Below, in pieces: positions 1 through 64,000 of a DNA stretch of 64,000 bases; position 1 is the stretch's first letter; the number at the start of each line of letters is the position of its first letter. Origin of the DNA: Albula goreensis (lineage: Eukaryota; Chordata; Actinopteri; Albuliformes; Albulidae). A model generated the notes under the pieces. The model was not told the DNA's origin, did no database searches, and worked only from the letters and a program-made list of their open reading frames with translations. A program made the translations under genes and the position numbers. The DNA lies in assembly GCA_022829145.1 (NCBI GenBank), contig CM040744.1:6855001-6919000 (forward strand), given 5' to 3'.

Positions 1-97
1 AATCCATTCCTGGTTCCTATTTTCTTCGATATCACTATCTGCAAGTACTGTCCAATCATTTTAAGCAGAAAATGAAGAATTGCTGGGGGTCCGATTT
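1..97 (+). repeat. Satellite array fragment, forward orientation
   Basis: About half of one 176-bp monomer in the T-rich orientation, cut by the window start and by the gap at 98. It runs from AATCCATTCC to GGGGGTCCGATTT. It carries the variants TATCTGCAAGTAC (usual CTATCAGCAGGTAC) and GAAGAATTGCTGGGG. A similar TATCTGCAAG form is seen near 28.1 kb. It is too short to assign to a longer module. Confidence 0.95.
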
Positions 98-597
98 NNN
101 NNNNNNNNNNNNNNNNNNNNNNNNNNNNNNNNNNNNNNNNNNNNNNNNNNNNNNNNNNNNNNNNNNNNNNNNNNNNNNNNNNNNNNNNNNNNNNNNNNNN
201 NNNNNNNNNNNNNNNNNNNNNNNNNNNNNNNNNNNNNNNNNNNNNNNNNNNNNNNNNNNNNNNNNNNNNNNNNNNNNNNNNNNNNNNNNNNNNNNNNNNN
301 NNNNNNNNNNNNNNNNNNNNNNNNNNNNNNNNNNNNNNNNNNNNNNNNNNNNNNNNNNNNNNNNNNNNNNNNNNNNNNNNNNNNNNNNNNNNNNNNNNNN
401 NNNNNNNNNNNNNNNNNNNNNNNNNNNNNNNNNNNNNNNNNNNNNNNNNNNNNNNNNNNNNNNNNNNNNNNNNNNNNNNNNNNNNNNNNNNNNNNNNNNN
501 NNNNNNNNNNNNNNNNNNNNNNNNNNNNNNNNNNNNNNNNNNNNNNNNNNNNNNNNNNNNNNNNNNNNNNNNNNNNNNNNNNNNNNNNNNNNNNNNN
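98..597. other. Assembly gap, 500 N
   Basis: Exactly 500 N. All four gaps in the window have this same length, which points to a placeholder of unknown true size rather than a measured distance. Satellite orientation is forward on the left and reverse on the right. Confidence 0.99.
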
Positions 598-1319
598 GAA
601 AATAGGATCAGGAATGGATTAAATGGGAGAAAACGCAAGGAATGAGTTGAGCCCACAACCTAAAAAAAACGTAAGCCGTGGACCTGAAAAAGTATGAAAA
701 TCCGACCCCAACAATTCTTGATTTTTCTGCTTAAAATGATTGGACAGTACCTGCTGATAGTGGATACGAAGAAAATAGGAACCAGGAATGGATTAAATGG
801 GAGAAAACAGAAGGAATGAGTTGAGCCTGACAACCAAAAAAACGAAAAGCCGTGGACCTGAAAAAAGTATGAAAATCGACCCCCAACAATTCTTGATTTT
901 TCTGCTTAAAAATGATTGGACAGTACCTGCTGATAGTGGATACGAAGAAAATAGGATCAAGGAATGGATTACATGGGAGAAAACGCAAGGAATGAGTTGA
1001 GCTCACAACCGAAAAAACGTAAGCCGCGGACCTGAAAAAAGTATGAAAAATCGGACCCCAACAATTCTTGATTTTTCTGCTAAAATGATTGGACAGTACT
1101 TGCTGATAGTGGATACGAAGAAAATAGGAACCAGGAATGGATTAAATGGGAGAAAACGCAAGGAATGAGTTGAGCCCACAACCGAAAAAAACGTAAGCCG
1201 CGGACCTGAAAAAAGTATGAAAAATCGGACCCCCAACAATTCTTGATTTTTCTGCTTAAAATGATTGGACAGTACTTGCTGATAGTGGATACGAAGAAAA
1301 TAGGAACCAGGAATGGATT

Positions 1320-3415
1320 AAATGGGAGAAAATGCAATGAATGAGTAGAGCCCACAACCGAAAAAAACGTAAGCCGCGGACCTGAAAAAAGTATGAAAAA
1401 TCTGACCCCCAACAATTCTTGATTTTTCTGCTTAAAATGATTGGACAGTACCTGCTGATAGTGGATACGAAGAAAATAGGAATCAGGAATGGATTAAATG
1501 GGAGAAAACTCAAGGAATCAATTGAGCCCACAACTGAAAAACAAGTCGCGGACCTGAAAAAGTATGAAAAATCCGACCCCCAACAATTCTTGATTTTTCT
1601 GCTTAAAATGATTGGACAGTACCTGCTGATAGTGGATACGAAGAAAATAGGAACCAGGAATGGATTAAATGGGAGAAAACGCAAGGAATGAGTTGAGCCC
1701 ACAACGAAAAAAACGTAAGTCAGCGGACCTGAAAAAAGTATGAAAAATCGGACCCCAACAATTCTTGATTTTTCTGCTTAAAATGATTGGACAGTACCTG
1801 CTGATAGTGGATACGAAGAAAATAGGAACCAGGAATGGATTAAATGGGAGAAAACGCAAGGAATGAGTTGAGCTCACAACCGAAAAAACGTAAGCCGCGG
1901 ACCTGAAAAAAGTATGAAAAATCCGACCCCCAACAATTCTTGATTTTTCTGCTTAAAATGATTGGACAGTACCTGCTGATAGTGGATACGAAGAAAATAG
2001 GATCAAGGAATGGATTAAATGGGAGAAAACGCAAGGAATCAGTTGAGCTCACAACCGAAAAAAACGTAAGCAGCGGACCTGAAAAAGTATGAAAATCCGA
2101 CCCCCAGCAATTCTTGATTTTTCTGCTTAAAATGATTGGACAATACTTGCTGATAGTGGATATGAAGAAAATAGGAACCAGGAATGGATTAAATGGGAGA
2201 AAACGCAAGGAATGAATTGAGCCCACAACCGAAAAAAACGTAAGCCGCGGACCTGAAAAAAGTATGAAAAATCGGACCACCTGCAATTCTTGATTTTTCT
2301 GCTTAAAATGATTGGACAGTACTTGCTGACAGTGGATACGAAGAAAATAGGAAAAAGGAATGGATTAAATGGGAGAAAACGCAATGAATGAGTTGAGCCC
2401 ACAACTGAAAAAAACGTAAGCCGCGGACCTGAAAAAGTATGAAAAATCCGACCCCCAACAATTCTTGATTTTTCTGCTTAAAATGATTGGACAGTACTTG
2501 CTGATAGTGGATACGAAGAAAATAGGAACCAGGAATGGATTAAATGGGAGAAAACGCAAGGAATGAGTTGAGCTGACAACCGAAAAAAAAAAGCCGCGGA
2601 CCTGAAAAAAGCTGAAAATCGGACCCCCAACAATTCTTGATTTTTCTGCTTAAAATGATTGGACAGTACCTGCTGATAGTGGATACGAAGAAAATAGGAT
2701 CAAGGAATGGATTAAATGGGAGAAAACGCAAGGAATCAGTTGAGCTCACAACCTGAAAAAAAACGTAAGCCGCGGACCTGAAAAAAGTATGAAAAATCGG
2801 ACCCCAACAATTCTTGATTTTTCTGCTTAAAATGATTGGACAGTACCTGCTGATAGTGGATACGAAGAAAATAGGAACCAGGAATGGATTAAATGGGAGA
2901 AAACGCAAGGAATGAGTTGAGCCCACAACCGAAAAAACGTAAGTCAGCGGACCTGAAAAAAGTATGAAAAATCGGACCCCAACAATTCTTGATTTTTCTG
3001 CTTAAAATGATTGGACAGTACTTGCTGATAGTGGAAACGGAAGAAAATAGGTTCAGGAATGGATTAAATGGGAGAAAACGCAAGGAATCAGTTGAGCCCA
3101 CAACCGAAAAAACGTAAGCCGCGGACCTGAAAAAAAAGTATGAAAAATCCGACCCCAACAATTCTTGATTTTTCTGCTTAAAATGATTGGACAGTACTTG
3201 CTGATAGTGGATACGAAGAAAATAGGAACCAGGAATGGATTAAATGGGAGAAAACGCAAGGAATGAGTTCAGCCCACAACCGAAAAAAAACGTAAGCCGC
3301 GGACCTGAAAAAAGTATGAAAAATCGGACCCCAACAATTCTTGATTTTTCTGCTTAAAATGATTGGACAGTACCTGCTGACAGTGGAAACGGAGAAAATA
3401 GGATCAAGGAATGGA
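1320..3415 (-). repeat. Segmental duplication D1, copy a
   Basis: A run of about 12 monomers whose private variants recur in the same order about 10.0 kb downstream. Shared landmarks: ATGCAATGAATGAGTAGAG (1333), AACTCAAGGAATCAATTG (1507), GGACAATAC with GGATATGAAG (about 2137-2165), GGACCACCTGCAATTC (2274), AGCTGACAACC (2571), CACAACCTGA (2747), ATAGGTTCA (3047), TTCAGCCCAC (about 3268) and GACAGTGGAAACGGAG (3379). Compared with the second copy it has one extra monomer between 2747 and 3051. Left of about 1320 the private matches stop. Confidence 0.85.
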
Positions 3416-6400
3416 TTAAATGGGAGAAAACGCAAGGAATCAGTTGAGCCCACAACAAAAAAAAAACGTAAGCGCATGGACCTGAAAAAAAGTATGAAAA
3501 TCGGACCCCCAACAATTCTTGATTTTTCTGCTTAAAATGATTGGACAGTACCTGCTGATAGTGGATACGAAGAAAATAGGAACCAGGAATGGATTAAATG
3601 GGAGAAAACGCAAAGGAATGAGTGTGCCCACAACTGAAAAAAACGTAAGCCGCGGACCTGAAAAAAAAAGTATGAAAAATCGGACCCCCAACAATTCTTG
3701 ATTTTTCTGCTTAAAATGATTGGACAGTACCTGCTGATAGTGGATACGAAGAAAATAGGAACCAGGAATGGATTAAATGGGAGAAAACGCAAGGAATGAG
3801 TTGAGCTCACAACCGAAAAAACGTAAGCCGCGGACCTGAAAAAAGTATGAAAATCGGACCCCCAACAATTCTTGATTTTTCTGCTTAAAATGATTGGACA
3901 GTACTGCTGATAGTGGATACGAAGAAAATAGGATCAAGGAATGGATTAAATGGGAGAAAACGCAAGGAATGAGTTGAGCCCACAACCGAAAAAACGTAAG
4001 CCGCGGACCTGAAAAAGTATGAAAATCGGACCCCAACAATACTTGATTTTTCTGCTTAAAATGATTGGACAGTACCTGCTGATAGTGGATACAAAGAAAA
4101 TAGGAACCAGGAATGGATTAAATGGGAGAAAACGCAAGGAATGAGTTGAGCCCACAACAGAAAAAAACATAAGCCGCGGACCTGAAAAAAGTATGAAAAA
4201 TGGACCCCAACAATTCTTGATTTTTCTGCTTAAAATGATTGGACAGTACTTGCTGATAGTGGATACGAAGAAAATAGGAATCAGGAATGGATTAAATGGG
4301 AGAAAACGCAAGGAATGAGTTGAGCTCACAACCGAAAAAAAACGTAAGCCGCGGACCTGAAAAAGTATGAAAAATCGGACCCCCAACAATTCTTGATTTT
4401 TCTGCTTAAAATGATTGGACAGTACTTGCTGATAGTGGATACGAAGAAAATAGGAACCAGGAATGGATTAATGGGAGAAAACGCAAGGAATGAATTGAGC
4501 CCACAACGAAAAAACGTAAGTCGCGGACCTGAAAAAAGTATGAAAAATCGGACCCCAACAATTCTTGATTTTTCTGCTTAAAATGATTGGACAGTACTGC
4601 TGATAGTGGATACGAAGAAAATAGGAACCAGGAATGGATTAAATGGGAGAAAACGCAAGGAATGAGTTGAGCCCACAACTGAAAAAAAAGTAAGCGGACC
4701 TGAAAAAGTATGAAAAATCCGACCCCAACAATTCTTGATTTTTCTGCTTAAAATGATTGGACAGTACCTGCTGATAGTGGATACGAAGAAAATAGGATCA
4801 AGGAATGGATTAAATGGGAGAAAAAAAAGGAATGAGTTGAGCCACAACAAAAAAACGTAAGCCGCGGACCTGAAAAAGTATGAAAAATCGGACCCCAACA
4901 ATTCTTGATTTTTCTGCTTAAAATGATTGGACAGTACTTGCTGATAGTGGATACAGAAGAAAAATAGGAACCAGGAATGGATTAAATGGGAGAAAACGCA
5001 AGGAATGAGTTGAGCCCACAACCGAAAAAACGTAAAGCCGCGGACCTGAAAAAAGTATGAAAAATCGGACCCCCAGCAATTCTTGATTTTTCTGCTTAAA
5101 ATGATTGGACAGTACCTGCTGATAGTGGATACGAAGAAAATAGGAACCAGGAATGGATTAAATGGGAGAAAACGCAAGGAATGAGTTGAGCCCACAACTG
5201 AAAAAAACGTAAGCCGCGGACCTGAAAAAAGGCTGAAAAATCGGACCCCCAACAATTCTTGATTTTTCTGCTTAAAATGATTGGACAGTACCTGCTGATA
5301 GTGGATACGAAGAAAATAGGAACCAGGAATGGATTAAATGGGAGAAACGCAAGGAATGAGTTGAGCTCACAACCGAAAAAAACGTAAGCCGCGGACCTGA
5401 AAAAAGTATGAAAAATCGGACCCCCAACAATTCTTGATTTTTCTGCTTAAAATGATTGGACAGTACTTGCTGACAGTGGAAACGGAGAAAATAGGATCAG
5501 GAATGGATTAAATGGGAGAAAACGCAAGGAATGAGTTGAGCCCACAACTGAAAAAACCTAAGCCGCGGACCTGAAAAAAGTATGAAAAATCCGACCCCGA
5601 ACAATTCTTGATTTTTCTGCTTAAAATGATTGGACAGTACCTGCTGATAGTGGATACGAAGAAAATAGGAACCAGGAATGGATTAAATGGGAGAAAACGC
5701 AAGGAATGAGTTGAGCCCACAAAAAAAAAAACGTAAGCCGCGGACCTGAAAAAGTATGAAAAATCGGACCCCCAACAATTCTTGATTTTTCTGCTTAAAA
5801 TGATTGGACAGTACTTGCAGATAGTGGATACGAAGAAAATAGGAACCAGGAATGGATTAAATGGGAGAAAAAGAAGGAATCAGTTGAGCCCACAACCGAA
5901 AAAACGTAAGCCGCGGACCTGAAAAAAAAGTATGAAAAATCCGACCCCAACAATACTTGATTTTTCTGCTTAAAATGATTGGACAGTACCTGCTGATAGT
6001 GGATACGAAGAAGAAAATAGGATCAAGGAATGGATTAATGGGAGAAAATGCAAGGAATGAGTTGAGCTCACAACAAAAAAACGTAAGCGCGGACCTGAAA
6101 AAGTATGAAAAATCGGACCCCAACAATTCTTGATTTTTCTGCTTAAAATGATTGGACAGTACCTGCTGATAGTGGATACGAAGAAAATAGGAACCAGGAA
6201 TGGATTAAATGGGAGAAAACGCAAGGAATGAGTTGAGCCCACAACTGAAAAAACGTAAGCCGCGGACCTGAAAAAGTATGAAAAATCGGACCCCAACAAT
6301 TCTTGATTTTTCTGCTTAAAATGATTGGACAGTACTTGCTGATAGTGGATACGAAGAAAATAGGAACCAGGAATGGATTAAATGGGAGAAAACGAAGGAA

Positions 6401-8863
6401 TGAGTTGAGCCCACAACCGAAAAAAAAAAAACGTAAGCCGCGGACCTGAAAAAAGTATGAAAAATCGGACCCCCAACAATTCTTGATTTTTCTGCTTAAA
6501 ATGATTGGACAGTACTGCTGATAGTGGATACGAAGAAAATAGGAACCAGGAATGGATTAAATGGGGAGAAAACAAGGAATGAGTTGAGCCACAACGAAAA
6601 AACGTAAGCCGCGGACCTGAAAAAAGTATGAAAAATCGGACCCCAACAATTCTTGATTTTTCTGCTTAAAATGATTGGACAGTACCTGCTGATAGTGGAT
6701 ACGAAGAAAATAGGAACTAGGAATGGATTAAATGGGAGAAAACGCAAGGAATGAGTTGAGCTCACAACCGAAAAAAACGTAAGCCGCGGACCTGAAAAAG
6801 TATGAAAAATCGGACCCCCAACAATTCTTGATTTTTCTGCTTAAAATGATTGGACAGTACTTGCTGACAGTGGAAACGGAGAAAATAGGATCAAGGAATG
6901 GATTAAATGGGAGAAAACGCAAGGAATGAGTTTAGCCCAAAAAAAAAAAAAAACGTAAGCCGCGGACCTGAAAAAAGTATGAAAAATCGGACCCCCAACA
7001 ATTCTTGATTTTTCTGCTTAAAATGATTGGACAGTACCTGCTGATAGTGGATACGAAGAAAATAGGATCAAGGAATGGATTAAATGGGAGAAAACGCAAG
7101 GAATGAGTTGAGCCCACAACCGAAAAAAACGTAAGCCGCGGACCTGAAAAAGTATGAAAAATCGGACCCCAACAATTCTTGATTTTTCTGCTTAAAATGA
7201 TTGGACAGTACCTGCTGATAGTGGATACGAAGAAAATAGGAACCAGGAATGGATTAAATGGGAGAAAACGCAAGGAATGAGTTGAGCCCACAACCGAAAA
7301 AAACGTAAGCCGCGGACCTGAAAAAAGTATGAAAAATCGGACCCCCAGCAATTCTTGATTTTTCTGCTTAAAATGATTGGACAGTACCTGCTGATAGTGG
7401 ATACGAAGAAAATAGGATCAAGGAATGGATTAAATGGGAGAAAACGCAAGGAATCAGTTGAGCCCACAACCGAAAAAAACGTAAGCCGCGGACCTGAAAA
7501 AAGTATGAAAAATCGGACCCCAACAATTCTTGATTTTTCTGCTTAAAATGATTGGACAGTACCTGCTGATAGTGGATACAGGAAGAAAATAGGATCAGGA
7601 ATGGATTAAATGGGAGAAAACGCAAGGAATGAGTTGAGCCTCACAACCAGAAAAAAAACGTAAGCCGCGGACCTGAAAAAGTATGAAAAATCGGACCCCC
7701 AACAATTCTTGATTTTTCTGCTTAAAATGATTGGACAGTACCTGCTGATAGTGGATACGAAGAAAATAGGAACCAGGAATGGATTAAATGGGAGAAAACG
7801 CAATGAATGAGTTGAGCCCACAACCGAAAAAACGTAAGCCGCGGACCTGAAAAAAGTATGAAAAATCCGACCCCCAACAATTCTTGATTTTTCTGCTTAA
7901 AATGATTGGACAGTACCTGCTGATAGTGGATACGAAGAAAATAGGAACCAGGAATGGATTAAATGGGAGAAAACGCAAGGAATGAATTGAGCCACAACCG
8001 AAAAAAACGTAAGCCGCGGACCTGAAAAAAGTATGAAAAATCGGACCCCCAACAATTCTTGATTTTTCTGCTTAAAATGATTGGACAGTACTTGCTGACA
8101 GTGGAAACGAAGAAAATAGGAATCAGGAATGGATTAAATGGGAGAAAACGCAAGGAATGAGTTGAGCCACAACTGAAAAACGTAAGCCGCGGACCTGAAA
8201 AAAGTATGAAAAATCCGACCCCAACAATTCTTGATTTTTTGCTTAAAATGATTGGACAGTACCTGCTGATAGTGGATACGAAGAAAATAGGAACCAGGAA
8301 TGGATTAAATGGGAGAAAACGCAAAGGAATGAGTTGAGCCCACAACCGAAAAAACGTAAGCCGCGGACCTGAAAAAAGTATGAAAAATCGGACCCCCAAG
8401 CAATTCTTGATTTTTCTGCTTAAAATGATTGGACAGTACTTGCTGATAGTGGATACGAAGAAAATAGGAACCAGGAATGGATTAAATGGGAGAAAACAGA
8501 AGGAATGAGTTGAGCCCACAACCGAAAAAAACGTAAGTCGCGGACCTGAAAAAGTATGAAAATCGGACCCCACAATACTTGATTTTTCTGCTTAAAATGA
8601 TTGGACAGTACCTGCTGATAGTGGATACGAAGAAAATAGGATCAAGGAATGGATTAAATGGGAGAAAATGCAAGGAATGAGTTGAGCTCACAACGAAAAA
8701 AAAAGCCATGGACCTGAAAAAAGTATGAAAAATCGGACCCCAACAATTCTTGATTTTTCTGCTTAAAATGATTGGACAGTACTTGCTGATAGTGGATACA
8801 AGAAAATAGGAACAGGAATGGATTAAATGGGAGAAAACGCAATGAATGAGTTGAGCCCACAAC

Positions 8864-8876
8864 CTGCTTAAAAAAA
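8864..8876 (-). repeat. Monomer with small TGCTTA insertion
   Basis: After CACAACC this monomer reads TGCTTA and then a ten-base A run before CGTAAG, where others have CACAACCGAAAAAACG. TGCTTA occurs elsewhere in the unit (TTCTGCTTAAAATG), so this looks like a short template-switch insertion from within the repeat. Confidence 0.6.
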
Positions 8877-10633
8877 AAACGTAAGTCGCGGACCTGAAAA
8901 AAAAGTATGAAAATCGGACCCCAACAATTCTTGATTTTTCTGCTTAAAATGATTGGACAGTACTTGCTGATAGTGGATACGAAGAAAATAGGAACCAGGA
9001 ATGGATTAAATGGGAGAAAACGAAGGAATCAGTTGAGCCCACAACCGAAAAAACGTAAGCCGCCGGACCTGAAAAAAGTATGAAAAATCGGACCCCAACA
9101 ATTCTTGATTTTTCTGCTTAAAATGATTGGACAGTACTTGCAGATAGTGGATACGAAGAAAATAGGAACCAGGAATGGATTAAATCTGGAGAAAAAGAAG
9201 GAATCAGTTGAGCCACAACCGAAAAAAACGTAAGCCGCGGACCTGAAAAAAGTATGAAAAATCGGACCCCAACAATTCTTGATTTTTCTGCTTAAAATGA
9301 TTGGACAGTACCTGCTGATAGTGGATACGAAGAAAATAGGAACCAGGAATGGATTAAATGGGAGAAAAAGGAATGAAGGAATGAGTTGAGCCACAACCGA
9401 AAAAAAAAAGCCGCGGACCTGAAAAAAGTATGAAAAATCCGACCCCAACAATTCTTGATTTTTCTGCTTAAAATGATTGGACAGTACTGCTGATAGTGGA
9501 TACGAAGAAAATAGGATCAGGAATGGATTAAATGGGAGAAAACGCAAGGAATGAGTTGAGCCACAACCGAAAAAAAAACGTAAGTCGCGGACCTGAAAAA
9601 AGTATGAAAAATCGACCCCAACAATTCTTGATTTTTCTGCTTAAAATGATTGGACAGTACCTGCTGATAGTGGAAACGAAGAAAATAGGACCAGGAATGG
9701 ATTAAATGGGAGAAAACGCAAGGAATGAGTTGAGCCCACAACCGAAAAAAACGTAAGTCGCGGACCTGAAAAAAGTATGAAAAATCGGACCCCCAACAAT
9801 TCTTGATTTTTCTGCTTAAAATGATTGGACAGTACCTGCTGATAGTGGATACGAAGAAAATAGGAACCAGGAATGGATTAAATGGGAGAAAACGCAAGGA
9901 ATGAGTTGAGCTCACAACCGAAAAAAACGTAAGCCGCGGACCTGAAAAAAGTATGAAAATCGGACCCCCAACAATTCTTGATTTTTCTGCTTAAAATGAT
10001 TGGACAGTACCTGCTGATAGTGGATACGAAGAAAATAGGATCAAGGAATGGATTAAATGGGAGAAAACAGAAGGAATCAGTTGAGCTCACAACCGAAAAA
10101 AAACGTAAGCCGCGGACCTGAAAAAAGTATGAAAATCGGACCCCCAACAATTCTTGATTTTTCTGCTTAAAATGATTGGACAGTACTTGCTGATAGTGGA
10201 TACGAAGAAAATAGGAACCAGGAATGGATTAAATGGGAGAAAACGAAGGAATGAGTTGAGCCCACAACCGAAAAAACGTAAGTCGCGGACCTGAAAAAAG
10301 TATGAAAAATCGGACCCCAACAATTCTTGATTTTTCTGCTTAAAATGATTGGACAGTACCTGCTGATAGTGGATACGAAGAAAATAGGAACCAGGAATGG
10401 ATTAAATGGGAGAAAACGCAAAGGAATGAGTTGAGCTCACAACCGAAAAAAAAAACGTAAGCCGCGGACCTGAAAAAAGTATGAAAAATCCGACCCCCAA
10501 CAATTCTTGATTTTTCTGCTTAAAATGATTGGACAGTACTTGCTGACAGTGGATACGAAGAAAATAGGATCAAGGAATGGATTAAATGGGAGAAAACGCA
10601 AGGAATGAGTTGAGCCCACAACCGAAAAAACGT

Positions 10634-10656
10634 GAAAAGTCATACTTGATTTTCTG
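10634..10656 (-). repeat. Monomer with 23-bp repeat-derived insertion
   Basis: Between CGT and CGCGGACCTG, where the usual unit has only AAGC, there are 23 bp containing CATACTTGATTTTCTG. This is a close copy of the CAATACTTGATTTTTCTG segment found about 70 bp further along the unit. It fits an intra-repeat template switch; no foreign sequence is involved. Confidence 0.75.
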
Positions 10657-11308
10657 CGCGGACCTGAAAAAAGTATGAAAAATCGGACCCCCAACAATTC
10701 TTGATTTTTCTGCTTAAAATGATTGGACAGTACCTGCTGATAGTGGATACGAAGAAAATAGGATCAAGGAATGGATTAAATGGGAGAAAACGCAAGGAAT
10801 CAGTTGAGACCACAACCAAAAAAAAAACGTAAGCCGCGGACCTGAAAAAAGTATGAAAAATCGACCCCCAACAATTCTTGATTTTTCTGCTTAAAATGAT
10901 TGGACAGTACCTGCTGATAGTGGATATGAAGAAAATAGGAACCAGGAATGGATTAAATGGGAGAAAATGCAAGGAATGAGTTGAGCCCACAACCGAAAAA
11001 ACGTAAGCCGCGGACCTGAAAAAAGTATGAAAAATCCGACCCCCAACAATTCTTGATTTTTCTGCTTAAAATGATTGGACAGTACCTGCTGATAGTGGAT
11101 ATGAAGAAAATAGGAACCAGGAATGGATTAAATGGGAGAAAACGCAAGGAATGAGTTGAGCTCACAACAAAAAAAACGTAAACCGCGGACCTGAGAAAAA
11201 AAGTCTGAAAAATCGGACCCCCAGCAATACTTGATTTTTCTGCTTAAAATGATTGGACAGTACTTGCTGACAGTGGATACGAAGAAAATAGGAAACAGGA
11301 ATGGATTA

Positions 11309-13250
11309 AATGGGAGAAAATGCAATGAATGAGTAGAGCCCACAACCGAAAAAAACGTAAGCCGCGGACCTGAAAAAAGTATGAAAAATCTGACCCCCAA
11401 CAATTCTTGATTTTTCTGCTTAAAATGATTGGACAGTACCTGCTGATAGTGGATACGAAGAAAATAGGAATCAGGAATGGATTAAATGGGAGAAAACTCA
11501 AGGAATCAATTGAGCCCACAACTGAAAAAAAGCAAGTCGCGGATCTGAAAAAAGTATGAAAAATCCGACCCTCAACAATTCTTCATTTTTTTGCTTAAAA
11601 TGATTGGACAGTACCTGCTGATAGTGGATACGAAGAAAATAGGAACCAGGAATGGATTAAATGGGAGAAAACGCAAGGAATGAGTTGAGCCCACAACTGA
11701 TACGAAAAAAAACGTAAGTCGGACCTGAAAAAAGTATGAAAAATCCGACCCCCAACAATTCTTGATTTTTTTGCTTAAAATGATTGGACAGTACCTGCTG
11801 ATAGTGGATACGAAGAAAATAGGAACCAGGAATGGATTAAATGGGAGAAAACGCAAGGATTGAGTTGAGCTCACAACCGAAAAAACGTAAGTCCGCGGAC
11901 CTGAAAAAAGTATGAAAAATCGGACCCCCAACAATTCTTGATTTTTCTGCTTAAAATGATTGGACAGTACCTGCTGATAGTGGATACGAAGAAAATAGGA
12001 TCAAGGAATGGATTACATGGGAGAAAACGCAAGGAATCAGTTGAGCTCACAACCGAAAAAAACGTAAGTCGCGGACCTGAAAAAAGTATGAAAAATCCGA
12101 CCCCCAGCAATTCTTGATTTTTCTGCTTAAAATGATTGGACAATACCCGCTGATAGTGGATATGAAGAAAATAGGAACCAGGAATGGATTAAATGGGAGA
12201 AAACGCAAGGAATGAATTGAGCCCACAACCGAAAAAACGTAAGCCGCGGACCTGAAAAAGTATGAAAAAATCGGACCACCTGCAATTCTTGATTTTTCTG
12301 CTTAAAATGATTGGACAGTACTTGCTGACAGTGGATACGAAGGAAATAGGAAAAAGGAATGGATTAAATGGGAGAAAACGCAATGAATGAGTTGAGCCCA
12401 CAACTGAAAAAAACGTAAGCCGCGGACCTGAAAAAAGTATGAAAAATCCGACCCCCAACAATTCTTGATTTTTCTGCTTAAAATGATTGGACAGTACTTG
12501 CTGATAGTGGATACGAAGAAAATAGGAACCAGGAATGTATTTAATGGGAGAAAACGCAAGGAATGAGTTGAGCTGACAACCGAAAAAAACGTAAACCACA
12601 GACCTGAAAAAAGGCTGAGAAATCGGACCCCCAACAATTCTTCATTTTTCTGCTTAAAATGATTGGACAGTATCTGCTGATAGTGGATACGAAGAAAATA
12701 GGATCAAGGAATGGATTAAATGGGAGAAAACGCAAGGAATGAGTTGAGCTCACAACCTGAAGTGGAAAAAACGTAAGCGCGGACCTGAAAAAAAAAAGTA
12801 TGAAAAATCGGACCCCAACAATTCTTGATTTTTCTGCTAAAAATGATTGGACAGTACTTGCTGACAGTGGAAACGGAGAAAATAGGTTCACGGAATAGAT
12901 TAAATGGGAGAAAACGCAAGGAATCAGTTGAGCCCACAACCGAAAAAAACGTAAGCCGCGGACCTGAAAAAAGTCTGAAAAATCCGACCCCCAACAATTC
13001 TTGATTTTTCTGCTTAAAATGATGGGACAGTACTTGCTGATAGTGGATACGAAGAAAATAGGAACCAGGAATGGATTAAATGGGAGAAAATGCAAGGAAT
13101 GAATTCAGCCCACAACCGAAAAAAACGTAAGCCGCGGACCTGAAAAAAGTATGAAAAATCGGACCCTCAACAATTCTTGATTTTTCTGCTTAAAATGATT
13201 GGACACTACTTGCTGACAGTGGAAACGGAGAAAATAGGATCAAGGAATGA
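11309..13250 (-). repeat. Segmental duplication D1, copy b
   Basis: Same ordered series of variant monomers as 1320-3415. Offset is 9988 bp at GAGTAGAG, 9999 at GGACCACC, 10000 at AGCTGACAACC and 10004 at CACAACCTGA. It then drops to 9835 at GGTTCA and stays there at GAATTCAGCC and GACAGTGG. The drop of about 169 bp is one monomer missing here (or gained in the other copy). Single-base differences between copies are few, so the duplication is younger than the general divergence between neighbouring monomers. Confidence 0.85.
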
Positions 13251-14499
13251 TTATATGGGAGAAAACGCAAGGAATGAGTTGAGCCCACAACCGAAAAAAA
13301 ACGTAAGCCGCGGACCTGAAAAAAGTATGAAAATCGGACCCCAACAATTCTTGATTTTTCTGCTTAAAATGATTGGACAGTACTTGCTGATAGTGGATAC
13401 GAAGAAAATAGGAACCAGGAATGGATTAAATGGGAGAAAACGCAAGGAATGAGTTGAGCTCACAACTGAAAAAACGTAAGCCGCGGACCTGAAAAAAAAG
13501 GCTGAGAAATCGGACCCCCAACAATTCTTGATTTTTCTGCTTAAAATGATTGGACAGTACCTGCTGATAGTGGATACGAAGAAAATAGGAACCAGGAATG
13601 GATTAAATGGGAGAAAACGCAAGGAATGAATTGAGCCCACAACCGAAAAAAACGTAAGCCGCGGACCTGAAAAAAGTATGAAAAATCGGACCCCCAGCAA
13701 ATCTTGATTTTTCTGGTAAAAATGATTGGACAGTACTTGCTGATATTGGATACGAAGAAACTAGGAACCAGGAATGGATTAAAAGGGAGAAAACAGAAGG
13801 AATCAGTTGAGCCCACAACCGAAAAAAACGTAAGCCGCGAACCTGAAAAAAGTATGAAAAATCCGACCCCCAACAATTCTTGATTTTTCTGCTTAAAATG
13901 ATTGGACAGTACCTGCTGATAGTGGATACGAAGAAAATAGGATCAAGGAATGGATTAAATGGGAGAAACGCAAGGAATGAGTTGAGCTCACAACCGAAAA
14001 AAACGTAAGCCGCGGACCTGAAAAAAGTATGAAAAATCCGACCCCCAACAATTCTTGATTTTTCTGCTTAAAATGATTGGACAGTACCTGCTGATAGTGG
14101 ATACGAAGAAAATAGGAACCAGGAATGGATTAAATGGGAAAACGCAAAGGAATGAATTGAGCCCACAACCGAAAAAAACGTAAGCCGCGGACCTGAAAAA
14201 GTCTGAAAATCGGACCCCCAAAAATTCTTGATTTTTCTGCTTAAAATGATTGGACAGTACCTGCTGATAGTGGATACGAAGAAAATAGGAATCAAGGAAT
14301 GGATTAAATGGGAGAAAACGCAAGGAATCAGTTGAGCCCACAACCGAAAAAACGTAAGCCGCGGACCTGAAAAAAGTATGAAAATCGGACCCCCAACAAT
14401 TCTTGATTTTTCTGCTTAAAATGATTGGACAGTACTGCTGATAGTGGATACGAAGAAAATAGGAACCAGGAATGGATTAAATGGGAGAAAACGCAAGGA

Positions 14500-14775
14500 A
14501 TGAGTTGATCTCACAACCAAAAAAACTTAAGCCGCGGACCTGAAAAAAGGATGAAAAATCGGACCCCCAACAATTCTTGATTTTTCTGCTTAAAATGATT
14601 GGACAGTACCTGCTGATAGTGGATACGAAGAAAATAGGAACCAGGAATGGATTAAATGGGAGAAAACTCAAGGAATCAATTGAGCCCACAACTGAAAAAA
14701 AGCAAGTCGCGGACCTGAAAAAGTATGAAAAATCCGACCCCAACAATTCTTGATTTTTTTGCTTAAAATGATTGG
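14500..14775 (-). repeat. Duplicated module D5, copy a
   Basis: About one and a half monomers sharing a series of uncommon variants with 16780-17045: CAACCAAAAAAACTTAAG, AAGGATGAAAAATCGG (usual GTATG), AACTCAAGGAATCAATTG, GTCGCGG and TTTTTTGCTT (usual TTTTTCTGCTT). Offset is about 2276 bp, or 13 monomers. The AACTCAAGGAATCAATTG form also occurs near 1.5 and 11.5 kb. Confidence 0.75.
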
Positions 14776-16779
14776 ACAGTACCTGCTGATAGTGGATACG
14801 AAGAAAATAGGAACCAGGAATGGATTAAATGGGAGAAAACGCAAGGAATGAGTTGAGCCCACAACCGAAAAAACGTAAGCCGCGGACCTGAAAAAGTATG
14901 AAAAATCGGACCCCCAACAATACTTGATTTTTCTGCTTAAAATGATTGGACAGTACTTGCTGATAGTGGATACGAAGAAAATAGGATCAAGGAATGGATT
15001 AAATGGGAGAAAACGCAAGGAATCAGTTGAGCCCACAACCTGGTAAAAAAAAAAACATAAGCCACGAAGGACCTTGAAAAAGGATGAAAAATGGACCCCA
15101 ACAATTCTTGATTTTTCTGCTTAAAATGATTGGACAGTACTTGCTGATAGTGGATACGGAAGAAAATAGGATCAGGAATGGATTAAATGGGAGAAAACGC
15201 AAGGATTGAGTTGAGCTCACAACCGAAAAAAAACGTAAGCCGCGGACCTGAAAAAGTATGAAAAATCGACCCCAACAATTCTTGATTTTTCTGCTTAAAA
15301 TGATTGGACAGTACTTGCAGATAGTGGATACGAAGAAAATAGGAACCAGGAATGGATTAAATGGGAGAAAACGCAAGGAATGAGTTGAGCCCACAACCGA
15401 AAAAACGTAAGCTGCGGACCTGAAAAAAGTCTGAAAATCCGACCCCAACAATTCTTGATTTTTCTGCTTAAAATGATTGGACAGTACTTGCTGACAGTGG
15501 AACGAAGAAAATAGGAATCAGGAATGGATTAAATGGGAGAAAACGCAAGGAATGAGTTGAGCTCACAACCGAAAAAAAAACGAAGTCCGTGGACCTGAAA
15601 AAAGTATGAAAAATCCGACCCCAACAATTCTTGATTTTTCTGCTTAAAATGATTGGACAGTACCTGCTGATAGTGGATACGAAGAAAATAGGAACCAGGA
15701 ATGGATTAAATGGGAGAAAACGCAAAGGAATGAGTTGAGCCCACAACCAAAAAAACATAAGCCGCGGACCTGAAAAAGTATGAAAAAATCGGACCACCTG
15801 CAATCTTGATTTTTCTGCTTAAAATGATTGGACAGTACTTGCAGATAGTGGATCTGAAGAAAATAGGAACCAGGAATGGATTAATGGGAGAAAACGCAAG
15901 GAATGAGTTGAGCTCACAACCGAAAAAAACGTAAGCCGCGGACCTGAAAAAAGTATGAAAAATCCGACCCCCAACAATTCTTGATTTTTCTCCTTAAAAT
16001 GATTGGACAGTACCTGCTGATAGTGGATACGAAGAAAATAGGAACCAGGAATGGATTAAATGGGAGAAAACGCAAGGAATGAATTGAGCCCACAACCGAA
16101 AAAAACGTAAGCCGTGGACCTGAAAAAAGTATGAAAAATCGGACCCCAAACAATTCTTGATTTTTCTGCTTAAAATGATTGGACAGTACTTGCTGACACT
16201 GGAAACGGAGAAAATAGGATCAGGGAATGGATTAAATGGGAGAAAACGCAAGGAATGAGTTGAGCTCACAACCGAAAAAAAACGTAAGCCGCTGACCTGA
16301 AAAAGTATGAAAATCGGACCCCAACAATTCTTGATTTTTCTGCTTAAAATGATTGGACAGTACTTGCAGATAGTGGATACGAAGAAAATAGGAATCCAGG
16401 AATGGATTAAATGGGAGAAAACGCAAGGAATGAGTTGAGCCCACAACCAAAAAAACGTAAGCCGCGGACCTGAAAAAAGTATGAAAAATCGGACCCCAAC
16501 AATACTTGATTTTTCTGCTTAAAATGATTGGACATACCTGCTGATAGTGGATACGAAGAAAATAGGAACCAGGAATGGATTAAATGGGAGAAAACGCAAG
16601 GAATGAGTTGAGCCACAACCGAAAAAACTAAGCCAGCGGACCTGAAAAAAGTATGAAAAATCCGGACCCCCAACAATTCTTGATTTTTCTGCTTAAAATG
16701 ATTGGACAGTACCTGCTGATAGTGGATACGAAGAAAATAGGAACCAGGAATGGATTAAATGGAGAAAACGCAAGGAATG

Positions 16780-17045
16780 AGTTGAGCTCACAACCAAAAA
16801 AACGTAAGCCGGACCTGAAAAAGGATGAAAAATCGGACCCCCAACAATTCTTGATTTTTCTGCTTAAAATGATTGGACAGTACCTGCTGATAGTGGATAC
16901 GGAAGAAAATAGGAACCAGGAATGGATTAAATGGGGAGAAAACTCAAGGAATCAATTGAGCCCACAACTGAAAAAAACGTAAGTCGCGGACCTGAAAAAG
17001 TATGAAAAATCCGACCCCCAACAATTCTTGATTTTTTTGCTTAAA
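16780..17045 (-). repeat. Duplicated module D5, copy b
   Basis: Second copy of the 14500-14775 module, with the same AAGGATG, AACTCAAGGAATCAATTG and TTTTTTGCTT variants in order. It differs by losing CGCG in the first unit (AAGCCGGACC) and by having ACGTAAGTC where copy a has GCAAGTC. Confidence 0.75.
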
Positions 17046-17866
17046 ATGATTGGACAGTACCTGCTGATAGTGGATACGAAGAAAATAGGAACCAGGAATG
17101 GATTAAATGGGAGAAAACGCAAGGAATGAGTTGAGCCCACAAAAAAAAAACGTAAGCCATGGACCTGAAAAAGTATGAAAATCGGACCCCAACAATTCTT
17201 GATTTTTTCTTAAAATGATTGGACAGTACTTGCTGATAGTGGATACGAAGAAAATAGGAATCAAGGAATGGATTAAATGGAGAAAACGCAAGGAATCAGT
17301 TGAGCCCACAACCGAAAAAACATAAGCCGCGGACCTGAAAAAAGGATGAAAATCGGACCCCAACAATTCTTGATTTTTCTGCTTAAAATGATTGGACAGT
17401 ACTTGCTGATAGTGGATATGAAGAAAATAGGATCCAGGAATGGATTAAATGGGAGAAAACGCAAAGGAATGAGTTGAGCTCACAACCGAAAAAACGTAAG
17501 TCGCGGACCTGAAAAAAGTATGAAAAATCCGACCCCCAACAATTCTTGATTTTTCTGCTTAAAATGATTGGACAGTACTTGCTGATAGTGGATACGAAGA
17601 AAATAGGAACCAGGAATGGATTAAATGGGAGAAAACGCAAGAATCAGTTGAGCCCACAACCGAAAAAAAAAACGTAAGCCGCGGACCTGAAAAAAAGTAT
17701 GAAAATCGGACCCCAACAATTCTTGATTTTTCTGCTTAAAATGATTGGACAGTACTTGCTGATAGTGGATACGAAGAAAATAGGAACCAGGAATGGATTA
17801 AATGGGAGAAAACGAAGGAATGAAGTTGAGCCCACAAAAAAAAAAACGAAACCCGCGGACCTGAAA

Positions 17867-18366
17867 NNNNNNNNNNNNNNNNNNNNNNNNNNNNNNNNNN
17901 NNNNNNNNNNNNNNNNNNNNNNNNNNNNNNNNNNNNNNNNNNNNNNNNNNNNNNNNNNNNNNNNNNNNNNNNNNNNNNNNNNNNNNNNNNNNNNNNNNNN
18001 NNNNNNNNNNNNNNNNNNNNNNNNNNNNNNNNNNNNNNNNNNNNNNNNNNNNNNNNNNNNNNNNNNNNNNNNNNNNNNNNNNNNNNNNNNNNNNNNNNNN
18101 NNNNNNNNNNNNNNNNNNNNNNNNNNNNNNNNNNNNNNNNNNNNNNNNNNNNNNNNNNNNNNNNNNNNNNNNNNNNNNNNNNNNNNNNNNNNNNNNNNNN
18201 NNNNNNNNNNNNNNNNNNNNNNNNNNNNNNNNNNNNNNNNNNNNNNNNNNNNNNNNNNNNNNNNNNNNNNNNNNNNNNNNNNNNNNNNNNNNNNNNNNNN
18301 NNNNNNNNNNNNNNNNNNNNNNNNNNNNNNNNNNNNNNNNNNNNNNNNNNNNNNNNNNNNNNNNNN
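17867..18366. other. Assembly gap, 500 N
   Basis: Exactly 500 N, a placeholder length. Satellite is reverse on the left and forward on the right, so the switch here cannot be told from a mis-oriented contig. Confidence 0.99.
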
Positions 18367-20060
18367 TGTGAGCTCAACTCATTCCTTGCGTTTTCTCCCA
18401 TTTAATCCATTCCTGGTTCCTATTTTCTTCGTTTCCACTGTCAGCAAGTACTGTCCAATCATTTTAAGCAGAAAAATCAAGAATTGTTGGGGGTCCGATT
18501 TTTCATACTTTTTTCAGGTCCGCGGCTTACGTTTTTTCAGTTGTGAGCTCAACTCATTCCTTGCGTTTTCTCCCATTTAATCCATTCCTGGTTCCTATTT
18601 CTTCATATCCACTATCAGCAGGTACTGTCCAATCATTTTAAGCAGAAAAATCAAGAATTGTTGGGGGTCCGATTTTTCATACTTTTTTCAGGTCCGCGGC
18701 TTACGTTTTTTCGGTTGTGGGCTCAACTCATTCCTTGCGTTTTCTCCCATTTAATCCATTCCTGTTCCTATTTTCTTCGTATCCACTATCAGCAGGTACT
18801 GTCCAATCATTTTAAGCAGAAAAATCAAGAATTGTTGGGGTCCGATTTTTCATACTTTTTTCAGGTCCGCGGCTTACTTTTTTTTCAGTTGTGGCTCAAC
18901 TCATTCCTTGCGTTTTCTCCCATTTAATCCATTCCTTGATCCTATTTTCTTCGTATCCACTATCAGCAGGTACTGTCCAATCATTTTAAGCAGAAAAATC
19001 AAGAATTGTTGGGGGTCCGATTTTCATACTTTTTCAGGTCCGCGCTTACGTTTTTTTCAGTTGTGGGCTCAACTCATTCCTTGCGTTTTCTCCCATTTAA
19101 TCCATTCCTGGTTCCTATTTTCTTCGTATCCACTATCAGCAGGTACTGTCCAATCATTTTAAGCAGAAAAATCAAGAATTGTTGGGGGTCCGATTTTCAT
19201 ACTTTTTTCAGGTCCGCGACTTACGTTTTTTCAGTTGTGAGGCTCAACTCATTTCCTTGCGTTTTCTCCCATTTAATCCATTCCTGGTTCCTATTTTCTT
19301 CGTTTCCACTATCAGCAAGTACTGTCCAATCATTTTAAGCAGAAAAATCAAGAATTGTTGGGGGTCCGATTTTTCATACTTTTTTTCAGGTCCGCGACTT
19401 ACGTTTTTTTTCAGTTGTGAGCTCAACTCATTCCTTGCGTTTTCTCCCATTTAATCCATTCCTGGTTCCTATTTTTCTTCATATCCACTATCAGCAGGTA
19501 CTGTCCAATCATTTTAAGCAGAAAAATCAAGAATTGTTGGGGTCCGATTTTTCATACTTTTTCAGGTCCGCGGCTTACGTTTTTTCAGTTGTGGGCTCTC
19601 AACTGATTCCTTGCGTTTTCTCCCATTTAATCCATTCCTTGATTCCTATTTTCTTCGTATCCACTATCAGCAGGTACTGTCCAATCATTTTAAGCAGAAA
19701 AATCAAAAATTTGTTGGGGTCGGATTTTTTCATTTTTTTCAGGTCCGCGCTTGCTTTTTTTTTTCGGTTGTGGGCTCAATTCATTCCTTTGCGTTTTCTC
19801 CCATTTAATCCATTCCTGGTTCCTATTTTCTTCGTCTCACTGTCAGCAGGTACTGTCCAATCATTTTAAGCAGAAAAAATCAAGTATTGTTGGGGTCCGA
19901 TTTTTCATACTTTTTTCAGGTCCGCGGCTTACGTTTTTTCAGTTGTGGGCTCAACTCATTCCTTGCGTTTTCTCCCATTTAATCCATTCCTGGTTCCTAT
20001 TTTCTTCGTTTCCACTATCAGCAGGTACTGTCCAATCATTTTAAGCAGAAAAATCAAGAA

Positions 20061-20640
20061 TTGTTGGGGGTCCGATTTTTCAGACTTTTTTCAGGTCCGC
20101 GGCTTACGTTTTTTTCGGTTGTGGGCTCAACTGATTCCTTGCGTTTTCTCCCATTTAATCCATTCCTTTATCCTATTTTCTTCGTATCCACTATCAGCAG
20201 GTACTGTCCAATCATTTTAAGCAGAAAAATGAAGAATTGTTGGGGGTCCGATTTTCATACTTTTTCAGGTCCGCGGCTTACGTTTTTTCAGTTGTGGGCT
20301 GAATTCATTCCTTGCATTTTCTCCCATTTAATCCATTCCTGGTTCCTATTTTCTTCGTATCCACTATCCGCAGGTACTGTCCAATCATTTTAAGCAGAAA
20401 AATCAAGTATTGTTGGTGGTCCGATTTTTCATACTTTTTTCAGGTCCGCGACTTGCTTTTTTTCAGTTGTGGGCTCAATTCATTCCTTGCGTTTTCTCCC
20501 ATTTAATCCATTCCTGGTTCCTATTTTCTTCGTATCCACTATCAGCAGGTACTGTCCAATCATTTTAAGCAGAAAAATCAAGAATTGTTGGGGTCCGATT
20601 TTTCATACTTTTTTCAGGTCCGCGGCTTACGTTTTTTTTC
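20061..20640 (+). repeat. Three-monomer module D3, copy a
   Basis: Three consecutive unusual monomers: one with CTGATTCC, CCTTTATCC and ATGAAGAATTG; one with GGGCTGAATTC and TTGCATTTTC; one with GACTTGC and GGGCTCAATTC. The same series recurs at 28840-29420 and, slightly altered, at 34610-35185. GGGCTGAATTC starts at 20296, 29082 and 34843. The rare CTATCCGCAGG form (about 20365) appears inverted at about 40166 and 40341. Confidence 0.82.
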
Positions 20641-20744
20641 GGTTGTGGGCTCAACTCATTCCTTGCGTTTTCTCCCATTTAATCCATTCCTGGTTCCTAT
20701 TTTCTTCGATATCCACTATCAGCAGGTACTGTCCAATCATTTTA

Positions 20745-21150
20745 AGCAAAAAAATCAAGAATTGTTGAGGGTCGATTTTTCATACTTTTTCAGGTCCGCG
20801 ACTTGCTTTTTTTCAGTTGTGGGCTCAATTGATTCCTTGAGTTTTCTCCCATTTAATCCATTCCTGGTTCCTATTTTCTTCGTATCCACTATCAGCAGGT
20901 ACTGTCCAATCATTTTAAGCAGAAAAATCAAGAATTGTTGGGGTCCGATTTTTCATACTTTTTTCAGGTCCGCGACTTACGTTTTTTCGGTTGTGGGCTC
21001 TACTCATTCATTGCATTTTCTCCCATTTAATCCATTCCTGGTTCCTATTTTCTTCATATCCACTATCAGCAGGTACTGTCCAATCATTTTAAGTAGAAAA
21101 ATCAAGTATTGTTGGGGGTCCGATTTTTCAGACTTTTTTCAGGTCCGCGC
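20745..21150 (+). repeat. Module matching 11190-11610 in opposite orientation
   Basis: Contains GCAAAAAAATCAAG and TTGTTGAGGGTCG, GACTTGC with CAATTGATTCCTTGAG, CTCTACTCATTCATTGCAT, then AGTATTGTTGGGGG with a TTTCAGAC ending. Each is the complement of a variant at 11.19-11.61 kb, in matching reversed order. It is therefore an inverted copy of that module as the scaffold is presently oriented. Confidence 0.78.
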
Positions 21151-22984
21151 GACTTACGTTTTTTTTTCGGTTGTGGGCTCAACTCATTCCTTTGCATTTT
21201 CTCCCATTTAATCCATTCCTGGTTCCTATTTTCTTCGTATCCACTATCAGCAGGTACTGTCCAATCATTTTAAGCAGAAAAATCAAGAATTGTTGGGGTC
21301 CGATTTTTCATACTTTTTCAGGTCCGCGGCTTACGTTTTTTTCTGTTGTGAGCTCAACTCATTCCTTGCGTTTTCTCCCATTTAATCCATTCCTTGATCC
21401 TATTTTCTTCGTATCCACTATCAGCAGGTACTGTCCAATCATTTTAAGCAGAAAAAATCAAGTATTGTTGGGGTCCGGATTTTTCATACTTTTTTCAGGT
21501 CCGCGGCTTACGTTTATTTCGGTTGTGGTCTGAACTGATTCATTGCGTTTTCTCCCATTTAATCCATTCCTTGATCCTATTTTCTTCGTATCCACTATCA
21601 GCAGGTACTGTCCAATCATTTTAAGCAGAAAAATCAAGAATTGTTGGGGTCCGATTTTTCATACTTTTTCAGGTCCGCGGCTTACGTTTTTTTTTTGGTT
21701 GTGGGCTCAACTCATTCCTTGCGTTTTCTCCCATTTAATCCATTCCTTGATCCTATTTTCTTCGTATCCACTATCAGCAGGTACTGTCCAATCATTTTAA
21801 GCAGAAAAATCAAGAATTGTTGGGGTCCGATTTTTCATACTTTTTCAGGTCCGCGGCTTACGTTTTTTCGGTTTGGGCTAAACTCATTCTTTGCGTTTTC
21901 TCCCATTTAATCCATTCCTGGTTCCTATTTTCTCCGTTTCCACTATCAGCAGTACTGTCCAATCATTTTAAGCAGAAAAATCAAGAATTGTTGGGGGTCG
22001 GATTTTTCATACTTTTTTCAGGTCCGCGGCTTACGTTTTTTTCGGTTGTGAGCTGAACTCATTCCTTGCGTTTTCTCCCATTTAATCCATTCCTAGTTCC
22101 TATTTTCTTCGTATCCACTATCAGCAGGTACTGTCCAATCATTTTAAGTAGAAAAATCAAGTATTGTTGGGGGTCCGATTTTTCATACTTTTTTCAGGTC
22201 CGGCTTACGTTTTTTTTTAGGTTGTGGGCTCAATTCATTCCTTGCGTTTTCTCCCATTTAATCCATTCCTGTTTCCTATTTTCTTCGTATCCACTGTCAG
22301 CAAGTACTGTCCAATCATATTAAGCAGAAAAATCAAGAATTGCTGGGGGTCTGATTTTTCATACTTTTTTCAGGTCCGCGCTTACGTTTTTTTTTTTCGG
22401 TTGTGTGGCTCAACTGATTCCTTGCGTTTTCTCCCATTTAATCCATTCCTGGTTCCTATTTTCTTCGTATCCACTATCAGCAGGTACTGTCCAATCATTT
22501 TAAGCAGAAAAATGAAGAATTGTTGAGGGTCGGATTTTTCATACTTTTTTCAGGTCCGCGACTTGCTTTTTTTTCAGTTGTGGGCTCAACTCATTCCTTT
22601 GCGTTTTCTCCCATTTAATCCATTCCTGGTTCCTATTTTCTTCGTATCCACTATCAGCAGGTACTGTCCAATCATTTTAAGCAGAAAAATCAAGAATTGT
22701 TGGGGTCCGATTTTTCATACTTTTTTCAGGTCCGCGGCTTACGTTTTTTTTCAGTTGTGAGGCTCAACTCATTCATTGCATTTTCTCCCATTTAATCCAT
22801 TCCTGGTTCCTATTTTCTTCATATCCACTATCAGCAGGTACTGTCCAATCATTTTAAGTAGAAAAATCAAGTATTGTTGGGGGTCCGATTTTTCAGACTT
22901 TTTTCAGGTCCGCGGCTTACGTTTTTTTCGGTTGTGGGCTGTACTCATTCATTGCATTTTCTCCCATTTAATCCATTCCTGGTT

Positions 22985-23165
22985 CCTATTTTCTTCATAT
23001 CCACTATCAGCGGGTATTGTCCAATCATTTTAAGCAGAAAAATCAAGAATTGTTGGGGGTCGGATTTTTCATACTTTTTTCAGGTCCGCGGCTTACGTTT
23101 TTTTCGGTTGTGAGCTCAACTGATTCCTTGCGTTTTCTCCCATGTAATCCATTCCTTGATCCTAT
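22985..23165 (+). repeat. Monomer matching 11985-12165 in opposite orientation
   Basis: Carries CAGCGGGTATTGTCC (from about 23008), whose complement GGACAATACCCGCTG lies at 12138. It also shares CTTCATATCC, GTCGGATTTTT, GAGCTCAACTGATTCC and CATGTAATCC with CCTTGATCC. I saw the CGGGTATTG form only at these two places. Confidence 0.75.
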
Positions 23166-25509
23166 TTTCTTCGTATCCACTATCAGCAGGTACTGTCCAA
23201 TCATTTTAAGCAGAAAAATCAAGTATTGTTGGGGGTCGGATTTTTCATACTTTTTTCAGGTCCGCGGCTTACGTTTATTTCGGTTGTGGTCTGAACTGAT
23301 TCATTGCGTTTTCTCCCATTTAATCCATTCCTTGATCCTATTTTCTTCGTATCCACTATCAGCAGGTACTGTCCAATCATTTTAAGCAAAAAATCAAGAA
23401 TTGTTGGGGGTCCGATTTTTCATACTTTTTTCAGGTCCGCGGCTTACGTTTTTTTTCGTTGTGGCTCAACTCATTCCTTGCGTTTTCTCCCATTTAATCC
23501 ATTCCTTGATCCTATTTTCTTCGTATCCACTATCAGCAGGTACTGTCCAATCATTTTAAGCAGAAAAATCAAGATTGTTGGGGTCCGATTTTTCATACTT
23601 TTTTCAGGTCCGCGGCTTACGTTTTTTCGGTTGTGGTCTCAACTCATTCCTTGCGTTTTCTCCCATTTAATCCATTCCTTGATCCTATTTTCTTCGTATC
23701 CACTATCAGCAGGTACTGTCCAATCATTTTAAGCAGAAAAATCAAGAATTGTTGGGGGTCCGATTTTTCATACTTTTTTCAGGTCCGCGGCTTACGTTTT
23801 TTTCAGTTGTGAGCTCAACTCATTCCTTGCGTTTTCTCCCATTTAATCCATTCCTTGATCCTATTTTCTTCGTTTCCACTATCAGCAGGTACTGTCCAAT
23901 CATTTTAAGCAGAAAAATCAAGAATTGTTTGGGGTCCGATTTTTCATACTTTTTTCAGGTCCGCGGCTTACGTTTTTTTTCTGTTGTGAGCTCAACTCAT
24001 TCCTTGCGTTTTCTCCCATTTAATCCATTCCTGGTTCCTATTTTCTTCGTATCCACTATCAGCAGGTACTGTCCAATCATTTTAAGCAGAAAAAATCAAG
24101 AATTGTTGGGGGTCCGATTTTTCATACTTTTTTCAGGTCCGCGGCTTACGTTTTTTTCAGTTGTGAGCTCAACTCATTCCTTGCGTTTTCTCCCATTTAA
24201 TCCATTCCTGGTTCCTATTTTCTTCGTTTCCACTGTCAGCAGGTACTGTCCAATCATTTTAAGCAGAAAAATCAAGAATTGTTTGGGGTCCGATTTTTCA
24301 TACTTTTTTCAGGTCCGCGCTTACGTTTTTTCAGTTGTGGGCTCAACTCATTCCTTGCGTTTTCTCCCATTTAATCCATTCCTGGTTCCTATTTTCTTTC
24401 GTATCCACTATCAGCAGGTACTGTCCAATCATTTTAAGCAGAAAAATCAAGAATTGTTGGGTCCGATTTTTCATACTTTTTTCAGGTCCGACTTACGTTT
24501 TTTTTCGGTTGTGGGCTCAACTCATTCCTTGCGTTTTCTCCCATTTAATCCATTCCTGGTTCCTATTTTCTTCGTATCCACTATCAGCAGGTACTGTCCA
24601 ATCATTTTAAGCAGAAAAATCAAGAATTGTTGGGGTCCGATTTTTCATACTTTTTTTCAGGTCCGCGGCTTACGTTTTTTTTCAGTTGTGGGCACAACTC
24701 ATTCCTTGCGTTTTCTCCCATTTAATCCATTCCTGGTTCCTATTTTCTTCGTATCCACTATCAGCAGGTACTGTCCAATCATTTTAAGCAGAAAAATCAA
24801 GAATTGTTGGGGGTCCGATTTTTCATACTTTTTTCAGGTCCGCGGCTTACGTTTTTTTCGGTTGTGAGCTCAACTCAATCCTTGCGTTTTCTCCCATTTA
24901 ATCCATTCTTGTTCCTATTTTCTTCGTATCCACTATCAGCAGGTACTGTCCAATCATTTTAAGCAGAAAAATCAAGAATTGCTGGGGGTCCGATTTTTCA
25001 TACTTTTTTCAGGTCCGCGGCTTACGTTTTTTTCAGTTGTGGGCTCAACTCATTCCTTGCGTTTTCTCCCATTTAATCCATTCCTGGTTCCTATTTTCTT
25101 CGTATCCACTATCAGCAGGTACTGTCCAATCATTTTAAGCAAAAAAATGAAGAATTGTTGGGGGTCCGATTTTTCATACTTTTTCAGATCCGCGACTTGC
25201 TTTTTTTCAGTTGTGGGCTCAATTGATTCCTTGATTTTTCTCCCATTTAATCCATTCCTGGTTCCTATTTTCTTCGTATCCACTATCAGCAGGTACTGTC
25301 CAATCATTTTAAGCAGAAAAATCAAGAATTGTTCGGGGTCGGATTTTTCATACTTTTTTCAGGTCCGTGGCTTACGTTTTTTTCGGTTGTGGGCTCAACT
25401 GATTCCTTGCGTTTTCTCCCATGTAATCCATTCCTTGATCCTATTTTCTTTGTATCCACTATCAGCAGGTACTGTCCAATCATTTTAAGCAGAAAAATCA
25501 AGAATTGTT

Positions 25510-25690
25510 GGGGGTTGGATTTTTAATACTTTTTTCAGGTTCGCGGCATACGTTTTTTTCAGTTGTGGGCTCAACTCATTCCTTCTGTTTTCTCCCATTT
25601 AATCCATTCCTGGTTCCTATTTTCTTCGTATCCAATATCAGCAAGTACTGTCCAATCATTTTTAAGCAGAAAAATCAAGATTTGTTGGGG
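25510..25690 (+). repeat. Monomer matching 13684-13870 in opposite orientation
   Basis: Carries GGTTCGCGG, CATTCCTTCTG, CCAATATCAGCAAG, CATTTTTAAG and CAAGATTTG, all complementary to variants in the 13.68-13.87 kb monomer. Related CCTTCTG or CCAATATCAG monomers occur near 28.0 and 38.0 kb. Confidence 0.7.
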
Positions 25691-28119
25691 TCCGATTTTT
25701 CATACTTTTTTCAGGTCCGCGGCTTACGTTTTTTTCGGTTGTGGGCTCAACTCATTCCTTTTGCGTTTTTCTCCCATTTAATCCATTCCTGGTTCCTATT
25801 TTCTTCGTATCCACTATCAGCAGGTACTGTCCAATCATTTTAAGCAGAAAAATCAAGAATTGTTGGGGGTCCGATTTTTCATACTTTTTTCAGGTCCGCG
25901 GCTTACGTTTTTTTCAGTTGTGGGCTCAACTCATTCCTTGCGTTTTCTCCCATTTAATCCATTCCTTGATCCTATTTTCTTCGTATCCACTATCAGCAGG
26001 TACTGTCCAATCATTTTAAGCAGAAAAATCAAGAATTGTTGGGGGTCCGATTTTTCATACTTTTTTCAGGTCCGCGCGACTTACGTTTTTTCAGTTGTGA
26101 GCTCAAACTCATTCCTTGCGTTTTCTCCCATTTAATCCATTCCTGGTTCCTATTTTCTTCGTTTCCACTATCAGCAGGTACTGTCCAATCATTTTAAGCA
26201 GAAAAATCAAGAATTGTTGGGGGTCCGATTTTTCATACTTTTTTCAGGTCCGCGGCTTACGTTTTTTTTTTGTGAGCTCAACTCATTCCTTTATGTTTTC
26301 TCCCATTTAATCCATTCCTGGTTCCTATTTTCTCTTCGTTCCACTATCAGCAGGTACTGTCCAATCATTTTAAGCAGAAAAATCAAGAATTGTTGGGGGT
26401 CCGATTTTTCATACTTTTTTCAGGTCCGCGGCTTACGTTTTTTCAGTTGTGAGCTCAACTCATTCCTTTGCGTTTTCTCCCATTTAATCCATTCCTTGAT
26501 TCCTATTTTTCTTATCCATCCACTATCAGCAAGTACTGTCCAATCATTTTAAGCAGAAAAATCAAGAATTGTTGGGGGTCCGATTTTCATACTTTTTTCA
26601 GGTCCGCTTACGTTTTTTCAGTTGTGGCACAACTCATTCCTTTCGCGTTTTCTCCCCATTTAATCCATTCCTGGTTCCTATTTTCTTCGTATCCACTATC
26701 AGCAGGTACTGTCCAATCATTTTAAGCAGAAAAATCAAGAATTGTTGGGGGTCCGATTTTTCATACTTTTTTCAGGTCCGCGGGGCTTACGTTTTTTTTT
26801 CGTTGTGGGCTCAACTCATTCCTTGCGTTTTCTCCCATTTAATCCATTCCTGGTTCCTATTTTCTTCGTATCCACTATCAGCAGGTACTGTCCAATCATT
26901 TTAAGCAGAAAAATCAAGAATTGTTGGGGTCCGATTTTTCATACTTTTTCAGGTCCGCGGCTTACGTTTTTTTCAGTTGGGAGCTCAACTCATTCCTTGC
27001 GTTTTCTCCCATTTAATCCATTCCTGGTTCTATTTTTCGTATCCACTATCAGCAGTACTGTCCAATCATTTTAAGCAGAAAAATCAAGAATTGTTGGGGG
27101 TCCGATTTTTCATACTTTTTTCAGGTCCGCGCTTACGTTTTTTTTCAGTTGTGGGCTCAACTCATTCCTTGCGTTTTCTCCCATTTAATCCATTCCTGGT
27201 TCCTATTTTCTTCATCCACTATCAGCAGGTACTGTCCAATCATTTTAAGCAGAAAAATCAAGAATTGTTGGGGTCCGATTTTCAGCCTTTTTCAGGTCCG
27301 CGGCTTACGTTTTTTTCAGTTGTGAGCTGCAACTCATTCCTTGCGTTTTCTCCCATTTTTAATCCATTCCTTGATCCTATTTTCTTCGTATCCACTATCA
27401 GCAGGTACTGTCCAATCATTTTAAGCAGAAAAATCAAGAATTGTTGGGGTCCGATTTTTCATACTTTTTTCAGGTCCGCGGCTTACGTTTTTTTCGTTGT
27501 GGCTCAACTCATTCCTTGCGTTTTCTCCCATTTAATCCATTCCTGGTTCCTATTTTCTTCGTATCCACTATCAGCAAGTACTGTCCAATCATTTTAAGCA
27601 GAAAAATCAAGAATTGTTGGGGGTCCGATTTTTCATACTTTTTTCAGGTCCGCGGCTTACGTTTTTTTCGGTTGTGAGCTGAACTCATTCCTTGCGTTTT
27701 CTCCCATTTAATCCATTCCTGGTTCCTATTTTCTTCGTATCCACTATCAGCAGGTACTGTCCAATCATTTTAAGCAGAAAAATCAAGAATTGTTGGGGGT
27801 CCGATTTTTCATACTTTTTTCAGGTCCGCGGCCTACGTTTTTTTCGGTTGTGAGCTGAACTCATTCCTTGCGTTTTCTCCCATTTAATCCATTCCTTGAT
27901 CCTATTTTCTTCGTATCCACTATCAGCAGGTACGGTCCAATCATTTTTAGTAGAAAAATCGAGTATTGTTGGGGGTCCGATTTTTCATACTTTTTTCAGG
28001 TTCGCGGCTTACGTTTTTTCCGGTTGTGAGCTCAACTCATTCCTTCTGTTTTCTCCCATTTAATCCATTCCTGGTTCCTATTTTCTTTGTATCCACTATC
28101 TGCAAGTACTGTCCAATCA

Positions 28120-28590
28120 TTTTAAGCAGAAAAATCAAGAATTGCTGGGGGTCGGATTTTCATACTTTTCTCAGGTCCACGGCTAATGTTTTTTTCGGTT
28201 GTGAGCTCAATGAATTCCTTGCGTTTTCTCCCATGTAATCCATTCCTTGATCCTATTTTCTTCGTATCCACTATCAGCAGGTACTGTCCAATCATTTTAA
28301 ACAGAAAAATCAAGTATTGTTGGGGGTCCGATTTTTCATACTTTTTTCAGGTCCGCGGCTTACTTTTTTTTCGGTTGTGGGCTCAATTCATTCCTTGCGT
28401 TTTCTCCCATTTAATCCATTCCTGGTTCCTATTTTCTTCGTATCCACTATCAGCAGGTACTGTCCAATCATTTTAAGCAGAAAAATCAAGAATTGTTGGG
28501 GGTCCGATTTTTCATACTTTTTTCAGGTCCGCGGCTTACGTTTTTTTCAGTTGTGGGCACAACTCATTTTTTGCGTTTTCTCCCATTTAA
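28120..28590 (+). repeat. Duplicated module D4, copy a
   Basis: Holds the rare monomer with GTCGGATTTTCATAC, TCTCAGGTCCACGGC and TAATGTTTTTTTC (about 28151-28195), an AGTATTG unit, and GGGCACAACTCATTTTTTGC about two monomers later (28555). Both landmarks repeat at the same spacing about 2460 bp downstream. Confidence 0.8.
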
Positions 28591-28664
28591 TCCATTCCTG
28601 GTTCCTATTTTCTTCGTCTCCACTATCAGCAGGTACTGTCCAATCATTTTAAGCAGAAAAATCA

Positions 28665-30540
28665 AGTATTGTTGGGGGTCCGATTTTTCATACTTTTTTC
28701 AGGTCCGCGGCTTACGTTTTTTTCAGTTGTGAGCTCAACTCATTCCTTGCGTTTTCTCCCATTTAATCCATTCCTGGTTCCTATTTTCTTCGTATCCACT
28801 ATCAGCAGGTACTGTCCAATCATTTTAAGCAGAAAAATCAAGAATTGTTGGGGGTCCGATTTTTCATACTTTTTCAGGTCCGCGGCTTACGTTTTTTCTG
28901 GTTGTGGGCTCAACTGATTCCTTGCGTTTTCTCCCATTTAATCCATTCCTTTATCCTATTTTCTTCGTATCCACTATCAGCAGGTACTGTCCAATCATTT
29001 TAAGCAGAAAAATGAAGAATTGTTGGGGTCCGATTTTTCATACTTTTTTCAGGTCCGCGGCTTACGTTTTTTTTCAGTTGTGGGCTGAATTCATTCCTTG
29101 CATTTTCTCCCATTTAATCCATTCCTGGTTCCTATTTTCTTCGTATCCACTATCAGCAGGTACTGTCCAATCATTTTAAGCAGAAAAATCAAGAATTGTT
29201 GGGGGTCCGATTTTTCATACTTTTTCAGGTCCGCGACTTGCTTTTTTTCAGTTGTGGGCTCAATTCATTCCTTGCGTTTTCTCCCATTTAATCCATTCCT
29301 GGTTCCTATTTTCTTCGTATCCACTATCAGCAGGTACTGTCCAATCATTTTAAGCAGAAAAATCAAGAATTGTTGGGGTCCGATTTTTCATACTTTTTTC
29401 AGGTCCGCGGCTTACGTTTTTTTCAGTTGTGGGCTCAACTCATTCCTTGCGTTTTCTCCCATTTAATCCATTCCTGGTTCCTATTTTCTTCGTATCCACT
29501 ATCAGCAGGTACTGTCCAATCATTTTAAGCAGAAAAATCAAGAATTGTTGGGGGTCCGATTTTTCATACTTTTTTCAGGTCCGCGACTTACGTTTTTTTT
29601 TTCAGTTGTGGGCTCAACTCATTCCTTGCGTTTTCTCCCATTAATCCATTCCTGTTTCCTATTTTCTTCGTATCCACTATCAGCAGGTACTGTCCAATCA
29701 TTTTAAGCAGAAAAATCAAGAATTGTTGGGGGTCCGATTTTTCATACTTTTTCAGGTCCGCGGCTTACGTTTTTTTCAGTTGTGAGCTGAACTCATTCCT
29801 TGCGTTTTCTCCCATTTAATCCATTCCTGGTTCCTATTTTCTTCGTATCCACTATCAGCAAGTACTGTCCAATCATTTTAAGCAGAAAAATCAAGAATTG
29901 TTGGGGGTCCGATTTTTCATACTTTTTTCAGGTCCGCGGCTTACGTTTTTTTCAGTTGTGAGCTCAACTCATTCCTTGCGTTTTCTCCCATGTAATCCAT
30001 TCCTTGATCCTATTTTCTTCGTATCCACTATCAGCAGGTACTGTCCAATCATTTTAAGCAGAAAAATCAAGAATTGTTGGGGGTCCGATTTTTCATACTT
30101 TTTCAGGTCCGCGGCTTACGTTTTTTCCGGTTGTGAGCTCAACTCATTCCTTGCATTTTCTCCCATTTAATCCATTCCTGGTTCCTATTTTCTCCGTTTC
30201 CACTGTCAGCAAGTACTGTCCAATCATTTTAAGCAGAAAAATCAAGAATTGTTGGGGGTCCGATTTTTCATACTTTTTTCAGGTCCGCGGCTTACGTTTT
30301 TTTCAGTTGTGGGCTCAACTCATTCCTTGCGTTTTCTCCCATTTAATCCATTCCTGGTTCCTATTTTCTTCATATCCACTATCAGCAGGTACTGTCCAAT
30401 CATTTTAAGCAGAAAAATCAAGAATTGTTGGGGGTCCGATTTTTCATACTTTTTTCAGGTCCGCGGCTTACGTTTTTTTTCGGTTGTGGGCTCAACTCAT
30501 TCCTTGCGTTTTCTCCCATGTAATCCATTCCTTGATCCTA
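28665..30540 (+). repeat. Segmental duplication D2, copy a
   Basis: About 10-11 monomers repeated at 34425-36300 with an offset of about 5760 bp. Shared landmarks: CCTTTATCC (28945), GGGCTGAATTC (29082), GACTTGC (about 29235), the one-base deletion CCCATTAATCC followed by CTGTTTCC (29637), GAGCTGAACTC with CAGCAAGTAC (about 29780-29865), and two CATGTAATCC units about 530 bp apart (29987 and 30517). Confidence 0.87.
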
Positions 30541-30579
30541 TTTTCTTCGTATCCACTATCAGCAGGTACTGTCCAATCA

Positions 30580-31050
30580 TTTTAAGCAGAAAAATCAAGA
30601 ATTGTTGGGGGTCGGATTTTCATACTTTCCTCAGGTCCACGGCTAATGTTTTTTTCAGTTGTGAGCTCAACTCATTCCTTGCGTTTTCTCCCATTTAATC
30701 CATTCCTTGATCCTATTTTCTTCGTATCCACTATCAGCAGGTACTGTCCAATCATTTTAAGCAGAAAAATCAAGTATTGTTGGGGGTCCGATTTTTCATA
30801 CTTTTTTCAGGTCCGCGGCTTACGTTTTTTTTTCGTTGTGGGCTCAACTCATTCCTTGCGTTTTCTCCCATTTAATCCATTCCTGGTTCCTATTTTCTTC
30901 GTATCCACTATCAGCAGGTACTGTCCAATCATTTTAAGCAGAAAAATCAAGAATTGTTGGGGGTCCGATTTTTCATACTTTTTTCAGGTCCGCGGCTTAC
31001 GTTTTTTTCAGTTGTGGGCACAACTCATTTTTTGCGTTTTCTCCCATTTA
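30580..31050 (+). repeat. Duplicated module D4, copy b
   Basis: Second copy of the 28120-28590 module. TCAGGTCCACGGC lies at 30631 (28171 in copy a, offset 2460) and TTGTGGGCAC at 31012 (28551 in copy a, offset 2461). The offset equals 14 monomers. The copies differ in CTCAGG/CCTCAGG context and in CATGTAATCC versus CATTTAATCC. Confidence 0.8.
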
Positions 31051-32768
31051 ATCCATTCCTGGTTCCTATTTTCTTCGTATCCACTATCAGCAGGTACTGT
31101 CCAATCATTTTAAGCAGAAAAATCAAGAATTGTTGGGGGTCCGATTTTTCATACTTTTTTCAGGTCCGCGGCTTACGTTTTTTTCGGTTGTGAGCTCAAC
31201 TCATTCCTTGCGTTTTCTCCCATTTAATCCATTCCTGGTTCCTATTTTCTTCATATCCACTATCAGCAGGTACTGTCCAATCATTTTAAGCAGAAAAATC
31301 AAGAATTGTTGGGGTCCGATTTTTCATACTTTTTTCAGGTCCGCGGCTTACGTTTTTTTCAGTTGTGTGGCTCAACTCATTCCTTGCGTTTTTTCTCCCA
31401 TGTAATCCATTCCTTGATCCTATTTTCTTCGTATCCACTATCAGCAGGTACTGTCCAATCATTTTAAGCAGAAAAATCAAGTATTGTTGGGGGTCCGATT
31501 TTTCATACTTTTTTCAGGTCCGCGGCTTACGTTTTTTTCAGTTGTGGGCTCAACTCATTCCTTGCGTTTTCTCCCATTTAATCCATTCCTGGTTCCTATT
31601 TTCTTCGTATCCACTATCAGCAGGTACTGTCCAATCATTTTAAGCAGAAAAATCAAGTATTGTTGGGGGTCCGATTTTTCATACTTTTTTCAGGTCCGCG
31701 GCTTACGTTTTTTCAGTTGTGGCTCAACTCATTCCTTGCGTTTTCTCCCATTTAATCCATTCCTGGTTCCTATTTTCTTCGTATCCACTATCAGCAGGTA
31801 CTGTCCAATCATTTTAAGCAGAAAAATCAAGAATTGTTGGGGTCCGATTTTTCAGACTTTTTTCAGGTCCGCGGCTTACGTTTTTTCAGTTGTGAGCTCA
31901 ACTCATTCCTTGCGTTTTCCCATTTAATCCATTCCTTTATCCTATTTTCTTCGTATCCACTATCAGCAGGTACTGTCCAATCATTTTAAGCAGAAAAATC
32001 AAGAATTGTTGGGGGTCCGATTTTTCATACTTTTTTCAGGTCCGCGGCTTACGTTTTTTTCAGTTGTGGGCTGAACTCATTCCTTGCGTTTTCTCCCATT
32101 TAATCCATTCCTGGTTCCTATTTTCTTCGTATCCACTATCAGCAGGTACTGTCCAATCATTTTAAGCAGAAAAATCAAGTATTGTTGGGGTCCGATTTTT
32201 CATACTTTTTTCAGGTCCGCGACTTTACGTTTTTTCAGTTGTGGGCTCAACTCATTCCTTGCGTTTTCTCCCATTTAATCCATTCCTGGTTCCTATTTTC
32301 TTCGTATCCACTATCAGCAGGTACTGTCCAATCATTTTAAGCAGAAAAATCAAGAATTGTTGGGGGTCCGATTTTTCATACTTTTTCAGGTCCGCGGCTT
32401 ACGTTTTTTTCAGTTGTGAGCTCAACTCATTCCTTGCGTTTTCCCATTTAATCCATTCCTGGTTCCTATTTTCTTCGTATCCACTATCAGCAGGTACTGT
32501 CCAATCATTTTAAGCAGAAAAATCAAGAATTGTTGGGGGTCCGATTTTTCATACTTTTTTCAGGTCCGCGGCTTACGTTTTTTCAGTTGTGGGCTCAACT
32601 CATTCCTTGCGTTTTCTCCCATTTAATCCATTCCTTGTTCCTATTTTCTTCGTATCCACTATCAGCAGGTACTGTCCAATCATTTTAAGCAGAAAAATCA
32701 AGTATTGTTGGGGGTCCGATTTTTCATACTTTTTTCAGGTCCGCGACTTACGTTTTTTTTTCAGTTGT

Positions 32769-32908
32769 GGGCTCAACTCATTCCTTGCGTTTTCCCCATT
32801 TAATCCATTCCTGGTTCCTATTTTCTTCGTATCCACTATCAGCAGGTACTGTCCAATCATTTTAAGCAGAAAAATCAAGAATTGTTGGGGGTCCGATTTT
32901 TCACTTGT
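32769..32908 (+). repeat. Truncated 140-bp monomer (36-bp internal deletion)
   Basis: GGGCTCAACTC starts at 32591, 32769, 32909 and 33085, giving spacings of 178, 140 and 176. The short unit reads GATTTTTCAC then directly TTGTGGGCTC, so the segment with the first T run, CAGGTCCGCGG, CTTACG and the second T run is lost. Correcting for these 36 bp brings offsets across this point back to whole numbers of monomers. Confidence 0.9.
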
Positions 32909-33899
32909 GGGCTCAACTCATTCCTTGCGTTTTCTCCCATTTAATCCATTCCTGGTTCCTATTTTCTTCGTATCCACTATCAGCAGGTACTGTCCAATCA
33001 TTTTAAGCAGAAAAATCAAGAATTGTTGGGGTCCGATTTTTCATACTTTTTTTCAGGTCCGCGGCTTACGTTTTTTTCAGTTGTGGGCTGAATTCATTCC
33101 TTGCATTTTCTCCCATTTAATCCATTCCTGGTTCCTATTTTCTTCGTATCCACTATCAGCAGGTACTGTCCAATCATTTTAAGCAGAAAAATCAAGTATT
33201 GTTGGGGTCCGATTTTTCATACTTTTTTCAGGTCCGCGACTTGCGTTTTTTTTCAGTTGTGGGCTCAACTCATTCCTTGCGTTTTCTCCCATTTAATCCA
33301 TTCCCGGTTCCTATTTTCTTCGTATCCACTATCAGCAGGTACTGTCCAATCATTTTAAGCAGAAAAATCAAGAATTGTTGGGGGTCCGATTTTTCATACT
33401 TTTTCAGGTCCGCGGCTTACGTTTTTTTCAGTTGTGGGCTGAACTCATTCCTTGCGTTTTCTCCCATTTAATCCATTCCTGGTTCCTATTTTCTTCGTAT
33501 CCACTATCAGCAGGTACTGTCCAATCATTTTAAGCAGAAAAATCAAGAATTGTTGGGGGTCCGATTTTTCATACTTTTTTCAGGTCCGCGGCTTACGTTT
33601 TTTCAGTTGTGGGCTCAACTCATTCCTTTGCGTTTTCTCCCATTTAATCCATTCCTTGATCCTATTTTCTTCGTATCCACTATCAGCAGGTACTGTCCAA
33701 TCATTTTAAGCAGAAAAATCAAGAATTGTTGGGGGTCCGATTTTTCATACTTTTTCAGGTCCGCGGCTTACGTTTTTTCAGTTGTGAGCTCAACTCATTC
33801 CTTGCATTTTCTCCCATTTAATCCATTCCTGGTTCCTATTTTCTTCGTTTCCACTATCAGCAGGTACTGTCCAATCATTTTAAGCAGAAAAATCAAGAA

Positions 33900-34075
33900 T
33901 TGTTGGGGGTCCGATTTTTCATACTTTTTTCAGGTCCGCGGCTTACGTTTTTTTCAGTTGTGAGCTCAACTCATTCCTTGCGTTTTCTCCCATTTAATCC
34001 ATTCCTGGTTCCTATTTTCTTCGTATCCACTATCAGCAGGTACTGTCCAATCATTTTAAGCAGAAAAATCAAGAA
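33900..34075 (+). repeat. Representative 176-bp satellite monomer
   Basis: One full period in an undisturbed stretch, flanked on both sides by units of exactly 176 bp. An idealised unit has about 36 A, 41 C, 29 G and 70 T (40% GC, strong T over A skew). Counted from AATCCATTCC, features are GCAGGTACTGTCCAATCATT at 41-60, GGGGGTCCG at 86-94, T runs at about 96-100, 106-111 and 129-135, CCGCGG at 117-122, CAGTTGTG at 136-143 and GAGCTC at 143-148. As 176 is not a multiple of 3, the reading frame shifts with every unit. Confidence 0.93.
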
Positions 34076-34424
34076 TTGCTGGGGGTCCGATTTTTCATAC
34101 TTTTTTCAGGTCCGCGGCTTACGTTTTTTTCAGTTGTGAGCTCAACTCATTCCTTGCGTTTTCTCCCATGTAATCCATTCCTTGATCCTATTTTCTTCGT
34201 ATCCACTATCAGCAGGTACTGTCCAATCATTTTAAGCAGAAAAATCAAGTATTGTTGGGGGTCCGATTTTTCATACTTTTTTCAGGTCCGCGGCTTACGT
34301 TTTTTCAGTTGTGGGCTCAACTCATTCCTTTGCGTTTTCTCCCATTTAATCCATTCCTGGTTCCTATTTTCTTCGTATCCACTATCAGCAGGTACTGTCC
34401 AATCATTTTAAGCAGAAAAATCAA

Positions 34425-36300
34425 GTATTGTTGGGGGTCCGATTTTTCATACTTTTTCAGGTCCGCGACTTACGTTTTTTTTTCAGTTGTGAGGCTCAAC
34501 TTCATTCCTTGCGTTTTCTCCCATTTAATCCATTCCTGGTTCCTATTTTCTTCGTATCCACTATCAGCAGGTACTGTCCAATCATTTTAAGCAGAAAAAT
34601 CAAGAATTGTTGGGGGTCCGATTTTTCATACTTTTTTCAGGTCCGCGTTTACGTTTTTTTCAGTTGTGGCTCAACTCATTCCTTGCGTTTTCTCCCATTT
34701 AATCCATTCCTTTATCCTATTTTCTTCGTATCCACTATCAGCAGGTACTGTCCAATCATTTTAAGCAGAAAAATCAAGAATTGTTGAGGGTCCGATTTTT
34801 CATACTTTTTTCAGGTCCGCGGCTTACGTTTTTTTCAGTTGTGGGCTGAATTCATTCCTTGCATTTTCTCCCATTTAATCCATTCCTGGTTCCTATTTTC
34901 TTCGTATCCACTATCAGCAGGTACTGTCCAATCATTTTAAGCAGAAAAATCAAGTATTGTTGGGGGTCCGATTTTTCATACTTTTTTCAGGTCCGCGACT
35001 TGCTTTTTTCAGTTGTGGGCTCAATTCATTCCTTGCGTTTTCTCCCATTTAATCCATTCCTGGTTCCTATTTTCTTCGTATCCACTATCAGCAGGTACTG
35101 TCCAATCATTTTAAGCAGAAAAATCAAGAATTGTTGGGGTCCGATTTTTCATACTTTTTCAGGTCCGCGGCTTACGTTTTTTTTCGGTTGTGGGCTCAAC
35201 TCATTCCTTGCGTTTTCTCCCATTTAATCCATTCCTGGTTCCTATTTTCTTCGTATCCACTATCAGCAGGTACTGTCCAATCATTTTAAGCAGAAAAATC
35301 AAGAATTGTTGGGGGTCCGATTTTTCATACTTTTTCAGGTCCGCGACTTACGTTTTTTTTTCAGTTGTGGGCTCAACTCATTCCTTGCGTTTTCTCCCAT
35401 TAATCCATTCCTGTTTCCTATTTTCTTCGTATCCACTATCAGCAGGTACTGTCCAATCATTTTAAGCAGAAAAATCAAGAATTGTTGGGGGTCCGATTTT
35501 TCATACTTTTTTCAGGTCCGCGGCTTACGTTTTTTTCAGTTGTGAGCTGAACTCATTCCTTGCGTTTTCTCCCATTTAATCCATTCCTGGTTCCTATTTT
35601 CTTCGTATCCACTATCAGCAAGTACTGTCCAATCATTTTAAGCAGAAAAATCAAGAATTGTTGGGGGTCCGATTTTTCATACTTTTTTCAGGTCCGCGGC
35701 TTACGTTTTTTCGGTTGTGGGCACAACTCATTTTTTGCGTTTTCTCCCATGTAATCCATTCCTTGATCCTATTTTCTTCGTATCCACTATCAGCAGGTAC
35801 TGTCCAATCATTTTAAGCAGAAAAATCAAGAATTGTTGGGGGTCCGATTTTTCATACTTTTTTCAGGTCCGCGGCTTACGTTTTTTTTTCGTTGTGAGCT
35901 CAACTCATTCCTTGCGTTTTCTCCCATTTAATCCATTCCTGGTTCCTATTTTCTTCGTATCACTATCAGCAGGTACTGTCCAATCATTTTAAGCAGAAAA
36001 ATCAAGAATTGTTGGGGGTCCGATTTTTCATACTTTTTTCAGGTCCGCGACTTACGTTTTTTCGGTTGTGAGCTCAACTCATTCCTTGCGTTTTCTCCCA
36101 TTTAATCCATTCCTGGTTCCTATTTTCTTCATATATCCACTATCAGCAGGTACTGTCCAATCATTTTAAGCAGAAAAATCAAGAATTGTTGGGGGTCCGA
36201 TTTTTCATACTTTTTTCAGGTCCGCGGCTTACGTTTTTTTTTCTTTTGTGAGCTCAACTCATTCCTTGCGTTTTCTCCCATGTAATCCATTCCTTGATCC
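34425..36300 (+). repeat. Segmental duplication D2, copy b
   Basis: Second copy of 28665-30540. GGGCTGAATTC is at 34843 (offset 5761), CCCATTAATCC at 35396 (5759), and CATGTAATCC at about 35746 and 36278 (5759 and 5761). Adding the 36-bp deletion at 32.9 kb gives 33 monomers. Differences include GAGGCTCAACTTC at about 34490, GGGCACAACTCATTTTTTGC at 35718 in place of GAGCTCAACTCATTCC, and CGTATCACTATC near 35955. Confidence 0.87.
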
Positions 36301-38458
36301 TATTTTCTTCGTATCCACTATCAGCAGGTACTGTCCAATCATTTTAAGCAGAAAAATCAAGTATTGTTGGGGGTCCGATTTTTCATACTTTTTTCAGGTC
36401 CGCGGCTTACGTTTTTTTTTTTTCAGTTGTGAGCTCAACTCATTCCTTGCGTTTTCTCCCATTTAATCCATTCCTGGTTCCTATTTTCTTCGTATCCACT
36501 ATCAGCAGGTACTGTCCAATCATTTTAAGCAGAAAAATCAAGTATTGTTGGGGGTCCGATTTTTCATACTTTTTTCAGGTCCGCGCTTACGTTTTTTTCA
36601 GTTGTGGGCTCAACTCATTCCTTGCGTTTTCTCCCATTTAATCCATTCCTGGTTCCTATTTTCTTCGTATCCACTATCAGCAGGTACTGTCCAATCATTT
36701 TAAGCAGAAAAATCAAGAATTGTTGGGGGTCCGATTTTTCATACTTTTTTCAGGTCCGCGGCTTACGTTTTTTTCAGTTGTGGGCTCAACTCATTCCTTG
36801 CGTTTTCTCCCATTTAATCCATTCCTTTTCCTATTTTCTTCGTATCCACTATCAGCAGGTACTGTCCAATCATTTTAAGCAGAAAAATCAAGAATTGTTG
36901 GGGTCCGATTTTTCATACTTTTTCAGGTCCGCGGCTTACGTTTTTTTTTCAGTTGTGGGCTCAACTCATTCCTTGCGTTTTCTCCCATTTAATCCATTCC
37001 TGGTTCCTATTTTCTTCGTATCCACTATCAGCAGGTACTGTCCAATCATTTTAAGCAGAAAAATCAAGAATTGTTGGGGTCCGATTTTTCATACTTTTTC
37101 AGGTCCGCGACTTGCGTTTTTTTCAGTTGTGGGCTCAACTCATTCCTTGCGTTTTCTCCCATTTAATCCATTCCTGGTTCCTATTTTCTTCGTATCCACT
37201 ATCAGCAGGTACTGTCCAATCATTTTAAGCAGAAAAATCAAGAATTGTTGGGGGTCCGATTTTTCATACTTTTTCAGGTCCGCGGCTTACGTTTTTTTCA
37301 GTTGTGGGCTCAACTCATTCCTTGCGTTTTCTCCCATTTAATCCATTCCTGGTTCCTATTTTCTTCGTATCCACTATCAGCAGGTACTGTCCAATCATTT
37401 TAAGCAGAAAAATCAAGAATTGTTGGGGGTCCGATTTTTCATACTTTTTTCAGGTCCGCGGCTTACGTTTTTTCAGTTGTGGGCTCAACTCATTCCTTGC
37501 GTTTTCTCCCATTTAATCCATTCCTGGTTCCTATTTTCTTCTTATCCACTATCAGCAGGTACTGTCCAATCATTTTAAGCAGAAAAATCAAGTATTGTTG
37601 GGGGTCCGATTTTTCATACTTTTTTCAGGTCCGCGGCTTACGTTTTTTTCTGTTGTGAGCTCAACTCATTCCTTGCGTTTTCTCCCATGTAATCCATTCC
37701 TTGATCCTATTTTCTTCGTATCCACTATCAGCAGGTACTGTCCAATCATTTTAAGCAGAAAAATCAAGAATTGTTGGGGGTCCGATTTTTCATACTTTTT
37801 TTTCAGGTCCGCGGCTTACGTTTTTTTCAGTTGTGGGCACAACTCATTCCTTGCGTTTTCTCCCATTTAATCCATTCCTGGTTCCTATTTTCTTTTGTAT
37901 CCACTATCAGCAGGTTCTGTCGAATCATTTTAAGCAGAAAAATCAAGAATTGTTGGGGGTCGGATTTTTCAGACATTTTTCAGGTCCGCGGCTTACGTTT
38001 TTTTCGGTTGTAGGCTCAACTGATTCCTTCTGTTTTCTCCCATTTAATCCATTCTTGGTTCTTATTTTCTTTGTATCCAATATCAGCAAGTACTGTCCAA
38101 TCATTTTAAGCAGAAAAATCAAGAATTGTTGGGGGTCCGATTTTTCAGACATTTTTTTTTTCAGGTCCGCGGCTTACGTTTTTTTCGGTTGTGGGCACAA
38201 CTGATTCCTTGCGTTTTCTCCCATTTAATCCATTCCTGGTTACTTTTTTCTTCGTATCCACTATCAGCAGGTACTGTCCAATCATTTTAAGCAGAAAAAT
38301 CAAGAATTGTTGGGGGTCCGATTTTTCATACTTTTTTCAGGTCCGCGGCTTACGTTTTTTTCAGTTGTGGGCACAACTCATTCCTTGCGTTTTCTCCCAT
38401 TTAATCCATTCCTGGTTCCTATTTTCTTCGTATCCACTGTCAGCAGGTACTGTCCAAT

Positions 38459-38537
38459 CATTTTAAGCAGAAAAATCAAGAATTGTTGGGGGTCCGATTC
38501 ATTTTAAGCAGAAAATCAAAATTGTTGGGGTCCGATT
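38459..38537 (+). repeat. Local tandem duplication inside one monomer
   Basis: The segment from CATTTTAAGCAG to GGGTCCGATT is present twice: about 41 bp at 38459-38499 and about 38 bp at 38500-38537. The second copy has shorter A and G runs (GAAAATCAAAATTG, TTGGGGTCC). Both end in GATT and the following segment begins CATT, compatible with a slippage or microhomology event. Confidence 0.85.
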
Positions 38538-38699
38538 TTTCATACTTTTTCAGGTCCGCGGCTTACGTTTTTTCAGTTGTGAGCTCAACTCATTCCTTGC
38601 GTTTTCTCCCATTTAATCCATTCCTGGTTCCTATTTTCTTCGTATCCACTATCAGCAGGTACTGTCCAATCATTTTAAGCAGAAAAATCAAGAATTGTT

Positions 38700-39064
38700 G
38701 GTGGTCCGATTTTTCATACTTTTTCAGTCCGCGGCTTACGTTTTTTCGGGTTGTGGGAACAACTCGTGATCCTAAATTCTCTGTTTCCACTGTCAGCAAG
38801 TACTGACCAATCATTTTTAGAAGAAAAATCAAGAACTGTTGGTCCGATTTTCATACTTTTTCAGGTCCATACACTGTTGTGAGCTTCAACTGATTTGCGT
38901 TTTCCCATGTAATCCATTCTTGATCCTATTTTTTGTATCTCACTATCAGCAGTAGCTGTCCAATCATTTTAGCAGAAAATCAAGAATTGTGGGGTCCGAT
39001 TTTTCAGACTTTTTCAGGTCCGCGGCTGAAGCTTTTTTTCAGTTGTGGGCTCAACTGATTCCTG
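38700..39064 (+). repeat. Eroded monomers next to the orientation switch
   Basis: Two to three monomers markedly more divergent than elsewhere in the block. One lacks about 40 bp between GGGAACAACTC and GTGATCC, then reads CTAAATTCTCTGTTTCC. Another lacks the T run and CCGCGG (CAGGTCCATACACTGTTGTG) and part of CATTCCTTGCG (CTGATTTGCG). CAGTAGCTGTCC and GGCTGAAGC are also private. The core CCAATCATTTT is kept in each. Confidence 0.85.
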
Positions 39065-39085
39065 AGTCTGAAAAATCGGACCCCA
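38990..39085. repeat. Gapless satellite orientation switch with inverted repeat
   Basis: Array direction changes from forward to reverse without any N. GGGGTCCGATTTTTCAGACT (38991-39010) is matched by its exact complement at 39065-39084; one more base pair extends this to 21 bp. The spacer is 54 bp (39011-39064), containing CAGGTCCGCGG, GGCTGAAGC and GGGCTCAACTGATTCCT. Beyond the 21 bp the arms remain similar as satellite monomers. The sequence 39.1-39.3 kb is not the mirror image of 38.76-38.93 kb, which argues against a simple fold-back read artefact. Confidence 0.88.
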
Positions 39086-40816
39086 ACAAACCTTGTTTTT
39101 TCTGCTTAAAATGATTGGACAGTACTTGCTGATAGTGGATACGAAGAAAATAGGAACCAGGAATGGATTAAATGGGAGAAAATGCAAGGAATTTGTTCTG
39201 CCCAGAACCGAAAAAAAGCCGCGATGACCTGAAAAAGTCTGAAAAAATCGGACTTCAACAATTCTTGATTTTTCTGCTTAAATGATTGGACAGTACCTGC
39301 TGATAGTGGATACGAAGAAAATAGGAACCAGGAATGGATTAAATGGGAGAAAACTCCACGAATCAATTGAGCCCACAACTGAAAAAACGTAAGTCGCGGA
39401 CCTGAAAAAAGTATGAAAATCGGACCCCAACAATTCTTGATTTTTCTGCTTAAAATGATTGGACAGTACTTGCTGATAGTGGATACGAAGAAAATAGGAT
39501 CAAGGAATGGATTAAATGGGAGAAAACGCAAGGAATGAGTTGATCTCACAACCGAAAACGTAAGCCATGGACCTGAAAAAGTCTGAGAAATCGGACCCCC
39601 AACAATTCTTGATTTTTCTGCTTAAAATGATTGGACAGTACTTGCTGACAGTGGATACGAAGAAAATAGGAAACAGGAATGGATTAATTGGGAGAAAACG
39701 CAACGAATGAGTTGAGCCCACAACCGAAAAAAACGTAAGTCGCGGACCTGAAAACAGTATGAAAAATCCGACCCCAACAATTCTTGATTTTTCTGCTTAA
39801 ATGATTGGACAGTACCTGCTGATAGTGGATACGAAGAAAATAGGAACCAGGAATGGATTAAATGGGAGAAAACGCAAGGAATGAATTGAGCCCACAACCG
39901 AAAAAAACGTAAGCCGCGGACCTGAAAACAGTATGAAAAATCCGACCCCGAACAATTCTTGATTTTTCTGCTTAAAATGATTGGACAGTACCTGCTGATA
40001 GTGGATACGAAGAAAATAGGAACCAGGAATGGATTAAATGGGAGAAAACGCAAGGAATGAATTGAGCCCACAACTGAAAAAAAGCAAGTCGCGGACCTGA
40101 AAAAAGTATGAAAAATCGGACCACCAACAATACTTGATTTTTCTGCTTAAAATGATTGGACAGTACCTGCGGATAGTGGATACGAAGAAAATAGGAACCA
40201 GGAATGGATTAAATGGGAGAAAATGCAAGGAATGAATTCAGCCCACAAACCGAAAAAACGTAAGTCATGATCTGAAAATAGTCCGAGAAATCGGACCACC
40301 AACAATACTTGATTTTTCTGCTTAAAATGATTGGACAGTACCTGCGGATAGTGGATACGAAGAAAATAGGAACCAGGAATGGATTAAATGGGAGAAAACG
40401 CAAGGAATGAATTGAGCCCACAACCGAAAAAAAAGTAAGCCGCGGACCTGAAAAAAGTATGAAAAATCCGACCCCCAACAATACTTGATTTTTCTGTTTA
40501 AAATGATTGGACAGTACCTGCTGATAGTGGATACGAAGAAAATAGGATCAAGGAATGGATTACATGGGAGAAAACGCAAGGAATCAGTTGAGCCCACAAC
40601 CGAAAAAAACGTAAGCCGCGGACCTGAAAAAAGTATGAAAAATCGGACCCCCAGCAATTCTTGATTTTTCTGCTTAAAATGACTGGACAGTACCTGCTGT
40701 TAGTGGATATGAAGAAGATAGGAACCAGGAATGGATTAAATGGGAGAAAACGCAAGGATTGAGTTGAGCTCACAACCGAAAAAAACGTAAGCCGTGACCT
40801 GAAAAAAGTATGAAAA
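39065..40816 (-). repeat. Satellite array, reverse, about 10 monomers
   Basis: Continuous with the preceding block but in the A-rich orientation. The first monomers are divergent: ACAAACCTTG, AAGGAATTTGTTCTGCCCAG, GCCGCGATGACCTG, CGGACTTCAAC and ACTCCACGAATCAATTG. Later units are closer to the norm. Two neighbours share CTGAAAACAGTATG (about 39753 and 39928). The block ends at a gap. Confidence 0.95.
40080..40400 (-). repeat. Inverted relative of module D3 with one-monomer local doubling
   Basis: GCAAGTCGCGG, GGACCACCAAC, AATACTTG, CCTGCGGATAG, AAATGCAAGG and GAATTCAGCCC appear in the order expected for the complement of 20280-20480. The GGACCACCAAC/CCTGCGGATAG pair occurs twice, CCTGCGGATAG at 40166 and 40341, one unit apart. 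The intervening unit is divergent (AAGTCATGATCTGAAAATAG, CCGAGAAATCGG). Confidence 0.75.
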
Positions 40817-41316
40817 NNNNNNNNNNNNNNNNNNNNNNNNNNNNNNNNNNNNNNNNNNNNNNNNNNNNNNNNNNNNNNNNNNNNNNNNNNNNNNNNNNNN
40901 NNNNNNNNNNNNNNNNNNNNNNNNNNNNNNNNNNNNNNNNNNNNNNNNNNNNNNNNNNNNNNNNNNNNNNNNNNNNNNNNNNNNNNNNNNNNNNNNNNNN
41001 NNNNNNNNNNNNNNNNNNNNNNNNNNNNNNNNNNNNNNNNNNNNNNNNNNNNNNNNNNNNNNNNNNNNNNNNNNNNNNNNNNNNNNNNNNNNNNNNNNNN
41101 NNNNNNNNNNNNNNNNNNNNNNNNNNNNNNNNNNNNNNNNNNNNNNNNNNNNNNNNNNNNNNNNNNNNNNNNNNNNNNNNNNNNNNNNNNNNNNNNNNNN
41201 NNNNNNNNNNNNNNNNNNNNNNNNNNNNNNNNNNNNNNNNNNNNNNNNNNNNNNNNNNNNNNNNNNNNNNNNNNNNNNNNNNNNNNNNNNNNNNNNNNNN
41301 NNNNNNNNNNNNNNNN
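40817..41316. other. Assembly gap, 500 N
   Basis: Exactly 500 N, with reverse-orientation satellite on both sides. The last bases before the gap and the first after it share AAAAAGTATGAAAA, so both contigs stop in the same monomer phase. Confidence 0.99.
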
Positions 41317-43754
41317 AAAAAGTATGAAAAATCGGACCCCCAACAATTCTTGATTTTTCTGCTTAAAATGATTGGACAGTACCTGCTGATAGTGGATACA
41401 GAGAAAATAGGATCACAGGAATGGATTAAATGGGAGAAAACGCAAGGAATGAGTTGAGCCCACAACTGAAAAAACGTAAGCCGCGGACCTGAAAAAAGTA
41501 TGAAAAATCGGACCCCAGCAATTCTTGATTTTTCTGCTTAAAATGATTGGACAGTACTTGCTGATAGTGGATACGAAGAAAATAGGAACCAGGAATGGAT
41601 TAAATGGGAGAAAACGCAAGGAATGAGTTGAGCCCACAACCGAAAAAACGTAAGCATGGACCTGAAAAAAGTATGAAAAATCCGACCCCCAACAATTTTT
41701 GATTTTTCTGCTTAAAATGATTGGACAGTACCTGCTGATAGTGGATACGAAGAAAATAGGAACCAGGAATGGATTAAATGGGAGAAAACGCAAGGAATGA
41801 GTTGAGCCCACAACCGAAAAAAACGTAAGTCATGGACCTGAAAAAAGTATGAAAAATCGGACCCCCAACAATTCTTGATTTTTCTGCTTAAAATGATTGG
41901 ACAGTACTTGCTGATAGTGGATACAAAGAAAATAGGAACCAGGAATGGATTAAATGGGAGAAAACGCAAGGAATGAGTTGAGCCCACAACTGAAAAAACG
42001 TAAGCCGCGGACCTGAAAAAAGTATGAAAAATCGGACCCCAACAATTCTTGATTTTTCTGCTTAAAATGATTGGACAGTACCTGCTGATAGTGGATACGA
42101 AGAAAATAGGAACCAGGAATGGATTAAATGGGAGAAAACGCAAGGAATGAGTTGAGCTCACAACTGAAAAAACGTAAGTCGCGGACCTGAAAAAAGTATG
42201 AAAAATCGGACCCCCAACAATTCTTGATTTTTCTGCTTAAAATGATTGGACAGTACTTGCTGATAGTGGATACGAAGAAAATAGGAACCAGGAATGGATT
42301 AAATGGGAGAAAACGCAAGGAATGAGTTGAGCCCACAACTGAAAAAAAAACGTAAGCGGACCTGAAAAAAGTATGAAAAATCCGACCCCAACAATTCTTG
42401 ATTTTTCTGCTTAAAATGATTGGACAGTACCTGCTGATAGTGGATACGAAGAAAATAGGAACCAGGAATGGATTAAATGGGAGAAAACGCAAGGAATGAG
42501 TTGAGCCCACAACTGAAAAAACGTAAGCCGCGGACCTGAAAAAAGTATGAAAAATCGGACCCCCAACAATACTTGATTTTTCTGCTTAAAATGATTGGAC
42601 AGTACCTGCTGATAGTGGATACGAAGAAAATAGGAACCAGGAATGGATTAAATGGGAGAAAACGCAAGGAATGAGTTGAGCCCACAACTGAAAAAAAACG
42701 TAAGCCGTGGACCTGAAAAAAGTATGAAAAATCGGACCCCCAACAATTCTTGATTTTTCTGCTTAAAATGATTGGACAGTACCTGCTGATAGTGGATACG
42801 AAGAAAATAGGAACCAGGAATGGATTAAATGGGAGAAAACGCAAAGGAATGAGTTGAGCCCACAACTGAAAAAAACGTAAGCCGCGGACCTGAAAAAAGT
42901 ATGAAAAATCGGACCCCAACAATTCTTGATTTTTCTGCTTAAAATGATTGGACAGTACTTGCTGATAGTGGATACGAAGAAAATAGGAACCAGGAATGGA
43001 TTAAATGGGAGAAAACGCAAGGAATGAGTTGTGCCCACAACTGAAAAAAACGTAAGCCGCGGACCTGAAAAAAGTATGAAAAATCGACCCCAACAATACT
43101 TGATTTTTCTGCTTAAAATGATTGGACAGTACCTGCTGATAGTGGATACGAAGAAAATAGGATCAAGGAATGGATTACATGGGAGAAAACGCAAGGAATG
43201 AGTTGAGCCACAACCGAAAAAAAAAACGTAAGCCGCGGACCTGAAAAAAGTATGAAAAATCGGACCCCAACAATTCTTGATTTTTCTGCTTAAAATGATT
43301 GGACAGTACCTGCTGATAGTGGATACGAAGAAAATAGGAACCAGGAATGGATTAAATGGGAGAAAACGCAAGGAATGAGTTGAGCCACAACAGAAAAAAC
43401 GTAAGCCAAATGCGGACCTGAAAAAAGTATGAAAAAAAATCGGACCCCCAACAATTCTTGATTTTTCTGCTTAAAATGATTGGACAGTACCTGCTGATAG
43501 TGGATACGAAGAAAATAGGAACCAGGAATGGATTAAATGGGAGAAAACAGAAGGAATGAGTTGAGCCCACAACTGAAAAAACGTAAGCCGCGGACCTGAA
43601 AAAGTCTGAAAAATCGACCCCCAACAATTCTTGATTTTTCTGCTTAAAATGATTGGACAGTACCTGCTGATAGTGGATACAAAGAAAATAGGAACCAGGA
43701 ATGGATTAAATGGGAGAAAACGCAAGGAATGAGTGAGCCCACAACTGAAAAAAC

Positions 43755-43795
43755 GTAAGCCCTGAAAAAGTCGGACCTGAAAAAAACCTGTATGA
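43755..43795 (-). repeat. Monomer with internal rearrangement
   Basis: Reads GTAAGCCCTGAAAAAGTCGG, then ACCTGAAAAAAACC, then TGTATG, where the usual unit has GTAAGCCGCGGACCTG, an A run and GTATG. A CCTGAAAAAG piece is duplicated and the CGCG is lost, consistent with slippage between the repeated CCTG and A runs. Confidence 0.75.
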
Positions 43796-45679
43796 AAAAT
43801 CGGACCCCCAACAATTCTTGATTTTTCTGCTTAAAATGATTGGACAGTACCTGCTGATAGTGGATACGAAGAAAATAGGAACCAGGAATGGATTAAATGG
43901 GAGAAAACGAAGGAATGAGTTGAGCCTACAACCGAAAAAACGTAAGCCGCGGACCTGAAAAAAGTATGAAAAATCGGACCCCCAACAATTCTTGATTTTT
44001 CTGCTTAAAATGATTGGACAGTACCTGCTGATAGTGGATACAAAGAAAATAGGAACCAGGAATGGATTAAATGGGAGAAAACGCAAGGAATGAGTTGAGC
44101 CCACAACTGAAAAAACGTAAGTCCGCGGACCTGAAAAAAGTATGAAAAATCGGACCCCAACAATTCTTGATTTTTCTGCTTAAAATGATTGGACAGTACC
44201 TGCTGATAGTGGATACGAAGAAAATAGGATCAAGGAATGGATTACATGAGAAAACACGCAAGGAATGAGTTGAGCTCACAACAGAAAAAACGTAAGCCGC
44301 GGACCTGAAAAAAGTATGAAAAATCGGACCCCCAACAATACTTGATTTTTCTACTTAAAATGATTGGACAGTACCTGCTGATAGTGGATACGAAGAAAAT
44401 AGGAACCAGGAATGGATTAAATGGGAGAAAACGCAAGGAATGAATTGAGCTCACAACTGAAAAAAACGTAAGCCGCGGACCTGAAAAAAGTATGAAAAAT
44501 CGGACCCCAACAATACTTGATTTTTCTCCTTAAAATGATTGGACAGTACCTGCTGATAGTGGATACGAAGAAAATAGGATCAAGGAATGGATTAAATGGG
44601 AGAAAACGCAAGGAATGAGTTGTGCCCACAACTGAAAAAAACGTAAGCCGCGGACCTGAAAAAAGTCTGAAAAATCGGACCCCCAACAATTCTTGATTTT
44701 TCTGCTTAAAATGATTGGACAGTACCTGCTGATAGTGGATACGAAGAAAATAGGATCAAGGAATGGATTACATGGGAGAAAACGCAAGGAATGAGTTGAG
44801 CTCACAACTGAAAAAAAACGTAAGCCGCGGACCTGAAAAAAGTATGAAAAATCGGACCCCCAACAATTTTTGATTTTTCTGCTTAAAATGATTGGACAGA
44901 ACTTGCTGATATTGGATACGAAGAAAATAGGAACCAGAATTGGATTACATGGGAGAAAACGCAAGGAATGAGTTGAGCTCACAACAGAAAAAAACGTAAG
45001 CCGCGGACCTGAAAAAAGTATGAAAAATCGGACCCCCAACAATTTTTGATTTTTCTGCTAAAGATGATTGGACAGTACCTACTGATAGTGGATACGAAGA
45101 AAATAGGAACCAGGAATGGATTAAATGGGAGAAAACGCAAGGAATGAGTTGAGCCCACAACTGAAAAAACGTAAGCCGGACCTGAAAAAAGTATGAAAAA
45201 TCGGACCCCCAACAATTCTTGATTTTTCTGCTTAAAATGATTGGACAGTACCTGCTGATAGTGGATACGAAGAAAAATAGGAACCAGGAATGGATTAAAT
45301 GGGAGAAAACGCAAAGGAATGAGTTGTGCCCACAACTGAAAAAAACGTAAGCCGCGGACCTGAAAAAAGTATGAAAAATCGGACCCCCAACAATTCTTGA
45401 TTTTTCTGCTTAAAATGATTGGACAGTACCTGCTGATAGTGGATACGAAGAAAATAGGAACCAGGAATGGATTAAATGGGAGAAAAACGCAAGGAATGAG
45501 TTGTGCCCACAACTGAAAAAAACGTAAGCCGCGGACCTGAAAAAAGTATGAAAAATCGGACCCCCAACAATACTTGATTTTTCTGCTTAAAATGATTGGA
45601 CAGTACCTGCTGATAGTGGATACGAAGAAAATAGGAACAAGGAATGGATTAAATGGGAGAAAATGCAAGGAATGAGTTG

Positions 45680-45701
45680 TGCAGCTCACAACTGAAAAAA
45701 A
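45680..45701 (-). repeat. Hybrid monomer joining two variant forms
   Basis: GAGTTGTGCAGCTCACAACTG combines the left part of the TTGTGCCCAC variant with the right part of the GAGCTCAC variant, with three extra bases. Both parental forms are common nearby. It looks like an unequal exchange or conversion junction, though a sequencing error cannot be excluded. Confidence 0.6.
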
Positions 45702-47104
45702 CGTAAGTCATGGACCTGAAAAAGTATGAAAAATCGGACCCCAACAATTCTTGATTTTTCTGCTTAAAATGATTGGACAGTACCTGCTGATAGTGGATAC
45801 GAAGAAAATAGGAACCAGGAATGGATTAAATGGGAGAAAACGCAAAATGAGTTGTGCCCACAACTGAAAAAAAACGTAAGCCGCGGACCTGAAAAAAGTA
45901 TGAAAAATCGGACCCCAACAATTCTTGATTTTTCTGCTTAAAACGATTGGACAGTACCTGCTGATATTGGATACGAAGAAAATAGGAACCAGGAATGGAT
46001 TAAATGGGAGAAAACGCAAGGAATGAGTTGAGCCCACAACCGAAAAAAAACGTAAGCCGCGGACCTGAAAAAAAAGTATGAAAAATCGGACCCCCAACAA
46101 TTCTTGATTTTTCTGCTTAAAATGATTGGACAGTACTTGCTGATAGTGGATACAAAGAAAATAGGAACCAGGAATGGATTAAATGGGAGAAAACAGAAGG
46201 AATGAGTTGAGCCTCACAACTGAAAAAACGTAAGCCGCGGACCTGAAAAAAAGTATGAAAAATCGGACCCCAACAATTCTTGATTTTTCTGCTTAAAATG
46301 ATTGGACAGTACCTGCTGATAGTGGATACAAAGAAAATAGGAACCAGGAATGGATTAAATGGGAGAAAACGCAAGGAATGAGTTGTGCCCACAACTGAAA
46401 AAAACGTAAGCCGCGGACCTGAAAAAAGTATGAAAAATCGGACCCCAACAATTCTTGATTTTTCTGCTTAAAATGATTGGACAGTACCTGCTGATAGTGG
46501 ATACGAAGAAAATAGGAACCAAGGAATGGATTAAATGGGAGAAAACGCAAGGAATGAGTTGAGCCCACAACTGAAAAAACGTAAGTCGCGGACCTGAAAA
46601 AAGTATGAAAAATCGGACCCCAACAATTCTTGATTTTTCTGCTTAAAATGATTGGACAGTACCTGCTGATAGTGGATACAAAGAAAATAGGAACCAGGAA
46701 TGGATTAAATGGGAGAAAACGCAAGGAATGAGTTGTGCCCACAACTGAAAAAAACGTAAGCCATGGACCTGAAAAAAGTATGAAAAATCGACCCCAACAA
46801 TTCTTGATTTTTCTGCTTAAAATGATTGGACAGTACCTGCTGATAGTGGATACGAAGAAAATAGGATCAAGGAATGGATTAAATGGGAGAAAACGCAAGG
46901 AATGAGTTGAGCTCACAACATAAAAAAAACGTAAGCCGCGGACCTGAAAAAAGTATGAAAAATCGGACCCCGAACAATACTTGATTTTTCTGCTTAAAAT
47001 GATTGGACAGTACCTGCTGATAGTGGATACGAAGAAAATAGGAACCAGGAATGGATTAAATGGGAGAAAACGCAAGGAATGAGTTGAGCTCACAACTGAA
47101 AAAA

Positions 47105-47116
47105 AATGGAGGAAAA
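47105..47116 (-). repeat. Monomer with small insertion
   Basis: The A run after CACAACTG is interrupted and extended: an A run, TGGAGG, then AAAACGTAAG. TGGAGG resembles the ATGGGAG segment of the unit. The event adds about 11 bp. Confidence 0.6.
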
Positions 47117-50100
47117 CGTAAGCCGCGGACCTGAAAAAGTATGAAAAATCGGACCCCCAACAATACTTGATTTTTCTCCTTAAAATGATTGGACAGTACC
47201 TGCTGATAGTGGATACGAAGAAAATAGGAACCAGGAATGGATTAAATGGGAAAAACGCAAGGAATGAGTTGAGCCACAACTGAAAAAAACGTAAGCCGCG
47301 GACCTGAAAAAGTATGAAAAATCGGACCCCCAACAATTCTTGATTTTTCTGCTTAAAATGATTGGACAGTACCTGCTGATAGTGGATACGAAGAAAATAG
47401 GATCAAGGAATGGATTACATGGGAGAAAACGCAAGGAATGAGTTGAGCTCACAACCGAAAAAACGTAAGCCGCGGACCTGAAAAAAGTATGAAAAATCGG
47501 ACCCCCAACAATTTTTGATTTTTCTGCTTAAAATGATTGGACAGTACTTGCTGATAGTGGATACGAAGAAAATAGGAACCAGGAATGGATTAAATGGGAG
47601 AAAACGCAAGGAATGAGTTGAGCTCACAACAGAAAAAAACGTAAGCCGCGGACCTGAAAAAAGTATGAAAAATCGGACCCCCAACAATTTTGATTTTTCT
47701 GCTTAAAATGATTGGACAGTACCTGCTGATAGTGGATACGAAGAAAATAGGAACCAGGAATGGATTAAATGGGAGAAAAACGCAAGGAATGAGTTGAGCC
47801 CACAACTGAAAAAAACGTAAGCCGCGGACCTGAAAAAAGTATGAAAAATCGGACCCCCAACAATACTTGATTTTTCTGCTTAAAATGATTGGACAGTACC
47901 TGCTGACAGTGGATACGAAGAAAATAGGAACCAGGAATGGATTAAATGGGAGAAAACGCAAAAATGAGTTGTGCCCACAACTGAAAAAAACGTAAGCCGC
48001 GGACCTGAAAAAAGTATGAAAAATCGGACCCCCAACAATTCTTGATTTTTCTGCTTAAAATGATTGGACAGTACCTGCTGATAGTGGATACGAAGAAAAT
48101 AGGAACCAGGAATGGATTAAATGGGAGAAAACGCAAGGAATGAGTTGAGCTCACAACTGAAAAAACGTAAGTCCGCGGACCTGAAAAAGTATGAAAAATC
48201 GGACCCCAAACAATTCTTGATTTTTCTGCTTAAAATGATTGGACAGTACCTGCTGATAGTGGATACGAAGAAAATAGGAACAAGGAATGGATTAAATGGG
48301 AGAAAACGCAAGGAATGAGTTGAGCCCACAACTGAAAAAAACGTAAGCCGCGGACCTGAAAAAAAGTATGAAAAATCGGACCCCCAACAATTCTTGATTT
48401 TTCTGCTTAAAATGATTGGACAGTACCTGCTGATAGTGGATACGAAGAAAATAGGAACCAGGAATGGATTAAATGGGAGAAAACGCAAGGAATGAGTTGA
48501 GCCACAACTGAAAAAACGTAAGCCGCGGACCTGAAAAAAGTATGAAAAATCGGACCCCAACAATTTTGATTTTTCTGCTTAAAATGATTGGACAGTACCT
48601 GCTGATAGTGGATACGAAGAAAATAGGAACCAAGGAATGGATTAAATGGGAGAAAACGCAAGGAATGAGTTGAGCTCACAACTGAAAAAAACGTAAAGCC
48701 GCGGACCTGAAAAAAGTATGAAAAATCGGACCCCAACAATTCTTGATTTTTCTGCTTAAAATGATTGGACAGTACCTGCTGATAGTGGATACGAAGAAAA
48801 TAGGATCAAGGAATGGATTAAATGGGAGAAAACGCAAGGAATGAGTTGAGCTCACAACCGAAAAAACGTAAGCCGCGGACCTGAAAAAAGTATGAAAAAT
48901 CGGACCCCAACAATTCTTGATTTTTCTGCTTAAAATGATTGGACAGTACCTGCTGATAGTGGATACGAAGAAAATAGGAACCAGGAATGGATTAATGGGA
49001 GAAAACGCAAGGAATGAGTTGAGCCCACAAACTGAAAAAACGTAAGTCGCGGACCTGAAAAAAGTATGAAAATCGGACCCCAACAATTTTTGATTTTTCT
49101 GCTTAAAATGATTGGACAGTACTTGCTGATATTGGATACGAAGAAAATAGGAACCAGGAATGGATTAAATGGGAGAAAACGAAGGAATGAGTTGAGCCCA
49201 CAACTGAAAAAAAAAACGTAAGCCGCGGACCTGAAAAAAGTATGAAAAATCGGACCCCAACAATTCTTGATTTTTCTGCTTAAAATGATTGGACAGTACC
49301 TGCTGATAGTGGATACAAAGAAAATAGGATCAAGGAATGGATTACATGGGAGAAAACGCAAGGAATGAGTTGAGCCCACAACCGAAAAAACGTAAGCCGC
49401 GGACCTGAAAAAGTATGAAAAATCGACCCAACAATTTTGATTTTTCTGCTTAAAATGATTGGACAGTACCTGCTGATAGTGGATACGAAGAAAATAGGAA
49501 CCAGGAATGGATTAAATGGGAGAAAAATCGCAGGAATGAGTTGAGCCCACAACTGAAAAAAAAAATGTAAGTCATGGACCTGAAAAAAGTATGAAAAATC
49601 GGACCCCAACAATTCTTGATTTTTCTGCTTAAAATGATTGGACAGTACCTGCTGATAGTGGATACGAAGAAAATAGGAACCAGGAATGGATTAAATGGGA
49701 GAAAACGCAAGGAATGAGTTGTGCCCACAACTGAAAAAAACGTAAGCAGCGGACCTGAAAAAAGTATGAAAAATCGACCCCAACAATTCTTGATTTTTCT
49801 GCTTAAAATGATTGGACAGTACCTGCTGATAGTGGATACGAAGAAAATAGGAACCAAGAATGGATTAAATGGGAGAAAACGCAAGGAATGAGTTGAGCTC
49901 ACAACTGAAAAAAACGTAAGCCGCGGACCTGAAAAAGGTATGAAAAAATCGGACCCCCAACAATTCTTGATTTTTCTGCTTAAAATGATTGGACAGTACC
50001 TGCTGATAGTGGATACGAAGAAAATAGGAACCAGGAATGGATTAAATGGGAGAAAACGCAAGGAATGAGTTGAGCCCACAACTGAAAAAACGTAAGCCGC

Positions 50101-51430
50101 GGACCTGAAAAAAGTATGAAAAATCGGACCCCAACAATTCTTGATTTTTCTGCTTAAAATGATTGGACAGTACCTGCTGATAGTGGATACGAAGAAAATA
50201 GGAACAAGGAATGGATTAAATGGGAGAAAACGCAAGGAATGAGTTGAGCCAACAACTGAAAAAACGTAAGCCGCGGACCTGAAAAAAGTATGAAAAATCG
50301 ACCCAACAATTTTGATTTTTCTGCTTAAAATGATTGGACAGTACCTGCTGATAGTGGATACGAAGAAAATAGGAACCAGGGAATGGATTAAATGGGAGAA
50401 AACGCAAGGAATGAGTTGAGCCCACAACTGAAAAAAACGTAAAGCAAGTCGGGACCTGAAAAAAGTATGAAAAATCGGACCCCAACAATACTTGATTTTT
50501 CTGCTTAAATGATTGGACAGTACCTGCTGATAGTGGATACGAAGAAAATAGGAACCAGGAATGGATTAAATGGGAGAAAACGCAAGGAATGAGTTGAGCT
50601 CACAACTGAAAAAAACGTAAGTCAGCGGACCTGAAAAAAGTATGAAAAATCGGACCCCAACAATTCTTGATTTTTCTGCTTAAAATGATTGGACAGTACC
50701 TGCTGATAGTGGATACGAAGAAAATAGGAACCAGGAATGGATTAAATGGGAGAAAATGCAAGAATGAGTTGAGCTCACAACTGAAAAAACGTAAGACGCG
50801 GACCTGAAAAAAGTATGAAAAATCGGACCCCCAACAATTCTTTTGATTTTTCTGCTTAAAATGATTGGACAGTACTTGCTGATAGTGGATACGAAGAAAA
50901 TAGGAACCAGGAATGGATTAAATGGGAGAAAACGCAAGGAATGAGTTGAGCTCACAACTGAAAAAAACGTAAGCCGCGGACCTGAAAAAAGTATGAAAAA
51001 TCGACCCCCAACAATTCTTGATTTTTCTGCTTAAAATGATTGGACAGTACCTGCTGATAGTGGATACGAAGAAAATAGGAACCAGGAATGGATTAAATGG
51101 GAGAAAACGCAAGGAATGAGTTGAGCCCACAACTGAAAAAACGTAAGTCAAGGCGGACCTGAAAAAAGTATGAAAAATCGGACCCCCAACAATTCTTGAT
51201 TTTTCTGCTTAAAATGATTGGACAGTACCTGCTGATAGTGGATACGGAGAAAATAGGAACCAGGAATGGATTAAATGGGAGAAAACGCAAGGAATGAGTT
51301 GAGCTCACAACCGAAAAAACGTAAGTCAACGCGGACCTGAAAAAGTATGAAAAATCGACCCCAACAATTCTTGATTTTTCTGCTTAAAATGATTGGACAG
51401 TACCTGCTGATAGTGGATACGAAGAAAATA

Positions 51431-51640
51431 CTGGAACCTGAGGAATGGATTAAATGGAGAAAAAGGCAGGCTCACCTGAATGATTAAATGAGAAAACTCA
51501 AGGAATGAGTTGAGCACTTGCCTCAAACTGAAAAAAAAAGAAAGCGGACCTGAAAAAAGCTGAAAAATCGACCCTTTTGAACTTTTCTGCTTAAAATGAT
51601 TGGATGTACTGAAAATCGGACCCCAACAATTCTTTTGATT
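51431..51640 (-). repeat. Scrambled stretch: expanded monomer plus 57-bp fragment
   Basis: GATTGG occurs at 51391, 51598 and 51655, giving spacings of 207 and 57 bp rather than 176. The long unit has CTGGAACCTGAGG, then AAAAAGGCAGGCTCACCTG and a second, altered copy of the GATTAAATGAGAAAACTC segment, then GAGCACTTGCCTCAAACTG. The short fragment goes from GATTGGATGTACT straight to GAAAATCGGACCCC, losing about 119 bp. TTCTTTTGATTTTTC just after it is also found near 50.84 kb. This is the most rearranged point of the block. Confidence 0.85.
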
Positions 51641-54600
51641 TTTCTGCTTAAAATGATTGGACAGTACCTGCTGATAGTGGATACGAAGAAAATAGGAACC
51701 AGGAATGGATTAAATGGGAGAAAACGCAAGAATGAGTTGAGCCCACAACTGAAAAAAACGTAAGCAGCGGACCTGAAAAAAGTATGAAAAATCGGACCCC
51801 CAACAATACTTGATTTTTCTGCTTAAAATGATTGGACAGTACCTGCTGATAGTGGATACGAAGAAAATAGGATCAAGGAATGGATTACATGGGAGAAAAC
51901 GCAAGGAATGAGTTGAGCTCACAACCAAAAAACGTAAGCCGCGGACCTGAAAAAAGTATGAAAAATCGGACCCCAACAATTCTTGATTTTTCTTCTTAAA
52001 ATGATTGGACAGTACCTGCTGATAGTGGATACAGAAGAAAATAGGATCAAGGAATGGATTAAATGGGAGAAAACGCAAGGAATGAGTTGAGCCCACAACC
52101 AAAAAAAAAAACGTAAGCCGCGGACCTGAAAAAAGTATGAAAAATCGGACCCCAACAATTCTTGATTTTTCTGCTTAAAATGATTGGACAGTACTTGCTG
52201 ATAGTGGATACGAAGAAAATAGGAACCAGGAATGGATTAAATGGGAGAAAACGCAAGAATGAGTTGAGCCCACAACTGAAAAAACGTAAGCCGCGGACCT
52301 GAAAAAAGTATGAAAAATCGGACCCCAACAATTCTTGATTTTTCTGCTTAAAATGATTGGACAGTACCTGCTGATAGTGGATACGAAGAAAATAGGAACC
52401 AGGAATGGATTAAATGGGAGAAAACGCAAGGAATGAGTTGAGCCCACAACCGAAAAAACGTAAGCCGCGGACCTGAAAAAGTATGAAAAATCGGACCCCA
52501 ACAATTCTTGATTTTTCTGCTTAAAATGATTGGACAGTACCTGCTGATAGTGGATACGAAGAAAATAGGAACCAGGAATGGATTAAATGGGAGAAAACGC
52601 AAGGAATGAGTTGAGCCCACAACTGAAAAAAAACGTAAGCCGCGGACCTGAAAAAAGTATGAAAAATCGGACCCCAACAATTCTTGATTTTTCTGCTTAA
52701 AATGATTGGACAGTACTTGCTGATAGTGGATACGAAGAAAATAGGAACCAGGAATGGATTAAATGGGAGAAAACAGAAGGAATGAGTTGAGCCACAACTG
52801 AAAAAAACGTAAGCCGGGACCTGAAAAAAGTATGAAAAATCGACCCCCAACAATACTTGATTTTTCTGCTTAAAATGATTGGACAGTACCTGCTGATAGT
52901 GGATACGAAGAAAATAGGATCAAGGAATGGATTACATGGGAGAAAATGCAAGGAATGAGTTGAGCTCACAACCGAAAAAAACGTAAGCCGCGGACCTGAA
53001 AAAAGTATGAAAAATCGGACCCCCAACAATTCTTGATTTTTTCTTAAAATGATTGGACAGTACCTGCTGATAGTGGATACGAAGAAAATAGGATCAAGGA
53101 ATGGATTAAATGGGAGAAAACGCAAGGAATGAGTTGAGCCCACAACCGAAAAAACGTAAGTCGCGGACCTGAAAAAAGTATGAAAAATCGGACCCCAAAC
53201 AATTCTTGATTTTTCTGCTTTAAAATGATTGGACAGTACTTGCTGATAGTGGATACAAGAAAAATAGGAACAGGAATGGATTAAATGGGAGAAAACGCAA
53301 TGAATGAGTTGAGCCCAAAACCGAAAAAACGTAAGCCGCATGGACCTGAAAAAAGTATGAAAAATCGGACCCCAACAATTCTTGATTTTTCTGCTTAAAA
53401 TGATTGGACAGTACCTGCTGATAGTGGATACGAAGAAAATAGGAACCAGGAATGGATTAAATGGGAGAAAACGCAAGGAATCAGTTGAGCCCACAACTGA
53501 AAAAACGTAAGCAAGCCGGACCTGAAAAAAGTATGAAAAATCGGACCCCAACAATACTTGATTTTTCTGCTTAAAATGATTGGACAGTACCTGCTGATAG
53601 TGGATACGAAGAAAATAGGAACCAGGAATGGATTAAATGGGAGAAAACGCAAGGAATGAGTTGAGCTCACAACTGAAAAAAACGTAAGCCGCGGACCTGA
53701 AAAAAGTATGAAAAATCGGACCCCAACAATTCTTGATTTTTCTGCTTAAAATGATTGGACAGTACCTGCTGATAGTGGATACGAAGAAAATAGGAACCAG
53801 GAATGGATTAAATGGGAGAAAACGCAAGAAATGAATTGAGCCACAACAAAAAAAAACGTAAGCCGCGGACCTGAAAAAAGTATGAAAAATCGACCCCAAC
53901 AATTCTTGATTTTTCTGCTTAAAATGATTGGACAGTACCTTCTGATAGTGGATACGAAGAAAATAGGAACCAGGAATGGATTAAATGGGAGAAAACGCAA
54001 GGAATGAGTTGAGCTCACAACTGAAAAAACGTAAGCCGCGGACCTGAAAAAGTATGAAAAATCGGACCCCAACAATTCTTGATTTTTCTGCTTAAAATGA
54101 TTGGACAGTACCTGCTGATAGTGGATACGAAGAAAATAGGAACCAGGAATGGATTAAATGGGAGAAAACGCAAGGAATGAGTTGAGCCACACAACTGAAA
54201 AAAAACGTAAGTCACGGACCTGAAAAAAGTATGAAAAATCGGACCCCCAACAATTCTTGATTTTTCTGCTTAAAATGATTGTACAGTACCTGCTGATAGT
54301 GGATACGAAGAAAATAGGAACCAGGAATGGATTACATGGGAGAAAACGCAAGGAATGAGTTGAGCCCACAACCAAAAAAAACGTAAGCCGCGGACCTGAA
54401 AAAGTATGAAAAATCGGACCCCAAACAATTCTTGATTTTTCTGCTTAAAATGATTGGACAGTACCTTGCTGACAGTGGAAACGAAGAAAATAGGAACCAG
54501 GAATGGATTAAATGGGAGAAAACGCGCAAGGAATGAGTTGAGCTCACAACTGAAAAAAAACGTAAGATGCGGACCTGAAAAAAGTATGAAAAATCGGACC

Positions 54601-57600
54601 CCCAACAATTCTTGATTTTTCTGCTTAAAATGATTGGACAGTACCTGCTGATAGTGGATACGAAGAAAATAGGAACCAGGAATGGATTAAATGGGAGAAA
54701 ACGCAAGAATGAGTTGAGCCCACAACTGAAAAAACGTAAGCCGCGGACCTGAAAAAAGTATGAAAAATCGGACCCCCAACAATACTTGATTTTTCTGCTT
54801 AAAATGATTGGACAGTACCTGCTGATAGTGGATACGAAGAAAATAGGATCAAGGAATGGATTACATGGGAGAAAACGCAAGGAATGAGTTGAGCTCACAA
54901 CCGAAAAAAACGTAAGCCGCGGACCTGAAAAAAGTATGAAAAATCGGACCCCCAACAATTCTTGATTTTTCTGCTTAAAATGATTGGACAGTACCTGCTG
55001 ATAGTGGATACAAGAAAATAGGAACCAGGAATGGATTAAATGGGAGAAAACGCAAGGAATGAGTTGAGCCCACAACTGAAAAAACGTAAGCCGCGGACCT
55101 GAAAAAGTATGAAAAATCGGACCCCAACAATTCTTGATTTTTCTGCTTAAAATGATTGGACAGTACTTGCTGACAGTGGATACGAAGAAAATAGGAAACA
55201 GGAATGGATTAAATGGGAGAAAACGCAAGGAATGAGTTGAGCCCACAACCGAAAAAAACGTAAGCCGCGGACCTGAAAAAAAGTATGAAAAATCGGACCC
55301 CAACAATTCTTGATTTTTCTGCTTAAAATGATTGGACAGTACCTGCTGATAGTGGATACGAACAAAATAGGAACCAGGAATGGATTAAATGGGAGAAAAC
55401 GCAAGGAATGAATTGAGCCACAACCGAAAAAACGTAAGCCGCGGACCTGAAAAAGTATGAAAAATCGGACCCCAACAATTCTTGATTTTTCTGCTTAAAA
55501 TGATTGGACAGTACTTGCTGATACTGGAAACGGAGAAAATAGGATCAGGAATGGATTAAATGGGAGAAAACGCAAGGAATGAGTTGAGCTCACAACTGAA
55601 AAAAACCTAAGCCGCGGACCTGAAAAAGTATGAAAAATCGGACCCCCAACAATTCTTGATTTTTCTGCTTAAAATGATTGGACAGTACCTGCTGATAGTG
55701 GATACGAAGAAAATAGGAACCAGGAATGGATTAAATGGGAGAAAAAACGCAAGGAATGAGTTGAGCCCACAACCGAAAAAACGTAAGCCGCGGACCTGAA
55801 AAAAGTATGAAAAATCGGACCCCCAACAATTCTTGATTTTTCTGCTTAAAATGATTGGACAGTACTTGCTGATAGTGGATAAGAAGAAAATAGGAACCAG
55901 GAATGGATTAAATGGAGAAAACAGAAGGAATGAGTTGAGCCCACAACTGAAAAAACGTAAGCGTAAGGCGGGACCTGAAAAAAGTATGAAAAATCGGACC
56001 CCAACAATACTTGATTTTTCTGCTTAAAATGATTGGACAGTACCTGCTGATAGTGGATACGAAGAAAATAGGATCAAGGAATGGATTACATGGGAGAAAA
56101 CGCAAGGAATGAGTTGAGCTCACAACCGAAAAAACGTAAGCCGCGGACCTGAAAAAAGTATGAAAAATCGGACCCCCAACAATTCTTGATTTTTCTGCTT
56201 AAAATGATTGGACAGTACTTGCTGACAGTGGATACAAGGAAAATAGGAAACAGGAATGGATTAAATGGGAGAAAACGCAAGAATGAGTTGAGCTCACAAC
56301 TGAAAAAAACGTAAGCCGCGGACCTGAAAAAAGTATGAAAAATCGGACCCCAACAATTCTTGATTTTTCTGCTTAAAATGATTGGACAGTACCTGCTGAT
56401 AGTGGATACGAAGAAAATAGGAACCAGGAATGGATTAAATGGGAGAAAACGCAAGGAATGAGTTGAGCCCACAACCGAAAAAAAACGTAAGCCGGACCTG
56501 AAAAAAGTATGAAAAATCGGACCCCAACAATTCTTGATTTTTCTGCTTAAAATGATTGGACAGTACCTGCTGATAGTGGATACGAAAAAAATAGATCAGG
56601 AATGGATTAAATGGGAGAAAACGCAAGGAATGAGTTGAGCTCACAACTGAAAAAACGTAAGTCATGGACCTGAAAAAAGTATGAAAAATCCGACCCCAAC
56701 AATTCTTGATTTTTCTGCTTAAAATGATTGGACAGTACCTGCTGATAGTGGATACGAAGAAAATAGGAACCAGGAATGGATTAAATGGGAGAAAACGCAA
56801 GGAATGAGTTGAGCCCACAACCGAAAAAACGTAAGCCACGGACCTGAAAAAAGTATGAAAAATCGGACCCCAACAATTCTTGATTTTTCTGCTTAAAATG
56901 ATTGGACAGTACCTGCTGATAGTGGATACGAAGAAAATAGGAACCAGGAATGGATTAAATGGGAAAAACGAAGGAATGAGTTGAGCCCACAACTGAAAAA
57001 AACGTAAGCCGCGGACCTGAAAAAAAAGTATGAAAAATCGGACCCCCAACAATTCTTGATTTTTCTGCTTAAAATGATTGGACAGTACCTGCTGATAGTG
57101 GATACGAAGAAAATAGGAACCAGGAATGGATTAAATGGGAGAAAACGCAAGGAATGAGTTGAGCCACAACAGAAAAAAAAAAGCGTAAGCCAGCGGACCT
57201 GAAAAAGTATGAAAAATCGGACCCCCAACAATACTTGATTTTTCTGCTTAAAATGATTGGACAGTACCTGCTGATAGTGGATACGAAGAAAATAGGAACC
57301 AGGAATGGATTAAATGGGAGAAAACGCAAGGAATGAGTTGAGCTCACAACCGAAAAAAACGTAAGCCGCGGACCTGAAAAAAGTATGAAAAATCGACCCC
57401 CAACAATTCTTGATTTTTCTGCTTAAAATGATTGGACAGTACTTGCTGATAGTGGATACGAAGAAAAAATAGGATCAAGGAATGGATTAAATGGGAGAAA
57501 ACGCAAGGAATGAGTTGAGCTCACAACCGAAAAAAACGTAAGCCGCGGACCTGAAAAAAAAATAGTATGAAAAATCGGACCCCAACAATTCTTGATTTTT

Positions 57601-60217
57601 CTGCTTAAAATGATTGGACAGTACTTGCTGATAGTGGATACGAAGAAAATAGGAACCAGGAATGGATTAAATGGGAGAAAACGCAAGGAATGAGTTGAGC
57701 CCACAACTGAAAAAACGTAAGCCGCGGACCTGAAAAAAGTATGAAAAATCGGACCCCAACAATACTTGATTTTTCTGCTTAAAATGATTGGACAGTACCT
57801 GCTGATAGTGGATACGAAGAAAAAATAGGATCAAGGAATGGATTAAATGGGAGAAAACGCAAGGAATGAGTTGAGCTCACAACTGAAAAAACGTAAGCCG
57901 CGGACCTGAAAAAAGTATGAAAAATCGGACCCCCAACAATTCTTGATTTTTCTGCTTAAAATGATTGGACAGTACCTGCTGATAGTGGATACGAAGAAAA
58001 TAGGAACCAGGAATGGATTAAATGGGAGAAAACGCAAGGAATGAGTTGAGCCCACAACTGAAAAAACGTAAGTCGCGGACCTGAAAAAAGTATGAAAAAT
58101 CGGACCCCCAACAATTCTTGATTTTTCTGCTTAAAATGATTGGACAGTACCTGCTGATAGTGGATACGAAGAAAATAGGAACCAGGAATGGATTAAATGG
58201 GAGAAAATGCAAGAATGTTGAGCCCACAACTGAAAAAAACGTAAAGTCGCGGACCTGAAAAAAAGTATGAAAAATCGGACCCCCAACAATTCTTGATTTT
58301 TCTGCTTAAAATGATTGGACAGTACCTGCTGATAGTGGATACGAAGAAAATAGGAACCAGGAATGGATTAAATGGGAGAAAACGCAAAGGAATGAGTTGA
58401 GCCCACAACTGAAAAAACGTAAGTCGCGGACCTGAAAAAGTATGAAAAATCGGACCCCAACAATTCTTGATTTTTCTGCTTAAAATGATTGGACAGTACC
58501 TGCTGATAGTGGATACGAAGAAAATAGGAACAAGGAATGGATTAAATGGGAGAAAACGCAAGGAATGAGTTGAGCTCACAACCAAAAAAACGTAAGCCAT
58601 GGACCTGAAAAAAGTATGAAAAATCGGACCCCCAACAATTCTTGATTTTTCTGCTTAAAATGATTGGACAGTACCTGCTGATAGTGGATACGAAGAAAAT
58701 AGGATCAAGGAATGGATTAAATGAGAAAAACGCAAGGAATGAGTTGAGCCCACAACTGAAAAAACGTAAGCCGCGGACCTGAAAAAAGTATGAAAATCGG
58801 ACCCCAACAATTCTTGATTTTTCTGCTTAAAATGATTGGACAGTACCTGCTGATAGTGGATACGAAGAAAATAGGAACCAGGAATGGATTAAATGGAGAA
58901 AACGAAGGAATGAGTTGAGCCCAAACTGAAAAAAACGTAAGCCATGGACCTGAAAAAAGTATGAAAAATCGGACCCCCAACAATACTTGATTTTTCTGCT
59001 TAAAATGATTGGACAGTACCTGCTGATAGTGGATACGAAGAAAATAGGAACCAGGAATGGATTAAATGGGAGAAAACGCAAGGAATGAGTTGAGCCCACA
59101 ACTGAAAAAAACGTAAGTCGCGGACCTGAAAAAAAGTATGAAAAATCGGACCCCAACAATTCTTGATTTTTCTGCTTAAAATGATTGGACAGTACCTGCT
59201 GATAGTGGATACGAAGAAAATAGGAACAAGGAATGGATTAAATGGGAGAAAACGCAAGGAATGAGTTGAGCTCACAACTGAAAAAAAACGTAAGCCGCGG
59301 ACCTGAAAAAGTATGAAAAATCGGACCCCCAACAATTCTTGATTTTTCTGCTTAAAATGATTGGACAGTACTTGCTGATAGTGGATACGAAGAAAATAGG
59401 AACCAGGAATGGATTAAATGGGAGAAAACGCAAGGAATGAGTTGAGCTCACAACTGAAAAAACGTAAGCCGCGGACCTGAAAAAAGTATGAAAAATCGGA
59501 CCCCAACAATTCTTGATTTTTCTGCTTAAAATGATTGGACAGTACCTGCTGATAGTGGATACGAAGAAAATAGGAACCAGGAATGGATTAAATGGGAGAA
59601 AACGAAGAATGAGTTGAGCCCACAACTGAAAAAAACGTAAGTCGCGGACCTGAAAAAAGTATGAAAAATCGGACCCCAACAATTCTTGATTTTTCTGCTT
59701 AAAATGATTGGACAGTACCTGCTGATAGTGGATACGAAGAAAAATAGGAACAAGGAATGGATTAAATGGGAGAAAACGCAGGAATGAGTTGAGCCCACAA
59801 CCGAAAAAAAACGTAAGCCACGGACCTGAAAAAAGTATGAAAATCGGACCCCCAACAATTCTTGATTTTTCTGCTTAAAATGATTGGACAGTACCTGCTG
59901 ATAGTGGATACGAAGAAAATAGGAACAAGGAATGGATTAAATGGGAGAAAACGCAAGGAATGAGTTGCCACAACCAAAAAACGTAAGCCAGCGGACCTGA
60001 AAAAGTATGAAAAATCGGACCCCAACAATTCTTGATTTTTCTGCTTAAAATGATTGGACAGTACCTGCTGATAGTGGATACGAAGAAAATAGGAACCAGG
60101 AATGGATTAAATGGGAGAAAACGCAAGGAATGAGTTGAGCTCACAACCGAAAAAAAAAAGTCATGGACCTGAAAAAAGTATGAAAAATCGGACCCCCAAC
60201 AATTCTTGATTTTTCTG

Positions 60218-60717
60218 NNNNNNNNNNNNNNNNNNNNNNNNNNNNNNNNNNNNNNNNNNNNNNNNNNNNNNNNNNNNNNNNNNNNNNNNNNNNNNNNNNN
60301 NNNNNNNNNNNNNNNNNNNNNNNNNNNNNNNNNNNNNNNNNNNNNNNNNNNNNNNNNNNNNNNNNNNNNNNNNNNNNNNNNNNNNNNNNNNNNNNNNNNN
60401 NNNNNNNNNNNNNNNNNNNNNNNNNNNNNNNNNNNNNNNNNNNNNNNNNNNNNNNNNNNNNNNNNNNNNNNNNNNNNNNNNNNNNNNNNNNNNNNNNNNN
60501 NNNNNNNNNNNNNNNNNNNNNNNNNNNNNNNNNNNNNNNNNNNNNNNNNNNNNNNNNNNNNNNNNNNNNNNNNNNNNNNNNNNNNNNNNNNNNNNNNNNN
60601 NNNNNNNNNNNNNNNNNNNNNNNNNNNNNNNNNNNNNNNNNNNNNNNNNNNNNNNNNNNNNNNNNNNNNNNNNNNNNNNNNNNNNNNNNNNNNNNNNNNN
60701 NNNNNNNNNNNNNNNNN
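60218..60717. other. Assembly gap, 500 N
   Basis: Exactly 500 N. Left side is reverse and stops at TTGATTTTTCTG; right side is forward and starts at CCAATCATTTTAA. The two ends lie within about a dozen bases of the same point of the monomer, on opposite strands. Confidence 0.99.
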
Positions 60718-63700
60718 CCAATCATTTTAATAGAAAAATCTGGTATTGTTGGGGTCCGATTTTTCATACTTTTTCAGGTCCGCGAGCTTATGTTTTTTTC
60801 AGTTGTGAGCTCAACTGATTCCTTGTGTTTTCTCCAATTCAATCCAATTCTGGTTCCTATTTTCTTCATGATCCAATATCAGCAAGTACTGTCCAATCAT
60901 TTTAAGCAGAAAAATCAAAATTGTTGGGGTCCGATTTTCACACTTTTTTCAGGTCCGTGGCTTACTTTTTTTTCGGCTGTGAGCTCAACTCATTTTTGCG
61001 CTTTCTCCCATTTAATCCATTCCTGGTTCTATTTTCTCCGTATCCACTATCAGCAGGTACTGTCCAATCATTTTAAGTAGAAAAAATAACAAGTATTGTT
61101 AGTTCATTTTTCTGCCACTTTTTTCAGGTCCGCGGCTTACGTTTTTTTCGGCTGTGTGCACAACTGATTTTTTGCGTTTTCTTTCCCATTTAATCCATTC
61201 CTGGATCCTATTTTCTTCCCCCACTATCAGCAGGTACTGTCCTAATCATTTTAAGTAGAAAATCAAGAATTGTTGGGGGTCCGATTTTTTCATACTTTTT
61301 TCAGGTCCGCGCTTACGTTTTTTCAGTTGTGGCTCAACTCATTTTTATGCTTTTCTCCCATTTAATCCAATTCCTTTGTTCCTATTTTCTTCGTGATCCA
61401 ATATCAGCAGGTACTGTCCAATCATTTTAAGCAGAAAATCAAGAATTGTTGGGGGTCCATTTTTCATTTTTTCAGGTCTGGGTTTACGTGTTTTTCGGGT
61501 TGTGAGCTCAACTCATTCTTTGCGTTTTTCCCATTTAATCCATTCCTGATCCCTATTTTCTTTATCCACTATCAGCAGGTACTGTCCAATCATTTAAGCA
61601 GAAAACTGGGCATTGTTGGGGTCCGATTTTTCATCCTTTTTTCAGGTCCGCGCTTTACGCTTTTTTCAGTTGTGGCACAATTCATTCCTTGCGTTTTCTC
61701 CCATTTAATCCATTCCTGGTTCCTATTTTCTTTGTATCCACTATCAGCAGGTACTGTCCAATCATTTTAAGTAGAAAATCAGAATTGTTGGGGGTCCGAT
61801 TCAGACATTTTTCAGGTCCGCGGTTTACGCTTCTCGTTTGTGAGCTCAACTGATTCCTTGCGTTTCCTCCCATGTAATCCATTCTGGTTCCTATTTTTTC
61901 GATCCAATATCAGCAAGTTCTGTCCAATCATTTAAGCAGAAAAATCAAGAATTGTTGGGGGTCCGATTTTTATACTTTTTCAGGTCCGGGTTTACTTTTT
62001 TCAGTTGTGAGCTTTCCAACTCATTTTTTGCATTTTCTCCCATGTAATCCATTCCTTGATCCTATTTTCGGGATTCACTATCAGCAGGTACTGTCCAATC
62101 ATTTTAAGCAGAAAAATCAAGTATTGTTGGGGGTCCGATTTTTCATACTTTTTTCAGGTCCGCGGGTTTACTTTTTTTTTTTCAGTTGTGAGCTCAACTC
62201 ATTCCTTTTTGCGTTTTTCCCATGTAATCCATTCCTTGATCCTATTTTCTTCGTATCCACTATCAGCAGGTACTGTCCAATCATTTTAAGCAGAAAAATC
62301 AAGTATTGTTGGGGGTCCGATTTTTCATACTTTTTTCAGGTCCGTGGCTTACGTTTGTTTTTTTCAGTTGTGAGCTCAACTCATTCCTTGCGTTTTCTCC
62401 CATTTAATCCATTCCTGGTTCCTATTTTCTTCGTATCATATCAGCAGGTACTGTCCAATCATTTTAAGCAGAAAAATCAAAATTGTTGGGGTCCGATTTT
62501 TCACACTTTTTTTCAGATCCGCGGCTTACGTTTTTTTCAGTTGTGAGCTCAACTCATTTTTTGCGTTTTCTCCCATTAAATCCATTCCTGGTTCCTATTT
62601 TCTTCGTATCCACTATCAGCAGGTACTGTCCAATCATTTTAAGCAGAAAATCAAGAATTGTTGGGGGTCCGATTTTTCATACTTTTTCAGGTCCGCGGCT
62701 TATGTTTTTTTCTGTTGTGGGCTCAACTCATTTTTGCGTTTTCTCCCATTTAATCCATTCCTGGTTCCTATTTTCTTCGTATCCACTATCAGCAGGTACT
62801 GTCCAATCATTTTAAGCAGAAAATCAAGAATTGTTGGGGGTCGGATTTTTCATACTTTTTTCAGGTCCGCGGCTTACGTTTTTTTTCAGTTTTGAGCTCA
62901 ACTCATTCCTTGCGTTTTCTCCCATTTAATCCATTCCTGGTTCCTATTTTGTTCGTATCCACTATCAGCAGGTACTGTCCAATCATTTTAAGCAGAAAAT
63001 CAAGAATTGTTGGGGGTCCGATTTTTCATAGTTTTTTCAGGTCCGCGGCTTACGTTTTTTTTTTTTCGGTTGTGGTCACAACTCATTTTTTTGCGTTTTC
63101 TCCCATTTAATCCATTCCTGGTTCCTATTTTTTCGTATCCACTATCAGCAGGTACTGTCCAATCATTTTAAGCAGAAAATCAAGAATTGTTGGGGTCCGA
63201 TTTTTCATACATTTTTCAGGTCCGCGTTTACGTTTTTTTCGGTTGTGAGCACAACTCATTCCTTTTGCGTTTTTCTCCCATGTAATCCATTCCTTGATCC
63301 TATTTTCTTCGTATCCACTATCAGCAGGTACTGTCCAATCATTTTAAGCAAAAATCAAGTATTGTTGGGGGTCCGATTTTTCATACTTTTTTCAGGTCCG
63401 CGGCTTAGGTCTTTTTTTTCAGTTGTGGGCACAACTCATTTTGCGTTTTCTCCCATTTAATCCATTCCTTGGTTCCTATTTTCTCCGTATCCACTATCAG
63501 CAAGTACTGTCCAATCATTTTAAGCAGAAAAATCAAGAATTGTTGGGGGTCCGATTTTTCATACATTTTTCAGGTCCGCGGCTTATGTTTTTTTTCAGTT
63601 GTGGGCAACTGATTCCTTTGCGTTTTTCTCCCATTTAATCCATTCCTGATCCTATTTTTCTTCGTATCCACTATCAGCAGGTACTGTCCAATCATTTTAA

Positions 63701-64000
63701 GTAGAAAAATCAAGAATTGTTGGGGGTCCGATTTTTCACACTTTTTCAGGTCCGCGGCTTACGTTTTTTGTTGTGAGCTCAACTCATTCCTTTGCGTTTT
63801 CTCCCATTTAATCCATTCCTGTTCCTATTTTCTTCAGATCACTATCAGCAGGTACTGTCCAATCATTTTAAGCAGAAAAATCAAAATTGTTGGGGGTCCG
63901 ATTTTTCATAATTTTTTCAGGTCCGCGGCTTACGTTTTTTTCAGTTTGTGGGCACAACTCATTTTTTGCGTTTTCTCCCATTTAATCCATTCCTGGTTCC
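60718..64000 (+). repeat. Satellite array block 4, forward, divergent at its start
   Basis: About 19 monomers in the T-rich orientation, running off the window end. From 60718 to about 62060 units are clearly more diverged. CCAATCA starts at 60718, 60893, 61064, 61241 (with one inserted base), 61418, 61586, 61758, 61924 and 62094, so spacing runs from 166 to 177 bp. Private changes include CTTCATGATCC, GTTAGTTCATTTTTCTGCC, CTTCCCCCACTATC and AACTGGGCATTG. After about 62.1 kb units approach the norm. CACAACTCATTTTTTGCG, seen near 28.56, 31.01 and 35.72 kb, recurs at the far end (63.95 kb). Confidence 0.95.

Follow-up and report, generated by a model that had tools for sequence, protein, structure and literature searches.

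An orientation switch with eroded flanking monomers inside a 176-bp satellite array, plausibly an old boundary between opposed subarrays

In the window analysed here, a stretch of 64 kb, forward satellite monomers meet reverse monomers at 39064/39065, private changes are concentrated in the monomers next to this junction, and mirror homology between its two sides is absent. Since the erosion, taken as real, is strongest at the junction and a fold-back origin is rejected, the best reading is an old boundary, within one 176-bp satellite, between subarrays that face opposite ways, and we infer that such a boundary probably exists on the chromosome. The original prediction had thought an old inversion breakpoint plausible. 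Its observation was correct and concerns a feature of an ordinary kind; an orientation boundary is retained, while a breakpoint in the strict sense is plausible but unproven, and the inverted repeat that accompanied the claim was over-valued.

If real, the junction would provide a base-resolved orientation boundary in a satellite array, on which nature itself tests the reach of homogenisation towards a place without further in-register exchange. A misjoin would instead serve as a warning that monomers beside a satellite junction may look eroded when they are unpolished. Neither outcome by itself alters knowledge of satellites. Moreover, the kind is known, degenerate units at satellite inversion sites having already been published for Tribolium madens, according to the accessible part of that report (PMC13081366).

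Organization of the satellite array

The whole window except for four gaps is a single tandem satellite with a unit of about 176 bp, as found by both TRF and wraparound alignment, which agree in assigning it to tandem satellite DNA with similar units arranged head to tail. Wraparound alignment to the 176-bp unit yielded 356 pieces, 347 of them full monomers, with a mean identity to the majority unit of 0.956; the divergence of copies from that unit is about 4.4%. A forward piece of 97 bp at the window start, from the contig before segment A, is followed by segments A (598-17866, reverse), B (18367-39064, forward, with 117 full monomers by wraparound alignment and TRF), C (39065-40816, reverse), D (41317-60217, reverse) and E (60718-64000, forward, running to the window end). 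Segments A, D and E each belong to a contig of their own, while B and C share one (18367-40816) that ends at a gap. All four gaps are exactly 500 N long, and orientation also changes at three of them. Uniform 500-N gaps are a typical product of Hi-C scaffolders, and orientation changes located at such gaps are therefore weak evidence. A BLAST search of the unit against the whole window (word 11, E 1e-3) gave 366 matches, among which there were no opposite-strand pieces embedded within segments.

Several further features of the array were recorded. Segment B (20,698 bp, forward) and segments C plus D (20,653 sequenced bp, reverse) are nearly equal in length despite the gaps that bound both, an equality that is probably a coincidence; the shared-variant diagonals between B and D (0.399, reversed control 0.394) show an excess of no more than a trace. 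Contig D contains a monomer with about 89 extra bases (51397-51660), and contig B one that is 35 bp short (32853-32993) and belongs to a two-copy 141-bp repeat; no inverted repeats were found at these irregular places (51300-51760 and 32700-33050). Block duplications occur within contigs, at 2491 / 12491 in A and at 28640 / 34399 and 30925 / 33697 in B. They consist of 8-monomer runs, 16 to 57 monomers apart, that have rare variants in common in the same order, and they score 0.58-0.65 against 0.35-0.38 for reversed controls, with none as strong between contigs. In D (58493-60217), a reversed-order control (0.622, near 58493 and 60058) exceeded every same-order diagonal of that segment (0.512), so no duplication is claimed for D; the high reversed-order score may be a chance cluster of like monomers.

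Searches for relatives of the sequence gave no matches. No RNA families reached gathering score in 36500-40816, and a literature text search with 14-17-mers of the unit found no paper. Two unit patterns had no exact match in collections of viral, prokaryotic and plasmid sequence, the junction pattern had none among viral contigs, and no DNA similar to 36516-37390 was found in plasmids or phages, absences that say little.

The orientation switch

As had been predicted, forward and reverse monomers meet at 39064/39065 in continuous sequence, the array passing from unit position 109 on the forward strand to position 54 on the reverse strand with no N. This is the sole contig-internal switch in the window, and no second one, which would be the partner breakpoint of a single inverted segment, was found there. 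The left side ends in GATTCCT, followed by a G and then by AGTCTG of the right side. The CCTGA at the junction is compatible with short microhomology to the reverse unit if an A run was lost, which is only suggestive. A 23-base string across the junction occurs once in the window, allowing up to 3 mismatches.

Erosion of the flanking monomers

The monomers flanking the junction belong to the most degenerate of the window. Ranked by changes per 100 bp among 353 of the 356 pieces (those of 100 bp or more), the monomer at 38807-38959 is 1st, 38666-38806 is 5th, 39119-39289 is 8th, and the truncated 38960-39064, which ends at unit position 109, is 12th; the remaining 11 of the top 15 include seven in E after its gap and one in C (40160-40334, rank 7). 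The eroded forward monomers occupy 38666-39064 and are preceded by an irregular 212-bp forward monomer at 38454-38665, the first irregular unit on the left, which carries a partial internal duplication (41-bp unit at 38458-38537 by TRF). On the reverse strand, erosion covers 39065-39289, comprising a partial monomer (39065-39118) and the one at 39119-39289. The expectation of two or three degenerate monomers on each side fits the left, with about 2.3, and was generous for the right, with about 1.3. On the left the erosion is sharply bounded, abrupt and ungraded. To the right of the strong erosion, the rest of C (39290-40816, reverse) stays moderately divergent, with variants mostly common to the rest of the array, and the bad monomer at 40160-40334 means that divergence is not confined to the junction. 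All of C is more divergent than bulk satellite.

Windows of 150 bp, scored by private substitutions plus indel events, place the junction at the top in a similar way. Three of the five worst non-overlapping windows lie there (starts 38757, 39138 and 38914), and the other two (starts 61076 and 61462) are both in E. The worst, starting at 38757, has 33 events against a mean of 2.8, a count that is inflated because the wraparound count splits longer deletions into several events; affine alignment resolves gaps of 9 and 24 bp at 38666-38806. With affine gaps, substitutions per kb reach 53.0 in the left core (38499-39064) and 66.4 in the right core (39065-39290), compared with 46.5 in the rest of C, 17.8 in 34000-38498 and 59.7 at the start of E; for A, D and the remainder of B the values are 16.3-27.6. 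Counting private substitutions only, the rate per kb is 17.7 in the left core and 31.0 in the right core, falls to 7.9 in the remainder of C and to 1.4-2.0 in A, B and D, and stands at 17.3 where E starts. The background for the erosion and private-change counts left out 38454-40816. The window has seven contig ends, of which the start of E alone matches the junction in erosion, a contrast that favours a real boundary; the B start and both D ends are clean, and both A ends and the C end are mild. The start of E (60718-62276) follows a 500-N gap with an apparent orientation change, has a transition:transversion count of 56:37, and may be a true array edge.

The main rival to an old boundary is a misjoin with poorly polished sequence, which we regard as possible though doubtful. 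In such an assembly or library chimera, two different satellite molecules would have been misjoined, one reversed relative to the other, close to where a short contig ends; reads would then fail to align across the join, and the polisher would leave raw errors that resemble erosion. The location fits this explanation and counts against a real boundary, the junction being known from one assembled contig only, 22,450 bp long, of which the switched part is the last 1,752 bp. The abrupt left edge of the erosion and the bad monomer at 40160-40334 also speak against a real boundary. Additionally, all core substitutions together have a transition:transversion count of 15:30, which differs from the rest (Fisher p 0.009) and approaches the 1:2 ratio that random errors would give. 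Deletions abound in the left core (19, of which 12 are in runs, vs 4 insertions), with many single-base contractions in 38807-39010, but the bulk is deletion-rich too, with deletions:insertions of 195:69 in A and 188:81 in D. When only private changes are counted, the spectra do not differ significantly from the rest, either in transitions and transversions (4:13 in the core vs 55:70 elsewhere, p 0.12) or in deletions and insertions (8:5 vs 59:99, p 0.14). Indels make up 13 of the 30 core private events and 158 of the 283 elsewhere, so that the core is not indel-rich by this measure. The 9- and 24-bp gaps and the clustered substitutions are also unlike simple homopolymer errors, and nothing foreign is seen inserted where the two sides meet.

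A real boundary is supported by the character of C beyond 39290, where most variants are shared with the array and the transition:transversion count (37:34) is like that of the bulk. Furthermore, the C monomer at 39985 has no substitution difference from the B monomer at 20381. The shared variants, the bulk-like spectrum and such close relatives of single monomers indicate that C is genuine satellite.

The inverted repeat and hairpin

A perfect 21-bp inverted repeat with a 54-nt spacer was said to mark the junction, and it is present as claimed, with arms at 38990-39010 and 39065-39085. The arms are ordinary monomer sequence read on both strands. When 500 random forward/reverse joins were drawn from bulk satellite, with no matching of phase, 94.2% contained, inside 130 bp on each side, a perfect inverted repeat that reached 21 bp or more. 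Within 400 bp on each side, the longest inverted repeat at the junction is 37 bp, and all 500 random joins had a longer one. DNA folding of 38930-39145 gave -74.8 kcal/mol, with a z of -17.7 against shuffles, a value that arises because two strands of one satellite face each other, and from nothing more. Among phase-matched random joins, 68 of 73 form a hairpin at least as stable as that of the junction; the 73 controls came from 100 picks, 27 of which gave no control because the unit position was missing or the stretch contained N. The repeat and its hairpin were accordingly rejected as a special element, given that random joins yield longer repeats and mostly equally or more stable hairpins. 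The inverted repeat is no more than chance gives for a forward/reverse satellite join and adds no weight to the breakpoint reading. It results from the orientation switch, and its shortness from the erosion. Conversely, repeats shorter than in all 500 joins, together with an unexceptional hairpin, indicate that the junction is more than a simple fusion of two clean stretches of bulk satellite.

Mirror homology across the junction

A fold-back (strand-switch) read, or an amplification hairpin, would make the right side the reverse complement of the left. The short inverted repeat and the hairpin-like geometry are what such an origin would leave, but we consider it scarcely credible, and the original prediction, which had argued against it on the ground that the two sides are not mirror copies, is upheld. 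By mean identity the mirror register comes last among 110 (0.923, against a mean of 0.937), in part because eroded monomers lie in that register, and it is 93rd of 110 by shared variants. Of the mirrored monomer pairs, 11 in all, only 4 exceed the average sharing of the C monomer with B, and 6 share nothing. For 10-monomer runs, C matches mirrored B at 0.9505 at most, and the reversed-order control at 0.9522. Shared-variant diagonals of C, with reversed controls in parentheses, are 0.285 (0.212) for B, 0.274 (0.247) for A, 0.207 (0.273) for D and 0.147 (0.144) for E, unlike the block duplications in A and B, which reach 0.648 and 0.59. Taken together, the mirror register, the run matches and the shared-variant diagonals refute a fold-back origin for the assembled sequence.

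More generally, no run in the window stands out as a source for C, the reversed-order controls being exceeded only slightly at best. When C was compared with the other segments by BLAST, the highest identity among the matches listed (the five longest per pair) was 91.6%, a set that does not by itself exclude shorter, closer matches. The private variant T73G was called in both 38960-39064 and 39119-39289; judged from the alignment, this is an alignment effect of a right-side deletion and not the mirror homology that it resembled.

A possible route to an eroded boundary

The formation of an old boundary between subarrays could begin with a rearrangement that joins two non-mirrored parts of the array in opposite orientation, possibly at a few bases of microhomology. 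This might be an inversion of which one breakpoint lies here, an insertion in inverted orientation or a template switch, and the data favour none of the three. What keeps satellite units alike is exchange and conversion among those that share an orientation. Units placed last ahead of a switch find in-register neighbours to one side alone, and so they drift. Unequal exchange and conversion between in-register units would thus reach the last units before the switch poorly, and junction units that escaped homogenisation would build up private changes, the erosion being proposed to result from poor homogenisation at array edges. On this reading the boundary would be old. From unequal-exchange theory and array-end studies, the edge units of tandem arrays carry more private changes than the homogenised interior. 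The edge here differs from that of such divergent array-edge monomers in being an orientation switch and not non-satellite DNA.

Comparison with known satellites

The honey bee (Apis mellifera) AluI satellite has, in the descriptions available to us, a 176-bp unit in tandem arrays linked to short-arm telomeres, with copies 3.9% from the canonical unit (PMC6454739, PMC11212449). The present satellite resembles this one (X57427) in its described unit length and low divergence; length alone is weak, and the link is only a lead.

A closer parallel comes from Tribolium madens, where, in the accessible part of the report, orientation switches are frequent within satellite arrays and one opposing unit at the inversion point is degenerate, by 23.5% or 10.7% (PMC13081366). 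Across 2044 and 3486 sites these junction units show 98.9% and 98.2% likeness, a conservation that gave the Tribolium case its interest, and raw HiFi reads confirmed the inversion sites; the authors state there that satellite macro-dyad symmetries have so far been documented only in Tribolium (PMC13081366). The window could conceivably hold a conserved, perhaps functional inversion site of this type, in which a specific degenerate unit recurs and large hairpins shape chromatin. It has the same anatomy at one site, and orientation also changes at three of the four gaps. Orientation would then alternate about every 20 kb (A reverse, B forward, C/D reverse, E forward), and with the eroded junction as a conserved inversion element this would amount to macro-dyad organisation like Tribolium's, perhaps in a lineage without a described case. 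We think this very unlikely, given that the junction string has a single copy within the 64-kb window, that the other switches fall on N gaps, and that most random joins form hairpins at least as stable (68 of 73). An old boundary between subarrays remains the reading that we prefer, and on it the comparison is a limited one. As in T. madens, so far as described in the accessible text (PMC13081366), subarrays of one array reverse their orientation and a degenerate unit marks the turning point, here as assembled. The differences are that one site is involved, both of its sides are eroded, the unit length is another, and the site is known from the assembled sequence.
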